A stretch of DNA of 64,000 nucleotides from positions 62,001 through 126,000 of the forward strand of contig JAJVIN010000023.1 in assembly GCA_022071945.1 (NCBI GenBank), given 5' to 3'. The stretch's first letter is position 1. The number at the start of each line of letters is the position of its first letter. Source of the DNA: Thermoanaerobaculia bacterium. GTDB taxonomy: Bacteria; Acidobacteriota; Thermoanaerobaculia; UBA5066. Positions 1 to 64,000 of this stretch are shown piece after piece. A program made the position numbers and the translations under genes. Under the pieces are notes generated by a model. That model was not told the DNA's origin. It did not search any database and worked only from the letters and a program-made list of their open reading frames with translations.

Positions 1-1839
1 TACAAGCTGTCCCCCGAGTACAAGCGGCTCTTCGATCGCGTCCTCTCCTACGCCCGCGAGGTGGTTCACGACCCCGCGCAGGGGACCCGGCACCGTCAGC
101 GGATTCGCTGGTGGTCGATGCTGGCCCTGCTGCGGTCGCTCGCATCGAGCCCGCGCGCTGCGGCTCAGACGCTGCACACGCGATCCGGCACCGCGGATAC
201 CGAGACGGAGGAGCAGGCCAACGAGGTCGGGAAGCAGTCGCTCTTCGACCTTTCCGAGAGCGAGGCGGCCGACGGCTTCGACAACGCTCCCGGCGCTGAC
301 GCTGGTGAGGAATCGGCCGAAGAGGGCAAGGTTCGCAAACGGCTCGAGGAAATGTCCCGTGACGCCGCGAAACTCGAAGGGGCGAACGACCAGAAGCTCC
401 AGACCGCGATCGCCTTCATCAAGAAGGAACTGCTCGGCGCCGGGTTCAACCCGATCATCTTCTGCCGCTTCATCCCGACCGCCGAGTACGTGGCGGAGGC
501 GCTACGAAAGGCGCTCCCTGCCGACATCGAAGTCCAGGCGGTGACCGGGGCACTCCCTCCAGAGGAGCGCGAACTCCGGGTGCTCGAACTCGGGAAGGCG
601 AAGCGCCGCGTCCTCGTCGCCACCGACTGCTTGAGTGAAGGGATCAACCTGCAAGAGTACTTCGACGCGGTGTTCCACTACGACCTCTCATGGAACCCGA
701 CGCGCCACGAGCAGCGCGAGGGCCGCGTCGACCGGTACGGCCAGAAAGGCGTGAGGGACGAGACCGGGCAGGGAGCCATCCGAACCGCGACGTACTACGG
801 CATCGACAACTACATCGACGCCATCGTCGTCAGGGTGTTGCTCAAGCGGCACAAGACGATCCAGGGGACGCTCGGCGTCTCGGTTCCCGTTCCGTTCAAT
901 CCGGATGAGGTGATCGAAGCCGTCTTCGAGGGGCTCCTGCTCCACGAGAAGCAGGGGGAACTCTTCGAGGACTTCTTCCAGCCCAAGCAGCGCGAACTCG
1001 ACTTCAAGTGGAAGGAAGCCGAGGACCGGGAGACGCGCTCGCGGACCATGTTCGCCCAGCTCTCGATCAAGGTGGAAGACGTGGCGCGAGAGCTGACCGA
1101 GATTCGTGCCGCGATTGGCGCCGGGGCGGATGTGAGGAGCTTCATGCGTGAGGCGCTGTCAGCCTATGGCTCGGCCGTCTCGCAGAAGAACGGTCTCCTG
1201 AACGCCGACCTGATGGGGACGCCTCGCGCGCTCCAGGAGGCGCTGGCGCTCGAGAAGATGGACCTCCATGCCCGCTTCGAGAAACCCGTCGACGACGATG
1301 AGGTCTACCTGACTCGAACGCACCCAATCGTCGAAGGACTCTCGGCGTTCGTCTTCTCCCACGCGCTCGACGAAGCCTCGATCGAAGGAAAACCCGCCGC
1401 GAGAAGGTCCGGTGTCATCTACACGGACCAGGTACAGAGGAAGACGACGCTGCTCCTCGTCCGCTACCGGTTTCAGATCTCGAGCAGGAAGCCGGATGGC
1501 TCCCCCAGTTCAACCCTCGCCGAAGACATCGGACTGCTGGCCTTCGAAGGGTCGCCTTCGAGCCCCGTCTGGATCCCAAGCGAGCGCGCCGTGGACATCC
1601 TTCATGCCAAGCCTGGCAAGAACATCGGGGCGGACCGGGCCACATACTTCCTCGAACGCGTGATCCCAGATCTCCCTCACCTAGCACCACACTTCGAAGA
1701 GCGGGCGCGGCAGCTCGCCGAGCAGCTCCACGCATCACACACCCGGGTTCGTCCCCGGACCACGCGCCGCTATCGCGTCGAGCCGTACCTGCCGGTCGAT
1801 GTCCTGGGCGTCTACCTCTACTTCCCGGTGCAGCCATGA
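1..1839 (+). CDS. SNF2-family helicase, C-terminal part (DISARM DrmD-like), 5' end outside window
   Basis: The reading frame is open from base 1, so this is the 3' part of a longer gene; the first in-frame GTG at 61 is not a credible start. The visible 612 codons begin after the DEAD-box half and carry the second RecA-like lobe: 'IIFCRF' (motif IV), 'VLVATDCLSEGINLQ' (motif V) and 'QREGRVDRYGQ' (motif VI, the SNF2 arginine-finger motif) between about bases 450 and 745. A long alpha-helical C-terminal region follows. The stop overlaps the methylase start in an ATGA, so the two are translated together. A helicase coupled to an adenine methylase matches the DrmD-DrmMI pair of class 1 DISARM, which restricts unmodified phage DNA. 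That assignment is inferred from architecture and order. A helicase of another restriction-like system is possible. Confidence 0.85.
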   Translation, partial: YKLSPEYKRLFDRVLSYAREVVHDPAQGTRHRQRIRWWSMLALLRSLASSPRAAAQTLHTRSGTADTETEEQANEVGKQSLFDLSESEAADGFDNAPGADAGEESAEEGKVRKRLEEMSRDAAKLEGANDQKLQTAIAFIKKELLGAGFNPIIFCRFIPTAEYVAEALRKALPADIEVQAVTGALPPEERELRVLELGKAKRRVLVATDCLSEGINLQEYFDAVFHYDLSWNPTRHEQREGRVDRYGQKGVRDETGQGAIRTATYYGIDNYIDAIVVRVLLKRHKTIQGTLGVSVPVPFNPDEVIEAVFEGLLLHEKQGELFEDFFQPKQRELDFKWKEAEDRETRSRTMFAQLSIKVEDVARELTEIRAAIGAGADVRSFMREALSAYGSAVSQKNGLLNADLMGTPRALQEALALEKMDLHARFEKPVDDDEVYLTRTHPIVEGLSAFVFSHALDEASIEGKPAARRSGVIYTDQVQRKTTLLLVRYRFQISSRKPDGSPSSTLAEDIGLLAFEGSPSSPVWIPSERAVDILHAKPGKNIGADRATYFLERVIPDLPHLAPHFEERARQLAEQLHASHTRVRPRTTRRYRVEPYLPVDVLGVYLYFPVQP

Positions 1840-4800
1840 AACGTCAGAACTTCGGATTCACAGCGGTCACGACCGAGGGTGCACTCCTGCCGCCGGATCT
1901 CCTGAAGCGAATCTCGGAAACCGACGAAGGGCTGAAGGGGCTCAAGCCCACGGACTACCACCTCGTCCCCGGAGAGCGTCTGAACGAGACGATCAACCGG
2001 TCGTGGACCCGGCTCACGGGACTCTGGGCGGCGTTCAAGACGGCAAGGGCGAAGCTCCCGGAGTCTGATCCAGGAACCTCCCTCACGCGTGAGCGGTGGC
2101 TACTCCCGATCTTGCAGGAACTCGGCTACGGACGGCTCCCAGCGGCCAAAGCAGTTGAGATCGGAGACAAGACCTACTCGATCTCCCATCGCTACCAGCA
2201 TTCTCCGCTTCACCTCGTGAGTTTTAGGGCTGGCCTCGATGAACGTCAGGCGGCGATTACCGGGGCGCGGAAGACCAGCCCGCACAGCCTGCTACAGGAG
2301 TTTCTCAACCGATCGGACGACGCCCTCTGGGGATTCGTCTCGAACGGCTTGCAGCTCCGCATCCTCCGAGACAACGCGAGCCTCTCGCGCCAGGCCTTCG
2401 TCGAGTTTGACCTGGAGACGATCTTCGAGGGCGAACTCTACGCGGACTTCGCCCTCTTCTGGATGCTGGCCCACCAGTCCCGGGTCGAGGCCGAGAAACC
2501 TGAAACATGCTGGCTCGAGATCTGGGCGCAGACCGCACGCGAGCAGGGAACGCGCGCGCTTGAACGGCTTCGCTCCGGGGTAGAAGAAGCGATCCAGATT
2601 TTCGGCCAGGGATTCCTGAAGCACCCGGCAAACCGCGACCTCCGGACGGCTCTCGCCACGGCGAAGAGCGCCGAAGGGCTTGCGAATCATGACTACTACC
2701 GGGAGATCCTCCGCCTCGTCTACCAACTCCTGTTCCTCTTCGTAGCCGAGGACCGCGAGCTTCTCGTTTCGCCATCCAACGCCGCCCTCTTCCAGACGTA
2801 CTTCTCCACGCAGCGGCTCCGGGATCTGGCGCGCACCTTCCGCGGGACGCAGCACAGCGATCTCTTTGAGGCCTTCAAGCTCATCTTGAAAGGCCTCGGA
2901 GGCTCGGACGGCTCATCGGCGCTTGGCCTTCCGACGCTCGGGAGCTACCTCTTCTCCGAGAAGGCAGTTCCACATCTCATCGGTTCGCAACTCTCGAACA
3001 AGGACTTCCTCGCCGCGACCCGATCCCTCGCGTTCACGCTCGACCAGAAAGTCTACCGGCCCGTGGACTACCGAAATCTCGGTGCGGAAGAACTCGGCAG
3101 CGTCTACGAAGGGCTCCTGGAGCTACACCCGCGGGTGAACGCTGGCGCGGGCGAGTTCACGCTCGGTTCGGCAGCCGGGAGCGAGCGGAAGACCACCGGT
3201 TCATACTACACGCCAACCAGTCTCGTGAACTGCCTTCTCGACAGTGCGCTCGATCCGGTTTTGGAAGAAGCGGCGAGTTCCAAGAACCCAGAAGAAGCCA
3301 TTTTGAATCTGAAGATCTGCGACCCGGCGTGTGGCAGCGGACACTTCCTGATCGCTGCGTCCCATCGGGTCGCAAAGAAGCTCGCCTCGGTTCGGACCGG
3401 CGACCTCGAGCCGCCACCGGAGGCGCAGCGCTCGGCAATCCGCGACGTGATCGGCCGCTGCATCTACGGCGTGGATCTCAACCCGATGGCAGTCGAACTC
3501 TGCAAGGTGGCGCTCTGGATCGAGGCCTTGGAGCCCGGCAAGCCGCTCAGTTTCCTCGACCATCACATCCAGTGCGGGAACTCGCTCATTGGGGCGACGC
3601 CGGAACTGATCCTCAAGGGCATACCGGACGATGCCTACGAGACCCTCGAAGGCGACGAGAAGGCCTATTGCTCGAAGCTCAAGAAGCAGAACAAGGCCGA
3701 GAAGATGGCGATTGGGGGGCTCTTCGAGGAACATGATCGGGCCGAGGTAGAAGCCTTCCGTCAGGCGATCTTGGCAGTAGAGGAAGCTCAGGACGACACC
3801 GTCGAAGGACTGAAAAAGAAGGAGCGCGCCTGGGAGTTCTTCCTCAAGTCGCCTGAGTACGAGAAGCAGAAGCTCGTTGCTGATGCATGGTGCGCAGCGT
3901 TCGTGATGCCGAAGGTTGGAGTGGCTCCAAGCCGCGAAGCCACGCCGGTCGTGACGACGGAGACTCTTCGTCGTTTCGCTTCTTCAAACCCTCGCCCGCA
4001 AGAGGGCGAGGGTGCGCGAAGCGCGGGTGAGAGCCGCCTCCTCGGCGCCATCTCCAAATCGGCCACTTCCTTCCACTTCTTTCACTGGCATCTGGCATTC
4101 CCCGAGGTCTTCCGTTTCGAATCGAACGGCTTCGATGTCGTTCTCGGCAACCCGCCGTGGGATTCAGTTCTGCTCCGTGAAGAGGAGTTCTTCGCCGAGG
4201 CCAGGCCAGATATCGCAGCAGCCGGAACCGCTGCGAAGCGAAAACGACTCATTGCAAGCCTCGAGAAGGAGGACCCAGTTCTCTTTCAACTGTTTCGCGA
4301 GGAAGTGCGCCGAGTCGCAGGGATGAACGCGCTCGTGCGGAGTCCCGCTCGCTTTCCTCTGTGTGGGGTAGGCCGTGTAAACCTCTTCGCACTCTTTGCA
4401 GAGATGGCGAGGCTTCTCGTATCTCGAAATGGAAGGGTTGGTCTGATCCTACCTTCAGGCATCGTTACCGATGACTCAACAAAGCTCTTCTTCCAGGCCG
4501 TGGTGCAAGAGGGACAACTTGTGTCTTTCGTAGACTTTGAGAACAGGGAGGGGCTATTCGAGGCAGTCCATCGCTCTTTCAAGTTTGGCATCATCACGAT
4601 CTCGGGAGGCGCACGCCACGATTCTCCTGCTGACTTAGTATTCTTTGCTACACGCGTCGAGCATCTCACCGAACCAGAGCGCAGATTTTCCCTGACGTCG
4701 TCAGACATCGCGCTTCTCAACCCCGCCACAAAAACGTGTCCAATCTTCAGGACTCGGAAGGATGCCGAGATAACGAAGGCGATCTATCGACGGTTGCCTG

Positions 4801-5738
4801 TTTTGAAAGCGTCCGGAGGGCAGCTCGAGCTGCGGCGGCTCTTAAACAGCGCGGACGACTCGCCCCGGTTCGTTGACTCCCCAGGGCCAGGGCTCTTGCC
4901 GCTTTACGAAGGCAAGTACTTTCACCACTACGACCATCGCTGGGTCACCCACGATGGCTCTTCGGACCGGGATCTCACTGAGTCCGAACGCCTCGATCCG
5001 AACCACCAGATTCAACCGCGACACTGGTACCCAGCCGATGACGTGCAGTCCCGATTCGGAACCAATTGGCGGCACCCATGGGTCGTCGCGTGGCGTGACA
5101 TCGCCCGCTCAACAGACGAACGCACATTCATCGCCTCCGTCGTGCCTTCGTTGGCCATCCCAGATACGGCGAAAGTTCTGTTCCTACCTGACGAGCGAAT
5201 ACCTCTCATACCGTGCCTGATAGCCAGCTTCGCCTCGTTTGCTTTCGACTTCGTGGCGCGTCAGAAGATCGGCGGAACTCACATGAGTGCATTCATCGTT
5301 GAGCAACTCCCGATCCTGCAGCCGACGACGGGTGCCCAACCCGCCCCCTGGGAACCTGCCACGCTCCTTTCCTCTTGGCTCACCCCCCGCGTTCTCGAGC
5401 TGACTTACACCGCCTGGGATCTGAAACCCTTTGCCGAAGACCTCGGCTATTCCGGCCCGCCGTTTCGCTGGGACTCTGACCGCCGCTTCCTGCTTCGCTG
5501 CGAACTCGACGCGGCGTTCTTCCACCTCTACGGCACCGTCAGGGACGACGTGAACTACATCATGGAGACCTTCCCGATCGTGAAGAAGAATGACGAGAAG
5601 GCCTTCGGGGAATTCAAGACGAAACGGGTCATCCTCGAAATCTACGACGAGATGGCTTCCTGTATCCGCGATTGCCGTCCATTTCAGTCACAGCTTGGTC
5701 CTGTGTCTCACGGAGTGGGCTACCGGACGAATGCCTGA
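1836..5738 (+). CDS. Eco57I-class adenine-specific DNA methyltransferase (DISARM DrmMI-like), 1300 aa
   Basis: This large N6-adenine methylase would mark host DNA in an anti-phage system. The SAM-binding motif I is D496-PACGSG and the catalytic motif IV is N772-PPW. The N-terminal 450 residues have no catalytic motif and are probably specificity or scaffold sequence. The C-terminal third resembles the target-recognition region of type IIG/PglX-like enzymes, and I see no PD-(D/E)xK nuclease motif. The ATG overlaps the helicase stop by 4 bp; the PHP-ATPase gene starts 9 bp after this stop. Oddly, codons about 719-733, just before 'FHFFHWHLAFPEVF', are made of a palindromic REP-like element (see 3989-4033), giving a low-complexity insert in the linker between motifs I and IV. 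A stand-alone PglX-like or type IIL methylase is the alternative to DrmMI. Confidence 0.9.
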   Translation: MKRQNFGFTAVTTEGALLPPDLLKRISETDEGLKGLKPTDYHLVPGERLNETINRSWTRLTGLWAAFKTARAKLPESDPGTSLTRERWLLPILQELGYGRLPAAKAVEIGDKTYSISHRYQHSPLHLVSFRAGLDERQAAITGARKTSPHSLLQEFLNRSDDALWGFVSNGLQLRILRDNASLSRQAFVEFDLETIFEGELYADFALFWMLAHQSRVEAEKPETCWLEIWAQTAREQGTRALERLRSGVEEAIQIFGQGFLKHPANRDLRTALATAKSAEGLANHDYYREILRLVYQLLFLFVAEDRELLVSPSNAALFQTYFSTQRLRDLARTFRGTQHSDLFEAFKLILKGLGGSDGSSALGLPTLGSYLFSEKAVPHLIGSQLSNKDFLAATRSLAFTLDQKVYRPVDYRNLGAEELGSVYEGLLELHPRVNAGAGEFTLGSAAGSERKTTGSYYTPTSLVNCLLDSALDPVLEEAASSKNPEEAILNLKICDPACGSGHFLIAASHRVAKKLASVRTGDLEPPPEAQRSAIRDVIGRCIYGVDLNPMAVELCKVALWIEALEPGKPLSFLDHHIQCGNSLIGATPELILKGIPDDAYETLEGDEKAYCSKLKKQNKAEKMAIGGLFEEHDRAEVEAFRQAILAVEEAQDDTVEGLKKKERAWEFFLKSPEYEKQKLVADAWCAAFVMPKVGVAPSREATPVVTTETLRRFASSNPRPQEGEGARSAGESRLLGAISKSATSFHFFHWHLAFPEVFRFESNGFDVVLGNPPWDSVLLREEEFFAEARPDIAAAGTAAKRKRLIASLEKEDPVLFQLFREEVRRVAGMNALVRSPARFPLCGVGRVNLFALFAEMARLLVSRNGRVGLILPSGIVTDDSTKLFFQAVVQEGQLVSFVDFENREGLFEAVHRSFKFGIITISGGARHDSPADLVFFATRVEHLTEPERRFSLTSSDIALLNPATKTCPIFRTRKDAEITKAIYRRLPVLKASGGQLELRRLLNSADDSPRFVDSPGPGLLPLYEGKYFHHYDHRWVTHDGSSDRDLTESERLDPNHQIQPRHWYPADDVQSRFGTNWRHPWVVAWRDIARSTDERTFIASVVPSLAIPDTAKVLFLPDERIPLIPCLIASFASFAFDFVARQKIGGTHMSAFIVEQLPILQPTTGAQPAPWEPATLLSSWLTPRVLELTYTAWDLKPFAEDLGYSGPPFRWDSDRRFLLRCELDAAFFHLYGTVRDDVNYIMETFPIVKKNDEKAFGEFKTKRVILEIYDEMASCIRDCRPFQSQLGPVSHGVGYRTNA
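3989..4033. repeat. REP-like palindrome inserted in frame in the methylase gene
   Basis: A perfect 9-bp stem (CCCTCGCCC at 3989-3997 pairing with GGGCGAGGG at 4004-4012) is followed by a small GCGC-gaa-GCGC hairpin (4014-4024) and the tail GGGTGAGAG. The reverse complement matches the left arm of the intergenic element at 18562-18606 with only a few small differences. The element is read through in frame as coding sequence. Confidence 0.7.
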
Positions 5739-5747
5739 GCAGCCTTT

Positions 5748-8432
5748 ATGGTCATTGAGTACAAGACGATCACTAACGAAGAAAATGGCGCACGGTTCCA
5801 TACCGCTGACCTCCATGTGCACTCATTTGGAGGGTCCGCAGACGTCCGCGACGTCGCAATGACGGTCGAGGCGATCATCGAAAGTGCGGTACGAAACAAG
5901 ATCGCTCTCCTGGCGATTACCGACCATAACTGCGATCGAAACCTCGAGGCGGCACTCGCCTACGCCGCGAAGTATTCAGAGCGGCTGCTAGTAATTCCTG
6001 GCGTTGAGATCACGACCGCGCACGGCCACCTGCTTGGCTACTTCCCGCCCGAGAGAGTGCGCGCCGTGCGCGACCTCCTTGCGACCCTGCGTATCGAGGG
6101 TGAGTATGGCTCCCGCGACAGCCATACGGCAATGTCGATGGCGGACGTGATTGACCATGTGGAACGCCTCGGCGGGCTTTGCATCGCCGCGCATATCGAC
6201 CGCCCGAAAATGGGCTTCGAGACTCTGGCGGATGGTTACCCGAACTGGAAGAGGGACATCCTTACCCGTTCAGGGCTGTACGGGCTCGAGTACGACGACG
6301 CGGCGCACCTGGCCTGGTTCTCCACTGATGATGAGCCAACACCAACCGGCGGACAACGGCGGAAGCTCCTGGGGCTGCGCGCTACGGCAACGGCAACGGC
6401 CGCGCGAATCGCTCTCGCTGCGGTTCAGGGTTCGGACGCACACTCGCTGAAGGATTTCGAGGAGCAACACCAACGACGCTGTCTCACGCGCTTCAAGATG
6501 AATGAGCTGTCGTTCGAGGCGTTCCGGACGGCGCTGATCGACCCAGAAGCTCGGGTGCGGGCTTCCGCCAGCATTCCGCGCTCCTTTCCCCGCGTGCTAG
6601 GGATGCACCTCGCAGGCGGGTTCCTCGACGGCTGCACGGTTCGGTTTAGCGACAACCTCAGCTGCTTCATAGGTGGGCGCGGCACGGGAAAGTCGACCGC
6701 GATCCGAAGCCTAACGTATGGCCTCGGATCAAACGACTCGTTCGAGGACATGGACAATTGCCCCGACACGACCGTTATCTACTGCGAGGACGCTGCCGGG
6801 ATAAAGTACCGATACGAACGGAACCGTGGCAGAGCCCCGTCGGTGCGCGCCCTTGAGAACCAGTCGATCTCCGAGGATGTGCCGGTCGACGCTTTCCGGA
6901 TCGAGTCCTACGCGCAGGGAGAGCTGAGCGATATCGGCCGCGACCCGATCGGGAACCCCAGTCTGTTCCAGGAGTTTCTCGACCGGCACATCGTTCTCGC
7001 CGACCTACGCTCGCGCGAGCAGGAACTGGAGGAGGAGCTACGCCAGAACAGCGCCCAGCTGATTCCTTTGGAGACATTGGCGGCGCAGCTGCCTGCGAAG
7101 GAGCGCGAGCTGGTAGAGGTCGACACGAAGCTCCGGCTCGCCGAGACCGGGAAGCTGAAAGACCTGGTGACGTTCCAGTCGCACGTCGCTGCCGAGAAGA
7201 GCATTGCGAAGTCACTGCGTGACCTTCAACGCCTCTACGGTGGGGGGGTCTCCCTCGCGAAGTGGCGCCACGACTTCGACGGCATCGTCTCTACGGCTGG
7301 AACGGTGACGAGCGATCCAGGGTCGACGACCCTACTCGCTGAGGCGCGCTCTATCGTCGAGGAGACCAACGCGTACACGGAAAGGGAGGATAAGCGGGTA
7401 ACCGACGGCCTTGCCGAACGCGCTGGGCGGCTCCAAGAGACACTGAGCAAGCTTGACGCGCGCCACCGGGACTTCGACCGCGACATCACTGCCAAGGTCA
7501 CCGCTTTTCAGCAGCAGGGACTCTCAGGCGACCTCGCCGGCCTCAACAACCTCTTGACCCGGCGATCGACTCTGAGCGGCGAGGCAGCCCGCATCAAGGC
7601 GCAGAGCGCTGAGCTGGCGGAGTGCCGGGCTCGACGCCTCTTGCTCCTGTCGGAACTCGGCAACGTTCGTGGTGAGATCGGGAAGCGGCGGAAGGCGCAA
7701 CTGGCGCCGTTGAATAAGCAGCTCCGCGAGACGATCGACGACTACGCGATCAACGTGTACTACGAGCCAGGCGGTGTGAGGTCGGACTACTGCTCGTTCG
7801 TCCAAGACGTGATGCGTGGCACCTATCTCCAGGAGGACGCCGCGCGCGCGATGTGCGTGAAAATGTCCCCGGCGCAGCTGGTGGACGCGGTGAAGCGCGC
7901 GGATAGCGCCGCCTTAGAAGGCGCAGCAGGCGCGACGTTTGGTCCGCAGATCCTCACGCGGTTTCGGGCCCTCCAGACCATCCACGCTCTCGAGCTAATC
8001 GCGACGCCGGACAAGCCGGTCATCAAGGTGGTGACGAAGGGATCCGATCCGAGGCAGATCCCGGCAAACCAGCTCTCGGATGGGCAGAAGCACACCATCC
8101 TCCTGACGATCGCCCTGCTGGCGGAGTCGAACCTCCCGCTCGTGATCGACCAGCCGGAAGACGACCTCGACAACGCCTTCATCTCGTCCTCCGTCGTTCG
8201 GACGCTCCGCGCCGTGAAAGAGCGGCGCCAGGTCATCGTCGTTACCCACAACGCGAATATCGCTGTCCTCGGCGACTCAGAGTTGATCCTCCCGATGTCA
8301 CGGAGCGAGAACCGAGGGCAGATCAGCGAGCGCGGGTCAATCGACAGGAAGCAGACTTCGAACGAGGTTCAGAACATCCTCGAGGGAGGGCGCGAAGCGT
8401 TCCGACGTCGAAACGAGATCTACGGCTACTAG
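5748..8432 (+). CDS. PHP-domain/ABC-type ATPase fusion (TrlF-like), probable defence effector, 894 aa
   Basis: The N-terminal PHP phosphoesterase domain has all expected metal ligands: H23 and H25 ('DLHVHS'), D59-H60 ('TDHN'), E87 ('GVEIT'), H149 ('AAHIDRP') and D230/H232 ('GSDAHS'). From about residue 290 it becomes an SMC/Rad50-like ABC ATPase with Walker A G309-GRGTGKST, a coiled-coil stretch of about 400 residues (about 420-730), an LSDGQ signature near 776 and Walker B 'LVIDQPEDDLD' with D801 and E804. This PHP-ABC architecture is known from bacterial conflict systems, where the ATPase is thought to sense DNA or DNA ends and the PHP domain to cleave nucleic acid or nucleotides. It starts 9 bp after the methylase, so it is probably in the same operon. 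Substrate and exact role cannot be read from sequence. Confidence 0.88.
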   Translation: MVIEYKTITNEENGARFHTADLHVHSFGGSADVRDVAMTVEAIIESAVRNKIALLAITDHNCDRNLEAALAYAAKYSERLLVIPGVEITTAHGHLLGYFPPERVRAVRDLLATLRIEGEYGSRDSHTAMSMADVIDHVERLGGLCIAAHIDRPKMGFETLADGYPNWKRDILTRSGLYGLEYDDAAHLAWFSTDDEPTPTGGQRRKLLGLRATATATAARIALAAVQGSDAHSLKDFEEQHQRRCLTRFKMNELSFEAFRTALIDPEARVRASASIPRSFPRVLGMHLAGGFLDGCTVRFSDNLSCFIGGRGTGKSTAIRSLTYGLGSNDSFEDMDNCPDTTVIYCEDAAGIKYRYERNRGRAPSVRALENQSISEDVPVDAFRIESYAQGELSDIGRDPIGNPSLFQEFLDRHIVLADLRSREQELEEELRQNSAQLIPLETLAAQLPAKERELVEVDTKLRLAETGKLKDLVTFQSHVAAEKSIAKSLRDLQRLYGGGVSLAKWRHDFDGIVSTAGTVTSDPGSTTLLAEARSIVEETNAYTEREDKRVTDGLAERAGRLQETLSKLDARHRDFDRDITAKVTAFQQQGLSGDLAGLNNLLTRRSTLSGEAARIKAQSAELAECRARRLLLLSELGNVRGEIGKRRKAQLAPLNKQLRETIDDYAINVYYEPGGVRSDYCSFVQDVMRGTYLQEDAARAMCVKMSPAQLVDAVKRADSAALEGAAGATFGPQILTRFRALQTIHALELIATPDKPVIKVVTKGSDPRQIPANQLSDGQKHTILLTIALLAESNLPLVIDQPEDDLDNAFISSSVVRTLRAVKERRQVIVVTHNANIAVLGDSELILPMSRSENRGQISERGSIDRKQTSNEVQNILEGGREAFRRRNEIYGY

Positions 8433-8440
8433 GCTTGGGG

Positions 8441-8733
8441 GTGAGCATTGCCGTGAGTAAGGAGATAGTAGAACCCCTTCTCGTAAGAGATCTTATTCTC
8501 GCTGCAGTTCCGGAGCGACGAGCTGAACTTGCCAAATTGTGGGAGACGTACGAACCACAGTTCCGGGCCGGGTTCGATCGTCACGGGTTCTATCTCGAAG
8601 CCGGAGTCTTGTCGTTTTCACGAACCTCGCCAACTCGGAAACTTCAAACCTCTCAGCTATCGCCTTTGGGCGCAGCGGCAAACTCGTCGAGATCCTGGAG
8701 GAGACGAAATGGCAGATGTTCCAGAACCCCTGA
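8441..8733 (+). pseudogene. Small hypothetical gene split by a -1 frameshift
   Basis: From GTG 8441 the frame reads a plausible helical protein ('KEIVEPLLVRDLILAAVPERR ...' to 'FDRHGFYLEAGVL') and then turns into arginine/serine-rich shadow sequence near 8615. A coherent continuation lies in the -1 frame ('LVVFTNLANSE', 'IAFGRSGKLVEILEETK') and stops at 8733. That stop overlaps the start of the next small gene, as in coupled genes. The joined protein would be about 97 aa. I do not recognise the family. A TTG at 8435 or GTG at 8453 could also be the start. Real decay, a sequencing error and programmed frameshifting are all possible. Confidence 0.45.
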
Positions 8734-8933
8734 ATCCCGAGAAGCTCGACGCCACTTCGGCAGCCAAGGACCCGCTGAATCGAATCCTGCGGGACGCGAT
8801 CCGAGAGGCCGTGGAGGTCCACAAACGTATGGGGAACCCGATCGCGATATGGAAGGATGGACAGGTGGTTATCGTGCCGCCGGAAGAGATTGATACGGGA
8901 GAGAAGGTTGCCGAGGCAGGTAAGGGTGCCTGA
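8709..8933 (+). CDS. 74-aa hypothetical protein, antitoxin-like
   Basis: The ATG at 8709 has a good GGAGGAG ribosome-binding site about 6 bp upstream and lies inside the end of the preceding frameshifted gene. The protein has an acidic N-terminus, a helix ('NRILRDAIREAVEVHKRMG') and a short beta-hairpin ending 'VIVPPEEI'. That helix-plus-'W+DGxVVxxPPEEI' layout resembles small proteins often found beside toxins or in mobile regions, but I cannot name a family. Overlap with the previous gene suggests a two-gene cassette. Confidence 0.6.
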   Translation: MADVPEPLNPEKLDATSAAKDPLNRILRDAIREAVEVHKRMGNPIAIWKDGQVVIVPPEEIDTGEKVAEAGKGA

Positions 8934-8996
8934 TAAAGACGCGGTGTCGGCGTACTTGTGAAGGATTCGGCGAATACCAAAGGGTTCCACCTGCAT

Positions 8997-10466
8997 CTAT
9001 AGCTTCCCAATTCTTTCAGGATCCGGCCACGGGAAGTCAAATCTGAAGCCTTCGCGGAAGAGGGTCGAGAGCCGCTGGGGACGCTCACGAAGTCGTTGAA
9101 TCAAGGTCGTCAGATCCGGAAGTCCGAGGGCGCCTACGAGATTTTCCGCTTGGCTCTTGTACTCAGCTTCCGCCACGAAGCGGGGGACGGATCGACCGAC
9201 GTGGATCGTGCTCCAGGCACGCCAGTTCAAGAACGTCGGTGGTTCTGCTGGCTCGAGTTCTGATCGCAGGTAGAGCAGGTAGTCGGCGTCCGTGAATTCC
9301 TGAAAGGGGGAGATCGCAGAAAGTGCGCCGGAAGAATGGCGCTCTTTCAGGAGATCTCCGTGGATCGAAATACGACGCATCTCGAGTCTGGTGTTGCGCG
9401 CGTGAAGTAGCTCGACGTTCACGGAGACGTCGTAAAAGCGTACGAGCCTCGCCACGAAATCGCGATCCCGTGGGTTGTAGATACCCTGGCCGAGGAGATC
9501 TGAAATCAGGCTCCACCGCCGATCGCGAAGCAGGAAAGCGAACAGCATGACGAAGAACTCGTGCCCCAAGAACCTATAGAAGTCATAGTCCGTCTGGTGT
9601 TCGGGACCGCCCCCGATGGGCTTGTGCTGGTACCGCTCCAGGAAGAGACCCCATTCTCCGTACAGGCTTCTGGCTGCGTCTTGGCCACCGTGGACCGAGA
9701 TCGCCTCGCAGAGTCGGGCGAATTCGGCGGCGAGCGGGATCGTCTTCTCGATCGACTGGAAAAGCACCTCATCCATCTCGCAGCCCTCGGTCCACACTGG
9801 CGCGATCTGTGCGAGGCGCTGCATGAAATCCCCGATATAGGCCCGAGCCAGAGGCCCCTGGCTTGGCAGGCGCCCCTCGATCGCGCGCTCGAGCGGAGAT
9901 ATGGCACCCGGTCTCGGCGGTTCAGAGGCCTCCACCTTCAGTAGGATGGTTCTTATCGCCTCGTCGAGAGATCTCTCGAGTTCCCGGCGAACGGTTTTCC
10001 TCTCCTGGATAGCCTTCTCGCGTTCAGGGCTACCCTCCTCCGGCAGAGGTTGAAGCACGTAAGGCAAGGCGCGCCGCTGTTTCAAGTCAAAGGGAAGATC
10101 CACGATGCTTCCGACAGCGGTGTTCGTGACCATGACGATCCGATCCCAGCCGAGGGACCGGATGGCGTATCCGAGTTCGAGGAGAACGTTCGGATTTGGT
10201 GTCCTGCGTCCCTCGAACTCCCTTGGGTGAATCAGCGAGACGTCCGCAACGAACACGTCTGCCGCAGCAATCTTCTCGAGGATGGATGTCGCGATGTCTG
10301 GTGAACCGGGAAGTCCTCTGGTATCACGGTCGATAACCGGATCAACCTGGAGGCTGTCATCTTGGCGGATTGCCTTGGCGACGTTCTCCAGTGCGGTCTG
10401 GATGAAGGTCCTGTTCGTCGAGTTCGGCAAGTCGGACTGCCACGAGTAGAAGATGCTGCGTTGCAT
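8997..10466 (-). CDS. TIR-like domain protein, probable defence or signalling protein, 489 aa
   Basis: The ATG is at 10466. The N-terminal 150 residues form a Rossmann-like domain opening 'RSIFYSWQSDLP', then 'VIDRDTRGLPGSPDI', 'VFVADVS' and 'NPNVLLELGYAIRSLG'. The 'NVxxELG' segment and the SWQSD strand resemble TIR and CAP12-like nucleotide-binding domains used as NADases or effectors in anti-phage systems, so E in 'LLELG' may be catalytic. The remaining 340 residues are mostly helical with no family I recognise; they could be the sensor part. It is transcribed towards the upstream defence genes, so it is a separate unit in the same island. The enzymatic activity is an inference. Confidence 0.65.
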   Translation of the reverse strand: MQRSIFYSWQSDLPNSTNRTFIQTALENVAKAIRQDDSLQVDPVIDRDTRGLPGSPDIATSILEKIAAADVFVADVSLIHPREFEGRRTPNPNVLLELGYAIRSLGWDRIVMVTNTAVGSIVDLPFDLKQRRALPYVLQPLPEEGSPEREKAIQERKTVRRELERSLDEAIRTILLKVEASEPPRPGAISPLERAIEGRLPSQGPLARAYIGDFMQRLAQIAPVWTEGCEMDEVLFQSIEKTIPLAAEFARLCEAISVHGGQDAARSLYGEWGLFLERYQHKPIGGGPEHQTDYDFYRFLGHEFFVMLFAFLLRDRRWSLISDLLGQGIYNPRDRDFVARLVRFYDVSVNVELLHARNTRLEMRRISIHGDLLKERHSSGALSAISPFQEFTDADYLLYLRSELEPAEPPTFLNWRAWSTIHVGRSVPRFVAEAEYKSQAENLVGALGLPDLTTLIQRLRERPQRLSTLFREGFRFDFPWPDPERIGKL

Positions 10467-10613
10467 GCATCAATACTGCCCGATTTCGGGATCTGAGCGA
10501 ATACGGGGAGATTGTTTACACGATGAGTCTGCAGAGGCTCCCCACCAGGTGAAGGTCAAAGGGTTTTTGGGGAGGACTGGGCAGAACCTCCCATTGTGTG
10601 TCTGTCTCGGTAT

Positions 10614-10928
10614 CTACCGACCTTGCGCGAACGCGGTCAGCGCGAAACCCACAACCGTGAGGATGACGATCTCGGCGATCGCCGTGAAGACGAGGTGCCG
10701 GATGGTCCGGCGTGGCGTCGTCTTCGCCTCGTCCCGGCGCTCGCCGGCAGCAGCGCTGCCGACCGGTGCGGCCGGGAGACCGTGGTGACTGCGGGGGAAA
10801 TGAACCCGCACGATCGTGAGATCGAAGTCGCCTCCAGCAGTGAACAGGAAGGCGGTACGGCCGTTCGAGGGACCCTCATCGGGTCGCGACGAGGTCGGGA
10901 CCACCTCCACGGTCACGTCCCCGCTCAT
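10614..10928 (-). CDS. Small tail-anchored membrane protein, unknown function
   Basis: 104 aa. The start overlaps the stop of the upstream minus-strand gene as ATGA (10925-10928), indicating translational coupling. A soluble, weakly conserved-looking N-terminal part is followed by one hydrophobic helix at the extreme C-terminus ('LVFTAIAEIVILTVVGFAL') and a short 'AFAQGR' tail, so it may be tail-anchored. No family recognised. Support comes from the exact overlap and the clean membrane helix, not from homology. Confidence 0.5.
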   Translation of the reverse strand: MSGDVTVEVVPTSSRPDEGPSNGRTAFLFTAGGDFDLTIVRVHFPRSHHGLPAAPVGSAAAGERRDEAKTTPRRTIRHLVFTAIAEIVILTVVGFALTAFAQGR

Positions 10929-11341
10929 ACGCGAGCGGGGGCCTTTGCCCATCGCGAGAACCCCGGGTAGTCGATCTCCAGATCGTCGGCGAGGTCGGGG
11001 TTGACCTCGAGGTAGTCGACCTGCCCGAACGCGGGTGGCCGCGGGTCGGGGATGCCGTCGTCCACATCCGGAACGACCTGGCGAGCGTGCCGCTCTTCAC
11101 GGAGGGCGCGGCGGAAGCTCGCGATACGTCCCTCGGCCGTCGTGGGGAGCCCGGCCGAGCGAGGGAGGCGGCTGAACCGCCAGGGGTGGAGCGCGGTGAA
11201 GACCTCGGAGAGGTGGCTGTACGCGCGCTCGGGCGACAGCGATTCGCAGGGGGTTCCGTCGGCGTGCAGCGCGCGCCAGGCGGGGGTCCTGCTGAACATC
11301 GACGCGAACTTCCTATGGAGCTCTCGTTGCTGGATGGTCAT
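10925..11341 (-). CDS. Hypothetical protein coupled to the small membrane protein, 138 aa
   Basis: I chose the ATG at 11341 ('MTIQQRELH') because the upstream in-frame sequence is arginine-rich shadow. The protein is rich in Arg, Pro and Trp, with a C-terminal acidic stretch ('VDYLEVNPDLADDLEIDYPGF'). It ends in an ATGA overlap with the next gene. The 218 bp between this start and the J-domain gene at 11560 form a divergent promoter region; no clear -35/-10 pair stands out. Function unknown. Confidence 0.5.
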   Translation of the reverse strand: MTIQQRELHRKFASMFSRTPAWRALHADGTPCESLSPERAYSHLSEVFTALHPWRFSRLPRSAGLPTTAEGRIASFRRALREERHARQVVPDVDDGIPDPRPPAFGQVDYLEVNPDLADDLEIDYPGFSRWAKAPARV

Positions 11342-11559
11342 AGAAGTGGGGGTCAGTGAATTGAGAAAGAGCGGCGTCCGGGCCCCGCCGTGGGGGTGTG
11401 TCGAACACAGGCTTTGCCCAGCCTCGACGTGGAATATGTGGCGTCTGGACGCCATCCGCAATTCCTGATCTCGTCGAACCGTGCGGAATGGAGCCCTGGG
11501 TCTTGAACCACCGCCGGAAATGAAGGTACGGTAGAAGACACCCCCTCCCACCCGCCCCC

Positions 11560-12219
11560 ATGCCCCGCTCCAAACCCGAGTACAGCGACGACCTGAACCA
11601 AGGGGTCGACTACCTCGAACTCCTCGGCGTGGACGAGACCGCGTCTGCCGAGGATGTCGTCTCAGCGTTCCGCGCGAAGATCCGCGCCGTCCACCCTGAC
11701 CTGAACGGCGGGAGGCACGACCCCGACGCCGTCGGCAGGATCGCCCGCGCCAGGAAGACCCTCACCGGGGAGAATCGGGAGGCGTACCTCAAAGCGCGAG
11801 AGGCGAAGCGCGAGGCGCAACGGGAGGCCTCTCGGCCCCAGCCGAATGCAGCCCCGGAGAGTCATGCAACTGCCCCTAATGCTTCAGAGGGAGCCCAAGA
11901 CGATGCCCACGCCCGGGTCTGGAAGTGGGCGACGGAGGAATTCCGGCGGAAGACCGCGGCGGAAGCGAGGCGCCGAGCAACCGAACCCCGACCCCGGCCG
12001 GAGTACCAAACTCCCAGGACTGCGCCGGACAACCGGGACGCTGAGGCCTGTCAGCGAGTCGTGGAGGAGGCCCTTCGGCACATGTGGGAGCGGCAGCGCG
12101 GATCCGAGTCGCCAGGGAGGGGGATTCCGTCACCCCAAGCGCGTCCGAGATCTGACGAAATCATCCGAGACGCCCATCGCCGAATGGCGGAGGACCGTGC
12201 CAAGAAACGGTGGCAGTGA
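11560..12219 (+). CDS. J-domain (DnaJ-like) protein without other DnaJ domains
   Basis: The N-terminal 60 residues are a J-domain: 'DYLELLGVDETASAEDVVSAF' then the HPD triad in 'AVHPDLNGG', the element that stimulates DnaK ATPase. There is no G/F region, zinc finger or C-terminal substrate-binding domain. The remaining 150 residues are highly charged and low complexity (many R, E, P), perhaps a disordered tail with short helices. It is therefore a type III J-protein, which would direct DnaK to a particular client. It sits alone at the right edge of the accessory island. A low-quality GTG reading frame follows from 12221. Confidence 0.8.
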   Translation: MPRSKPEYSDDLNQGVDYLELLGVDETASAEDVVSAFRAKIRAVHPDLNGGRHDPDAVGRIARARKTLTGENREAYLKAREAKREAQREASRPQPNAAPESHATAPNASEGAQDDAHARVWKWATEEFRRKTAAEARRRATEPRPRPEYQTPRTAPDNRDAEACQRVVEEALRHMWERQRGSESPGRGIPSPQARPRSDEIIRDAHRRMAEDRAKKRWQ

Positions 12220-12355
12220 CGTGCTCGACGAGATCCAGCGGCAGACCCTGGAGTTCCGCGACGAGGACAGACGATCAAGCGAAGAGATTCTGAGGCGGAA
12301 ACGGTTCAGATGGCGCTTGGCGTTGCCTTGACCCGGAAGGCGTTTCAGCCTCTGA

Positions 12356-12527
12356 ACCTTAATGTCCTGACCTTAACGAGCAGAAGAAACTGGATGGCCG
12401 TTCCGACACCAACGGACCTCCATCGCCGTTCTGGGTGGCCTCGAGAGGGAATCCCTGCCGTCAGGACCCATCAAAAGGGGTCAAACGTCTTCAAACCTTA
12501 ACGCCGACCTTAATTTCACGACCTTAA
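12356..12527 (+). repeat. Five direct copies of ACCTTAA next to tRNA-fMet
   Basis: Identical same-strand heptamers start at 12356, 12370, 12495, 12507 and 12521. Spacings of 12-14 bp within the two groups are close to helical repeats. The block lies in the otherwise empty stretch between the J-domain gene and the tRNA. It could be binding sites for a recombinase or recombination directionality factor, or for a regulator. Nothing else is recognisable in 12332-12543. Confidence 0.5.
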
Positions 12528-12543
12528 CGGCCTGGAAAGAGAA

Positions 12544-12572
12544 GAGGCGCCAGTCTAAGTGACTGGCGCCTC
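12544..12572 (-). terminator. Rho-independent terminator of tRNA-fMet
   Basis: A perfect 11-bp stem (GAGGCGCCAGT / ACTGGCGCCTC) with a 7-nt loop starts 10 nt beyond the tRNA 3' end. In the transcribed (minus) direction it is followed by the pyrimidine run TTCTCTTTCC. Confidence 0.75.
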
Positions 12573-12582
12573 AGGACTTATA

Positions 12583-12659
<77 letters not shown>

Positions 12660-12752
12660 TCGGGAGAGCGAAGGTAAGCGATTCGGGTCTTCTTGTCAAC
12701 CGGGAAGGAGCCCGGGAGAACGGAAAACCGCTGCTCGCCGTACCATCCCCGG

Positions 12753-13214
12753 ATGGGACTTTTCTCCTCGACGCACCTGAAGCCGGGAGACCCGGCGCCC
12801 GACTTCACCCTCGACGACCAGAACGGAAAACCCGTCACCCTTTCCCGCCTCCGTGGACGCCGGATCGTCCTCTACTTCTATCCCAAGGCCGACACGCCGG
12901 GATGTACCAAGGAGGCCTGCAATTTCCGCGAGGCTTCGCCCCGATACCCGGCGGACGTCACGGTCCTCGGCGTCTCCAAAGACACGGTCGAGTCCCAGGG
13001 CGCCTTCAGCTCGAAGTTCTCGCTGAACTTCCCTCTTCTCGCGGACGCGGACGGGTCCGTGATCAAGGCGTACGGTGTCGACATCCTCTTCGGCTTCGCA
13101 AAACGGAAGACGTTCCTCATCGACAGCACCGGGAAAATCGCCCGCGTGTTCGAGTCCGTCGATCCCGCGCTTCACGCCGAAGAAGTTCTCGAAGCGCTCG
13201 GCGCAGTTCGCTAA
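12753..13214 (+). CDS. bcp: Thioredoxin-dependent peroxiredoxin, Bcp/PrxQ family
   Basis: This thiol peroxidase reduces hydrogen peroxide and organic peroxides in the cytoplasm using thioredoxin. The peroxidatic site is 'TPGCTKEAC': the first Cys is catalytic and the second, five residues on, is the usual resolving Cys of atypical 2-Cys PrxQ proteins. The N-terminal 'LKPGDPAPDFTL' is typical. Starting at ATG 12753 gives 153 aa, the normal length; the upstream in-frame extension to 12693 runs towards the tRNA and is discarded. It is probably a single-gene unit, convergent with ftsB. Confidence 0.95.
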   Translation: MGLFSSTHLKPGDPAPDFTLDDQNGKPVTLSRLRGRRIVLYFYPKADTPGCTKEACNFREASPRYPADVTVLGVSKDTVESQGAFSSKFSLNFPLLADADGSVIKAYGVDILFGFAKRKTFLIDSTGKIARVFESVDPALHAEEVLEALGAVR

Positions 13215-13223
13215 GGCCAGCCG

Positions 13224-13538
13224 TCACTCCACGCCGGAAACCGGCGTCGGGGTGGCCCGTGCCTTCCAGTCCGGAGGCAGGACGATCACGATGTCGTCCG
13301 GCCGGACCAGATTCAGCTCTTCCCTCACGATCTTCTCGGCGGCGGCCGGATCGCTCTTCAGGCGCCGGACCTCTTCCTCGAGCCGTTCGTTGTCGGCCGC
13401 GATCCTGGAAATCTCGGCCTGCATCAGAGAGAGCCGCTCCTTCTGCTTTTTCGCTTCCAGGATTCCCCGGTCCCCGAACAGGAAGACCGCCAGGAGCGCC
13501 ACGGAGACGCAGAGAGACCCCAGGAGGTACGTCGTCAT
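13224..13538 (-). CDS. ftsB: FtsB/DivIC-like septum formation initiator
   Basis: One N-terminal membrane helix ('MTTYLLGSLCVSVALLAVFLF') is followed by a coiled coil ('MQAEISRIAADNERLEEEVRRL') and the short C-terminal region 'EKIVREELNLVRPDDIVIVLP', the classic FtsB/DivIC layout. It would bridge FtsL and FtsQ at the division site. The ATG at 13538 gives 104 aa, the usual size. An in-frame extension from TTG 13679 would add a 47-residue basic cytoplasmic tail and cannot be excluded. It lies just downstream of eno on the same strand, an eno-ftsB order common in bacteria. Confidence 0.85.
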   Translation of the reverse strand: MTTYLLGSLCVSVALLAVFLFGDRGILEAKKQKERLSLMQAEISRIAADNERLEEEVRRLKSDPAAAEKIVREELNLVRPDDIVIVLPPDWKARATPTPVSGVE

Positions 13539-13705
13539 CCGGACCGGGCCCCGGTCCGGGCGCGCGCCGGGCACGGCACTGCCGCGGTCCGTCTGCCTCG
13601 TGACCTCGGGAATGGGCCGTCCTCCCGGCATGGTGGGCCGGGAGGACGGCCGCTTCGTGACAATCCTCTGGAATCTCAAGATCGCGTCAAGGAGTCCCTA
13701 TCGCC

Positions 13706-15100
<1,395 letters not shown>

Positions 15101-15218
15101 CTAGCCTTCCAGGAGATGAGTTTTCGGCCCAGGCAGAGAAACCCGGAGTTCCGGCCCCCGAGGCTGGGACCCCGGTCCATTCCTTGCCAAGGAGTGAGAT
15201 CCTTGACCCCCGGACACG

Positions 15219-16184
15219 ATGAAGCCGACTCTCCTTTCAGCCGCCTTCCTTGCCCTCTTGGCGTGCTCCCCATCCGCGGGCCCACAGCCGGGAACATCCC
15301 TTCTCTCGCCCGTGCCCGTGGTGCGGCTCGGCAGGGAGCGGAGCACCGCCTTTCCCTACCAGGAGCCCCATGCCCAGGCCAAGGCTGCGCTCCTGCGTCA
15401 GATCAACTGGGAAAGGCGCGCCAACGGCGCCCCCGAACTCCTTTACGACCCGCGGGGAGCCCGAGTGGGAGACGAGTTCTGCCTCGACTCGATCGCAAAC
15501 CGGACCGCGGGGCACTGGGACCTCGCCGGCCGCGCCCCCTACCTTCGCTGGGCCCTTCTCGGAGGCGTCGACTACCACGCCCAGAACTTCGCCTCACGCT
15601 CGGAATCACCTGGCCCCCTGAAGGCCTCCATGGAGAAGCTGCTCCTCGACAGCCACGCCCTCTTCATGGCCGAAAAGCCGCCCAACGACGGACACCGGAA
15701 GACCGTTCTCGATCCCTCCTGGACGCACGTCGGCATCGGTGCCGCGGCGGAAGGCGGAGAGCTCCGCATGACCGAGGAGTACAGCCGCCAGGAGCTGGAG
15801 TGGATCGAGCTCCCGGCGCGTCCCCTGGCGTCCGGGGAGACCGCGACCTTCGCCGGTAAGCTGCCACCCGGGTGGAACCTCCTCGCCGTGGACATCTGCT
15901 ACGAGCGCCCGCCGCAGCCCATGACCCGGGCCCGGATCGCGGCCCTCAATGCCTACGGCTATCCACCGACCGTCAGGAAGCTCAGGGCAAAGCTCTCGAC
16001 CGGTCAGAGGTACGGCGAGGGCGGCACGGGAGACATCGACGTCAGCCCGGCTGGGATCTTCCGCGTCTCCTTCGTGCCCGGCTTTGGACGCGGCCACTAC
16101 TACATCCTGACTTACGCGGGTCCGGGCAACATCTTCGGCCGCCCCCTCACCCCGGTGACCGGGGCCCTCATACGAGTCGAGTAG
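15219..16184 (+). CDS. CAP/SCP-domain secreted lipoprotein, 321 aa
   Basis: The N-terminus is a signal peptide with a lipobox-like 'ALLAC' (Cys16), so it is probably anchored in a membrane. Residues about 45-195 resemble a bacterial CAP (SCP/PR1, YkwD-like) domain: 'QINWERRANGAPEL', 'NRTAGHWDLAG', 'DSHALFMAEKPPNDGHRKTVLDPSWTHVGIG'. The conserved His residues and the 'GHR..ILD..W..VGIG' block are recognisable. The C-terminal 120 residues form an additional beta-rich domain. CAP proteins are often lipid- or wall-associated; no enzymatic role can be assigned. Confidence 0.82.
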   Translation: MKPTLLSAAFLALLACSPSAGPQPGTSLLSPVPVVRLGRERSTAFPYQEPHAQAKAALLRQINWERRANGAPELLYDPRGARVGDEFCLDSIANRTAGHWDLAGRAPYLRWALLGGVDYHAQNFASRSESPGPLKASMEKLLLDSHALFMAEKPPNDGHRKTVLDPSWTHVGIGAAAEGGELRMTEEYSRQELEWIELPARPLASGETATFAGKLPPGWNLLAVDICYERPPQPMTRARIAALNAYGYPPTVRKLRAKLSTGQRYGEGGTGDIDVSPAGIFRVSFVPGFGRGHYYILTYAGPGNIFGRPLTPVTGALIRVE

Positions 16185-16189
16185 GCCCC

Positions 16190-16468
16190 GTGCGGCACAT
16201 CCTCGTTTCCACCAGAGACCCCGAGTGGATCGAATCCTGGCGAGACAGCTCCCCGGCCGACGCGGCCGTCGTCTCGACGGCAGGAATCGACGAGACCGTC
16301 GAGACGGTTGGCCGTTCCGCCCGGATCGACGCGATCGTCACCGATTCCCCTGAGGTCGTCTCGGCAATCCGCGAGGAGATCCCCGGGACCTTCCCCGTTC
16401 TGCTCTTCGAGGAGGGTTCACCGCCCAGGTGGGACGAGGTCGACGCGGCTACCTGCTGGAGGGCATGA
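16190..16468 (+). CDS. 92-aa protein resembling a degenerate receiver fragment
   Basis: It starts at a GTG 6 bp after the CAP gene. The beta-alpha pattern is 'RHILVSTRDPEWIESW', then 'RIDAIVTDSPEVVSAIREE', then 'FPVLLFEEG', reminiscent of the first three beta strands of a response-regulator receiver with an Asp in 'VTDS' but without the acidic pair or the Lys. Its end overlaps the convergent membrane-protein gene by 20 bp. No family assigned; it could be a truncated receiver or unrelated. Confidence 0.4.
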   Translation: MRHILVSTRDPEWIESWRDSSPADAAVVSTAGIDETVETVGRSARIDAIVTDSPEVVSAIREEIPGTFPVLLFEEGSPPRWDEVDAATCWRA

Positions 16469-16775
16469 CGGCAACGATCGCAAGGCCGAGCAAGGCGAGG
16501 CTGAAGGCCGCGGCCATGATCACGGGCGCGCCAGCCGGCACGCTCGGCGCCAGCCACTTCTTCCCGATCCAGGCGCCGATTCCGCCGGAAACGACGCCCG
16601 TGAATACGGAAACCACGACCGCAAAGGTCACGAGGACCGGAAACGCCTGGCGTTCGCTGAAGCCGTTGAGAACCACGATGAGGGCGAAACCGAAGACGGC
16701 CCCGAAACCCAAGCAGACGAGCCAGAGACCTCCCATCGCGGCCAACAGGATGATCCATGCGAGAACGGGATTCAC
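16449..16775 (-). CDS. Small multi-pass membrane protein, unknown function
   Basis: 108 aa from ATG 16775, almost entirely hydrophobic. I count three membrane helices: 'LAWIILLAAMGGLWLVCLGFG', 'FPVLVTFAVVVSVFTGVVSG' and 'PVIMAAAFSLALLGLAIVAV', with glycine-rich linkers. No motif points to a function. It is isolated between the CAP gene (convergent) and a large secreted-protein gene on the same strand. Confidence 0.6.
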   Translation of the reverse strand: MNPVLAWIILLAAMGGLWLVCLGFGAVFGFALIVVLNGFSERQAFPVLVTFAVVVSVFTGVVSGGIGAWIGKKWLAPSVPAGAPVIMAAAFSLALLGLAIVAVMPSSR

Positions 16776-16814
16776 GGCCTCGAGTGTACCGTTTCCGTTC
16801 GCCGCCTTGACCGC

Positions 16815-18458
16815 TCACGGGATCCGGGTCGAGTACACCATCATGTAGGTGCCGTCAGGAAGCCGCGCAATCGCCGGATCCTTGACCGCCTCCGATTCCT
16901 TTCCCGCCGAGGGATCCAGCACGAGTCGCTTTCCCGGGTCGGCGGTCCACGTCACCCCGTCGGTCGAGAAGACCGAGTTGATGCCGGGCGTGACGCCCGG
17001 TCCCGGCGGCATGGCATCGAACGTGTAAAAGCGATAGCCCCCGGGGACCGGGATCCCGTTGGCCATCAGCTGGTTCATCCCCCCGGCCTTGACGGCGATC
17101 TCGTCGACGAAGTTGAAGGTCTTGCCGTCCGTGGAGGTCGCGTGGAGGTTCAATCCAGGGTTGCCCCCGGCGAAGAGGTGCCACGTGCCGCCGATCTTGA
17201 TCGTCGACGGATCGAGCGAAACGCCCGCCGGCGGCGCGAAGGCCACTCCCTTCTTCGTGAAGTTGATCCCGTCCGGGCTCTCTGCGTAATAGGTGCGGGC
17301 CGTCTCCATGCTCCCGTTCTCCGAGCTCGTCACATACAGCCGGAAGGTCCCATCCGGCAGAAGCTGAACGTCCGGGTCGACGGGGGGCCGCATGCCGCTG
17401 AAGCCCGTGAAGACCGCCTTCTTGTACACCCAGGTCTTCCCTCTGTCGGGAGAGATGGCGACGCAGAGCTTGTCCTTCTCGTTTCCGACGGTCCAGCCGA
17501 CGTAGTAGAGGTAGATGAAGCCGCGGGCATCGACGAGCAGGTCGGGAACATCCCCCTGGTCCGTGACGACCTGATTCGTCCGCGTAAACGCGAGCCCATC
17601 CGTGGACGTCGCCACCATCAGCCTCGAGACTCCAGGGCCACTTCGAGCATCCCCCTCGCGGCCCACCGGCGGCGTGAAGTCACTCGTCATGTCGAAAGGA
17701 GGAGCCGGGGCGGCCACTCGCTCGGCCAGCTGGAAGCTGCCGTCATTCGACCCGTTGTCGATCGGCGTCGCGTAGATCAAGACCGACCCCGACGAGACCT
17801 GGCAGAGGATGGAATCGCCCGGCAAGACGCTCGTGCCGATGAAGTCGGAGGCCGCCCGCTGCTGGAACTCGTCGGCCCCGAACGTCCGCTGGCCGCTGCC
17901 GCGGACGAGCCCGCTCGCGTCCTTGACCGTGAAGGTGACCGTGGCCTCTCCACCGACGGAACGGGCGCCGATGTTCAACCGGAAGTCGCCAGAGCCGGGG
18001 AAGAGAAGGACGGCTCGTTCCCCGGTCGACAGGGCTTCCGCCGGCCTGATGGCGGGAACGGAAACCCCTTTCTTCTCTCCCGACTCTCCTTCGTTGTAGA
18101 CGATGGCCTGCAGGACGGGGAGGGTCCCCTCGGTGGCCACTACATCGAGGCTTCCTGACGCCGGCGACAGCCGGAAGCCATCGGCCAGCAGATCCACGAT
18201 CGTTCTCGACTCGCCCGGGAGGAGGGTGTACGTCACGGAAGGGTCCGTCGCGCTCGCAGGCTGCCCCGCGGGATGGAAGACGATCGTCACCCTCGAATTC
18301 GCCTCCGAAGGGTTGTGCAGGAGCACCATCGTCTTCCATGTCCCTCCCGTCGCCGCCGGAGCGCTGGCCGCGCCCGGGATGATCCGGTCAGGCGTCACGG
18401 CGAAGAGAACCGCGGGAAAGAGGCTCGTCAGAATCGCCAGTCGAAGGGCACGCTTCAT
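16815..18458 (-). CDS. Secreted protein: IDN-type beta domain plus sialidase-like propeller
   Basis: 547 aa, starting at ATG 18458 behind a GGAGG. A Sec signal peptide ends about 'LFAVTPD'. Residues about 30-230 match the beta domain shared by several proteins here: 'TMVLLHNPSEANSRVTIVFHP', 'LPGESRTIVDLLADGF' and the end signature 'ATPIDNGSNDGSFQ'. Residues about 260-547 look like a five-bladed glycosidase-type propeller ('ATSTDGLAFTRTNQVV', 'VAISPDRGKTWVYKKAVF', 'YAESPDGINFTKKG', 'VFSTDGVTWTADPGKRL'), with Asp-box-like 'SPDRGKTW' turns. No catalytic set is certain. Probably periplasmic or extracellular. Confidence 0.7.
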   Translation of the reverse strand: MKRALRLAILTSLFPAVLFAVTPDRIIPGAASAPAATGGTWKTMVLLHNPSEANSRVTIVFHPAGQPASATDPSVTYTLLPGESRTIVDLLADGFRLSPASGSLDVVATEGTLPVLQAIVYNEGESGEKKGVSVPAIRPAEALSTGERAVLLFPGSGDFRLNIGARSVGGEATVTFTVKDASGLVRGSGQRTFGADEFQQRAASDFIGTSVLPGDSILCQVSSGSVLIYATPIDNGSNDGSFQLAERVAAPAPPFDMTSDFTPPVGREGDARSGPGVSRLMVATSTDGLAFTRTNQVVTDQGDVPDLLVDARGFIYLYYVGWTVGNEKDKLCVAISPDRGKTWVYKKAVFTGFSGMRPPVDPDVQLLPDGTFRLYVTSSENGSMETARTYYAESPDGINFTKKGVAFAPPAGVSLDPSTIKIGGTWHLFAGGNPGLNLHATSTDGKTFNFVDEIAVKAGGMNQLMANGIPVPGGYRFYTFDAMPPGPGVTPGINSVFSTDGVTWTADPGKRLVLDPSAGKESEAVKDPAIARLPDGTYMMVYSTRIP

Positions 18459-18561
18459 CCCATCACCTCCACGTATCTCGATGCGTAAATGCAGGTGGGG
18501 GCGGAAGACCTTACACGCGGTCCCAATCAGCGAGTCGAGTTCTCGTTACCCGGGAAGACGC

Positions 18562-18666
18562 CCTCACCCCGCGCTTCGCGCGACCCTCTCCCGCGAGTGC
18601 GGGAAAGCGTGATCAGCGAGGTGCCCCTTCTCCCGCGCTCGCGGGAGAAGGGCAGAGAGATGAGGG
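18562..18666. repeat. REP/BIME-like palindromic element
   Basis: The intergenic element has complementary ends (CCCTCA ... TGAGGG), a GCGCTTCGCGC hairpin and a perfect 13-bp stem, CCCTTCTCCCGCG / CGCGGGAGAAGGG (18625-18652, 2-nt loop). It lies between the signal-peptide end of the sialidase-like gene and the stop of the 1097-aa gene, so it may also act as a terminator or mRNA stabiliser. Its left arm is the same family as the insert at 3989-4033. Confidence 0.7.
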
Positions 18667-18673
18667 CCTGTCC

Positions 18674-21600
18674 TCAGTTCCCAAAGCCGACCGGCGCCCC
18701 CGCGACCGACCCTCCGAGGGTGAAGATGTCGGCCCGCTTCGACGCGGGGTTGTTGTCGATCTTCGTGACGATGGCGAGGAGCCGTCCCTTCCCGCTGAGT
18801 GCTTCCACCTGAATCTCTATGTCCCGGAACTCCACGGTGGGAGACTCGATCCTGAGGACGTCACGAATCACGCGGTTGATCTGGAGCCTCTCGAAGGCCT
18901 GGAGAGGATAGGTCCGCTCCCCGAGACTGGCCCCGTTGGAGCCCGACCTCGAAAGGCGCACGCGGACCTCGCACGGCTCGCCCGCCACCTCGGCGAGGAT
19001 GAGGTTCGTCCGTGTCGCGAACCCCTCTTCGATGGCGGGGTGGGTCACGACGCGCTGCAGGGCACCCGAAGCCTGGGACCCGATGACCTCCGACGCGCTC
19101 TTCGTGAAGACGCCATACGCCTCGTTCTCGGGCTTGCCCGGAGAGGGATTGACGGCCGAGACGGACTTCCCGATATCGGGAGACCCGATCTGGATCGGGG
19201 TCGACGTCTCGGACGCGATCGAGAGGGGCGCGAGGTTCCCCTCGAACTTGATCATCCCGGAAGTGTCCTGGTTGACGACGAAGAGCTCGGTCACGACGTC
19301 CTCGAAGACGACGGATCTTGGCCCTTCGGCGCGCGCCGGCACGGGAACCGTCTTCACGACGGGCTCGGCGCCGAACCGTCTGTCGGCGAGGTAGGTCAAC
19401 GTCATCGGAACCGCTGTACGAGAGAGGTTGGTCAGTACGAGCCGCGTCGTGTAGAACGAGTTGTTGGCCGCCGCCGAACGGGTGGCCGCCGGCAAGAACG
19501 CGGGCTCGGAGGCGGCGTGAGGCGCGGCCTTGGCCACGAGGCGTCCGGTCTCGCTCGCGAGAAAGATCTCCCCGCCTCGCGTCGCGTAGCTGCCGGACTT
19601 GTTGTCGATGATCGTGGCAAACACCGCGACGGCCCCTTCGCCCGCCTCCGGCGTGACTTCCACCGTCCCGCCGTCGAACCGGACGCCCTCCGGGAAGAGA
19701 GCCGTGTCGCCGGAGTTGATCTGGATCTTCGAGTACGCCGGCACCAGGACGCCTGTCTTCTGCCCAGCCTTCTTGCCATCCCTGTCAAACAGCTTGACCG
19801 AGACGGTCGCGGGTTGGCCCGTGGTCTCGGCAAGGATGAGATTCGTTCTGAACCCCGCGCCGGGATCGCGCAGTCCGGTCAGGACCGCCAGCGCGTCCTG
19901 GGTCGTCGCCCGCACTCCCGGCTTTCCAGGCTCCGTGCGCCCCTTCTTCACCCCTTGCCCGGACACCACGATCGGGATCTCTGACCCATACCGGGCGATG
20001 ACGTTCTCCTTGGCCGTGATGGAGTCCGCGGTCGACCGGACGCTGAGCTGGCCGAGCTTCTTCGACCGGATCTCGACCTGGCCGCTCAGCCCCTCGACCT
20101 GAAAGAGCGAGCCGACGAGATCCGCGAGCCTGTAGGTCGTGTACGGCCCGAGCTCGACACTGCTCTTTCTGACGGAGGTGTCCGTGAGGCCGTCCGCCCC
20201 GTTCGGGGTCCAGTAGAAATCGACATCCACGCCGTCGAGACCATTGTTGCGGATCCAGCCATCGGAAAGGTAGCGCGTTCCGCCGAGCCCCCCAGCGGAA
20301 ACCGCGGACCCGAGGATCAAGGAGAACTCACCCTTCTTCAGCTCCTCGCGACCCGCTCCTCCCCCGGCAACGGGGGGTTCGTCGTCGATCACGTCCGCGT
20401 AGGCGGCGTCCTCCGGGTTCCCATCGACATTGAAGATGAGGAGGCCGGTGGAAAGCGGAGGCTCGCCGTCTTCCGCGCTCCTGCGCGAACGGTCGACCGA
20501 CAGGGTGAACTCCCGGGACCCGCCCCCGGGCACGGGAGTTGCGAAGTCGCCCGCAACCGAGAGCCAGGCACCGCCAGGTCCGATCTGGGGAGCGATCCGA
20601 ACGGGCTGATCCCCCGTGTTGACGAGCGTGAACGTCTGGGGGGCCGGGTTCCCGGTTCCACTGTGGCGGAAGGTGAACTGGTCTGTCTCGGCGATCTCGA
20701 GGGCAGATCCCTTGCTCTCCCCGTCCCACGGCGGCAGGACCGTCACGGTCACCGGCAGGATGAACGACTTCTGGACGCCGTTCTCGGTCCACGTTCCGAC
20801 GAGCTCTCCAGTCTTTGCCCCGGCCGTGGCCGTGACGTCGCGCCCGTACTCGAGACGCAGCTGCACGTCCTCGTTGCCCGGAACCTCCTCGAAGGATGCC
20901 GGGACGGGCTCGAAAAGCCCTCCCCTTGCCTCGAGGGTGAGCCTGCCAGCCTTGTCACCGATATTCCGGACCCACACGGAGACATCCGCCGGCGGATCTC
21001 CGCCGGCGTCGGCCGTGAGACCCTCCGGAGCGTCGACCACGGCGAAGGCGGCTGGAACCGCCTTGACACTGATCCGGGCAGGCGGCGAGAACTCGCTCGC
21101 GCAGTCACCGCTCGAGATGGCCTGGACTCTGACGCAGAAGGTCGCGTCCTGTCCCGCATCGGAGTAGAGCATGGCCCAAGGCTGGTCGGTCCAGAGCGTA
21201 TCGGGCTCGTCACAGTTGGCGCTGGTCGACACCTCGACCACGTACAGCCCGCCCGGGTCGTTCTCGAGTGTTGGTGAGAAGCTCACCGTGAAGTTTGCTC
21301 CCGCGGCCACGGCCGCCGGGATGAGGGTGAAGGCCGGCACGGCGGGCGCGACACACGGGCCGACGGTCCCCGAGAACCGAATGTGGCCCTGACACTGGAG
21401 CTCATCCGTCACCTGCACGACGAAGTCGTACGGACCCGGCTCGGAGGGAGTGCCCAGAATCCAGCCGTCCCCGACGAAATCGAGACCGCCCGGGAATCCG
21501 TCCGAGACCTCCCAGTAGTACGGACCGGTCCCGCCCGTCACTGTCAAGAGAAGCTCGAAGGGCTGGCCGGCCCTCATCCCCGGCAGAGTCGAGGGGGAAA

Positions 21601-21967
21601 TCCGGATCTCGGGGCAGGGGGCCTGCGGCTGCGCCACGACGAACTGTACCGGTCCAACCGTGACGAGGCCGGAACGGGCGGCTCCGGGATTCGCCGAAAC
21701 GCCAATGGTCACCTGGCCGGGACCCTTGCCGGAGAAACCCGCGAGGATCTGGATCCACTCCTCCTCGCTACGCGACTCCCACGTGCATTCCGGCTGAACG
21801 TCAACGGCGAAAGTGAAACTCGCAGTCCCTTCGGCCGCGACCGTCGTCTCGTGAGGCTCCAGGGAAAAGGAACAGTCGGACTGCGCCTTCGAGGTTCGAG
21901 CCGTCGCCAGGGCCAGGGACAAGAGGGATACCAGGGAGAAGAACCAGAAACTCCTGACGAGACGCAT
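18674..21967 (-). CDS. Large secreted BACON/Ig-like protein with IDN-type domains, 1097 aa
   Basis: I start at ATG 21967 ('MRLVRSFWFF'), which has GGAGGA 7 bp upstream and a clear signal peptide ending 'SKAQSD'. Residues about 30-115 look like a BACON domain ('CTWESRSEEEWIQI', 'GPGQVTIGVSANPGAARSG'). A putative-Ig region follows ('GGTGPYYWEVSDGFPGGLDF'), then fibronectin-like and choice-of-anchor beta domains. The C-terminal 500 residues hold copies of the IDN-type domain with 'FRTNLILAETTGQPATVSVKLF', 'ATIIDNKSGSY', 'TRTNLILAEVAGEPCEVRVRL' and 'VTKIDNNPAS'. There are no catalytic motifs; an adhesion or surface-scaffold role is likely. Confidence 0.75.
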   Translation of the reverse strand: MRLVRSFWFFSLVSLLSLALATARTSKAQSDCSFSLEPHETTVAAEGTASFTFAVDVQPECTWESRSEEEWIQILAGFSGKGPGQVTIGVSANPGAARSGLVTVGPVQFVVAQPQAPCPEIRISPSTLPGMRAGQPFELLLTVTGGTGPYYWEVSDGFPGGLDFVGDGWILGTPSEPGPYDFVVQVTDELQCQGHIRFSGTVGPCVAPAVPAFTLIPAAVAAGANFTVSFSPTLENDPGGLYVVEVSTSANCDEPDTLWTDQPWAMLYSDAGQDATFCVRVQAISSGDCASEFSPPARISVKAVPAAFAVVDAPEGLTADAGGDPPADVSVWVRNIGDKAGRLTLEARGGLFEPVPASFEEVPGNEDVQLRLEYGRDVTATAGAKTGELVGTWTENGVQKSFILPVTVTVLPPWDGESKGSALEIAETDQFTFRHSGTGNPAPQTFTLVNTGDQPVRIAPQIGPGGAWLSVAGDFATPVPGGGSREFTLSVDRSRRSAEDGEPPLSTGLLIFNVDGNPEDAAYADVIDDEPPVAGGGAGREELKKGEFSLILGSAVSAGGLGGTRYLSDGWIRNNGLDGVDVDFYWTPNGADGLTDTSVRKSSVELGPYTTYRLADLVGSLFQVEGLSGQVEIRSKKLGQLSVRSTADSITAKENVIARYGSEIPIVVSGQGVKKGRTEPGKPGVRATTQDALAVLTGLRDPGAGFRTNLILAETTGQPATVSVKLFDRDGKKAGQKTGVLVPAYSKIQINSGDTALFPEGVRFDGGTVEVTPEAGEGAVAVFATIIDNKSGSYATRGGEIFLASETGRLVAKAAPHAASEPAFLPAATRSAAANNSFYTTRLVLTNLSRTAVPMTLTYLADRRFGAEPVVKTVPVPARAEGPRSVVFEDVVTELFVVNQDTSGMIKFEGNLAPLSIASETSTPIQIGSPDIGKSVSAVNPSPGKPENEAYGVFTKSASEVIGSQASGALQRVVTHPAIEEGFATRTNLILAEVAGEPCEVRVRLSRSGSNGASLGERTYPLQAFERLQINRVIRDVLRIESPTVEFRDIEIQVEALSGKGRLLAIVTKIDNNPASKRADIFTLGGSVAGAPVGFGN

Positions 21968-22066
21968 ACCTTTTCCTCCTTCGGAAACCTCCGGGTTCTG
22001 TGCGAGACATCGCCAGTCTACATCCGGGCCGTGCCTCCCAAGCGACGTCTGCGCGGACAAAGAAAA

Positions 22067-22101
22067 GGGGCGGCCCGGGACGTTTGTCCCAAAGCCGCCC
22101 C
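22067..22101 (-). terminator. Rho-independent terminator of the 1387-aa secreted-protein gene
   Basis: On the minus strand a GC-rich stem GGGGCGGC / GCCGCCCC with an inner TGGGAC / GTCCC arm is followed by TTTTCTTTG. It starts 23 bp after the stop at 22124. Confidence 0.75.
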
Positions 22102-22123
22102 GGAAAGGATCGGAGCTAGCGCC

Positions 22124-25100
22124 TCACGGCACGATCATCGAGATGAAGGCCCCGTCGTTGTTGAGCTGGTCGTTGAGAACGCCGTAGGTGATGAACTGGT
22201 CGCTCCCCTTGGTGCGCACCACCTTGGCGAAGCCCTGCTCGGCGCCGGGCGAACTGGTCAGGGGGAAGTTCCACGGGAACCACTGTCCGGGTTTGAGGGT
22301 GATTGTCCTCTTCAGGGCGTTTCCGCTCCCGTCGAGAAGCGGCTCCCCGGTCTTGCCGTAGAAGGAGACCTCGAGTTCCAGATCCTCGATGTCACCGCCC
22401 AGGGCGTGAATGAACGAGATGCTGGAACGGGTTCCCGGGGTGACGTTTCTCTCGCCCGTCTGCTGAAGCCCGTAGATGTAGGCCACGGTGTCCGCGGCCT
22501 GTCCGAGAGGCAAGTAGCCGTAGGCGAGACCGAAGCGGCCCCTCTCGCCTCCGCCGGGCTGTTCGTAGGTCCTCACACCGACGTAGACATCAGAAGCCGA
22601 GACGTCGATGTCGGACTCCTCGCCCCTGGGGCCCGAAGTGTCCTGAACCTCGAACGAGAAGTACATGCTGGCAATCGTGTTCGCGGGCGTGTTGAAGCCG
22701 GCGTTGCGCAGTTCGCCGATGATGTCGTCCAGGATCACCTGCGAAAGCGCCGGAATCTCGAACTCGCCCCACTCTTCCTCGCCGTTCGACTTGATGACGG
22801 CGAATTCGCCCTCGACGGGCCGGAGGCTCCGGTTGGAGAGCGTCAGCTCCGACTTGTAGCCGCCAGCATCGAGGACCACGGGCACCATCACCTCGCTCGC
22901 GGCCAGTTTCGTGTCGACGATGGACATCGGGACGTAGGCACCGTCACCGTTGGTGTTGTCGACGATCGTGGCGTAGCAGAGGAACTGGTCATTGCCCGCG
23001 ACCCTCTTGATCTGGACCCAGCCCTGCTTGTAGCCGAGCCCGTTGAGGGGCGCGTTCCACTGGAAGAACTCGAAGGGCTTGAACGTCCTCTCGATCTTGT
23101 CGCTCAGGGTCCCGGTCTCGCCATTCCGGTACCGAAGTTCGAGGGTGATCTCCCCGGGAGGCGCCGAGCCGCCGGCATTCACGCACGCGACGTTCGACCG
23201 GGCGCTTGCCGTCTCTTGCAGACCATACAGGACGGCTTCCTTCGAGGCGGCGGCCGTCAAGGGAGTCGCCGGATAGGCGAGTCCGAATTTGCCCTTCACG
23301 TCGAGGGCCGCCATGGTGGGAGTCGGAGGGGTCAAGACCCGGGACTGAGCCGAGAACTCGGAGACGTTGGACGCCCCGCTGACGGCGATCCGGAGGGTCC
23401 CGGCCAGCTGAGCCGGGAAGGTCATGCCTCTGGCGGTGAGGAAGTCGAAGGCCTGGACGATCTCCTGGCCCGCGGCCATCTCGTAGGTGGCCGTTTGCTC
23501 CTGGTCACCGCTCTTGAAGGTGAAGGTGAGCTGAACGGCCTTTCCGGCACGGTTCGTCATCGTCAATTCCGTGTCGAACTGCTCCCCGCCGCGGCCGTTG
23601 GCGCGCACGAGAACGGGCACGAGGTACGTCAGGACGCTCCCCGTTCCGGTGTCCGGGTAGGCCACGGTGATTTCCTTCGTGACGGTGGCGGACCCGCCCT
23701 TTCCATCCGTGACCGTCAAGGTGACCGAGTACGGTCCGGGGTTGGCGAAGATGTGCGTGGGGAACGGCTCGGTCGACGTCTTCTGTCCGGCGAAGTTCCA
23801 GGACCACGTCTGCGCGCCACCCATCGACTCCTCGACGAACTGGATGGAGCGTCCCGGGCGGGGGTTGGACGGGGTGTAAGAGAACTGAGCCGCGAGGGCC
23901 TTGACCGAGATGGAAGAAGCCGGCGATGAAGGGGACGAGGACGGACGCGTCCCGGCGCTGGCTTCATAGAGCCCGCGTCCGGCGGTTCCGATGATGACCT
24001 TGGCCCCGTCGTTCACGAAGATCATGTCCGTGATGGGGACGTTCGGCAGGTTGGTCCCGTGACGCTGCCACGTCTGGCCGCCGTTGGCCGAACGGTAGAC
24101 GCCGATGAAGGTCCCGGCCCACAGAACGCTCGTCGACTTCGGATCGATCGCGAACGTGAAGATCGGCATGTCGGGGAGGCCATCCGTCTGCCCGGTCCGA
24201 GAGACCGGCTCCCAGTTCTGTCCCTTGTCCGACGACTTCCACACCCGTTCCTTGCCCGCAGCGGGAGTCTTGGATGTGACATAGATGACGTTCGGGTTGT
24301 CCCGCTCGCCCCGGATGGTGGAAGCGGCCCCCTTGAGCGGGTACTCCCCGATCCGGGCCCAGTTGGCGCCGGCGTCGGTCGACTCGAGAACCTGGCCCTT
24401 CTTGTCGACGATGAGCATCCGGTTGCCGTCGGCGGAGCTGATCCAGAAATCGACGATCGAGTCGATGAGGGGCATCTCCTTGGTCGCGTCGAACCAGTTC
24501 GCCCCGCTGTCGTTGGACTGCCAGATCTTCCGCTTCGTGGCGGTGAAGATCCGGCTGGCCTCGGTCGGGTGCTGGCGAAGGATGGTGCGGAAGAGCTTGT
24601 TCTTGTCGTTCTCGTTCAGCCCGTCGGCGTTATCGAAGCTGACGCCGCTGTTGGTCGTCCGCTGGATCCCGTTGTTCTGGACGCTGATGGTCCAGGTCTT
24701 CGGATCCGCCGGATTGACGAGGCACGAATAGCCGTCGCCGCCGCCGACCTGTCTCCACTCGGTGCCCGAAACGCGGAGGCTGGTTCCGTTGTCCTGGGCA
24801 CCGTTGAGGATGACGGCTCCGTCCGCGCTGGCGCAGATCTCGTCGACGAGCCAGGAAACGATGTCGCGATTGAGGCCGACGAAGTCGGGGGTTGCGTCCG
24901 TCGTCATCCTGTAGATGCCGCCGTCGTTGCCGAAGTAGACGGTGCCGTCCGCGCCGAAGACGACGGCGTGCTGGTCCGCGTGCATGTAGTTGAACTTGGC
25001 GGATCCCGGCGGGCTCCAGTCGGAAAGCTGCGTCCAGGTCGCTCCGGCATCCATCGTCCGCCAGACGTCCAGGCCGCCGGCGTAGACGATGTCGGGATTG

Positions 25101-26287
25101 GCCGGATCCACCGCGAACGACATGGCGAAGTCGGCCTGGCTCGGCACGATCTTGACCTTCGTCGGGTCGAGACCCAGGGCCGTCCAGGTGTCGCCGCCGT
25201 CCTCGGACTTGATGACGTCGACCTGCTTCTCGTCCAGGCCGCAGATGATGGCGTAGACGCGGCCGGGGTTGGTCGGCGAGGCGGAGACCATCACGCGGCC
25301 CCGCGTCTCGAAGGTACCCGGCCAGCCGGCGGACTTGGCGGCCCACGTGGCGCCCCCGTCGTCGGAGCGGAAGATGAGGCCAGGAACTTCACCGGGCTTG
25401 TAGAGGCTCGCGAAGACGGTGTTGCCGCCCGTGCCCGTCCGGGAAAGGGACACGACGCGGATCCCGCTGATGTCGGCGACCTTGTCGAGGACCGCCGTCC
25501 AGGTCTCGCCGCCATCGGTCGTGCGGTAGATCCCCTTGTTGGTGGCCGCGAGGACGTCGTTGGGATTCGTCGGACTGACGGAGAGCCTCCAGTAGAACTC
25601 CGCCGGAGGCGAGGTCTTCGTGGCCGTCCAGGTCACGCCGCCGTCATCGGAGCGGAGCGCTCCGATCGAAGAGCGGACGGCGAAGTCGGGGCTGCCGATC
25701 TTCGTGGTCGAGGCGTCCCCGCAGCCGGTTCCGGCGTAGACCCGGTTCGCGTCCGAGGGAGCGAAGGAGACGGCGCCGATCTGCAAGGCTCCGGCCGGCA
25801 GGTCCCCGGCCACCGGGGTCCAGTTCTCTCCCTTGTTGGTCGAGCGCCAGAGGCCCCCGCCGGCTGATCCGACAACCAGGATGTTCGGATCCGTCGGGTG
25901 CGGCGCGATCGCCGTGATCAGACCCGTGTCGTGCTGGTTCGGCTTGGCCGTGTTCACGGGGGAGGTGAACGTGGGGTTGAACGTCGGGCCGAGATTCGTC
26001 CACGTGATGTCACCGTCGGCGTTGACGGCCTTGTGCTTCTGACCCGACCGCTGGGCCCGCTCGCGAGCCACCTCGTTCGCCCGGATCTGAACGGCCCGCC
26101 GGTAGAGTTCCGTCAGATCGCGGGTGCCGAGCTCGCGCTCCACCTTCTCCGCGTTCTGCCGCCACTTCTCCTCGCGCCTCTCCCCTTCACTCTTGTCCGC
26201 CGCCCTGGCGGGGAGAGGGAAGGACAGGAGCACGGTGAGCACCAGAAGCGCTCTTCGAGTGCGTCTAAATAGTTTCTTTGTCATCAA
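22124..26287 (-). CDS. Secreted sortilin/BNR-repeat propeller with PKD and two IDN-type domains, 1387 aa
   Basis: A signal peptide ends 'LPARAADKS'. Residues about 100-800 are repeated Asp-box blades of the sortilin/Vps10 kind: 'GLWRSTNKGENWTPV', 'LRSDDGGVTWTAT', 'IYRTTDGGETWTAV', 'VIKSEDGGDTWTAL', 'VWRTMDAGATWTQL', 'VYRSANGGQTWQRH'. A PKD domain follows ('QTWSWNFAGQ', 'PGPYSVTLTVTDGKGG'), then two IDN-type beta domains ending 'ATIVDNTNGDGAY' and 'GVLNDQLNNDGAF'. It starts at ATG 26287 with a GGAGGAG site in an unusually AT-rich leader. An extracellular hydrolase-like or binding protein; no catalytic residues can be assigned. Confidence 0.8.
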   Translation of the reverse strand: MMTKKLFRRTRRALLVLTVLLSFPLPARAADKSEGERREEKWRQNAEKVERELGTRDLTELYRRAVQIRANEVARERAQRSGQKHKAVNADGDITWTNLGPTFNPTFTSPVNTAKPNQHDTGLITAIAPHPTDPNILVVGSAGGGLWRSTNKGENWTPVAGDLPAGALQIGAVSFAPSDANRVYAGTGCGDASTTKIGSPDFAVRSSIGALRSDDGGVTWTATKTSPPAEFYWRLSVSPTNPNDVLAATNKGIYRTTDGGETWTAVLDKVADISGIRVVSLSRTGTGGNTVFASLYKPGEVPGLIFRSDDGGATWAAKSAGWPGTFETRGRVMVSASPTNPGRVYAIICGLDEKQVDVIKSEDGGDTWTALGLDPTKVKIVPSQADFAMSFAVDPANPDIVYAGGLDVWRTMDAGATWTQLSDWSPPGSAKFNYMHADQHAVVFGADGTVYFGNDGGIYRMTTDATPDFVGLNRDIVSWLVDEICASADGAVILNGAQDNGTSLRVSGTEWRQVGGGDGYSCLVNPADPKTWTISVQNNGIQRTTNSGVSFDNADGLNENDKNKLFRTILRQHPTEASRIFTATKRKIWQSNDSGANWFDATKEMPLIDSIVDFWISSADGNRMLIVDKKGQVLESTDAGANWARIGEYPLKGAASTIRGERDNPNVIYVTSKTPAAGKERVWKSSDKGQNWEPVSRTGQTDGLPDMPIFTFAIDPKSTSVLWAGTFIGVYRSANGGQTWQRHGTNLPNVPITDMIFVNDGAKVIIGTAGRGLYEASAGTRPSSSPSSPASSISVKALAAQFSYTPSNPRPGRSIQFVEESMGGAQTWSWNFAGQKTSTEPFPTHIFANPGPYSVTLTVTDGKGGSATVTKEITVAYPDTGTGSVLTYLVPVLVRANGRGGEQFDTELTMTNRAGKAVQLTFTFKSGDQEQTATYEMAAGQEIVQAFDFLTARGMTFPAQLAGTLRIAVSGASNVSEFSAQSRVLTPPTPTMAALDVKGKFGLAYPATPLTAAASKEAVLYGLQETASARSNVACVNAGGSAPPGEITLELRYRNGETGTLSDKIERTFKPFEFFQWNAPLNGLGYKQGWVQIKRVAGNDQFLCYATIVDNTNGDGAYVPMSIVDTKLAASEVMVPVVLDAGGYKSELTLSNRSLRPVEGEFAVIKSNGEEEWGEFEIPALSQVILDDIIGELRNAGFNTPANTIASMYFSFEVQDTSGPRGEESDIDVSASDVYVGVRTYEQPGGGERGRFGLAYGYLPLGQAADTVAYIYGLQQTGERNVTPGTRSSISFIHALGGDIEDLELEVSFYGKTGEPLLDGSGNALKRTITLKPGQWFPWNFPLTSSPGAEQGFAKVVRTKGSDQFITYGVLNDQLNNDGAFISMIVP

Positions 26288-26476
26288 AACTCCTCCATTT
26301 TTGTACTCAAACTAATAACTCTTGTTGACCAGGCCAGCGACGCGAAGGCGATTTCCGAAGGACCGGGGCACGGCGGATCTATGGCCCTGAAGGTCCCTCT
26401 CTCGAGAAGGGGTTGTGCGCGTAGAATCCCGCCGGTCAAAAAACCGGAGACACTACCACAGAATCTGGAGGTCAAG

Positions 26477-28756
26477 ATGCCCTCGGATCCCAAGGCGGCC
26501 CCGGACCTCGCACCAGGCGCCCGGACCCTCGTCGACGCCGTGAGGCTCTTCTACAAGGAGTCGAGACACACGGAGCCCTGCGTGCATCACTGGTTGGCGG
26601 TCGTGCTCGAGAGGCACGGGCCGATGGCGGAGTCTCTCGTCAAGGGGATCGACGTCTCGGCGATGAGGCGGAGCCTGGCGGAGAAGCTCGCTCAGGGAGA
26701 AACCGGCGCGGCCCTCTCCGAGGAGTCCCTCCTCGAGGCGGCGCGTCAGGTCTCCGTGTCGAAGGGAAAGGCACTCGTTGCCGAGAGAGACGTCACGCAG
26801 GCCGTCCTTCTGGCCGCTGGCTATTCCGTCGAAGGGGACGGCAGCCCCGTCGTCGTGACTCCGCTGGCAAGCTCCACACCCGCGTCCTCGTCCGCATCCT
26901 CGTCCTCTGTCCAGGCTCCTGCCAGGCTGCAGGCGTCGAGCGCGTGGGCTCCCCGAAACTCCGCGCCGACCCCCACGCTCGACCAGTTTGGCCAGGACCT
27001 GACCAAGATGGCGGCGAACGGCCAGCTGGCCCCGTTCGTGGGGCGCGAAGAGGAGATCACGCTCGCTCTGGAGACGCTCTGCCGCCGGACGAAGCGCAAC
27101 CCGATCCTCGTCGGGCCGCCCGGAGTCGGCAAGACCGCCATCGTCGAGGGGATTGCCCAGCGGATCGTGGCGGGAGCCGTCCCTCCGCTCCTGCGAGGCA
27201 TGCGGCTGATCGCGCTCCAGCCTTCGTCGATCGTCGCGGGGTCGTCAATGGTGGGAGAGCTCGAGAAGAGGATGACGGCACTTCTGGCGGAGGCAAGGCT
27301 CGACGGCATCCTGCTCTTCATCGACGAGGTCCACGCCATCATCGGTGCCGGCGGCAGCGCCGGCCGGTCGGACATCGCCAGTCAACTCAAGCCGTCCCTG
27401 GCCCGGGGAGACTTCCCCTGTCTGGCGGCCACGACCGACGAAGAGTTCCGGCGCCACATCGAGGCGGACGGGGCGCTGGAAAGGCGCTTCCAGCCGGTGA
27501 GGGTCCAGGAGCTCTCGCCCGAGGCGACGCTCCTCGTCCTGAAGGCCCTCAAGGAGTCGCTCGAGAAGCTCAGGAACGTGACGGTGCCCGACTCGGTCCT
27601 GGCGTGGCTCGTGGAGTTCGCGGGATCGAACCTGAAGAACCGCTTCTTCCCCGACAAGGCGGTCGACCTCCTCGAGCAGTGCGTCGCTCACGCGGTTGCC
27701 AACAGCAAGGCCGAGGCTGACATGGAAGTCGCCCGGCTCGTGGCCCGGAGGCTGGCCGGCCTGCCGGTCTCTCCCGAGGAGCGGCTCGGGACGCTGTCGA
27801 AGATCCTGACCGTGAGGAATCTGCTCTTGCCCGACGACCTGGAGAGGCTGATGGCGAGGCTGCAGGTGACCGTCCGCGGCCTCGATTTGAGGCCCAACCG
27901 CCCGAATGCCGTCGTCCTGTGCGCCGGCGAATTCGCCGAGGCGGCCCCGGCTCTCGGATCGGCCGTAGCGGAAGGGCTCTTCGGCAGTCCCGAGCGGGTC
28001 GTCGCGGTCGACTTCGCCCGCTTCACCCACCACACGGACATCACCCTGCTCCTCGGGGCGCCGCCCGCCTACGTCGGGTACAACGAGGACCTGCCCGTTC
28101 ACGGCTTTCTCCAGATGCCGTGGAGCGTCTTTCTCTGCGAGAACGTCGACGCCTGCCACCCCTCGATCCTCCGGGTCCTCTCCGAGGCTCTGGGAAGCGG
28201 CTTTTTCACCGACTCGACCGGACGCCGGATCTACCTTTCCGACGCCGTCGTCATCTGCTCGGCTCCCGGCATCGAGCCGTCCGGCGGCCCGTCCCGCGCC
28301 ATAGGATTCGGGTCGGCCGCCCGGGTCGAGGAGGACGTCGAAGGCGGCATGGCGAAGATCTGCGAGGAGGCTCTCGGCTTCGAGTTCGCCTCAAACTGCG
28401 ATCTCGTCCTCTTCCGCCCTCCCGCCGCGGCCGACCTCGACGCCAACCTCGACACCGCCCGGCGGCTTCTCGACGAGTTGACGCTCCGCTACCGGACACA
28501 CGGGGTCGACATCAACTGGCAAGAAGGTGTCGCCGCCTGGCTCTGTGGAAAGGCGCATGGCACCATGAACGCGGCGGCGTGGGAGAGGCTCATCGACCGG
28601 TACGTGGCGCCCGCTCTCGTGGCCCACCTGCCCCGCCCGGGAGAGGGCCACGGCGTGAGGCTCGTGGTCACGGTGGACGCGGAATCCCTGCATGTCGACA
28701 AAACGGCGGCCGAACCCGCCGCCGATGATGTGGAGAAGAACGAAAGGAGATCTTGA
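26477..28756 (+). CDS. ClpB/ClpC-like AAA+ protein with a degenerate second ATPase domain, 759 aa
   Basis: I start at ATG 26477 ('MPSDPKAAPDL') because of GGAGG 6 bp upstream. An N-terminal helical domain leads by a Ser/Ala-rich linker to AAA-1 with Walker A G213-PPGVGKT and Walker B 'LLFIDEVHAI' (D283, E284), plus the pore-like 'AGSSMVGELEKR'. AAA-2 keeps the fold ('LLGAPPAYVGYNED', 'HPSILRVLSEAL') but lacks Walker A ('VVLCAGEFAEAAPAL' at the P-loop position) and the Walker B acids ('VFLCENVDACHPS' for DEIEKAHP). There is no long ClpB middle domain and no ClpP-docking tripeptide that I can see. It is therefore a half-active unfoldase. It is followed within 4 bp by a YbjN-like gene, likely its partner. 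Confidence 0.85.
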   Translation: MPSDPKAAPDLAPGARTLVDAVRLFYKESRHTEPCVHHWLAVVLERHGPMAESLVKGIDVSAMRRSLAEKLAQGETGAALSEESLLEAARQVSVSKGKALVAERDVTQAVLLAAGYSVEGDGSPVVVTPLASSTPASSSASSSSVQAPARLQASSAWAPRNSAPTPTLDQFGQDLTKMAANGQLAPFVGREEEITLALETLCRRTKRNPILVGPPGVGKTAIVEGIAQRIVAGAVPPLLRGMRLIALQPSSIVAGSSMVGELEKRMTALLAEARLDGILLFIDEVHAIIGAGGSAGRSDIASQLKPSLARGDFPCLAATTDEEFRRHIEADGALERRFQPVRVQELSPEATLLVLKALKESLEKLRNVTVPDSVLAWLVEFAGSNLKNRFFPDKAVDLLEQCVAHAVANSKAEADMEVARLVARRLAGLPVSPEERLGTLSKILTVRNLLLPDDLERLMARLQVTVRGLDLRPNRPNAVVLCAGEFAEAAPALGSAVAEGLFGSPERVVAVDFARFTHHTDITLLLGAPPAYVGYNEDLPVHGFLQMPWSVFLCENVDACHPSILRVLSEALGSGFFTDSTGRRIYLSDAVVICSAPGIEPSGGPSRAIGFGSAARVEEDVEGGMAKICEEALGFEFASNCDLVLFRPPAAADLDANLDTARRLLDELTLRYRTHGVDINWQEGVAAWLCGKAHGTMNAAAWERLIDRYVAPALVAHLPRPGEGHGVRLVVTVDAESLHVDKTAAEPAADDVEKNERRS

Positions 28757-28759
28757 GAG

Positions 28760-29194
28760 ATGGAATTCGCGACAACGGCGCAAAAGGAAGTCTACGAACA
28801 GGTCGGTGAGCACATGCGGGGCCTGTTCGGCGAGGAGGTCTGGGCGAACCCGAACTCGCCGACCTACTCGATCCGCTTTGGCTCCACGGTCGTCTACGTC
28901 TTCGTCAACAACTGGCTGGAGGACAACGCCGCCGTCAACGTCTATTCGTATGTGGTCAAGGGGGCGGAGATCCGTCAGGACCTCCTGCTTTACCTCTTGC
29001 AGCAGAACGACCAGTACCGCTACGGGGCCTTCGGGCTCGACAGCAACAACACCATCGTCTTTCGCTTCACCGTTCCGGGAAAGCCGCTCGACAAGGCGAC
29101 GTTGAAGGCCGCGGTGAACGCGGTCCGGTTCACGGCAGACGATCAGGATGACAAGATCGTGGCGCGCTGGGGAGGCCAGAGGGCCTTCGACTGA
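28760..29194 (+). CDS. YbjN/type III chaperone-like protein, 144 aa
   Basis: Compact alpha-beta protein with the YbjN/T3SS-chaperone-like pattern: a helix ('EVYEQVGEHMRGLFG'), strands ('TYSIRFGSTVVYVFVNNW', 'NVYSYVVKGAEI'), a helix ('DLLLYLLQQND'), strands ending 'GLDSNNTIVFRFTVPG', and a C-terminal helix. Ribosome-binding site AAGGAG; 3 bp lie between the AAA+ stop and this ATG, so the two are co-translated. YbjN-like proteins are thought to bind proteins as dimers, which suits an adaptor for the preceding AAA+ protein. The role is inferred. Confidence 0.65.
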   Translation: MEFATTAQKEVYEQVGEHMRGLFGEEVWANPNSPTYSIRFGSTVVYVFVNNWLEDNAAVNVYSYVVKGAEIRQDLLLYLLQQNDQYRYGAFGLDSNNTIVFRFTVPGKPLDKATLKAAVNAVRFTADDQDDKIVARWGGQRAFD

Positions 29195-29214
29195 GAGGCG
29201 CGCGGAGTGAAGAG

Positions 29215-29778
29215 ATGGCGTCCTCGAAACCCGGCAAGCTGACGGATTCCCTGAAGGTCACGGGGACCCTGGTCGCGATCTTCTGGATCGTGGAGATCGT
29301 GGACGCCCTTCTCTTCCGGGGGCGGCTCGACATGTTCGGGATCCGCCCCCGGCGCCTCGATGGGCTCATGGGCATCGTTCTCGCCCCGTTCTTGCACGGC
29401 GGCTTCTATCACCTCATCGCCAACACGATGCCCTTCTTGATCCTGGGAACTCTCATTCACTGGCGGAGACCGAAGGACTACGTCCCCGTGACCGTGCTCT
29501 CGGCGCTCATCGGGGGTCTCGGGGCGTGGCTCCTCGGGGCCCCGGGCTCCGTCCACGTTGGCGTCAGCGGGGTGATCTTCGGCTACTTCGGATTCCTCGT
29601 CGCTCGCGCCTATTTCGAGAGGAGCTTCGCCTCGATCCTCCTGGCCGTCCTCGTCATCTTTCTCTACGGCGGGATCATCTGGGGTGTCCGTCCGTTCCAG
29701 ACGGGCATCTCCTGGCAGGGACACCTTTTCGGTCTTCTCGGAGGCGTGTTCGCCGCGAGTCTCTACAGGAAACGCTGA
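29215..29778 (+). CDS. Rhomboid-family intramembrane serine protease, 187 aa
   Basis: It cleaves transmembrane substrates within the inner membrane. There are about six membrane helices. The first-loop 'HGGFYHLIANTMPF' supplies the H-x3-N element, the catalytic serine lies in 'GVSGVIFGYFGF' (GxSG) and the catalytic histidine in 'WQGHLFGLLGG'. The protein is short, corresponding to the minimal six-helix form. It is 20 bp after the YbjN-like gene, likely in one operon with the AAA+ protein, which suggests a membrane-protein quality-control unit. Substrate unknown. Confidence 0.88.
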   Translation: MASSKPGKLTDSLKVTGTLVAIFWIVEIVDALLFRGRLDMFGIRPRRLDGLMGIVLAPFLHGGFYHLIANTMPFLILGTLIHWRRPKDYVPVTVLSALIGGLGAWLLGAPGSVHVGVSGVIFGYFGFLVARAYFERSFASILLAVLVIFLYGGIIWGVRPFQTGISWQGHLFGLLGGVFAASLYRKR

Positions 29779-29851
29779 ACCGCCCCGCCCCGGGCACACA
29801 TCACTCGTCACAACGGGGTCGCCGCACGCTTAGAATCCGAAGGAGTCGTCC

Positions 29852-32800
29852 GTGCCCGAACCGAGCTTCCTGGTGGCGGTGACAAACGTCGTTTTCGGGG
29901 TGCGTTTCCGCACCCTGGCTCTGGGAGTGCTCGCCCTGGTGCTCCTGCCCACGGCCGCGGCCGCGGGACCGGACAATTCCCTCAAGCCGCTGGGAGACGC
30001 CGTGCCCCTCGGTCTCGCGTTCGCAGCCGGGGTCGGCGCGGGCCTGGCGGCAGCGACTCTCTGGAAGAAAAAGCTCAACCAGGAGGTCTCGGAGAGGCTC
30101 GCGGCCGAGGAGAGATTCCGGCAAATCACCGACAGCGTTCCCGGCATCATCTTCCAGCTGCGTCAGAAGCCCGACGGAAAGCGGAAGATCACGTTCGTCA
30201 GCCGCCAGCTGGCCGGCATCACGAGCAGCCAGGCCGCCTCGGGCCTCGGCAGCTGGGCGGCCGCCATAGAGAACGTCATCGCCGAGGACCTCCCCGGCCT
30301 GACGGCGGCGCTCGACCGTTCCGCGGCGAGGCTCGAGCGCTGGGTCCACGAGTTCCGGCTCAAGACCCCCGATGGATCGCTCCGCTGGCAGCTCGTGGAG
30401 GCGCAGCCCAAGATCCTGCCGAACGGCGACATCGTCTGGAACGGGTTCCTGACGGACGTCACGGAACGCCGCAAGCTCGAGAAGGACCTCCGCGAGGCCG
30501 AGGAGAGGTGGCAGCTCGCCCTGGCGGCAAGCGAGGACGGCACATGGGACTGGGACCCCGTCAGCGGGAAGATCTGGTTCTCGCGCCGCTGGAAGGGAAT
30601 CCTGGGATTCGAGGATTTCGAGATCCCGGACGAGTTCACGTCCTTTCAGGAGCTGTTGCACCCGGCGGACGCCGAGCGGGTTCTCGGCGAGCTCCAGGCC
30701 TTCGTCGAGGGGCGAACCTGGGACCTCGAGCTGGAGTTCCGGATGTCGCACAAGGATGGCGGCTGGCGCTGGATCGTCTGCCGCGCGGCCGGACAGCGCG
30801 ACGAAGCGGGGCATGTCCGAAGACTCGTGGCCTCCAACCGCGACATCACGAGAAGAAAGCTCGCCGAGATGGAGCTGAAGAAGCTCTCGGAGGCCGTGCA
30901 GCAGAACCCCTCGATGATCTTCGTGACCTCACGCGGGGGCGAGATCGAGTACGTCAACCCGCGCTTCACCCAACTCACGGGCTACACGGCGGACGAGATC
31001 CGGGGCCGCACCCCGAACATCCTGAAGTCGGGCCAGGTCTCCCGCGCCGTCTTCGAGAACCTCTGGCAGACCATCCTGTCGGGCGAGCCGTGGCGCGGAG
31101 AGCTCCTCAACAAGAAGAAGAACGGTGAGCTCTTCTGGGCCTCTGTCTCGATCTCGGGGGTCAAGGGCGAGCAGGGCGCCATCGAGAACTTCGTCTGCAT
31201 CGAGGAAGACATCACCGAGCGCAAGCACGCAGAAAAGGAGCTCGAGAACTCGCGCGACGAACTCGCGGCGCAGAGATCCGAGCTCGCCGACGCGGTCGAG
31301 GTGTTGACGCAGACGCAGATCGAGCTCGCCCGCGCCAAGGAGGCCGCCGAGTCGGCGAGCCGCGCCAAGAGCGAGTTCCTCGCCAACATGAGCCACGAGA
31401 TCCGGACGCCGATGAACGCCGTGATCGGCCTCTCGCACCTGGCCCTGCAAACGAGCCTGACGCCCAAGCAGCGGGACTACATCACCCGGATCCACCGTTC
31501 GGCCCAGAACCTCCTCGGCATCATCAACGACATCCTCGACGTCTCGAAGATCGAGGCGGGCAAGCTGACTCTCGAGAGCGTCTCGTTCAACCTCGAAGAG
31601 GTGCTCGACAACCTGGCGACCGTCCTCTCCCCGAGGGTCAACGAAAAAGAGCTCGAGCTCCTCATCGCGGTGGAGCCCGAGGTCCCGAAGCTCCTGATGG
31701 GCGACCCTCTCAGACTCGGACAGGTCCTCCTCAACCTCGCCGGCAACGCCGTCAAGTTCACGGAGAAGGGAGAGATCGCGGTGCGGGCGTCCCTCGCCGG
31801 GAGAAGCGAGACGGGAGTCGAACTGCGATTCGAGGTGAAAGACACCGGCATCGGCCTCTCCCGCGACCAGATGAGCCGTCTCTTCACCGCGTTCTCGCAG
31901 GCCGACAGCTCGACGACGCGCAAGTACGGCGGAACCGGACTCGGCCTGACGATCTCCAAGCGGCTCGTCGAGTTGATGAACGGCCGCATCTGGGTGGAGA
32001 GCGAGCCCGGCAAGGGGAGCCGATTCTGCTTCACCGCCGCGTTCGGATTGACCGACCACGCCCCGCTCGAGAGCCTCGCCCCCCCGGCGGATCTGCGCGG
32101 CCTGCGGGTTCTCGTCGTCGACGACAGCCACTCGGCGCGCATGATCGCAAGCGAGATGCTCGTGGCGATGGGATTCCGCGTGGACGCCGTCGCCAGCGGC
32201 CCGGAGGCCGTCGAGCTCGTCGAGAAGGCCTCCGCGTCGGGAGAGCCCTTCCGGGTCGTCCTGATGGACTGGAAGATGAGCCCCTGGGACGGACTCGAGA
32301 CCGCAAGAAGGATCCAGGGAGACGCCGTCGTCGGCGACAAGCCCGTGATCGTCATGATGACGGCCCACGGCCGGGAAGACGTCATGCGGCAGGCCGAGTC
32401 GATGGGGATCAAGGGGTTCCTGCTCAAGCCGATGAGCCCGTCGCTCTTGCTCAACATGCTCGTCGACCGCATCCAGGACGACAAGACCGTCCCGAGGCTC
32501 GCCTCGCGCGCGACCATGCGAAGGGACCGTGTCCATGAGCTGCGCGGGGCCCGCATCCTCGTCGTGGACGACAACGAGATCAACCAGATCGTCGCCCGCG
32601 AGATCCTGGAGGCCTGCGGAGCCACCGTGAAGGTCGCCGACAACGGCGAGGACGCCCTGATCTCGATTGCCGAGGACCCTCCAGACCTCGTCCTGATGGA
32701 CGTTCAGATGCCCGTGATGGACGGCCTCGAGGCCACGGCCCGGCTCCGTCAGGATCCTCAGTTCGCGAAGTTGCCGGTCCTGGCGATGACGGCCCATGCC

Positions 32801-33601
32801 CTCGTGGAGGAGCGCGAGCGGTGCCTTCACGCCGGGATGAACGACCACGTGACCAAGCCCATCGATCCGGACGTCCTGATTCAGACCGTTGCCCGGTACC
32901 TGGTACCTGTTGCGGAAGAGTCCGTCGCGGTCTTTCCCGAGGCCGAAGGCCCGCTCCCCGTCGCCACCGTGGACGTGGATCTCCCGGCGGGGGTTCCGGG
33001 CTTCGACGAGCGGGAGGCCCTCCAGCGCCTGGCGGGCAATCGCCGGCTTCTCTCGGATCTTCTGCGGGACTTCGCCCGGGAGCAGAAGGACTTCACCGAG
33101 AGACTCGGGGAAGCCTTCTCGAGGGAGGATTTCTCGTCGATCCGAAGGCTCGCGCACGCCATGAAGGGGGTCGCGGGCAACCTGTCGCTGCGAACCGTGC
33201 AGGAATCCGCCGCTCAGGTCGAGAACGCGGCCAAGCGAGGCGGGCGTGAGGAGGTCGAGAGGCTCCTTCCGTCGCTGACCGGCAGCCTCGAGGCCGTCCT
33301 CGGAGTTCTTCACCCGTGGGCCCAGCCCGCGACTCCCGACGGACCACCGGCGCTCGCGGGTCCCCTGGACCGGGTCTGTGTCGAGGCCAAGCTGAAGGAG
33401 CTCGACACGCTTCTTCTCGAGGGCAACCTGAGGGCAGACGAGGTCTTCTCCGAGCTGTCGTCCCTCGTCGCCGGGCACGCGATCGCCGAGCACGAGGCGG
33501 TCTCGAAGAAGATCCAGGGGCTCGACTACGCGGCGGCGCGTCCCGCCCTCGCCTCTCTGGCGCGGGCTCTCGACATCAGGTGGCAGGAGGTGGCCTCATG
33601 A
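29852..33601 (+). CDS. Hybrid sensor histidine kinase (PAS-HisKA-HATPase-REC-REC-HPt), 1249 aa
   Basis: GTG start with AAGGAG about 8 bp upstream. N-terminal membrane helices (about residues 18-75) are followed by three PAS domains ('FRQITDSVPGIIFQL', 'WQLALAASEDGTWDWD', 'AVQQNPSMIFVTSRGGEIEYVN') with PAC ends ('DITERK'), then HisKA ('SHEIRTPMNAVIGLSH'), HATPase ('NLAGNAVKF', 'DTGIGLS', 'GGTGLGLTISKRL'), two receivers ('VLVVDDSHSARM'/'VVLMDWKMSPWDG' and 'ILVVDDNEINQ'/'LVLMDVQMPVMDG') and an HPt domain ('RRLAHAMKGVAGN'). All phosphorelay residues look intact, as in BarA/TorS-type kinases. First gene of a four-gene signalling operon; it overlaps the next by ATGA. Confidence 0.93.
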   Translation: MPEPSFLVAVTNVVFGVRFRTLALGVLALVLLPTAAAAGPDNSLKPLGDAVPLGLAFAAGVGAGLAAATLWKKKLNQEVSERLAAEERFRQITDSVPGIIFQLRQKPDGKRKITFVSRQLAGITSSQAASGLGSWAAAIENVIAEDLPGLTAALDRSAARLERWVHEFRLKTPDGSLRWQLVEAQPKILPNGDIVWNGFLTDVTERRKLEKDLREAEERWQLALAASEDGTWDWDPVSGKIWFSRRWKGILGFEDFEIPDEFTSFQELLHPADAERVLGELQAFVEGRTWDLELEFRMSHKDGGWRWIVCRAAGQRDEAGHVRRLVASNRDITRRKLAEMELKKLSEAVQQNPSMIFVTSRGGEIEYVNPRFTQLTGYTADEIRGRTPNILKSGQVSRAVFENLWQTILSGEPWRGELLNKKKNGELFWASVSISGVKGEQGAIENFVCIEEDITERKHAEKELENSRDELAAQRSELADAVEVLTQTQIELARAKEAAESASRAKSEFLANMSHEIRTPMNAVIGLSHLALQTSLTPKQRDYITRIHRSAQNLLGIINDILDVSKIEAGKLTLESVSFNLEEVLDNLATVLSPRVNEKELELLIAVEPEVPKLLMGDPLRLGQVLLNLAGNAVKFTEKGEIAVRASLAGRSETGVELRFEVKDTGIGLSRDQMSRLFTAFSQADSSTTRKYGGTGLGLTISKRLVELMNGRIWVESEPGKGSRFCFTAAFGLTDHAPLESLAPPADLRGLRVLVVDDSHSARMIASEMLVAMGFRVDAVASGPEAVELVEKASASGEPFRVVLMDWKMSPWDGLETARRIQGDAVVGDKPVIVMMTAHGREDVMRQAESMGIKGFLLKPMSPSLLLNMLVDRIQDDKTVPRLASRATMRRDRVHELRGARILVVDDNEINQIVAREILEACGATVKVADNGEDALISIAEDPPDLVLMDVQMPVMDGLEATARLRQDPQFAKLPVLAMTAHALVEERERCLHAGMNDHVTKPIDPDVLIQTVARYLVPVAEESVAVFPEAEGPLPVATVDVDLPAGVPGFDEREALQRLAGNRRLLSDLLRDFAREQKDFTERLGEAFSREDFSSIRRLAHAMKGVAGNLSLRTVQESAAQVENAAKRGGREEVERLLPSLTGSLEAVLGVLHPWAQPATPDGPPALAGPLDRVCVEAKLKELDTLLLEGNLRADEVFSELSSLVAGHAIAEHEAVSKKIQGLDYAAARPALASLARALDIRWQEVAS

Positions 33602-34830
33602 GCGCGCCAACTGCAGCTGGCGCGCCAACCACGGCTGGCGCGCCGGCCGCAAAACCCAAGGTTCTCGTCGTCGACGATCAGCCCGTGAACGTCAAGGCCC
33701 TCGGAGCCCTCCTGCAACCCGAGGTCGATGCCCTGTTCGCCACGGACGGCGCCGGGGCGCTCGCCAAGGCCGCCCAGCTGGCTCCCGACCTCATCCTGCT
33801 CGACGTCGACATGCCGGGAATGGACGGCTACGAAGTCTGTCACCGCCTGAAAGCCGATCCGAAGACGGCCGACATCCCGGTCGTCTTCGTGACCGGCATG
33901 AGCCAAACCCAGGACGAGGAAAAAGGCCTGGCGCTCGGCGCGATCGACTACATCGCCAAGCCCTTCCAGCCCGCGATCGTCAAGGCCCGCGTAAGAAATC
34001 ACCTGGAGCTCAAGCGGAGCCGCGACGCTCTCGTGGAGAGCTATCGCCGCCTCGAGGCGACCCAGGCGAGCCTCGTGCAGGCCGAGAAGATGGCGTCCCT
34101 GGGGCAGCTGGTCGCCGGAGTCGCTCACGAGATCAACACGCCCCTGGGGGTCGCCCTGACCGCCGCGAGCCACCTCTTCGAGCGGGCCGGGTTCCTCGAT
34201 GAGCGGTTCCGGTCCGGACGGATGACGAAGACCGATCTGGAGTCCTTCCTCTCTCTCCACAAGAACTCCTCGGATCTCGTCCTCTCGAGCCTCGAGCGCT
34301 CGGCCGTCCTCGTCCAGCGATTCAAGCAGATCGCGACCGCGCAGGCACAGGACTCGCTCGCCGAGATCGATCTCGGGACGCATCTGATCGACGCGTTCGG
34401 GCTCTGGGCCTCCGCCAATCCGGATCGGGATCTCAACGCCGATGTCTCCTGCCCGCCCGACGTCGTCCTGCAGACGTTCCCGGCCGCCCTCACCCGCCTC
34501 CTGCACACCCTGTTCGACAACGTGGCCGCGCACGCCTACCCCGGCGGAGAGACAGCGGCCGTCGACGTCCGGGTCGACATCACGGGGTCTGGGGTTGAAC
34601 TCGCCGTGGCGGACCACGGGGTCGGAATCGCGCCCGAGGCCATGGCGAAGGTCTTCGATCCGTTCTACACGGCACGCAGGGGCGAGGGCTTCGTGGGCCT
34701 GGGCTTGACCATCGCGTATAACCTCGTCACGTCGACGCTGCACGGAACGATCGTCATCGAGGCGACTCCGGGGGGCGGCACGACCGCCCGGGTCAACCTG
34801 CCCAGCCGCGTCACTTCGGCCGTTCGTTGA
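33598..34830 (+). CDS. Receiver-histidine kinase protein, 410 aa
   Basis: The ATG overlaps the previous stop (ATGA). A short Ala/Pro/Gly/Thr tail is encoded by an 18-bp tandem repeat (33604-33648). A complete receiver follows ('VLVVDDQPVNVKAL', 'LILLDVDMPGMDG', 'VFVTGMS', 'DYIAKPF'), then a coiled coil and a kinase core with H-box 'VAGVAHEINTPLGVAL', N-box 'LFDNVAAHAYP', 'DHGVGIAPE' and 'GLGLTIAYNLV'. The receiver-first order lets an upstream kinase control this kinase. It is a soluble protein and a likely phosphorelay partner of the hybrid kinase before it. Confidence 0.92.
   Translation: MSAPTAAGAPTTAGAPAAKPKVLVVDDQPVNVKALGALLQPEVDALFATDGAGALAKAAQLAPDLILLDVDMPGMDGYEVCHRLKADPKTADIPVVFVTGMSQTQDEEKGLALGAIDYIAKPFQPAIVKARVRNHLELKRSRDALVESYRRLEATQASLVQAEKMASLGQLVAGVAHEINTPLGVALTAASHLFERAGFLDERFRSGRMTKTDLESFLSLHKNSSDLVLSSLERSAVLVQRFKQIATAQAQDSLAEIDLGTHLIDAFGLWASANPDRDLNADVSCPPDVVLQTFPAALTRLLHTLFDNVAAHAYPGGETAAVDVRVDITGSGVELAVADHGVGIAPEAMAKVFDPFYTARRGEGFVGLGLTIAYNLVTSTLHGTIVIEATPGGGTTARVNLPSRVTSAVR
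33604..33648 (+). repeat. 18-bp coding tandem repeat (2.5 units)
   Basis: Units starting at 33604, 33622 and 33640 share GCGCCAAC...GGCTGGC and encode APTAAG, APTTAG and APAA at the extreme N-terminus of the receiver-kinase. Confidence 0.6.
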
Positions 34831-34840
34831 GGGATGAGAA

Positions 34841-35623
34841 ATGGATGACAGCGCCGAGACCCAGAATCTCCAGATGCTGCAAGAGACCGAGAGCGATCGC
34901 GTCCTCGCTCGCCTCGTGCCCGGGCTGGCGCACGACCTCAACTCCATCTTGGGGGTTGCCCTCACGGCCGCAACCCACGCAACCGGCACGCTCACGTCTC
35001 TCGGCGGCTCGCTCGAGGGGGCCACGCTCACCAAGAGCCAGCTGCAGTCTGGCCTGGACACGATCGAGGAAGCCCTGCGCCTCGTGGAAGGGAATCTCGT
35101 GCGCGCGGTCCAGCTGGTCGGAGGCTTGAAACACATCACCGGGCAGCAGACGGGGGCCGACCCGGCCGCCGTCAATGTCCGGACCGTTCTGGACGATCTC
35201 GCGATGGCCCTGGGCCCGGCCTTCAGAAAGTCTCCGCACCGCCTGGAGGTCGACGCCCCCGATTTGCTCCCCCTGAAAACGCGAGGCATCGAGCTCGGCC
35301 GTGTGCTTCTCAACCTCGTTCAGAACTGCCTCGTTCACGCATTCCCGAAAGGGACCGCGGGAACAGTCCGCCTCGAGGCGCGAGGCTCGGACGGCGGCGT
35401 CGTCATCACCGTGGCGGACACCGGCAGCGGCATGCCCCCCGATGTCGCCGCGAGGGCCTTTGACCTCTACTACACGACACGCCGGGACGAAGGAGGCACC
35501 GGACTGGGACTCTCGGTCGTCAAGGACCTCGTCGAGGGATCTCTCCAGGGCAGGATCTCTCTCCAGACCTCTCCGGGAGCCGGAACGATCTTCCGGATCA
35601 CTCTCCCCAATATTCGCGGCTGA
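34841..35623 (+). CDS. Soluble histidine kinase, 260 aa
   Basis: No sensor domain is visible. The protein begins almost at the phospho-acceptor helix with 'LVPGLAHDLNSILGVALTAA', a variant H-box with the His followed by Asp-Leu-Asn. The ATPase domain has N-box 'LLNLVQNCLVHAFP', 'DTGSGMPPD' and 'GGTGLGLSVVKDLV'. It is about 10 bp after the previous gene and upstream of the REC-HD-GYP gene. Without its own input it probably acts as an intermediary kinase in the same relay, perhaps as a heterodimer with the preceding kinase. Confidence 0.88.
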   Translation: MDDSAETQNLQMLQETESDRVLARLVPGLAHDLNSILGVALTAATHATGTLTSLGGSLEGATLTKSQLQSGLDTIEEALRLVEGNLVRAVQLVGGLKHITGQQTGADPAAVNVRTVLDDLAMALGPAFRKSPHRLEVDAPDLLPLKTRGIELGRVLLNLVQNCLVHAFPKGTAGTVRLEARGSDGGVVITVADTGSGMPPDVAARAFDLYYTTRRDEGGTGLGLSVVKDLVEGSLQGRISLQTSPGAGTIFRITLPNIRG

Positions 35624-35650
35624 GCGCGGCGGAAAGGACTCGTGGAGGAC

Positions 35651-36838
35651 ATGACGCGACCCGATGAGATGGATCAACTCTTCGCCGAGGAGGAGGCGCT
35701 CGAGCCTCGCCCGGCGTCCAAGGATGATCCCTGGAAGGTCCTGGTCGTCGATGACGAGGAACAGGTTCACGCCGTCACGCGTCTCGTTCTGGGAGACTTC
35801 GAGTTCCAGGGCCGCGGCCTGAAGTTCCTCAACGCCTACACGGCCCAGGCGGGGGCCTCCCTGCTCGTCGAGAATCCCGACGTCGCCGTCATCCTTCTCG
35901 ACGTCGTCATGGAGAGCGAGCACGCGGGCCTCGAGCTCGTGCACAAGATCAGGGAGGAGATCGGCAACCGGTTCGTCAGGATCGTCCTTCGCACCGGCCA
36001 GCCTGGCCAGGCTCCCGAAAAGCAAGCGTTCTTGGAATACGACATCAACGACTACCGGACGAAGACCGAGCTGACCGCCGAGAAGCTCTTCACGGCGATG
36101 GTCGGCGCCCTCAGGAATTACGAGGACATCAAGCGGATCAAGAGGCTGTTCGAGCAGGTCAAGGCCTCTCAGCTCGCCACGGTCGTCGCGATGGCCGACC
36201 TGGCCGAGTACAAGGACGAGGACACGGGAGACCACGTCTTGAGGATCAAGAGGCGGACCGAGGCGATCGCAAGAAAGCTCGGGGCCTCGGGTCCGTACTC
36301 GGTTGCGATCAACGAGACCTTTCTCGAGCTCGTCGGAACGGCGGCGATCCTCCACGACATCGGAAAGATCGGGATCCCTGACAGGATTCTGCAGAAGCCC
36401 GCCAAGCTCACGGCCGAGGAATGGGAAGTGATGCGCACCCACGCGCTGATGGGAGAGCACCTCCTGAGGAAACTCGCTGCCATGGTGCCTGGACCGAGCT
36501 TCATGTCGATCGGGGCCAACATCGCCGGCGGCCACCACGAGAAATGGAACGGCACCGGCTATCCACGGGGCTTGAAGGGCCAGGAGATCCCCCTCGAGGC
36601 CCGCATCGTCGCCGTCGCAGACGTCTACGACGCCTTGACTTCCCGCCGCGCGTACAAGGAACCGTGGCCTCCCAAGGAGGCGCTGGAGGCTCTCAGGCGC
36701 GACGCGGGCTCCCACTTCGATCCCCTGATCGTCGAGGCCTTCCTCGAGCTCGTCGCCGAGGGAAACGACGGCACCATCGAACCCAGCGCCCCGGCGCCGC
36801 CCCCCGAAACACCCGAGCGAAAGGAACCGGCCGAGTGA
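35651..36838 (+). CDS. Response regulator with HD-GYP c-di-GMP phosphodiesterase domain
   Basis: I start at ATG 35651, which has GGAGG 4 bp upstream; the GTG at 35642 lies within that site. A receiver (about residues 28-150: 'VLVVDDEEQVHAV', 'VILLDVVMESEHAG', 'TGQPG') is followed by an HD-GYP domain: 'LHDIGKIGIPD', 'THALMGEHLL', 'GGHHEKWNGTGYPRGLKG', 'RIVAVADVYDALTSRR'. All metal and GYP residues are present, so active hydrolysis of cyclic di-GMP is expected. A proline-rich acidic tail ends the protein. It is the likely output of the three upstream kinases, linking them to c-di-GMP level. Confidence 0.94.
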   Translation: MTRPDEMDQLFAEEEALEPRPASKDDPWKVLVVDDEEQVHAVTRLVLGDFEFQGRGLKFLNAYTAQAGASLLVENPDVAVILLDVVMESEHAGLELVHKIREEIGNRFVRIVLRTGQPGQAPEKQAFLEYDINDYRTKTELTAEKLFTAMVGALRNYEDIKRIKRLFEQVKASQLATVVAMADLAEYKDEDTGDHVLRIKRRTEAIARKLGASGPYSVAINETFLELVGTAAILHDIGKIGIPDRILQKPAKLTAEEWEVMRTHALMGEHLLRKLAAMVPGPSFMSIGANIAGGHHEKWNGTGYPRGLKGQEIPLEARIVAVADVYDALTSRRAYKEPWPPKEALEALRRDAGSHFDPLIVEAFLELVAEGNDGTIEPSAPAPPPETPERKEPAE

Positions 36839-36905
36839 GGACTCGGACGGCCCCGCCGCCGTCCCCCGCCGGGCGAGGGATAAACTCCGACCCTGGAGTC
36901 TTCTG

Positions 36906-37424
36906 ATGATCGTCCCAGAACCTTCGGCTTCTCTCCTGAAGATCCACGAGCATCTGTCGAACGAGGGATTCCGGCCTTCGTTCCACGAGGGCGAGATCAG
37001 CTTCAAGTTCCAGGGGCGGGTCTTCTTCATCAGCCACGACGACTCGGACGCGGAGTTCTTCCGGCTTCTCTACCCTCACTTCTGGACGATCGAGAGCCAG
37101 GAGGAGAAGCAGGCGGCTCTCGCCGCCGCCTCCGAAACGTGCAAGACACTGAAGGTCGCCAAGGCCTTCCTGGTCGAGGATGAGGTGTGGGCCAGCGTCG
37201 AGCTCTTCTGCTCGGACGCGGACGCTTTCCTCGCCGTCCTCGAGAGGAGCACATCTCTCCTCTACGAAACCGCCAACGTCTTCCGGCACCACTACAACTC
37301 CCTTTCGCACGAGCACGGTGACGAGGAGACCGGCGGACCCGAGTCTGACGACGACGGCCACGACCACGAGGAGGGGAGCGGGGACCCGACCTCCGCTCCC
37401 AAGAAGGAAGAGCCCCACCACTGA
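36906..37424 (+). CDS. YbjN/type III chaperone-like protein with His/Glu-rich tail
   Basis: 172 aa. Residues 1-125 have the YbjN-like order: helix, strands ('ISFKFQGRVFFISHDDSD'), helix with 'FWTIESQEEKQAALAAAS', then 'VWASVELFCSDADAFLAVLERST'. The C-terminal 45 residues are low-complexity, rich in Asp, Glu, His and Gly, possibly metal-binding or disordered. It lies 67 bp after the REC-HD-GYP gene. It is the second YbjN-like protein in the window and may serve as an adaptor for the signalling proteins upstream. Function inferred only from fold pattern. Confidence 0.6.
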   Translation: MIVPEPSASLLKIHEHLSNEGFRPSFHEGEISFKFQGRVFFISHDDSDAEFFRLLYPHFWTIESQEEKQAALAAASETCKTLKVAKAFLVEDEVWASVELFCSDADAFLAVLERSTSLLYETANVFRHHYNSLSHEHGDEETGGPESDDDGHDHEEGSGDPTSAPKKEEPHH

Positions 37425-37570
37425 GCCGGGCCCCGTCTCGCCTCGCGCGGCGCCTGGCCTAATCGTTTGCTCTATACGGCGTAGGTCATCTGCTTCATTG
37501 CGAACGCCTGCGATCTTCTCCAGATTAGGTAGGGTCGCCGTGTAAACGCGAAGAGCCTCGGGAGGAGTCA

Positions 37571-38071
37571 ATGCGTCACCTCATGAAGAACAAGGTGCAC
37601 TTGTTCCGTATGGCAGGTCTGTTCGTGGTGGGGTTCCTGGTCTTCGCCGGGGCGAGGGCGGTCTTCGTGCCCGAGGGGTTTGGCGTCTACGGTCACTACC
37701 GGGCGGGCGCTCTGGAGGACAACAGGGCATTCCCGCTCGTCCATGCCGGCAGGGCCGCCTGTGCCGGCTGCCACGGCGACGAGCCGGAGGCCCTCAAGGC
37801 CTCGCGTCACGCGAAGGTCGGCTGTGAAGCCTGCCATGGCGCGCTCGCCGTCCACGCGGACGACCCCGCCAAGCTGACGCCCAAGAAGCCAGACGCCAAG
37901 ACGCTCTGTCTCGTCTGCCACATGGCCAACGTGGCCAAGCCATCGGGATTCAAACAGATTTCCCCCGAGGACCACCCGGAGGGGGTGTGTACCGAGTGCC
38001 ACGACCCGCACTCGCCCGCCGATGCTCCGAAGCCGGCGCCGGCGCCTGTACAGAAGGAGGCCGCGAAATGA
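37571..38071 (+). CDS. Membrane-anchored tetraheme cytochrome c
   Basis: ATG 37571 with GGGAGGAG upstream. An N-terminal membrane anchor ('MAGLFVVGFLVFAGARAVFV') is followed by a periplasmic part with four CxxCH heme motifs (CAGCH, CEACH, CLVCH, CTECH) and extra His residues that could be distal ligands ('ASRHAK', 'EDHPEG'). It is the first gene of a coupled three-gene set (ATGA overlap with the FeS protein). It probably takes electrons from, or gives them to, the FeS subunit on the periplasmic face. The gene order resembles dsrJOP and nrfBCD, but the heme number matches neither exactly (DsrJ has three, NrfB five). The 146 bp upstream carries no clear promoter. Confidence 0.92.
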   Translation: MRHLMKNKVHLFRMAGLFVVGFLVFAGARAVFVPEGFGVYGHYRAGALEDNRAFPLVHAGRAACAGCHGDEPEALKASRHAKVGCEACHGALAVHADDPAKLTPKKPDAKTLCLVCHMANVAKPSGFKQISPEDHPEGVCTECHDPHSPADAPKPAPAPVQKEAAK

Positions 38072-38829
38072 CGACCCGCCGCGAGTTCGTCGGAAAGAGC
38101 TCCACGTTCCTCGTGTTGTCGGCCGCTGCCGCGGCCGCGCTCGACAATGTCCTCGAGGGAACGCCCGAGAAAGCCCCCGGGTACAAGAAGGCCGATCACT
38201 GGTGGGCCATGATCATCGACATCGAGAAGTGCATCGGCTGCGGCAACTGTGTGCGCGCCTGCAAGACCGAAAACGGCGTCTCGATGGAGCCCTACTACTT
38301 CAGGACCTGGGTGGAGCGGTATCACGTGCCGGCCGGGAACCCGGAGCACCCGCAGGTCGATTCCCCTAACGGCGGCTACGACGGATTCCCCGAGAAGTAC
38401 AAGCCAGGAGACGGCTCGAAGAACTTCTTCGTTCCCAAGCTCTGCAACCACTGCGCGCACTCGCCCTGCGTCCAGGTCTGCCCGGTCGGAGCAACCTTCG
38501 AGAGCCCCGACGGAGTCGTCCTCGTCGACAAGTCGTACTGCCTCGGCTGCCGCTACTGCGTCCAGGCGTGTCCGTATGGCTGCCGCTACATCGACCCCAA
38601 GACGCACGTCGTCGACAAGTGCTCGTTCTGCTACCACCGCATCACCAAGGGCCTGACGACGGCCTGCTGCGAGACCTGCCCCACCGAGGCGCGTCAGATC
38701 GGAGACCTCAAAAACCCGGCTGATCCGATCCACGAGTTCCTGCGCACTCACAAGATCAACGTGCTCAAACCCCAGATGGCAACGGGCTCCAAGGCTTACT
38801 ACAACGGCCTGGACGGATCGGTGAGGTGA
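38068..38829 (+). CDS. Tat-exported 4Fe-4S ferredoxin subunit (NrfC/DsrO-like)
   Basis: 253 aa. A twin-arginine leader ('MTTRREFVGKS' then an Ala-rich segment) sends it to the periplasm folded. The clusters are 'CIGCGNCVRAC', 'CNHCAHSPCVQVC', 'CLGCRYCVQACPYGC' and a fourth set 'CSFC...CCETC', giving four [4Fe-4S] sites as in NrfC, PsrB and DsrO subunits. The start overlaps the cytochrome stop (ATGA). It should carry electrons between the NrfD-type membrane subunit and the cytochrome. Confidence 0.95.
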   Translation: MTTRREFVGKSSTFLVLSAAAAAALDNVLEGTPEKAPGYKKADHWWAMIIDIEKCIGCGNCVRACKTENGVSMEPYYFRTWVERYHVPAGNPEHPQVDSPNGGYDGFPEKYKPGDGSKNFFVPKLCNHCAHSPCVQVCPVGATFESPDGVVLVDKSYCLGCRYCVQACPYGCRYIDPKTHVVDKCSFCYHRITKGLTTACCETCPTEARQIGDLKNPADPIHEFLRTHKINVLKPQMATGSKAYYNGLDGSVR

Positions 38830-38834
38830 GGGTG

Positions 38835-40037
38835 ATGCAAGACAGCCTTCTTTCGGCTGTCGAGGGGTTCATGTACCCCAACGAGATCGAGCTCCAGTGG
38901 AGCATCCTGATCGTTCTCTACCCCTACATCACGGGCCTGGTCGCCGGAGCCTTCATCCTGGCTTCCCTCGAACGGGTCTTCAAGGTGGAGGCCGTCAAAC
39001 CGACCTACAGGCTCGCCCTGCTGACCGCCCTCGCCTTTCTCCTCGTCGCCCCGCTCCCTCTCCAGATGCACCTGGGGCACCCGGAACGCTCCCTGCAGAT
39101 GTACCTGACACCCCACACATCCTCGGCCATGGCGATGTTCGGGTTCGTTTACCTGTGGTACCTCCTCGCCGTCCTCGTTCTCGAGATCTGGCTCGACTAC
39201 CGCAAGGAGATCGTCCTCATGGCCCGGCAGGCGAGCGGCTGGAAGAAGCTCCTCTACCAGACCATGTCGCTCGGCGTCGACGACATCAGCGAGGAATCCC
39301 TCGCCATCGACCAGAAGGTCGGCCAGTTCCTGACCGTCATCGGCATCCCCTCGGCGTTCCTCCTCCACGGCTATGTCGGCTTCATCTTCGGGTCGATCAA
39401 GGCGAATCCCTGGTGGTCCACGCCGATGATGCCCATCGTCTTTCTCTTCTCCGCCATCGTCTCGGGAATCGCGCTCGTGCTCCTCGTCTACATGGTCTTC
39501 TCTTACATCAACGGCACCCGGATCGACATGGTCTGCGTCGACACGATCGCCCGTTACCTGATGTACGCCTTCATCATCGACTTCACCCTGGAGGGAATCG
39601 ACCTCCTGCACCGCATGTACGAGGCGGACGAATCGTTCAAGAGCCTCGACTTCATGGTCCACACGAAGCTCTTCGTCTCACAGATCCTTCTCCAGATCAT
39701 CTTTGGCGGATTGCTCCCGATCGGCCTTCTCGCCCTCCCGCAGCTCGTGGCCGTCACCGAGCGGGCCCGCCGCGGGCTCTACCTCCTGGCCACGTCCCTC
39801 ACGCTCATCGGCATCCTCGCGATGCGCTGGAACGTCGTGATCGGAGGACAGCTCTTCTCCAAGAGCTTCCTGGGTTACACCACTTACAAGGTCGACTTCG
39901 CGACCCGGGAAGGACTCCTGCCCGCCATCCTGCTCCTCATCCTGCCCTTCCTGATCTTGATCGGCCTCTTGAAGCTGTTGCCCCCCTGGGAATCCACCGC
40001 GAACGTCCACGAGGGCGAAGAGCCCAGGGCCGTCTGA
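38835..40037 (+). CDS. NrfD/PsrC-type quinone-interacting membrane subunit
   Basis: 400 aa from ATG 38835; GTG codons at 38826 and 38832 are alternatives, the first overlapping the FeS-protein stop. About ten membrane helices with typical NrfD features ('YPYITGLVAGAFILASL', 'LQMHLGHPERSLQMYL', 'VGFIFGSIKANPWWSTPMMPIVFLFSAIVSG', 'MRWNVVIGGQLFSKS'). NrfD-like proteins oxidise or reduce menaquinone and hand electrons to the FeS subunit. The module lacks a molybdopterin or other catalytic subunit nearby, so its electron partner is unknown. Confidence 0.93.
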   Translation: MQDSLLSAVEGFMYPNEIELQWSILIVLYPYITGLVAGAFILASLERVFKVEAVKPTYRLALLTALAFLLVAPLPLQMHLGHPERSLQMYLTPHTSSAMAMFGFVYLWYLLAVLVLEIWLDYRKEIVLMARQASGWKKLLYQTMSLGVDDISEESLAIDQKVGQFLTVIGIPSAFLLHGYVGFIFGSIKANPWWSTPMMPIVFLFSAIVSGIALVLLVYMVFSYINGTRIDMVCVDTIARYLMYAFIIDFTLEGIDLLHRMYEADESFKSLDFMVHTKLFVSQILLQIIFGGLLPIGLLALPQLVAVTERARRGLYLLATSLTLIGILAMRWNVVIGGQLFSKSFLGYTTYKVDFATREGLLPAILLLILPFLILIGLLKLLPPWESTANVHEGEEPRAV

Positions 40038-40056
40038 CAGAGGCGGAGGACCGGAG

Positions 40057-41811
40057 ATGGAAGACCGGCTGGCTGAGCTCCAGGTGAAGTTCGACGAGCT
40101 CACGGGAGCCGTCAAGGCCCTCGAGGCGCGTGTGGCCGTCCTGGAGGGGAAACCCTTGCCGGAGGCCGGTGCCCCGCCCCCGGAGGAGGGCTCGCTGCCG
40201 GAACCCGCCGGGCTCGTCCCGGCCGCCGGGGTGGCCACTCAGATCCTCTCCCTGATCGGACGGAGCTTACTCGTTCTCGGGGGCGCCTACCTGATCCGGG
40301 CCCTGACGGAAGGGGGCTCGATCGCGCGGCCCGTGGGCGTTCTCGCCGGACTCCTCTATGCCCTCGGCAGTGCCGTCCTGGCGGAACGGGCCGGACGGAA
40401 GGGCGAGACGCAGAGCGCGGCCTTTCACGGCTGCCTCTCCGTCCTGATCGCGTACCCCCTGATCTGGGAAGCGGGCACGCGGATGGCCGTTCTCTCGCCT
40501 CTCGCGGCTGCCCTGTGCCTCGTCGCTCTCACGGCGCTCCTCGTGGCGATCGCCTGGAGGCAGAACCTGCCGGTCTTCGCGTGGGCCGCCGTCCTGGCCT
40601 CGAGCGGGAGCGCGATCGGACTCATGCTCACAACCCACGCCCTCGTCCCGTTCTCGGCCGCCCTCATCGCCATGGGAGGGGGAACGCTCTGGCTCACCTA
40701 TGGGCGAAGGTGGCACGGGCTACGCTGGCCCGTGGCATTGGCGGCTGATCTCGCGATCGTCATCTCGACCCTCGTTGCCGCCTCCCCGAAAGGGCTCCCC
40801 GAGACTTATCGAGACCTCTCGGTTCCCGGCGTCCTGGCCGTCGCGATCGGCCTCGTGGCCATCTACCCGGGCAGCTTCGCCATCCGGATCGTCGCCCGCC
40901 ACCGAAGCGTCAACGTCTTCGAGATCGTCCAGACGATCCTGGCGCTTCTGGCCGGATTCGGAGGCGCGGTCCGCGTGGCCCGGACCTTCGGCTCCGGGGA
41001 GGCGGTTCTCGGCGCCACCGCTCTTCTGGCGGCCGCGGGCTGCTACGGAGTCGCCCTGGTCTTCGCCGAGAGGCGCGAGGAGTGGAGCCGGAACTTCCAT
41101 TTCTTCACCACCCTCGCCCTCCTCCTCACGCTGTCGACGGCCCGGCTCGTGACCGGGAGCGCGCTCGCGCCTCTCCTCTGGAGCGGGCTCGGCCTCGCCG
41201 GAGCGGTCCTGGCCGTGCGGCTTCGCCGCATCACCCTCCGGGCTCACGGCGCGATCCTCGGCGTGGCGGCCGCGGCTGCCTCCGGCCTTCTCACCGAGAC
41301 CCTGCATGCCTTTCTGCTCCCGGTGGAGCGGACTTGGACCCCGATGGACACGCCGTCCCTGATCTGCCTCGCGCTGGCCGTGGCGAGCTATTTGGTCCTC
41401 GCCGTGCGCCGTGATCCGGGCCTCTCGTTCGCCTCGCGGCTGCCAGATCTGACCCTCGCGCTCCTGTCGGCCGCCGGGATCGGGGCGGTCGCGGTCACGG
41501 CCGCCGCCTCGTTGCTGCGGTCCCCGGGCGGAACGCTCGATCCCGGCTCCATAGCCGTCACCCGGACGGCCGTCCTGGCCATTGGTGCCTTCCTCCTGGC
41601 CTTTGCCTGCCAAAAGACCGGCCTTCCCGAGTTCGGCTGGATTGCCTACCTCCTCCTCGTCGCGGGCGGCGGCAAGCTCGTCCTGGAGGATCTGCAGCTC
41701 GGCTCCTCGGCAACGCGATTCCCGGCCTTCATCCTGTTCGGCGCCGCCATGATTCTGGTCCCCAGGCTCCTTCGTCAGCACCCCAAGGCCGGGTCCGCTC
41801 AAGAGAGCTGA
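40057..41811 (+). CDS. Polytopic membrane protein with N-terminal coiled coil (DUF2339-like)
   Basis: 584 aa. Residues 1-35 form a coiled coil ('EDRLAELQVKFDELTGAVKAL'), then a Pro-rich linker and about fifteen membrane helices beginning 'ILSLIGRSLLVLGGAYLIRAL'. The coiled-coil-plus-many-helices layout is that of DUF2339 proteins of unknown function. It lies 19 bp after the NrfD gene on the same strand and may be cotranscribed with the electron-transfer module, but nothing in it binds a visible cofactor. Confidence 0.7.
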   Translation: MEDRLAELQVKFDELTGAVKALEARVAVLEGKPLPEAGAPPPEEGSLPEPAGLVPAAGVATQILSLIGRSLLVLGGAYLIRALTEGGSIARPVGVLAGLLYALGSAVLAERAGRKGETQSAAFHGCLSVLIAYPLIWEAGTRMAVLSPLAAALCLVALTALLVAIAWRQNLPVFAWAAVLASSGSAIGLMLTTHALVPFSAALIAMGGGTLWLTYGRRWHGLRWPVALAADLAIVISTLVAASPKGLPETYRDLSVPGVLAVAIGLVAIYPGSFAIRIVARHRSVNVFEIVQTILALLAGFGGAVRVARTFGSGEAVLGATALLAAAGCYGVALVFAERREEWSRNFHFFTTLALLLTLSTARLVTGSALAPLLWSGLGLAGAVLAVRLRRITLRAHGAILGVAAAAASGLLTETLHAFLLPVERTWTPMDTPSLICLALAVASYLVLAVRRDPGLSFASRLPDLTLALLSAAGIGAVAVTAAASLLRSPGGTLDPGSIAVTRTAVLAIGAFLLAFACQKTGLPEFGWIAYLLLVAGGGKLVLEDLQLGSSATRFPAFILFGAAMILVPRLLRQHPKAGSAQES

Positions 41812-41877
41812 ATTCAGCCCGTGACGAAAAAACTCTAACCTCCGGGGCCCGGCAGCCCCTATCATCCGGGCCCCAGG

Positions 41878-42960
41878 ATGGCCGAGACACACCCCAACCA
41901 CATCCACAACACGCGGATCACCGAGGAAACCCTCGTCCTGCCGCCGATCGTCTGGAAGCGGATGTTTCCGATCCAGGGGGCCGCCTACGAGAGCGTGACC
42001 GCGGGCCGCCGCCAGCTCGAGGCCATCCTCGACGGCTCCGACCCTCGCAAGGCCATCATCGCCGGCCCGTGCAGCATCGCCTTCCCCGAGCCCGCCTACA
42101 GGCTCGCGGAGTACCTGTACCACCTCCAGCAGCTCCTGAAGGACGAGTTCCTCATCATCATGAGGACCTACTGGGAAAAGCCGCGCTCCGGACTCGGATG
42201 GCAGGGTCTCCTCGTGGATCCGCACCTCGACGGCTCGTACGACGTCAACCACGGCCTCGAGACGGCCATCAGCCTGATGCACCGGATCGCGACGCTGGGG
42301 CTCCCGATGGCGACCGAGTTCCTCGACACGGACACCCCCTCGTACCTCTCCGACTTCATCACCGAGGCGACGATCGGCGCCCGGGACGTGGCGTCGCAGA
42401 CCCACAGGAACATGGCGAGCGGCGTCTCGATGCCGATCGGTTTCAAGAACACGACGAGCGGTGACGTCATGCCCGCCATCGAGGCCGTTCGCTACGCCAG
42501 GAATTCCGGCCACTTCGAGGGGATCAACGATTTCGGGTTCCGGGTCTCGATGAAGACCCAGGGGAACCCCTACGGCCACGTCATCCTACGCGGCGGACAC
42601 ACCCCCAACCACGACGAGAAGAGCGTCGCCGAGATACAGGAACTCCTTCGGAAGAAGGGGGCCAACCCGCGGATCATCGTGGACTGCTCGCACGGCAACT
42701 CGCAGAAGGACTACCGGAACCAGCCCATCGTCTTCGAGGACGTGCTCCGGCAGATTCGCAACGGGAACTCGGAGATCGCCGGAGTGATGCTCGAGGTGAA
42801 CATCCGCGAGGGGAACCAGAAGCTCCCCGACCAGCTCGAGGGCTTCGACTCGAGCACGCTCGACCCCGAGGTCAGCGTCACCGACGCCTGCATCAGCCAG
42901 GGCACACTCAAGGACCTCCTCTTCGAGGCGTACCAGGGTCTTCGGCATCCCCGGGCCTGA
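41878..42960 (+). CDS. 3-deoxy-7-phosphoheptulonate (DAHP) synthase, class I, divergent
   Basis: It catalyses the first step of the shikimate pathway from phosphoenolpyruvate and erythrose 4-phosphate. Compared with E. coli AroG, the metal ligands are kept: Cys in 'AGPCSI', His in 'CSHGNSQK', Glu in 'GVMLEVNI' and Asp in 'SVTDACI'. The PEP-binding 'KPR', 'GFKN' and 'ILRGG' basic residues are also present. Differences are 'KPRSGLGW' for KPRTTVGW and 'GARDVASQTHR' for GARTTESQVHR. The 360-aa length is normal. It is probably a single-gene unit, convergent with the M28 peptidase gene. Confidence 0.88.
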   Translation: MAETHPNHIHNTRITEETLVLPPIVWKRMFPIQGAAYESVTAGRRQLEAILDGSDPRKAIIAGPCSIAFPEPAYRLAEYLYHLQQLLKDEFLIIMRTYWEKPRSGLGWQGLLVDPHLDGSYDVNHGLETAISLMHRIATLGLPMATEFLDTDTPSYLSDFITEATIGARDVASQTHRNMASGVSMPIGFKNTTSGDVMPAIEAVRYARNSGHFEGINDFGFRVSMKTQGNPYGHVILRGGHTPNHDEKSVAEIQELLRKKGANPRIIVDCSHGNSQKDYRNQPIVFEDVLRQIRNGNSEIAGVMLEVNIREGNQKLPDQLEGFDSSTLDPEVSVTDACISQGTLKDLLFEAYQGLRHPRA

Positions 42961-42974
42961 GCCCCCACCCCCGA

Positions 42975-45209
42975 TCAGAAAGAGAACTCGGAGACGGCCA
43001 GGCTCCTGTCGCCATCGTGCACGGGAACCGCTCGCGGGCCCCGCGCGCCCGCAAGGACCTCGCCGCCCGAGGGGAGACCCGAGGATTCGTCAAGGGCGTA
43101 TCCCGTGACCTTCTCGCCCTTCGGGACCCTGATGGTCACGAGGACCCCCTCGGCCGGAAGCGTCACGTGCCGAAAAACGAGCCACGCTCCTCGCTTTCCC
43201 GGCCGCAATTCCAGGGCTTCTCCCGCAACCGATACCGAGCGGAGCGCGCCGCCGTCCGAGAGGGCGACACGCAGGCGCGGAGCCTTCCTCGCCGAGACGA
43301 ATCGCAGGGAAACCACGCGGTCCCCTCCCGGCTCACTCTCGCTCGAGAGTTCCACCCTGGGAGGCTCTTCCCCTGTCCCAGCGGCCTTCGCGGCGAGATG
43401 GGAGGCTGATTTGGACCATGGATAGAGCGGAACGGGAGCGGGCTCCCAGCTCGCGGCGTTCCCGAGCTTTTCTCGTCCCCTCAGTGCTTCCTTTGCGACC
43501 AGCCACTCGGAGCGGCCTCCAATCTGACGGTGGACGATATTGACGGGCGCCGGGGCGTTCTCGGTCTCGGCGGGAACGAAGAAGGCCGCCAGAAGCGAGG
43601 CCACGGCCCCCAGGACCAGAAGCGCCAGGAACTGAAGGCGCTTCACATCTCCGGTCGCAAACGAGGGGACGACGACCGCCGACACGAGCGCCACGGCGAG
43701 CGCAACACCCGGCATCGACGGGAGTCCCAGGGCGTCGGGGAGCATCCACGCAAGGGGAAAGAGGACGACGGAGGCAACCGCCGCGGCTCCGGCCTGCCCC
43801 AGGGCCAGGGGCCCCCCGAAGCTCCTCGAGAGGAGAGCCGCGGAGAGGCCCGCTCCAGGCACCAGCACGAGAAAACTCACTCCGGGCGCGATGAAGCCCG
43901 AAGCGACACTCAAGCCCGCGAACACCACCGCGGTCCCCGACAGGTACGCAACGGGTGGGATCCGGTTTGCGCGAACAGCCGCCAGGAACGCGACCGTCGA
44001 GAACGAGGCGAGCCAGGTGAAGAGGAGGAGGGGCCCCATGTTCGCCATCCAGGCCCGTTCGCCGAAGAAGAGCGCCAGGAGCCTCACCGCGGCATGGGCC
44101 AGAAGCGCCGGGGCCAGAATCGAGGCAAGGCACCAGATGATCCCCGCGATCAGGCCGCCGACCCTCGCTTCTCTTGCGCGCATCAACCGAAACACGGCCA
44201 CGCCGAGAAGCGTCAGGTTCGCGGCCGACAGGGGGAGGGTCCAGGGCTCCGGCCAGGAGATGACGAATCGCGCAAACACCGAGAACCACACGGCGTTCCC
44301 CGGGGGCGGCTTCTGAAGACCGGCCTCCGAGAGCGCCCGCGCCGCGGCCAGGGCGTTTTCCCCATGGTGCTGAAGCGTCTTTTCGGAAAGGGCCGCGGGA
44401 GTGTCCAGCGGAGTGTGGTAGTGGAGGGGAGAGCCAATGAAAGCGAAGTTGACTCCGTCAATCCCGCGCCGTTTCAGAACGGTGAAGTCGGTGTCGTTCG
44501 GGAGACGCTCGTAGACCGCGTAGAAGAGAGAGCTCGTCGACGGCCGGGGGAGCGCCCGGATCACCGTGGAGACGAGCCACGCGTTGTCGTCACTCGTCTC
44601 GAAGAGATGGCTTTCGCCCGAGGTTCCGCGAGCCTCCAGGTTGATGACGGCCGATGCGAGCGGGGCGAACCGGCTCTCCCTCGCGAAAGCCTCCGCGCCC
44701 AGAAGTCCCGCTTCCTCACCGTCCGTGATGAGGACAGAGACCGGATGCGTGTGCCTTTCCTCCCCGAGGACCCGGAGGACCTCGAGGCTGACGGCGACTC
44801 CCGACAGGTCATCGGAGGCGCCCGGACTCGCGGGGACGGAGTCGTAGTGCGACACCAGAAAGACGCCCGGAGTCCCGGCCGAGCCGCGGGGCCGGCCGAT
44901 GATGTTCCTCACCTCGGCACAGGCCAGGTTCGTCCCACAGATGAAAGACTCCTCGACCACCGCCTCGTAACCGAGCCGGGAGAGCTCCGCGACGATCGCG
45001 CCGCCGGCAGAGGCACTCTGAGCACTTCCGGATGGACGCGGCGCGCCGTTTCCCGTGAGCGTGTCGAGCAGCCTCCTGGCCCTCGCGGCCGAGAACTGGC
45101 CCGGCGCGGCATCCTCGCCCCTCGGCGGCGGAAGCCGGAGCGAGAAGAAGACGAGAACGAGCATGCCAGCGGCGACGGCGGGGGCGAGAGCGGAGAGATC
45201 TCTCCTCAT
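42975..45209 (-). CDS. Membrane-bound M28-family zinc metallopeptidase, 744 aa
   Basis: An N-terminal membrane helix is followed by an M28 aminopeptidase-like domain (about residues 40-310) with Zn ligands and catalytic residues in 'VSHYDSVPASPGASDDLSG', 'TDGEEAGLLG', 'INLEARG' and 'HYHTPLDT'. Then come about eight membrane helices and a soluble C-terminal beta domain of some 170 residues. The peptidase-membrane-lumenal order is that of vacuolar/ER M28 proteases (Fxna/Pff1-like), so the peptidase should face the periplasm. Substrates unknown. The 137 bp upstream (45210-45346) contain no gene. Confidence 0.9.
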   Translation of the reverse strand: MRRDLSALAPAVAAGMLVLVFFSLRLPPPRGEDAAPGQFSAARARRLLDTLTGNGAPRPSGSAQSASAGGAIVAELSRLGYEAVVEESFICGTNLACAEVRNIIGRPRGSAGTPGVFLVSHYDSVPASPGASDDLSGVAVSLEVLRVLGEERHTHPVSVLITDGEEAGLLGAEAFARESRFAPLASAVINLEARGTSGESHLFETSDDNAWLVSTVIRALPRPSTSSLFYAVYERLPNDTDFTVLKRRGIDGVNFAFIGSPLHYHTPLDTPAALSEKTLQHHGENALAAARALSEAGLQKPPPGNAVWFSVFARFVISWPEPWTLPLSAANLTLLGVAVFRLMRAREARVGGLIAGIIWCLASILAPALLAHAAVRLLALFFGERAWMANMGPLLLFTWLASFSTVAFLAAVRANRIPPVAYLSGTAVVFAGLSVASGFIAPGVSFLVLVPGAGLSAALLSRSFGGPLALGQAGAAAVASVVLFPLAWMLPDALGLPSMPGVALAVALVSAVVVPSFATGDVKRLQFLALLVLGAVASLLAAFFVPAETENAPAPVNIVHRQIGGRSEWLVAKEALRGREKLGNAASWEPAPVPLYPWSKSASHLAAKAAGTGEEPPRVELSSESEPGGDRVVSLRFVSARKAPRLRVALSDGGALRSVSVAGEALELRPGKRGAWLVFRHVTLPAEGVLVTIRVPKGEKVTGYALDESSGLPSGGEVLAGARGPRAVPVHDGDRSLAVSEFSF

Positions 45210-45346
45210 GCGGGAGACATGCTACAGAAGGAAGGAGGGTCTCGCCTGGCGCCATCCTCGCAGCGGGCGTCTTCCCGCCGCCCACTGGCGAGTCGCGGCC
45301 TCGCTGAGTCCCCCGCGGCGTGAGGACAGGCCCGGCCGCAGTCCCC

Positions 45347-46075
45347 TCAGAGCCCCAGGAGCCTGGCGAATACCGGGATGAGGACCGCCATCAGGATTCC
45401 ATTCAGTCCAATGGCCAGGCCCGAGAAGGCGCCTGCCACGCCGCTGATCTGAAAGGCCCTCGCCGTCCCGATCCCGTGCGACGCCACCCCCAGCGCGAAC
45501 CCTTTTGCCTCGTCTTCGCTGATGCGGAGAAACGAGAGGAGAGGCGGACCGAGAAGGGCCCCGAGGATGCCCGTCAGGATCACGAGGACTGCGGTCAGGG
45601 ATGGGATTCCGCCGATCTTCTCGGCGATCCCCATCGCGATCGGGGTCGTCACCGACTTCGGCGCGAGTGAAAGAAGCGTCGCACGGGATCCGCCGAGCAC
45701 CCAGGCCACGCCCATCGCGGAAAGGACGGCCGTTGCCGAACCGATCGTCAGTCCCAGGGCGAGGGGAAGGAGCAGGACTCTCACCCTTTCCCAGTGCTGA
45801 AAGAGAGGGATCGCCAGTGCCACCGTTGCCGGCCCGAGGAGAAAGTGGACGAACTGTGCCCCGTTGAAGTACGTGCGATAGGGGATGCCTCCCCCCAAGA
45901 GCAGCACCACGAGGAGCGCGATCGAAACGCCGACAGGATTCAGGAGCGCGCGGCGGCCGCTCTTCTCGAAGATCCAGTTTCCAGCCAGGTACACGAGCAG
46001 GGTGACCGACAGCCACAGGAGCGGAGAGGCCGAAAGGTAAACCCAGATCTGGGTGATCGTCTTATCCACGGGCAC
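45347..46075 (-). CDS. lrgB: LrgB/CidB-family membrane protein
   Basis: 242 aa, about eight membrane helices. Family blocks are clear: 'LLGPATVALAIPLFQ', 'LAPKSVTTPIAMGIAEKIGGIPSLTAV', 'LGVASHGIGTARAFQ'. LrgAB/CidAB proteins act as holin-antiholin-like factors or as glycolate/pyruvate transporters; which applies here is unknown. It overlaps lrgA by 14 bp on the same strand. Confidence 0.93.
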   Translation of the reverse strand: MPVDKTITQIWVYLSASPLLWLSVTLLVYLAGNWIFEKSGRRALLNPVGVSIALLVVLLLGGGIPYRTYFNGAQFVHFLLGPATVALAIPLFQHWERVRVLLLPLALGLTIGSATAVLSAMGVAWVLGGSRATLLSLAPKSVTTPIAMGIAEKIGGIPSLTAVLVILTGILGALLGPPLLSFLRISEDEAKGFALGVASHGIGTARAFQISGVAGAFSGLAIGLNGILMAVLIPVFARLLGL

Positions 46076-46421
46076 CCTTGCGGCGCAGGACGCGAGCGAG
46101 CGTCTGCATCACGACCGCGGTTGCCCCCAGGCTCAGGAATGTGCTGACGAGAAGCGCAAGCAGGATCGCGAGCCACTCCCTCGACAGGAGAGAGAAGTGC
46201 TGGATGATGCCGACACCGGCGGGAACGAACAGGAGCGGCAAGTTCGACAGGAGAGTCTCCGATACGGTCTTCAGGGAAGGCGGAAGGCTCCCTCTGGCCC
46301 GCAGGACGAGAAACAGGAACAGCATGCCGGCGACGGGTCCCGGCACCGGGACCCCGCTCGCCCCGACGACGATCTCGCCGAGAAGCTGGAAGACGAGAAG
46401 GGCTGCCAGGGCGGCGATCAT
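46062..46421 (-). CDS. lrgA: LrgA/CidA-family membrane protein
   Basis: I start at ATG 46421, giving 119 aa with four membrane helices ('LAALLVFQLLGEIVVGA', 'PVPGPVAGMLFLFLVL', 'LPLLFVPAGVGIIQHF', 'WLAILLALLVSTFLSLGATA'), the usual LrgA size and pattern. It overlaps lrgB downstream and starts 31 bp after the PAS-kinase-receiver gene, so all three are probably one transcript. Confidence 0.92.
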   Translation of the reverse strand: MIAALAALLVFQLLGEIVVGASGVPVPGPVAGMLFLFLVLRARGSLPPSLKTVSETLLSNLPLLFVPAGVGIIQHFSLLSREWLAILLALLVSTFLSLGATAVVMQTLARVLRRKGARG

Positions 46422-46452
46422 TCCCGCTGTTCCTTCCGGCCGGGGACTCACA

Positions 46453-48789
46453 TCAGGACTCGAGAGCCCTGGCGAGCTCCATCGAGATCTCGGCCACCCG
46501 GAACGGTTTCTGAACGAACCCCACGGCGCCCAGGCCGAGGATCCTCTGCACCTCCTCGTCCAGCGCATAACCGGAGGTGATGATGGCCTTCACCGCCGGG
46601 TGAATGGCCCTCATCTCCGAGAGGGTCTGGTAGCCCCCCATCACGGGCATCATGACGTCGAGCAGGACGAGGTCCACGCTCTGCCAGGCCGCGCGAAACA
46701 GGGCCACGGCCTCCGCGCCGTTGGCGGCGCTGACCGTCTCGTAGCCGAGCATCTTCAGGGCGGACTCGAGAAAGGTTCGAAGCACGGGCTCGTCATCCAC
46801 CACGAGGATCCGCCTCGCGCCCCGCGCGGGGACGGACGGTTCCGGATCCTTGGCCGCGGCGGCGTCATCCGTGGAGAGCGGCAAGAAGAGGCGGAAGGTG
46901 GTCCCCGAGTGCTCTCCGGATTCAACCGTGACGGTACCGCCGTGCCCCTTCGCCGTCCCGTAGACCGAGGCGAGACCCAGACCCGTCCCCTTGCCGGGAG
47001 GCTTTGTCGTGAAGAAGGGCTCGAACAGGTGGCTTCTCGCTTCCTCCGAGAGTCCGGTCCCGGTGTCCGTGACGTCGATCCGGAGAAGCGGCGCCTCGGC
47101 AACCTCGTCCTTGATGGCAACGGGGAGCGATTCTCTTTCTTCCACCGCCGTGAGGAATGTCAGAGTGCCGCCGCCGGCCATCGCGTCCCTCGCGTTCAGC
47201 GCCAGGTTCAGGAGGGCATTGTGCAGCTGCGAAGGATCACCCATCACGACGGCCCGCCGGGCCTGAAGGTGCTTCTCGACTGTGATCCTCTTGTCGAGAC
47301 TGTGGCCGAGCAGCTCGATCACGTCGTCGATGACGGCGTGGACATTCACCGGGACCCTCTGATATCGGCCTCGTCTCGCGAAGGCCAGGAGCTGGCTGGT
47401 CAGTCCCGCGCTGCGCTGCGCCGAGCTGACGATGGCCTGGGCGTACGGAACGATGGCCGGGTCGGCCGTCCGGTTCAGGATGATCTCCGCGTTCCCCAGG
47501 ATCGCGAGGAGCATGTTGTTGAAGTCGTGGGCCACGCCGCCGGCCAGCTGGCCGATCGCCTCCATCTTCTCCGACTGGCGAAGCCTCTCTTCCATCAGCT
47601 TTCTCTCGGTGATGTCTCTCGTGACGCCGAGGAGAGCGGTGACCGCCCCTTCGCCGCGCGGACCCCTGAGCGGCACGCTCACCGTCTCGAGCGTTCGCCT
47701 CCGCCCCTTCATGCCGACCATGTCGAAGACGAGGCTGCGTCTCTCGCCCCGGAAGACACCCTCGATCATCTCCAGAAACGCCGGCCGGTCTTCTTCGGCC
47801 ACGAGGGCCACGGCCTTCTGGCCCGAGACCTCCTCGAAAGCGGCCTGGATGATCTCGAGTCCGGCCGGATTCATTTCGAGAACCCTTCCTTCCCGATCCA
47901 GAAGCTTCACGCACTCCGGCTCGTTCTGGATGATGGCCCGCAGCCTCTCTTCGCTCTCCCTCAGAGCCTCCTCGGCAGAGCGGCGGTTCGAGATGTCGTG
48001 AATCTGTGACATGAAGTAAAGGGGAGCTCCGCCGTCATCCCGCACGAGAGTCGAGTTGACGACGCCCCAGACAGTCGTGCCGTCCCGCCTTATGTACCGT
48101 TTCTCCAGCTGGAATCCCTCGATCTCCCCCTCGAGCGTCCGGAGCGTCAGAGAGGCTCCCGCCGCCCGGTCGTCCGGGTGCGTCACGTCGTTGAACGTCA
48201 TCCGCAGAAGCTCGCTTTCCGAGTACCCCACCATCTCCCGAAACGCCGGGTTGGTATGAAGGAACCGGAAGTCGGTCCCGACGAGCGTCATGCCGACCGG
48301 CGAGAGCTCGAAGAGCATCCGGAACCGCTCCTCGCTCTCTCTTAGCTTCTTTTCCGCCTGCTTTCGTTCCGTGATGTCCTGGATGGACGACAGGATCAAC
48401 GAGGAACCGTCTTCCGGGTCCTCCAGAACGCGGGCGCTGATCGACACCCAGTAGGTCGACCCGTCCTTGCGGAGGGACCGGAGCTCCCGGTGCCTCACCA
48501 TCCCGGTCCGCTGGAGCTCGGCGACGAACTGGTCGCGTTCCTGCGGGTTGGCGTACCGCTTCTCGGCAGGCACGGCAATGAAGTCCTCGAGCCTCGCAAA
48601 CCCCGACATCCGGAGAATCTCTGGATTGGCATAGAGGATCTTCCCGTCGAGCGTGGAGAGGCTGACACCGGCATCCAGGCTCTCCATCAGGACCCGGAAA
48701 CGCTCCTCGTCCGGGGCGAGCCCGACTCCCGCCGGTACATCCGAACGGCCTCGGACTGGCTTTCTCTCCTCGTCGCGATCGGCTGCCAT
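46453..48789 (-). CDS. Multi-PAS hybrid histidine kinase with C-terminal receiver, 778 aa
   Basis: I start at ATG 48789, which has GAGGAG upstream; the open frame continuing further is antisense to the NAD synthetase gene. There is no membrane helix. Three PAS domains ('FRVLMESLDAGVSLSTLDG', 'FRMLFELSPVGMTLVG', 'LRAIIQNEPECVKLLDREG') each end in 'DITERK'- or 'DISNRR'-like turns. The kinase core has 'AGGVAHDFNNMLLAILGNA', 'LLNLALNARDAM', 'DTGTGLSEE' and 'GTGLGLASVYG'. The receiver is complete ('ILVVDDEPVLR', 'LVLLDVMMPVMGG', 'ITSGYA', 'GFVQKPF'). It is divergent from nadE and upstream of lrgAB. Confidence 0.92.
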   Translation of the reverse strand: MAADRDEERKPVRGRSDVPAGVGLAPDEERFRVLMESLDAGVSLSTLDGKILYANPEILRMSGFARLEDFIAVPAEKRYANPQERDQFVAELQRTGMVRHRELRSLRKDGSTYWVSISARVLEDPEDGSSLILSSIQDITERKQAEKKLRESEERFRMLFELSPVGMTLVGTDFRFLHTNPAFREMVGYSESELLRMTFNDVTHPDDRAAGASLTLRTLEGEIEGFQLEKRYIRRDGTTVWGVVNSTLVRDDGGAPLYFMSQIHDISNRRSAEEALRESEERLRAIIQNEPECVKLLDREGRVLEMNPAGLEIIQAAFEEVSGQKAVALVAEEDRPAFLEMIEGVFRGERRSLVFDMVGMKGRRRTLETVSVPLRGPRGEGAVTALLGVTRDITERKLMEERLRQSEKMEAIGQLAGGVAHDFNNMLLAILGNAEIILNRTADPAIVPYAQAIVSSAQRSAGLTSQLLAFARRGRYQRVPVNVHAVIDDVIELLGHSLDKRITVEKHLQARRAVVMGDPSQLHNALLNLALNARDAMAGGGTLTFLTAVEERESLPVAIKDEVAEAPLLRIDVTDTGTGLSEEARSHLFEPFFTTKPPGKGTGLGLASVYGTAKGHGGTVTVESGEHSGTTFRLFLPLSTDDAAAAKDPEPSVPARGARRILVVDDEPVLRTFLESALKMLGYETVSAANGAEAVALFRAAWQSVDLVLLDVMMPVMGGYQTLSEMRAIHPAVKAIITSGYALDEEVQRILGLGAVGFVQKPFRVAEISMELARALES

Positions 48790-49005
48790 GCGTCGCTCCT
48801 CGTCCCGCAGCGGGGACTCGCCGGCGTGGGGAATGCTCTCGACCCGCGGGAGCGCGTCGTCAGGGCCCACCCCGCGTGCCCATTCTCCCGCAGATGGCCC
48901 CTCCCGGCGGAACGAGGGGTCCCGAAGCCGGGGAACCTGGCGCCCGGCGCGCGAGCGCGGCAGAACCCGCTGGCCTGGGAGGCCCGGCCGATGTAGTTTT
49001 CGCGG

Positions 49006-51573
49006 GTGCCGATCGCTCCCCTGGTCAGAAAGGGCCCTCTGTCGAAATCGCTCGAAGGGCTGCGAATCGCGATCTGCCAGATCCGCGTCTTTCCCGGACG
49101 GCCCGACCGGAACCTCGAGACGATTCTGAAGGAGCTCGCTCGCGCCGCCGCGACCGGGTGCGAGCTCGCCGTCTTTCCCGAGATGGCCGTTCCCGGATAC
49201 CTGATCGGCGACCTGTGGGAGGAGGAGAGCTTCGTGAGGGACGTCCTCGCCGCCAACGACGAGATACGCGCGGCCACCAGGGACGGCATCGCGGCCGTCT
49301 GGGGCAGCCTCCTCGCCGACCCCGGCAAGAAGAACGAGGATGGCCGGATCCGAAAGTACAACGCGGGTCTCGTCGCGCAGGGCGGGCTCCTCGTCGACAA
49401 CGGCGCGACTTCCGCCGCCGTCAAGACCTTGCTCCCCCGGTACCGGATCTTCGACGACGCCCGCCACTACACATCCACGAGGCAGATCGTCGAGGAGAGC
49501 GGCACCGCGGGCCGGGCCCCGGCCCTCGACCTCTGGACTCTGCTCCGCCCCTTCCCGATCCGCCGGGAGCAGGGCAAGAGCCGCAGGCCGGTGCGCATGG
49601 GCCTCGTTCTGTGCGAGGACATGTGGCATCAGGACTACCCGTTCGATCCCTCGTCGATCCTCGTTGCAAACGGCGCCCAGTTCCTCGTCAACATCTCGGC
49701 GTCGCCCTGGACGTGGCAGAAGAACAGGAAGCGCCACGAGGTGGTCCAGCAGATCGTCACGAGTTGCCGCGTTCCGTTCCTGTACGTCAACGCCACCGGT
49801 GTGCAGAACAACGGGAAGAACCTGATCGTCTTCGACGGGTGCTCCACCGTCTACAACAGCGAGGGAGAGCTCGTCGCCGCCGTGGACTCTCACTCGGACA
49901 CACCGCGGGACCTCGTCCTCACGAAGAAGCTCCCTCCTCTTCCCCTGCCCCCCCAGAACGATTCCGCCGAGCTCTTCGAAGCCCTGAAGACCGCGCTTTC
50001 GGAGTTCCTGGGGACTCTTCCAGAGGAGAGGCGAAAGGCTCTCGTCGGGGTCAGCGGCGGAATCGACTCGGCCGTCGTCGTCGCGCTCCTCGTTCACCTC
50101 CTCGGACCCGGAAAGGTCACGGCCGTCTCGATGCCGTCGAGATTCAACGGACCGACGACGCTCGGCATCACGAATGAACTCGCCGCAAACCTCGGTGTCG
50201 AGCTCGTCACGGTTCCGATCCAGGAGATGGTCGATCAGCTCGCGAGGGCCACGGAAATCTCGCCTTCGGACTTCGCCTACGAGAACGTTCAGGCTCGCGC
50301 CCGGATGCAGATCCTCGCAACCCTCGCGCAGAAGACGGGCGCCCTCTTCACCTGCAACGGGAACAAGGTGGAGCTCGCGTTCGGGTATTCGACCCTGTAC
50401 GGCGATCAGTCCGGCGCGGTGGCTCCGATCGGGGACCTCGTCAAGCGCGAGGTGAGGCAGCTCGCCCTCTATCTGAACGAGCACGTCTTCTCACGCGAGG
50501 TCATCCCGCGCCTCGCCATCGAGATGAAGCCCTCCGCCGAGCTCTCGCGGGAGCAATGCGTCGAGGAGGGAAAGGGAGACCCGTTCGACTACGGCACGGC
50601 TACCTCGCGCGGGTACCACGACGAGATGGTGCGCGCCTTCACCGAGTTCCGCAGAGGCCCCGAGTGGTTTCTCTCCGAGTGGGCGTCCGGCAGCCTCGAG
50701 GACACCCTCATGCTCCCAAAAGGCACTCTGGCGCGCCTCTTTCCCTCACCATCGGACTTCATCTCGGATCTCGAGGACAAGTGGGCGAGATTCGTGGGGT
50801 CCGTCTTCAAGAGGGTCCAGGCACCCCCCATCCCGATCGTGTCGCGGCGGTCGTTCGGATACGACCTGAGGGAGGCGATGCTCTCCCCGCACTTGACCGA
50901 GCGGTACCGGGACCTGAAGAGAGCCCTCCTCGCGCGCCATCGGGCGGTGCGCCGGATCGCGGTCTACGGCGGGAGCTTCAACCCGCCCTCCCGGCACCAC
51001 CAGGAGATCGCCGGGCGTCTTGCCGGGACCTTCGACCTCGTCATCGTGGTTCCCTGCTGGCTCAGGGAAGACAAGGCTTCGGTCTCCGAGGTCTTGCCGG
51101 ACCACAGGCGGAGGATGGCGGAGATCGCGTTCTCGGGACTCGCGAAGGTGCGGATCGACCTCATCGACATGGAGAACCGCGAGTTCACCCCCACGTGGAA
51201 GCTCGACGAGCGGATGAAGGCACGCTTCCCGGATGCCGAGATCTGGCACGTGATCGGCGGAGATCTCGTCGTGGGCGGCAAGGCCGGAAGGTCCGAAATC
51301 CAGGCGGGCTGGCAGGAGGGCGCGAAGATCTGGGAGCGCCTCAACTTCGCCGTTCTCACTCGAGAGGGGTCCGGCATGACGCTCGAGGATCTCCCGCCGA
51401 AGTCCCACCTCATCGACGGCTCGGGTCTCATCGGGTCGGGGACGCTCGTCCGCTCGCGAATCGCGAGCGGCGCGGACGTGGCTTCGCTCCTCGATCCAGC
51501 CGTCCTGGCTTACATCCAGAAGCATGGGCTCTACGGCTGCCACCCCAGCGCGGAAGGAAGCGCCCGGGCCTGA
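49006..51573 (+). CDS. nadE: Glutamine-dependent NAD synthetase fused to a NadD-like adenylyltransferase, 855 aa
   Basis: Three domains are seen. Residues about 18-300 are a nitrilase-type glutaminase with triad E59 ('VFPEMAVPGY'), K140 ('KTLLPRY') and C203 ('VLCEDMW'). Residues about 325-600 are NAD synthetase with S350-GGIDS and 'CNGNKVELAFGYSTLYGDQSG'. Residues about 645-845 are a nucleotidyltransferase: 'AVYGGSFNPPSRHH' (G655 onward), 'WHVIGGDLVVGG' and 'IGSGTLVRSRI' (ISSTxxR-like, near 811-818). The third domain matches nicotinate-mononucleotide adenylyltransferase, so one protein would perform the last two steps of NAD synthesis. The HxGH motif of NadD reads S-R-H-H here. GTG start; no ATG nearby. 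Single gene. Confidence 0.9.
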   Translation: MPIAPLVRKGPLSKSLEGLRIAICQIRVFPGRPDRNLETILKELARAAATGCELAVFPEMAVPGYLIGDLWEEESFVRDVLAANDEIRAATRDGIAAVWGSLLADPGKKNEDGRIRKYNAGLVAQGGLLVDNGATSAAVKTLLPRYRIFDDARHYTSTRQIVEESGTAGRAPALDLWTLLRPFPIRREQGKSRRPVRMGLVLCEDMWHQDYPFDPSSILVANGAQFLVNISASPWTWQKNRKRHEVVQQIVTSCRVPFLYVNATGVQNNGKNLIVFDGCSTVYNSEGELVAAVDSHSDTPRDLVLTKKLPPLPLPPQNDSAELFEALKTALSEFLGTLPEERRKALVGVSGGIDSAVVVALLVHLLGPGKVTAVSMPSRFNGPTTLGITNELAANLGVELVTVPIQEMVDQLARATEISPSDFAYENVQARARMQILATLAQKTGALFTCNGNKVELAFGYSTLYGDQSGAVAPIGDLVKREVRQLALYLNEHVFSREVIPRLAIEMKPSAELSREQCVEEGKGDPFDYGTATSRGYHDEMVRAFTEFRRGPEWFLSEWASGSLEDTLMLPKGTLARLFPSPSDFISDLEDKWARFVGSVFKRVQAPPIPIVSRRSFGYDLREAMLSPHLTERYRDLKRALLARHRAVRRIAVYGGSFNPPSRHHQEIAGRLAGTFDLVIVVPCWLREDKASVSEVLPDHRRRMAEIAFSGLAKVRIDLIDMENREFTPTWKLDERMKARFPDAEIWHVIGGDLVVGGKAGRSEIQAGWQEGAKIWERLNFAVLTREGSGMTLEDLPPKSHLIDGSGLIGSGTLVRSRIASGADVASLLDPAVLAYIQKHGLYGCHPSAEGSARA

Positions 51574-51656
51574 CGGCCCTTTTCTCGCAGACTCCCGCAG
51601 GCACCGGAGGCAGCCCTAACAGGGCGTTAACAAACTTCCGCCACCCTACCAAGCGG

Positions 51657-51686
51657 TGACTGACATCACGGTCGTGACGCCAGTCA
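51657..51686. promoter_or_regulatory. 30-bp imperfect dyad, probable operator of the roadblock/ODP operon
   Basis: Nested inverted repeats share one centre at 51671.5: outer arms TGACTG / CAGTCA and inner arms TCACG / CGTGA. Twelve of fifteen half-site positions are symmetric, with no loop and no T-run, which favours a protein-binding site over a terminator. It sits in the otherwise empty 51574-51884 stretch, just upstream of a possible -35 box. Confidence 0.5.
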
Positions 51687-51688
51687 GG

Positions 51689-51718
51689 TTGTTTTCAGCC
51701 ACGGATTGAATCTAGAAT
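51689..51718 (+). promoter_or_regulatory. Possible sigma-70-like promoter of the roadblock/ODP operon
   Basis: TTGTTT (51689-51694) and TAGAAT (51713-51718) are separated by 18 bp and lie in a locally AT-richer segment 167 bp before the first gene. The -10 matches five of six consensus bases, the -35 only weakly. The 5' leader that follows (51719-51884) has no gene. Confidence 0.35.
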
Positions 51719-51884
51719 TCGCCTTTCGTATCCAGGGTCCGGTGGCAGCCGAGTCGCCCGTCGCTCTTCCAAATATTCCCAAAGGCGAAAAGCCTCCGGG
51801 GCTGCCGCACACCCTTCCAAGTCGCCGAGAGCGGGGCGCGTCGCCGCTCCGAGAAGAGACCAACACCCGGAGCAGGAGCAGAGC

Positions 51885-52253
51885 ATGTCGAGAATCGACG
51901 ACCTCAACCATTCCCTTTCGGAACTCAAGGCGAGCTCGGGTGACATCGAGGCCTGCGCCGTCGTGGCCGAGGACGGCCTGATGATGGCGTCCTCGCTTCC
52001 CCAGGGGGTCGAGGAAGCCCGCGTCGCGGCGATGGCCGCGGCCATGCTGACGATGAGCACCCGCACGATGCGCGAGCTCAAGCGCGGAAACCTCAAGCAG
52101 CTCTTCCTCAGTGGCGACGACGGCTACGTCGTCATCATGCAGGCCGGACCTCACGCAGTCCTGATCGCTCTGGCCCGCAAGGAAGCCAAGCTCGGCCTCC
52201 TGTTCTTCGACATGGCCCGCTCCTCCGAGACGATCGCGAAGGTCCTTTCCTGA
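51885..52253 (+). CDS. Roadblock/LC7-domain protein (MglB-like), 122 aa
   Basis: A single roadblock domain: 'MSRIDDLNHSLSELKASSGDIEA' style N-terminal helix, strand 'CAVVAEDGLMMASSL', helix 'EARVAAMAAAMLTMSTRTMREL', strands 'LKQLFLSGDDGYVVIMQAG' and 'AVLIALARKEAKLGLLFFDM'. In bacteria such proteins form dimers that act on MglA-like GTPases controlling polarity and motility. No GTPase gene is in the window. First gene of the seven-gene operon; 10 bp before the ODP gene. Confidence 0.88.
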   Translation: MSRIDDLNHSLSELKASSGDIEACAVVAEDGLMMASSLPQGVEEARVAAMAAAMLTMSTRTMRELKRGNLKQLFLSGDDGYVVIMQAGPHAVLIALARKEAKLGLLFFDMARSSETIAKVLS

Positions 52254-52263
52254 GGAACTCTCG

Positions 52264-53010
52264 ATGCTCACCCTTTTCGACGCCAACGGACACAAGAAAG
52301 TCTGCTTTCACGATCTGACCTCCGGACACATGTTCCAGGCCAACCAGCACGTCGTGGTTCACGCCAACGAGGCGCTCGTCCTGGATCCCGGCGGGCACAA
52401 GGTCCACACGAAGCTCTTCGCCGAGATTTCGGCGGTCGTCTCGATGTCCCAGGTGAAGCACCTGTTCTTCTCGCACCAGGATCCGGACATCATCGCCGCC
52501 GCCAACGCCTGGCTCATGATGACGGACGCGAAGGGCTATCTCTCCTCGCTCTGGATGCGCTTCATCACCCACTTTGGCATCGACGAGCTCGTCGTCTCGC
52601 GGCTCGTGGCCATCCCGGACGAGGGAGGAACCATCACCGTCGGCGGTCAGCCCCTCGAGCTCATCCCCGCCCACTTCCTCCACTCTCCCGGTAACTTCCA
52701 CGTTTACGATCCCGTCAGCAAGATCCTCTATACCGGGGACCTCGGGGCGTCTCTCGGACCGGACACCATTCAGGTGACGGACTTCGATGCACACATTCCG
52801 CACATGGAGGGTTTCCACAGGCGCTACATGGCTGGAAACCGGGCGCTGAGGGCCTGGGCGGAGAGGGCCAGGAAGCTCGACATCGAGACCATCGCTCCCC
52901 AGCACGGAGCCATGATGGCGGGTAAGCCCCTGGTGGAGCGGTTCATCTCCTGGGCCGAGAACCTCTCTTGCGGCACGGACATCCTGTTCGCCCCGGGGGT
53001 TCCTTCCTGA
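52264..53010 (+). CDS. Di-iron metallo-beta-lactamase-fold protein, ODP oxygen-sensor type
   Basis: 248 aa, MBL fold only. Metal ligands fit flavodiiron spacing: H71-x-D73-x-D75 ('SHQDPD'), H140 ('FLHSPGNF'), D159 ('TGDLGAS', 18 residues after H140) and H214 ('APQHGAMM'). The His that usually follows the DH pair is Ile76, as in ODP-type proteins that bind oxygen or iron for signalling. There is no flavodoxin domain, so reduction of oxygen as in true flavodiiron enzymes is less likely. Placement between a roadblock protein and a histidine kinase supports a sensory role. A hydrolase role cannot be excluded. Confidence 0.78.
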   Translation: MLTLFDANGHKKVCFHDLTSGHMFQANQHVVVHANEALVLDPGGHKVHTKLFAEISAVVSMSQVKHLFFSHQDPDIIAAANAWLMMTDAKGYLSSLWMRFITHFGIDELVVSRLVAIPDEGGTITVGGQPLELIPAHFLHSPGNFHVYDPVSKILYTGDLGASLGPDTIQVTDFDAHIPHMEGFHRRYMAGNRALRAWAERARKLDIETIAPQHGAMMAGKPLVERFISWAENLSCGTDILFAPGVPS

Positions 53011-53135
53011 CCAACGACGGGCACGACCGGCCGCGCGCGGCATTCCAGAAGGGTGAAGCGGACGCCCGGTCTGCCCAGTCTGCCGGGCCGGAGCTCGAAC
53101 CCGTGGCTCGAGCTCCGGCGGGCGGACAGCAGCCC

Positions 53136-54635
53136 ATGGAAAAGCTGTCCTTCGCCTATCGGGCCTTCCTGACGTCTCCCCTGGCCGTCTGTTTCACGGA
53201 CCGGCAGGGCACGATCCTGGACGCCAACCGCGGCTTTCTCGACCTCTACGGATACGGGCTCGACGAGGTCCTCGGGAAGAATCCGAGAATTCTGAAGTCC
53301 GGGAGGCAGCGGCGAGAGGCGTACACGGAGCTCTGGAGGGCGATCTGTTCGCCCGGCCAGGGTTTCTGGAACGGCGAAGTCATCAACAGGCGAAAGGACG
53401 GGAGCGAAGTGACCGTCCACCTGACGGTGAGCGCGGTGAGGGACGCCGCCGGCCGTCATGTCGGCTTCTCGGCAAGCGCGCTCGACATCACGAAGCGAAA
53501 AGCCATGGAGGAGGAGCTCGCCGAAAAGAACCGGGAGCTCGTGTCTCTCAACCGCCTCAAGAGCGAGCTGATGGCCATCACCTCGCACGATCTCAGGTCC
53601 CCGCTGCACGCCCTGACGCTGCGGGCCGAACAGCTGCGCGAAGCCCTCCCCAGGGCAGGCGCGGGTCACGCCCAGGCCGCGGAAGCCCTCGCGAAGATCG
53701 CGGCGTCGACCCGGCAGCTCTCCGAGCTCGTCCAGAGCCTCCTGGACCTCGAACGGATGGGCTCGCAGGCCATGACGCTCTCTCTCAGACGCGTCTTTCT
53801 CGACGCCGTCATCGCCTCATCGATCGAGACCCTCAGACCGGCCTTTGACGCGAAGGGTGTCGGGCTCCGCTTCGAGGCCGAGTCGCGGCGGGAACGGGTG
53901 GTGCTCGACGTCATCAAGATGGAGCAGGTCTTCGGGAACATCCTGGGGAATGCCCTGAGGTTCTCTCCGCCGGGAACGGACGTCACCGTCCACCTCGGCG
54001 ATGGAACCGATGGAGGCAAGAGGATCGTCGTTTCCGATCAGGGTCCGGGCGTGCCGCCCGAGGACCTTGTGCGGATCTTCGACCGCTACTACCAGGTCCA
54101 GAAGCGCAACGGTCTCGCCGAGCGCGCGTTCGGGGGCGCCGGCCTCGGTCTCGCCATCGCCCGCAGTGTCGTCGAGAGCCACGAGGGACGGATCTTTGCC
54201 GAGAACATCCCCGGTGGCGGCGCGCGATTCGTCATCGAGCTGCCCCGCAGGACGGCCACCACGACGGGCCGCGATCTCGCCGTCATCATCGTGGACCCGG
54301 CGGGTGTCCTGGCCAGCGAGCTGGCTCCGCCCCTGGAGAAGAAGGACGCAGAGATCTTCACCGTGAAGAGTGCCTGGGAGCTCCGCCGCGTGTACGAATA
54401 CGAGCGCCCGGAGCTCCTCTTCTTCGATGCCGGAACCGTGGATGGCGAAGCGGCAGCCTTCATCCGGCAGATCAGGAGCGAACCGGTTTGTCCGACCCTC
54501 GTGATCGCGGTCGAGGAGGAGGCGGGCCAGGCCATCCAGACCCTTGGCGCGACGGCCCTTCTCACCCTCCCCGTCCTCGAGACGGAGATCTTCGAGATCC
54601 TGCTTTCCGCGGCTCGTTCTCACGGTGAGAGATGA
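53136..54635 (+). CDS. PAS histidine kinase with a degenerate C-terminal receiver
   Basis: 499 aa from ATG 53136; no strong ribosome-binding site is visible and an earlier GTG (about 53103) is possible, as the frame is open back to the ODP stop. PAS ('FLTSPLAVCFTDRQGTILDA', 'DITKRK') is followed by HisKA ('AITSHDLRSPLHALTL') and HATPase ('NILGNALRFSP', 'DQGPGVPPED', 'GGAGLGLAIARSV'). The last 125 residues fold like a receiver but have lost key residues: 'VIIVDPAG' for the acidic pair, 'LLFFDAG' keeping the Asp, 'VIAVEEE' for the Thr, and no Lys. It ends in ATGA overlap with the next gene. The degenerate receiver is probably a docking domain. Confidence 0.88.
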   Translation: MEKLSFAYRAFLTSPLAVCFTDRQGTILDANRGFLDLYGYGLDEVLGKNPRILKSGRQRREAYTELWRAICSPGQGFWNGEVINRRKDGSEVTVHLTVSAVRDAAGRHVGFSASALDITKRKAMEEELAEKNRELVSLNRLKSELMAITSHDLRSPLHALTLRAEQLREALPRAGAGHAQAAEALAKIAASTRQLSELVQSLLDLERMGSQAMTLSLRRVFLDAVIASSIETLRPAFDAKGVGLRFEAESRRERVVLDVIKMEQVFGNILGNALRFSPPGTDVTVHLGDGTDGGKRIVVSDQGPGVPPEDLVRIFDRYYQVQKRNGLAERAFGGAGLGLAIARSVVESHEGRIFAENIPGGGARFVIELPRRTATTTGRDLAVIIVDPAGVLASELAPPLEKKDAEIFTVKSAWELRRVYEYERPELLFFDAGTVDGEAAAFIRQIRSEPVCPTLVIAVEEEAGQAIQTLGATALLTLPVLETEIFEILLSAARSHGER

Positions 54636-55546
54636 CGGGATACCGGATACTCGTCGCCGAGGACGACCCGATCGCCCGCTCTTCACTGGCCGACTACCTC
54701 GTCCTGAGCGGCTATGAGGTGAGTGTCGCCGCGGACGGCCGCGAAGCTGTCGAAAAGGCCCGGCGCCTGCGCCCGGACGCCATCCTTCTGGACGTTCAGA
54801 TGCCGGGCTCGGATGGACTGGAGGTCCTGCGGATCCTCCGGGACGACCCGGACCTCATGGACACCCCGATTCTCCTCGTCACGAGCCTCGCTCGGACAAA
54901 CGTGAAGGTTCGCGCCCTGGACCTGGGCGCCGACGACTACATCGTCAAGCCCTTCGACAAGGTCGAGCTCGTCGCGAGGGTGAGGCGGGCCCTCAGGAGA
55001 AGCGCGCGGTACCGGGAGCTCTCTGGCAAGCTCGAGGGGAATCTCGCGGACGTCGCGCTGCCCGAGCTGTTGCAAACGCTGGAGCTGGGAAAGAAGACCG
55101 CCCGGGTCTCTTTCGTGGGTCCTGGGGCGGAGCTTTTCCTGGAACGCGGTTTCCTGCGGGCCGCCACCTGGGCCGGCAGCCCCGCCGAAGAGGCCCTGTG
55201 CCGCCTTCTTCTCGTGAACACGGGTTCGTTCCGGGTGACGTTCGAGGATCCGTCCCCTCTGGGCGAGAGCCCGGCCGGGCTTCCCGTGCAGGAGGCCCTG
55301 CTCGAGGCAGCCCGCGCGCTCGACGAGCTCCGGCGCGTCATTCCGGGCTCGCCCTCGTGGGAGAGCCTCTTCGAGATCGCCGGAGGGGAAGATGCCCTTG
55401 CCGGCCTGCGGCTACCCGGCCAGAACGGCCCGCTCTCCCTCGGCGCGCTTGCGACCCGTTTCGACGGAAGCCTCCCCGAGGCCGTCCGGTCACTGGCCGC
55501 TGCCATCCAGAGCGGCGCGGTCCGCGCCATCCCTACCCAAGATTGA
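54632..55546 (+). CDS. Receiver-PATAN (DUF4388) response regulator, 304 aa
   Basis: A complete receiver at residues 1-125 ('RILVAEDDPIARSSL', 'AILLDVQMPGSDG', 'LVTSLAR', 'DYIVKPFD') is joined to a PATAN/DUF4388 domain starting 'GNLADVALPELLQTLELGKKT' with 'AELFLERGFLRAATW' and 'LCRLLLVNTGSFRV'. PATAN domains are found with response regulators controlling twitching and gliding in cyanobacteria, myxobacteria and acidobacteria. Translationally coupled to the kinase (ATGA), so likely its direct phosphorylation target. Confidence 0.9.
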   Translation: MTGYRILVAEDDPIARSSLADYLVLSGYEVSVAADGREAVEKARRLRPDAILLDVQMPGSDGLEVLRILRDDPDLMDTPILLVTSLARTNVKVRALDLGADDYIVKPFDKVELVARVRRALRRSARYRELSGKLEGNLADVALPELLQTLELGKKTARVSFVGPGAELFLERGFLRAATWAGSPAEEALCRLLLVNTGSFRVTFEDPSPLGESPAGLPVQEALLEAARALDELRRVIPGSPSWESLFEIAGGEDALAGLRLPGQNGPLSLGALATRFDGSLPEAVRSLAAAIQSGAVRAIPTQD

Positions 55547-55568
55547 CCGGAAAGGAAGCCATTCAGAG

Positions 55569-56381
55569 ATGGGCAGAGTCATCCTCGTCGGCAGCCAGAA
55601 AGGGGGCGTCGGAAAGACCACGACGGCCCTCAACCTCGGCTACAGCCTCAGCCGCCTCGGCAGCCACGTGATCGTCGTCGATGCCGATCCGCAAGGGAGC
55701 CTCGGGATCGCGAGCAACCTCTCCAGAAAGACCACGACCGGATTCGCGCAGGTCCTCTCGGGCGAGTGCCTTCTGGGGGAAGCCCTGACGAGAAGCCGGG
55801 ACGAGTCGCTGGCGATGCTGGGCTCGGGAGTGAACGAGGCCGACCACGCGATGGTCATCGAGGACGCCGCCAGGGATGGGCGCCTCGGGGCCGAGATGAG
55901 AAGACTCGCGGAGGCGAGCCACTACGTCCTCGTCGATGCACCGGCGGGAGTGGGCAGCCTCGTCCGCGCGCTCCTCGAGGCCGCGGATGGCGTCTTGATC
56001 CCGGTTCGCTGCCAGAATCTCTACCTGAAGAGCCTGCCCGCCTTTTTGAGGCTGGTGCAGAAAGTCAAGGAATCGAGGAATCCCTCGCTCGAGATCGACG
56101 GCGCCGTCGTCACGCTCCGGGACGAGCGCAGCGCATCCGAAACGGCCCTCTATTCCGAGTTCGTCGGCGGGGCTCCGGAGGCTCTCTTCTTCAAGACCGT
56201 CATCCGGCACGACGAGATCTTCGAGAAGGCGTCTCAAAAGGCGGTGCCCGTCGCCATGCTGCCCGGGGCCGCCGCAGCGGCTCGGGCCTACCTGGATCTC
56301 GCGCTCGAGTACCGCGAACGCGAGGCGGAGCGCGGCTGGGGCGCGAGCGAGGAGGAGGACGATGTACAGGGCCTCTTCTGA
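55569..56381 (+). CDS. ParA/MinD-family ATPase without ParB partner, 270 aa
   Basis: I start at ATG 55569, just before 'RVILVGSQKGGVGKTTTALNL', the deviant Walker A; in-frame sequence upstream is shadow of the receiver gene. 'VIVVDADPQGSLGI' is Walker A' and 'YVLVDAPAGVGSLVRALLEAADGVLIPV' the Walker B region. ParA-like ATPases position plasmids, chromosomes or protein clusters on nucleoid or membrane. There is no ParB gene or membrane-targeting helix here, and the roadblock partner gene overlaps by 20 bp. A role in positioning the signalling or motility apparatus is inferred from context. Confidence 0.9.
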   Translation: MGRVILVGSQKGGVGKTTTALNLGYSLSRLGSHVIVVDADPQGSLGIASNLSRKTTTGFAQVLSGECLLGEALTRSRDESLAMLGSGVNEADHAMVIEDAARDGRLGAEMRRLAEASHYVLVDAPAGVGSLVRALLEAADGVLIPVRCQNLYLKSLPAFLRLVQKVKESRNPSLEIDGAVVTLRDERSASETALYSEFVGGAPEALFFKTVIRHDEIFEKASQKAVPVAMLPGAAAAARAYLDLALEYREREAERGWGASEEEDDVQGLF

Positions 56382-56967
56382 GATTCAGGAGGCCTTTCGG
56401 CTCCTGCAGGGGCTCGTGCCGGCTTCGTCCGTTCCCCCAAGGGAACCGGCGCCTGCCGCGCCGAAGACCACCCCGGTCCCCCGGCCGGCTGCCCCGCCCT
56501 CCCCCGCCTTCAGCAAGATCCTGGGTCCCGCCCCCGCCGCCCCCGCGGTGGAGAGGCGGGCACCATCTCGAGCCGCCTCCGTCAGCATCACGGGAGCCAC
56601 GAGAGCCGACCGTCTGGCCTTCGTCCTGGATGCCCTCTGCCTTCGGGCCGGGCTCGCGGGGGCCGTCATCGCGGACGAGAGCGGCTTCCCTCTCGCCGAG
56701 CACGGCCACTCGCTCGCCAGCGAGAATCTCGCCGTCTTCACCTCCGTCCTCGGAGAGGCCCTCGAGAAGGCGGGCCGCCTTCTGGGACACCACGCGGCCG
56801 ACTACATCTCGATGGACGTGGACTATGAACGGCAGCTCGCCCTCAAGCGCTTCGTCCTGGCGGAGAAACCCTACTTTCTCGTGGTCGTCGGACCTCAGGG
56901 CAGCGATCAGCGCTCCGAGCTCGAGGTCTCGATCGGTCAGGTCGTTTCCGTGCTTTCCGTCAGCTGA
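56362..56967 (+). CDS. Roadblock/LC7-like protein with proline-rich N-terminus, 201 aa
   Basis: A short N-terminal helix ('EIQEAFRLLQGLVP') leads to about 55 residues of Pro/Ala-rich linker. A roadblock-type domain at about 75-200 follows: 'RLAFVLDALCLRAGLAGAVIADESGFPLAEHG', 'LAVFTSVLGEALEKAGRLLG', 'MDVDYERQLALKRFVLAEKPYFLVVVGP'. It starts within the end of the parA-like gene (20-bp overlap). It is a second, diverged copy of the domain found at 51885 and could pair with it or with the ATPase. Confidence 0.7.
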   Translation: MYRASSEIQEAFRLLQGLVPASSVPPREPAPAAPKTTPVPRPAAPPSPAFSKILGPAPAAPAVERRAPSRAASVSITGATRADRLAFVLDALCLRAGLAGAVIADESGFPLAEHGHSLASENLAVFTSVLGEALEKAGRLLGHHAADYISMDVDYERQLALKRFVLAEKPYFLVVVGPQGSDQRSELEVSIGQVVSVLSVS

Positions 56968-56975
56968 GGGAGACC

Positions 56976-58094
56976 ATGATCCTTCTCGTTGACGACGAAC
57001 CCGTGTTCCTGGACATCGCGAAGATGGCTCTTCTGGCCGACGGACATGAAGTCGCGACCGCGGGCTCGGCCTTTCAGGCCCTGGAGATCGCGGAAGAGAA
57101 GGAACCCGACCTGATCCTCTCGGATGTCCGGATGCCGGGAATGGGTGGGTTCGAATTCCGGCAGGCGTACGAGAGGCGGCACCCGGCCCGGGCGACCCCC
57201 TTCATCTTCATGACGTCTCTCGGGGAGCCTCACGAGATTGCCGAGGGCTTGGACGACGGCGCCGACGACTACGTCGTCAAGCCCGTCCCGCCCGCCGTTC
57301 TCAGGGCGCGCGTGAGGGCGCTTCTGAGGAGGCGCCGCCGCTGGTCCGCCCCGTCCTTCCAGGGCGACCTGGCGCTCTTCCCGTTCATCAAGGTCCTGCG
57401 TTTCTGCGAGGTGAGCGGCTTCTCGGGAACCGTGGTGTTCGAGGCCCCGGACCTGGCTCTCTCCCTGCCCTTTCGAGCCGGGTCGCCCCTGCCCGGAGAC
57501 TCGGTCGCCGACACGGTTCTCGAGCGGCTCTATGACGCCACGGCAGGGACGTTCACTCTTCGCGCCCAGCCGATCACCTTCGAGGAACTCTCGAGTGTCG
57601 AGGCACGTTCCGCACGGAGTGCAGAGAAGCGCCCGCGCGAGACCGAGCTCGAGAGGCCGATGGGCCGCCTTTCCGCCGTCTCCCTGGGGAGCCGGGCCAT
57701 CCAGGTCCAGACCGAGTTCGTCACGAGCCCGAAGGAGCAGATCCTGACGGTCGCCCTCCTGGACGGCAGGGCTCTTTTGAAGCGAACCTCGGATCCTGAA
57801 CCCCCGGCGACGCGAGCTCAGATGGAGGCGCGGATCCGGCTCCTGCACGCCGAGGTCGAGGAAGAGGTTCGCGAACGGCTCGCGTCGCTCCAGCCCCGTT
57901 CCCCCGATCCGGCCGCTCCCCTGTCCGCAAAGGAACGATTCGACGCCCTGTTCGAGGCCGGCTTCGAGAGCTACCGGGCGGGACGCCACGCGGAAGCCCT
58001 GAAAGCCTGGGAGGAAGCCCACGCTCTCTTCCCGTCGGACCGGACGGTCCAGGTGAACATCGAGATCCTGAAGAGGAAGCTCGGCCAGGCCTGA
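56976..58094 (+). CDS. Receiver-PATAN-like response regulator with helical C-terminus, 372 aa
   Basis: A receiver at residues 1-120 ('ILLVDDEPVFLDI', 'LILSDVRMPGMGG', 'FMTSLGE', 'DYVVKPVPP') is followed by a PATAN-like segment ('FQGDLALFPFIKVLRFCEVSGFSGTV'). A central region with 'GSRAIQVQTEFVTSPKEQILTVALLDG' and a charged C-terminal TPR-like repeat ('AGFESYRAGRHAEALKAWEEAHALFPSDRTVQV') end the protein. It begins 9 bp after the second roadblock gene and closes the operon. The TPR-like end may recruit the output machinery. No DNA-binding domain. Confidence 0.82.
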   Translation: MILLVDDEPVFLDIAKMALLADGHEVATAGSAFQALEIAEEKEPDLILSDVRMPGMGGFEFRQAYERRHPARATPFIFMTSLGEPHEIAEGLDDGADDYVVKPVPPAVLRARVRALLRRRRRWSAPSFQGDLALFPFIKVLRFCEVSGFSGTVVFEAPDLALSLPFRAGSPLPGDSVADTVLERLYDATAGTFTLRAQPITFEELSSVEARSARSAEKRPRETELERPMGRLSAVSLGSRAIQVQTEFVTSPKEQILTVALLDGRALLKRTSDPEPPATRAQMEARIRLLHAEVEEEVRERLASLQPRSPDPAAPLSAKERFDALFEAGFESYRAGRHAEALKAWEEAHALFPSDRTVQVNIEILKRKLGQA

Positions 58095-58541
58095 AGCCGC
58101 GCCCGCGCCCGTACCACCCTGGAACCTAGCACTCCGAACGAGCGAGCCAAACGCGCCCGGAGATGATTCTCCGGGCTCTGGAGTTTCTACATCTGGGTGC
58201 CGGCAGGTCCGTGCCTCCAATCACGAACGGGAGGCAGGCGCATGAGCGCCGGAGGGGTCCACGGGGACACCTCGGATGCTGCCGGCCGGCCAACAAGAAC
58301 CGGCGCTGACCCCTCCCGGGCCTGCGGGCCCGGCCTCCCCTTCGTAAGGGGAGGCGGGAGGCGGCCAGAAACGGATGCGCCCGGCTCGCCCGGAGATGAT
58401 TCTCCGGGCTACGAAGCGGCGACCCTTCGGGCCTTGACCGGAAAGCCCCCTTCAGGGGACGCAGTTCCGTGGCCCGGCGAAGTATCGCTGGGCTTGCTGT
58501 CCGGCACCCAGGATCAGATCCGATTTCAGGGAATCGCTCTC
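58095..58541. repeat. 447-bp gene-free patch with repeated hairpins
   Basis: The palindrome CCCGGAGATGATTCTCCGGG occurs twice, at 58156-58175 and 58389-58408, each flanked by CG and CT. A third perfect hairpin, GCCTCCCCTT-cgt-AAGGGGAGGC, is at 58333-58355. Open frames crossing the patch are Arg/Pro-rich and not gene-like. The first copy could end the operon transcript, but no T-run follows, so a REP-type element is more likely. Confidence 0.65.
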
Positions 58542-58889
58542 CTAGCGTCCCCTGACCTGCACGGCGACAGCCGAGATCTGGTCGATCCGCACGAGAGCAT
58601 CGAAGAACTCACGTCCCGCCAGGTCCGAGACGTGCACGAGGTCCTTGCCGACCTTCTGGACCTTCCCGGTGATCTCCTCTCCATTGCCGGCCAGCCGGAT
58701 CTTCACGACACGGCCCTCGAGCTTCTTGAGCGTTGTGGCCACCGAGTCCTGCTCCTCGAACCGCAGGGACTTGTCCGGCGACGCGGGTGCCGCGCCGGTC
58801 TGGGCTCCGGCAACTCCAAAGGATCCGAGCGTCGCGACCGCCACGGCGACATACCCCATGAGGAACCGGCCGGGCTTTCTCGAAGTCAT
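58542..58889 (-). CDS. Small secreted protein with Sm/SH3-like core, 115 aa
   Basis: A signal peptide ('MGYVAVAVATLGSFGVAGAQTG') is followed by a mature part of about 85 residues: 'VATTLKKLEGRVVKIRLAGNGEEITGKV', then 'LVHVSDLAGREFFDALVRIDQISAV'. The strand pattern (K-x-L-G-x-V-x-x-x-x-xx-G-x-x-x-x-G-x-V) looks like a small five-stranded barrel of Sm/SH3 type. Isolated gene, no partner visible. Function unknown. Confidence 0.65.
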   Translation of the reverse strand: MTSRKPGRFLMGYVAVAVATLGSFGVAGAQTGAAPASPDKSLRFEEQDSVATTLKKLEGRVVKIRLAGNGEEITGKVQKVGKDLVHVSDLAGREFFDALVRIDQISAVAVQVRGR

Positions 58890-58965
58890 GCTTACCTCCT
58901 CAACCTCCGCGTGCCGAAAGCCGCGGCTGGCGGGAGTCTAGCCTTCCCCAGGAAAGGCCCCGGTG

Positions 58966-59757
58966 ATGGATCTCATCGAGCATGCGTTTCCCCCCTTCCG
59001 GGGCAAGAACCGGAGGAAGATCAGCCCGGTGAGAGATCACCTCTGGGCCTTCTTCGACGAGACGGGTCATGCGCGAAGCAGCGCCTTCGTGGGGGTCGCC
59101 GGCTTTGTCTCCACGGGCGGCGCCTTCTCTGCCTTCGATCTGACATGGCGCGAGGTCCTCGCATGCGCGGGGGTCCCTTCCTTTCACGCCCGGGAGTTCG
59201 CCCACTCCATCGGCCCCTTCTCGGACTGGAATCGCGACGAGCCCAGGAGACGGCGCTTCCTCAAAGGACTTCTTGGCGCCATCACCCGGGCCCGGCTCCT
59301 TCCCATCGCCGCATGCATCGACACCTCGAGGGCGAAGACTCCTCCCGTCCCTCCCCACCAACACCTGGGCGGGCCCTACTTCGCTTGCCTCCTCGCCGCC
59401 TCGCGGCGGGCGATCGACCACGCCCGGAATCTCGAAACCCCTCGCGTGGTCGACTTCGTCGTCGCCAGGACGAGCGAATACAGGGGCGAGGCCTTTCAGG
59501 TGAGAGACCGCCTCCTCGAGGACCCTCTGCGCCGCTCCCTCACGGGCAGCCTCGAGATCGCCGAAGCTCGGGATGTTCCCGCTCTTCAGGCGGCCGACCT
59601 CCTGGCCTACGAGATGGCAAAGGAGGTGGCTCGTCTGGCGGCCCGAGACCCCGCGAGGCCACGCTGGCCCTTCCAGACCTTGCTCGAGGCGGCGAACGGC
59701 GTTCCCTTCCTGGAGGTTCTGCGACCGGATCCGCAAGTCCCACCGGAACTTCCGTGA
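58966..59757 (+). CDS. DUF3800-like protein, 263 aa
   Basis: ATG 58966 (a GTG precedes it directly). 'LWAFFDETGHARSSAFVGVAGFVST' is the typical N-terminal strand-turn of DUF3800 proteins (D-E-[ST]-G), and 'ARDVPALQAADLLAYEMAKEV' matches their C-terminal 'xxQxADxxA' block. The fold is RNase H-like, with Asp and Glu in these blocks as possible metal ligands. Such genes are frequent in mobile and defence regions, but nothing around this one indicates a particular system. A 14-bp perfect palindrome (GTGAGCCGGCTCAC) overlaps the stop codon. Confidence 0.72.
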   Translation: MDLIEHAFPPFRGKNRRKISPVRDHLWAFFDETGHARSSAFVGVAGFVSTGGAFSAFDLTWREVLACAGVPSFHAREFAHSIGPFSDWNRDEPRRRRFLKGLLGAITRARLLPIAACIDTSRAKTPPVPPHQHLGGPYFACLLAASRRAIDHARNLETPRVVDFVVARTSEYRGEAFQVRDRLLEDPLRRSLTGSLEIAEARDVPALQAADLLAYEMAKEVARLAARDPARPRWPFQTLLEAANGVPFLEVLRPDPQVPPELP

Positions 59758-59861
59758 GCCGGCTCACACATCTCCCCTCCTCTCGCGACCCTCGGCCTCT
59801 CCGCGCCGCCCTCAGCCGCTAGAATCCTCGAGCTCAAAACAGATCAGGAGGATCACCCTTC

Positions 59862-61121
59862 ATGAGGAGACTCGCGCTTCTTACAGCCGCGCTTTGCGGC
59901 CTTCACCTCGGGCTGGCCCCGGCGCCCGCCCTTGCCGTCACCCCGGCCCTGGTGGACTGTCCCTACCTCGGGACCGTGGGAGACAACTGGGGCGTCTACG
60001 GCTTCTACGTCCCCAGCTACCCTGGCATCAATCTGCAGGACGTGACGCTCTATTTGCAGTTCCCCGAGGCCGGAACGTACCAGGTGTCTCTCATCGCCCG
60101 GCGGGACGCTTTCAACGGCCCCATGGTCGGAACCTCGCCCGCGACCGTCGAAGTCACATCCGACCGCTTCTTGCCGATCACGTTCCGATTCGACTCGGCC
60201 GCCGTGCCGGCCGGATCGACGCTCGTCTTCGAAACCCGCAGGGACTCGGGACCCTCCGGAACCATCTTCTTCGCCGTCCTGGTTCCGGACGGCTGTCCGG
60301 TCTACCAGACAGAGAACTTCAATCCTCCGCTCGGGGGGTATCGCCGTGCCGGCATCGCGGTCAGGATCACGGGCGATCCCGATCCCGCCGGACGGCTGAC
60401 GGTCATCACCGTGCCCGCCGTCGTGTCGAACCGGGGCCTCAACGAGACCTTCTTCCACTCGGACGTTGCTCTCTTCAACCGGATCTCTGATTCGATCACC
60501 GTGAAGGCGCGCTACCGCTGCCAGGCGGGCCAGAACTGTGGGACGGGCGAAGCGACCTTCGACATGCCGGCGTTCTCTTCAAAGACGATCCCGGACGTCG
60601 TTTCCACCCTTTTCGGCGCGTCGCAGTCGTCCGGAGCGCTGGAGTTCTCCTACCGGTCCCCCTGGCGGAGGGGCGACGAGCTCGCGGTCTTCTCGCGGGT
60701 CTACACGCCCGAGCTGCCCAAGCCCACGAACGGCGCCGCCGTCCCGGGCTTGCCCTCGGGTCAGGCGATGGGAAAGGGCATCTTTCTCGGGCTCGCCAAC
60801 AACGGCGGCGACCTTTCTGCGGGGTTCCGTTCCAATGCGGGCATTTACAACCCCTGGGGATTCGAAATCTCCGCCACGTTCGACGTCTACCGGACCGAAG
60901 GCCGGCTCGACAGCGCCAACCGGCTCGGCAGCTTCTCCGCCACGTGGGGACCCTACGAATCGAGGCAGATCAACGACATCTTCAAGGCAGCGGGCGCGGA
61001 ATCGACGGTGACCCTGGACGGAATGCTGAGGATGACGGCAACGGCACCGGTCTTCGGGTACGTCACTGTCATCGACAACGGCACCGGCGACTCCGTCTTC
61101 CAGACTCCAAAGCCGTTCTGA
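59862..61121 (+). CDS. Secreted protein with IDN-type C-terminal domain, 419 aa
   Basis: ATG 59862 with AGGAGG upstream and a signal peptide ending 'APALAVTP'. The N-terminal 150 residues are a beta-sandwich-like region with 'GDNWGVYGFYVPSYPG'. From about residue 185 the shared IDN-type module appears: 'TVITVPAVVSNRGLNETFFHSDVALFN', 'KTIPDVVSTLFGASQSSGALEF', 'GFRSNAGIYNPWGFEISATFDVY' and the closing 'VTVIDNGTGDSVFQTP'. Extracellular or periplasmic, no catalytic motif; probably adhesion or surface structure. Confidence 0.75.
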   Translation: MRRLALLTAALCGLHLGLAPAPALAVTPALVDCPYLGTVGDNWGVYGFYVPSYPGINLQDVTLYLQFPEAGTYQVSLIARRDAFNGPMVGTSPATVEVTSDRFLPITFRFDSAAVPAGSTLVFETRRDSGPSGTIFFAVLVPDGCPVYQTENFNPPLGGYRRAGIAVRITGDPDPAGRLTVITVPAVVSNRGLNETFFHSDVALFNRISDSITVKARYRCQAGQNCGTGEATFDMPAFSSKTIPDVVSTLFGASQSSGALEFSYRSPWRRGDELAVFSRVYTPELPKPTNGAAVPGLPSGQAMGKGIFLGLANNGGDLSAGFRSNAGIYNPWGFEISATFDVYRTEGRLDSANRLGSFSATWGPYESRQINDIFKAAGAESTVTLDGMLRMTATAPVFGYVTVIDNGTGDSVFQTPKPF

Positions 61122-61190
61122 GCTCCCGTCCTCTCCCGAGCGAGGGTCCGAATTGCCCTGCCGCTGGCGGAACAGGAGTCAACCGCTCTG

Positions 61191-61254
61191 TTGACGGCTA
61201 CCCGGGGCCGAACTTAGTGTCGCTTCGGTGTGATCCCACTTCTGAACTAGGAGA
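61191..61254 (+). promoter_or_regulatory. Promoter and ribosome-binding site of the 243-aa secreted protein
   Basis: TTGACG (61191-61196) and TTAGTG (61214-61219) with a 17-bp spacer, then AGGAGA (61249-61254) 7 bp before the ATG at 61262. The -35 is close to consensus, the -10 weaker. Confidence 0.45.
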
Positions 61255-61261
61255 AAAGCGG

Positions 61262-61993
61262 ATGAAAACGAGGATCTTCCTTTCGGTTGCGGCGGCCGCC
61301 GCCGCGGTCCTTCTGACCCCCGCCGTCCACGCACAGTTCGTCCCGTCAGAAAAGCTCCAGATCGTCGAGGGCCGTGCGGGCGTCGACCCCGACACGGGCT
61401 TCGTGAGAATCACGGGAGAGCTCTGGAACCGGTCGGACAAGACTCTCGAGCAGCCGGAGATCATCGTCGAGCTCTACGACCCTTCGGGCAAGCCGATCGA
61501 CGTGACGGGCTTTCTGGCCGAGGTCAAGAAGGAGGCGGGAACCGACCTGCGCGACGGCGTCCTGACGGAGAGGACCTACCTGGCGCCAGGCGAGGCCGCG
61601 GTCTTCGAGTACATGCGCGACCCGAAGAAGCTCTCCGGCAAGAAGTACGGCTCGCACAAGCTCTTCGCGAAGGCGCGCACTGCCGAGGGGACGGCCCCGA
61701 AGGCGTCTGTCGAGGGCTTCAAGTTCTCCGGGGACAAGGACGGCTTCTTCGCGGTCAGCGGGACGATCCGCAACACGGGCTCCGTCCCGTGCCGTTCTCC
61801 GAGAGCCGTCCTCGGTTTCTACTCACCCGACGGCAAGGTCGTGCTCGCGAGCTACGAGCAACCCGACGAGATGTTCCAGAAGAAGCTGGCACCGGGCCAG
61901 ACGGTCGGCTTTTCCCGCAAGTCGATCCTGACTCCTTCCGGCAGCACGATCAAGGACGTGAAGGTCTGGGGGGATTGCGCCCTGCCCGACTGA
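61262..61993 (+). CDS. Secreted FxLYD-like two-domain protein, 243 aa
   Basis: I start at ATG 61262 because of the ribosome-binding site and an Ala-rich signal peptide ending 'VHAQFV'. Two related beta domains follow: 'TGFVRITGELWNRSDKTLEQPEIIVELYDPSGKPI' and 'DGFFAVSGTIRNTGSVPCRSPRAVLGFYSPDGKVV', each with 'TYLAPGEAAVFEY' or 'KLAPGQTVGF'. This is the FxLYD pattern of secreted proteins with no known enzymatic role. Stop-to-stop with the DUF502 gene, 3 bp apart. Confidence 0.75.
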   Translation: MKTRIFLSVAAAAAAVLLTPAVHAQFVPSEKLQIVEGRAGVDPDTGFVRITGELWNRSDKTLEQPEIIVELYDPSGKPIDVTGFLAEVKKEAGTDLRDGVLTERTYLAPGEAAVFEYMRDPKKLSGKKYGSHKLFAKARTAEGTAPKASVEGFKFSGDKDGFFAVSGTIRNTGSVPCRSPRAVLGFYSPDGKVVLASYEQPDEMFQKKLAPGQTVGFSRKSILTPSGSTIKDVKVWGDCALPD

Positions 61994-61996
61994 GAC

Positions 61997-62572
61997 CTAC
62001 GAGCGCTCCGGGGGGCGGACGGGAACCGTGCGGAGCTCGGCCGCCCCTCCCGACACGATGAAGGCCATCGCGTCGGCGCCCCTGGCCTCGATGGGAGTGA
62101 TGAGGCGCCTGGGAACGACGAGCATCTGACCCGCGAAGTTGTAGGACTGCGGGAAATAGACGCAGGCGTGATCGGCCAGCCCGGCCTCGGGCAGCGACTC
62201 CCGCGTGAGGAACCCGACGGCGCGCAGATCGTTGGCCTCGTCGACGACAACCGTCACCGGCCTCTCGAATCCCTTTCGCTCTCCGACGAATGCGTCGGTC
62301 ACGTCGCGAATGGCGGAGTAGAGGATCTTCACGAAGGGAACTTTCCGGAAGATCGCCTCGACGAACTCGAACAGGCGCCGGGTGACGAAGTTCGAGGCCA
62401 GGGCACCGACAACCACGATGATGGCGATCGTCGCGAGAAAGCCCGCCCCCGGAACCGGCAAGCCCATCAGGGCGTCCACCCGCCGGAAGACGAAGACGAC
62501 GATGGCGATCGTGAGGACGGCCGGAATGAAGACGAGAAGACCCCGGAAGAAGTAGCGGACGAGAAAGCGCAT
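61997..62572 (-). CDS. DUF502-family membrane protein, 191 aa
   Basis: I start at ATG 62572 ('MRFLVRYFFRGLLVFIPAVLT'); the longer frame adds a Pro/Ala-rich shadow. Two membrane helices ('GLLVFIPAVLTIAIVVFVF' and 'GFLATIAIIVVVGALASNFV') are followed by the conserved 'PFVKILYSAIRDVTDAF', 'VGFLTRE' and 'VYFPQSYNFAGQMLVVPR' blocks typical of DUF502. Known homologues are uncharacterised inner-membrane proteins. Divergent from the Vgb-like gene. Confidence 0.88.
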   Translation of the reverse strand: MRFLVRYFFRGLLVFIPAVLTIAIVVFVFRRVDALMGLPVPGAGFLATIAIIVVVGALASNFVTRRLFEFVEAIFRKVPFVKILYSAIRDVTDAFVGERKGFERPVTVVVDEANDLRAVGFLTRESLPEAGLADHACVYFPQSYNFAGQMLVVPRRLITPIEARGADAMAFIVSGGAAELRTVPVRPPERS

Positions 62573-62722
62573 CGATCCGAAGTCTACGGGGCGAGGTGAT
62601 GAAGGCCCTCCGGCGGGCGGCCCTGCCACGGCCAGATCAGGAATCGGGCCGGGTCCGGACCGGGTCAAGGCTCTCGCGGCCCCGGAAGGTGGGATGGCCA
62701 TCGGCGCCGTCACTTCCTACGC

Positions 62723-64000
62723 ATGGACAGGACCTCCCGACCCAAGTCAAAAACCCCGGCCAGAAGACCTGCCGGTCTCTGGGCCGCTTCCCTCCTCGGT
62801 GGTCTTTTCTTTCTGGTGGGAGAAGCGGCCGGGGCCATCGCGGTCACCGAGTTCGCGGTCCCGACACCCTTCGCCTTTCCCACCCGCATCGTCGCCGGGC
62901 CTGACGGGAACCTCTGGTTCACACAGAACATCGGAAACAACATCGGGAGGATCACTCCTGCTGGCGCCATCGTGGAATTCATGATCCCGTCGCCCCAGAG
63001 CGGTCCGGAGGGGATCGCCGCGGGACCGGACGGCAACGTGTGGTTCGTCGAGTTCTTCGGCAACAACATCGGACGCATCACTCCCTCGGGCGTCATCACC
63101 GAGTTCGCCATCCCGACTGCCAATAGCCGCCCTTCCGCAATCGCCCGCGGCCCGGACGGCAACCTCTGGTTCACCGAGATGAGCGGCAACAAGATCGGGC
63201 GGATCACGACCCTGGGCACGATCTCGGAGTTCCCGCTGCCCGTCGAAAACAGCCAGCCGGAGGACATCGTGGCCGGACCCGATGGCAATCTCTGGTTCAC
63301 GATCCGCGGGGGCAACAAGATCGGACGGATCTCTCCCCGGGGCACCATCACCGAGTTTCCGCTCCCGACGCCCAACAGCTATCCGACGGGAATCACGGCG
63401 GGACCCGACGGCAATCTCTGGTTCACACAAGACAGCGGCGGCCGGATCGGCCGGATCAACCCGGCCGGAGCGATCATCGAGTTCTACTTGCCTTCCACCC
63501 AGAGCCGTCCCCGGGGCATCACGGCGGGCCCGGATGGAAACATCTGGTTCACCGAGTACGGTTCGGGAGAAGAGGGCGCGGGGAAGATCGCCCGGATCAC
63601 GACGGCGGGTCTCGTGGTCGAGTACCCGCTCCCGACGGTCTTCGGACTCGGCGGCCTCACCTCCGGCCCCGATGGCAACATCTGGCTCACAGACCAGAAC
63701 CACAACGAGATCGTCCGGATCTCGTTCGAGAAGTCGATGCTGCTCTCCAAGCAGAACGTGAAGGCCTCCGTCGTCTACCGGAACCAGTACACCGGCAAGT
63801 CGGGAGAGGCCTCTCCCCTGCAGCGGGACGACAACTTCGGCTACTTCTACTTCTCGGATGCCGCCAACCCGGAGCTCTTCGTCAAGGTCCTCGACTTTGG
63901 CGAGTCGGTGCCCTACCTCGTCTTCTATGCCGGACTGACCGATTTCGAGTACACCGTCACCTTCACGAACGTGAAGACAGGGCAGTCCGTCGCGTTTCGC
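62723..64000 (+). CDS. Vgb-like (virginiamycin B lyase-type) propeller protein, 3' end outside window
   Basis: The frame opens at ATG 62723 and is still open at base 64000 (426 codons seen). A signal peptide/anchor ('GLWAASLLGGLFFLVGEAAGA') precedes seven propeller blades with the repeated 'GPDGNLWFT', 'GNNIGRITPxG' and 'ITEFPLP' elements. The blade pattern is that of Vgb/NHL-like proteins; a true lyase activity is not implied. After the propeller come 'YFYFSDAANPELFVKVLDFG' and 'DFEYTVTFTNVKTGQ', a C-terminal beta domain I associate from memory with acidobacterial secreted proteins. The ribosome-binding site is weak. Confidence 0.82.
   Translation, partial: MDRTSRPKSKTPARRPAGLWAASLLGGLFFLVGEAAGAIAVTEFAVPTPFAFPTRIVAGPDGNLWFTQNIGNNIGRITPAGAIVEFMIPSPQSGPEGIAAGPDGNVWFVEFFGNNIGRITPSGVITEFAIPTANSRPSAIARGPDGNLWFTEMSGNKIGRITTLGTISEFPLPVENSQPEDIVAGPDGNLWFTIRGGNKIGRISPRGTITEFPLPTPNSYPTGITAGPDGNLWFTQDSGGRIGRINPAGAIIEFYLPSTQSRPRGITAGPDGNIWFTEYGSGEEGAGKIARITTAGLVVEYPLPTVFGLGGLTSGPDGNIWLTDQNHNEIVRISFEKSMLLSKQNVKASVVYRNQYTGKSGEASPLQRDDNFGYFYFSDAANPELFVKVLDFGESVPYLVFYAGLTDFEYTVTFTNVKTGQSVAFR

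Follow-up and report, generated by a model that had tools for sequence, protein, structure and literature searches.

The window, the whole 64,000-nucleotide stretch of Thermoanaerobaculia DNA analysed here, was examined by means of its open reading frames and profile searches, and seven co-directional genes were located on the + strand between positions 51885 and 58094. The genes and associated features are as follows.

51574..51884, +: upstream intergenic region, the presumed promoter site
51885..52253, +: ROB1, a 122 aa roadblock/LC7 protein (Pfam Robl_LC7 2.4e-15; PDB roadblock 7f8m 8e-24)
52264..53010, +: ODP, a 248 aa oxygen-binding di-iron protein of metallo-beta-lactamase fold (Pfam ODP 7.6e-71)
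about 53136..54635, +: PAS histidine kinase (PAS, HisKA, HATPase); start uncertain, frame open from 52968
54632..55546, +: RR-DUF4388, receiver plus DUF4388 (PATAN) (Pfam Response_reg 6.5e-30, DUF4388 2.3e-14)
55569..56381, +: ParA-type ATPase (AAA_31 2e-30)
56362..56381, +: ParA/ROB2 coding overlap; the ParA stop falls within the N-terminal motif of ROB2, always in the +1 register
56362..56967, +: ROB2, a second roadblock protein (Robl_LC7 only 0.075; predicted fold is roadblock)
56976..58094, +: RR-DUF4388-TPR, receiver, DUF4388-like domain, beta domain and C-terminal TPR

The distances between consecutive genes are 10, 125, −4, 22, −20 and 8 nt (negative values are overlaps). The original prediction of a compact, one-strand operon describes most of the locus well, with the exception of the ODP–kinase gap, which at 125 nt is short only if the kinase uses an upstream non-ATG start. 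The predicted operon start at 51657 is intergenic, and the first ATG is at 51885; a scan of 51574..51884 for the sigma-70 consensus gave no match.

The di-iron protein, the kinase and the PATAN regulators

The window ODP covers the Pfam ODP profile over its full length (positions 1-194 of 194, 7.6e-71) and is closely similar to solved oxygen-binding di-iron proteins (PDB 6qrq, 2.7e-65; 6qnm, 2e-59). Its six predicted metal ligands—H71, D73, D75, H140, D159 and H214, in the pattern HxDxD...H...D...H—are exactly those named beforehand and are invariant in all 104 of the 104 operon ODPs. Campylobacter CheO, a candidate raised by a text search, is not an ODP.

The ODP appears to behave as a signalling input, judging from the company that it and its relatives keep: at 20 loci an HD-GYP phosphodiesterase gene neighbours either the ODP or the kinase gene, Chloroflexota and a different acidobacterial family have a protoglobin gene inserted inside the operon, and ODP-GGDEF fusion proteins occur in the same phylum, away from the operon. 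Protoglobins are an established haem-based gas-binding family, and their presence in the same operon of other lineages, together with the ODP-GGDEF fusions, strengthens the link to oxygen. The metallo-beta-lactamase fold and flavodi-iron type ligands would also suit an enzyme, either an O2 reductase or a hydrolase, in which case the cluster would be a stress or detoxification operon. This is hardly credible, however, as a flavodoxin or rubredoxin partner is absent, the neighbours are all signalling proteins, the GGDEF fusions exist, and the characterised Treponema relative senses oxygen for chemotaxis (PMC7666581).

The same genome has a second ODP locus, and there ParA and ROB2 are absent beside the ODP, an observation that speaks against a reading centred on ParA. 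A recent duplication of the two loci was considered and rejected, since they lie on opposite sides of a tree branch with 99/97 support.

The kinase is cytoplasmic; its H-box is conserved, and its C-terminal receiver is degenerate (receiver match only 0.013). The receiver had been described as dead, which is correct: an intact one is found in none of the type I relatives listed. RR-DUF4388 (54632-55546) clearly exceeds the PATAN cut-off, with 53.9 bits against 25. The second regulator, RR-DUF4388-TPR (56976-58094), falls under the DUF4388 cut-off in the window (0.014), with 14 of its 16 orthologues matching DUF4388 at E<=0.01 (best 9e-8); a PDB fold search with its model returned receiver domains alone among the matches listed. 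The Pfam search gave no match to a DNA-binding domain across the seven proteins.

These outputs bear on the possibility that the operon is a non-spatial switch resembling the conservons, in which kinase, roadblock and NTPase set expression or c-di-GMP according to oxygen and ParA serves only as a nucleotide-state switch. The three-part logic is that of the conservons (HK-like/roadblock/NTPase; PMC8510531), and the HD-GYP genes in many relatives' operons and the GGDEF fusions within the phylum would fit c-di-GMP control; against it, PATAN and TPR regulators form the output and a DNA-binding domain was matched in 0 of 7 proteins, and we consider such a switch quite unlikely.

Roadblock proteins, the ParA ATPase and conservation of the operon

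ROB1 is a clear member of its family (56.5 bits, against a Robl_LC7 cut-off of 23) and lies within 1 kb of the ODP in 64 of the 80 loci with the closest ODP relatives, nearly always directly upstream. ROB2 is below the cut-off (13.2 bits), and 22 of 32 orthologues match the profile at E<=0.1 only. Its AlphaFold2 model consists of an N-terminal helix (6-18), a disordered linker (19-80) and a roadblock domain (81-199) with pLDDT mostly above 90, and the best Foldseek match of the model is MglB (6hjm, 2.4e-8, TMt about 0.8); ROB2 is thus predicted to have an MglB-like roadblock fold.

The charge of the ROB2 N-terminal peptide varies among relatives. In type I operons it is negative on average (mean net charge -1.8), whereas the disordered N-terminal peptides of ParA partner proteins are positively charged (PMC10241942), a difference that counts against our main reading; the peptide is more basic in type II, in type III and in an ODP-less copy of the core.

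The window ParA has a deviant Walker A motif, SQKGGVGKTT, with the signature lysine, ends in ...GLF, and matches ParA (PDB 8ray, 3e-27) and Soj (1wcv, 6e-23). The signature lysine, K12, is nearly invariant among ParA relatives; the ParAs of some Desulfobulbaceae are without it, a further observation that weighs against the main reading.

The overlap between the ParA and ROB2 genes keeps a constant frame among relatives, and 40 junctions were aligned (two loci, L042 and L048, lack the shared junction and were omitted). ParA ends in L[LF] in 39 of the 40 and in IF in one. This ending is conserved mainly via synonymous changes: 14 different codon pairs encode it, whereas the same bases give eight forms of the ROB2 residues; we therefore reject the explanation that the GLF terminus is a by-product of the ROB2 overlap. 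Conversely, the E/D of ROB2 at the junction merely follows from the stop codon of ParA and carries no evidential weight.

Identical gene order is found in Myxococcota, Thermodesulfobacteriota and other phyla, and at least four other core families are present at 33 of the 80 loci with the closest ODP relatives, so the co-occurrence expected of a real system is observed. Carriers include the culturable Desulfuromusa kysingii DSM 7343, Desulfatibacillum alkenivorans DSM 16219 and Geomonas sp. Red32. Because the order is repeated in several phyla and no other flanking family recurs, the association is far beyond chance and a collection of unrelated neighbours can be dismissed. Pairwise distances of the seven proteins also correlate, although this has no correction for the species tree. 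A role in anti-phage defence was likewise rejected, as PADLOC matched only the receiver and the P-loop, weakly and in part.

Parts of the operon are exchanged or lost between versions. The ODP-less copy, in the same genome (RR-DUF4388/140-aa protein/ROB1/ParA/ROB2), shows the core without the ODP sensor. At three Chloroflexota loci the place of ParA-ROB2 is taken by an MglA-like GTPase with a roadblock-like gene next downstream, and in these DUF4388 is fused to ROB1. Roadblock proteins are the subject of an old proposal that they are general NTPase regulators; to our knowledge, the worked-out bacterial cases all concern Ras-like GTPases. The replacement of ParA by an MglA-like GTPase and the fixed ParA-ROB2 overlap together point to regulation of the ParA ATPase by the roadblock proteins, as far as comparative sequence data can indicate it.

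The genome does hold a canonical MglA-MglB pair, at a separate locus and with MglA on another contig; no MglA-like frame was found in the window region searched. As the GAP activity of roadblock proteins towards MglA is established (PMC8510531), ROB1 and ROB2 might act in trans on this housekeeping MglA, the operon feeding oxygen information to the normal MglA polarity axis, and the MglA-like GTPase of the Chloroflexota versions would be in keeping with this. It is nonetheless very unlikely: an MglA-like gene was seen at only four searched loci (the three in Chloroflexota without ParA, and one beside an apparent MglB gene), a blastp comparison of ROB1 with the MglB of this genome gave no significant match (E 0.42), and the constant neighbour is ParA.

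The proposal that had been made for this locus was an oxygen-controlled polarity circuit. One conserved system with a strengthened oxygen link is what we observe; the polarity component finds less support. In a dedicated polarity circuit ParA would place a roadblock/PATAN complex at the pole or nucleoid, and oxygen would govern the action of a surface machine, such as pili, at a single site. ParA/MinD ATPases do position cargos via partners whose N-terminus is disordered (PMC10241942), type IV pili have been linked to PATAN regulators, with PixE proposed to bind PilB1 (PMC7690835), and the genome carries tandem type II secretion/type IV pilus-family ATPases. Yet no pilus, gliding, polarity or other cargo gene recurs beside the operon across the loci examined, the usual polarity pair is encoded elsewhere, and ParA may be a mere switch. 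A spatial role would follow solely from analogy with ParA, roadblock and PATAN relatives in other systems, and we regard a dedicated polarity circuit as unlikely.

A proposed oxygen-responsive module and its relation to known systems

On balance we favour, with moderate confidence, a two-component module that responds to O2 or iron, has a roadblock-regulated ParA ATPase at its centre and uses the PATAN regulators as its output. By analogy with its family, the ODP would load iron and bind O2, and its state would be passed to operon partners, most directly to its near-constant neighbour ROB1. The soluble PAS kinase would phosphorylate both receiver-PATAN proteins, which would serve as output adaptors. 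The core would be the roadblock-regulated NTPase. ParA and ROB2 would be produced as a pair from overlapping reading frames, and the predicted N-terminal helix of ROB2, on its disordered linker, recalls the proteins with which ParA/MinD ATPases pair. The roadblock proteins and the sensor would gate the ParA cycle, which could then decide if the PATAN outputs act and perhaps at which place; surface behaviours, for instance type IV pili or the control of c-di-GMP, are the likely targets.

More tentatively, the operon may define a new roadblock class in which a ParA-type ATPase is regulated instead of a Ras-like GTPase, with exchangeable gas sensors (ODP, protoglobin) and NTPases (ParA, MglA-like), a conserved roadblock/PATAN core, and the ParA C-terminal L-[LF] as a docking element. 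A widespread roadblock-ParA operon with a sister version carrying an MglA-like GTPase in the ParA slot makes the general roadblock-NTPase proposal directly testable. If the module is as we propose, ODP oxygen sensors, so far tied to Treponema chemotaxis, gain a second and apparently far more widespread role in signalling, among anaerobic and predatory bacteria, and gas sensing joins the known inputs of PATAN regulators.

The general kind, roadblock-NTPase signalling of the MglAB or conservon type, is already known. No description of this gene set was found in the open-access literature, in agreement with the original prediction, and parts of the neighbourhood may have been mentioned earlier. 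The ODPs of Treponema denticola (TDE2498) and Thermotoga maritima are of the same family, with a full-length match and the same ligand set, and are likewise soluble stand-alone sensor proteins; in the known ODP system, however, the partners are a chemoreceptor homologue and CheA (PMC7666581), whereas the window operon has roadblock, ParA, PAS kinase and PATAN proteins and no chemotaxis protein among its seven. In MglA-MglB of Myxococcus xanthus a roadblock protein also adjoins a P-loop NTPase, MglB is the nearest fold to the ROB2 model, and PATAN genes have previously been seen near mgl genes (PMC4316618); the window NTPase differs in belonging to the ParA-type ATPases and not to the Ras-like GTPases, and a di-iron sensor and kinase are added. 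The conservons of Actinomycetota (CvnABCD) similarly combine kinase, roadblock and NTPase in a single operon (PMC8510531), but here ParA stands in for the Ras-like GTPase, PATAN regulators and the ODP are present, and there is no CvnC/DUF742; neither a Ras-like GTPase nor DUF742 was found among the seven window proteins by the Pfam search. ParA/MinD positioning systems (ParC/ParP, PpfA/TlpT, McdAB, TadZ and others) share an ATPase adjoining a partner with an N-terminal peptide and disordered linker (PMC10241942), and differ in that the window partner carries a roadblock domain and the ATPase sits in a two-component oxygen-sensor operon. Finally, cyanobacterial phototaxis employs receiver and PATAN domains as sensor output in PixE/LsiR (PMC7690835), whereas the window proteins are ordered receiver-PATAN(-TPR) and have oxygen/PAS input.

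Layout and conservation of the operon

The window (G000:C13:62001-126000) lies on a 164-kb contig of an acidobacterial genome totalling 6.17 Mb. The predicted seven-gene, one-strand set is present at 51885-58094 and encodes a roadblock protein (ROB1), an oxygen-binding di-iron protein of the metallo-beta-lactamase fold (ODP), a PAS kinase, a receiver protein with a DUF4388 (PATAN) domain (RR-DUF4388), ParA, a second roadblock protein (ROB2), and a receiver-DUF4388-TPR protein (RR-TPR). Successive genes are separated by 10, 125, -4, 22, -20, and 8 nt. The start originally placed at 51657 is intergenic, the first gene beginning at 51885; the upstream gene ends at 51573, and neither the upstream nor the downstream flanking genes are conserved as neighbours. 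That upstream gene is a single 855-aa frame (49006-51573), read by eye as nitrilase-like/NAD synthetase with a C-terminal NadD-like nucleotidyltransferase domain. The operon is preceded, some 15 kb away, by a separate cluster (29852-36838) that encodes a hybrid kinase and receiver proteins together with an HD-GYP response regulator.

Species genomes were scanned with an ODP alignment and the 80 closest loci were taken; many are MAG contigs with taxonomy from record titles, some end at a contig edge, and gene starts were assigned mechanically. The recurrent order is ROB1-ODP-(HD-GYP)-kinase-RR-DUF4388-ParA-ROB2-RR-TPR, and we refer to the window operon as type I. This order is found in Myxococcota, Thermodesulfobacteriota (Geomonas, Desulfuromusa, and others), one Nitrospirota MAG, and one Pseudomonadota-labelled MAG, and in rearranged form in Aminicenantes; two loci (L055 and L079) have a divergent kinase-to-RR-TPR half. 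ROB1 lies within 1 kb of the ODP at 64 of the 80 loci, and at least four other core families are present at 33 of the 80, co-occurrence of the kind named as support in the original prediction. Clustering of all flanking frames gave no other widely recurring flanking family, and the module thus has sharp edges. In a 199-genome Acidobacteriota sample, where roadblock genes are single copy in most genomes, all seven stand-alone ODPs scoring above 190 bits (both from the window's genome, G000, plus those of G021, G024, G069, G108, and G239) have a roadblock gene within ~0.6 kb. Pairwise distances of all seven operon proteins are correlated (r 0.41-0.87, with none of 500 permutations as high), the values being uncorrected for species phylogeny.

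Variant loci and the ODP as a probable sensor

Three further gene orders were identified. Type II, in Myxococcota and Acidobacteriota, is kinase-ROB1-ODP-RR-DUF4388-TPR-ParA-ROB2. The second ODP locus of G000 (C13:151.9-155.2 kb; L031:3896-7215) has this order, kinase-ROB1-ODP-RR-DUF4388-TPR, but without adjoining ParA or ROB2, and the two ODPs of the genome belong to different clades, separated by a branch with 99/97 support. Type III (acidobacterial family f6; L037-L039) comprises a protoglobin, RR-DUF4388-TPR, a small protein, ROB1, a second roadblock-like protein, ODP, ParA, and ROB2; loci of this type encode an uncharacterised ~140-aa protein without a Pfam match. Type IV (Chloroflexota; L068, L080, and L110) comprises an MglA-like GTPase, a frame assigned as roadblock-like by eye, a DUF4388-roadblock fusion (both domain matches significant in L068), a protoglobin, ODP, and a receiver-roadblock protein (match significant in L068). 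G000 also has a copy lacking an ODP, with RR-DUF4388, a 140-aa protein of unassigned family, ROB1, ParA, and an overlapping ROB2-like protein:

G000:C10, ~85.7-89 kb (L130:7716-10974), minus strand: ODP-less paralogous module

Across these arrangements the roadblock/PATAN/NTPase core is constant, and the sensor and NTPase are exchanged.

The ODP gives a full-length match to the Pfam ODP family and also matches solved oxygen-binding di-iron proteins in the PDB. None of its six predicted metal ligands varies among the 104 aligned operon ODPs, which include a distant acidobacterial clade at ~30% identity. Several observations argue for its reading as a sensor. Protoglobins are a haem-based gas-binding family, and a protoglobin gene adjoins the ODP in two lineages; an HD-GYP gene is next to the ODP or kinase at 20 loci; neither a flavodoxin nor a rubredoxin partner of the ODP was seen; and in Treponema denticola the characterised relative senses oxygen for chemotaxis (PMC7666581). 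Other acidobacteria encode ODP-GGDEF fusions (GGDEF E-values 2e-43 and 2e-39), which appear to be direct oxygen-to-c-di-GMP sensors:

L126:6856-8616, Acidobacteriota: ODP-GGDEF (diguanylate cyclase) fusion
L127:2-1744, Acidobacteriota: ODP-GGDEF (diguanylate cyclase) fusion

Five Aquificota ODPs (L091, L100, L102, L109, and L117) have no roadblock neighbour, are divergent from a gene resembling PilM by eye, and are followed by SCO1-like and thioredoxin-like genes.

The kinase retains its H-box histidine in 17 of 17 aligned members. The degeneracy of its C-terminal receiver, noted previously as dead, is shared by the type I relatives listed, and the domain is therefore a conserved pseudo-receiver rather than a product of local decay. 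The last gene product consists of a receiver, a DUF4388-like domain, a beta domain, and TPR, with a DUF4388 match in 14 of 16 orthologues.

ParA, ROB2, and a proposed mechanism

ParA has a deviant Walker A motif, and its nearest structures are ParA/Soj. ROB2 is barely detectable by Pfam; in its AlphaFold2 model a roadblock domain (residues 81-199), predicted with confidence, is joined through a disordered linker to an N-terminal helix (6-18), and MglB ranks first in Foldseek (6hjm, E 2.4e-8, TMt ~0.8). ParA is likely the NTPase regulated by the roadblock proteins, as suggested by NTPase exchange, gene overlap, a conserved ParA C-terminus, and ROB2 architecture. In Chloroflexota the ParA-ROB2 slot is filled by the MglA-like GTPase, with the roadblock-like frame directly after. 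The ParA and ROB2 genes overlap (56362-56381 in the window), and in the 40 junctions aligned from types I-III the ParA stop codon always falls in the same +1 register within the motif at the ROB2 N-terminus. At these junctions ParA ends in LF (28), LL (11), or IF (1); 14 codon pairs are used, L[LF] being kept mainly through synonymous changes, while the ROB2 residues encoded by the shared bases take eight forms. This pattern indicates selection on the ParA C-terminus, and L[LF] is probably a docking motif. The helix-linker-domain architecture of ROB2 parallels that of ParA/MinD partner proteins, although in type I the N-terminal peptide carries a net negative charge, contrary to the rule for such partners (PMC10241942); that of types II and III looks more basic.

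Directly established here are gene content and order, active-site conservation, exchange of sensor and NTPase, and the conserved overlap, with the ROB2 fold taken from the AlphaFold2 model. In the proposed mechanism, the ODP would sense O2/Fe(II) and signal through ROB1 and/or the kinase, which would phosphorylate both PATAN regulators; the roadblock proteins would gate the ParA ATPase cycle, and the PATAN proteins would deliver the output. Pili are a reasonable candidate target, by analogy with cyanobacterial PATAN regulators tied to the pilus motor (PMC7690835) and given the tandem pilus/secretion-family ATPases of G000. A role in polarity as such, part of the original prediction, receives no direct support here.

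Relationship to known systems

We found no account of the full seven-gene set in the open-access literature searched. PATAN genes near mgl genes were pointed out earlier (PMC4316618, citing Makarova 2006), so such neighbourhoods are in part already known. On another contig, away from the ODP operon, G000 encodes a canonical MglB-MglA-like pair (roadblock and Ras-like GTPase; C16:59.1-60.3 kb; L131:5114-6267); ROB1 does not significantly match this MglB. The Ras-like GTPase that defines conservons and MglAB is absent from the window operon, which is thus a member of neither, although all three have in common the logic of kinase, roadblock protein, and NTPase (PMC8510531 for conservons).
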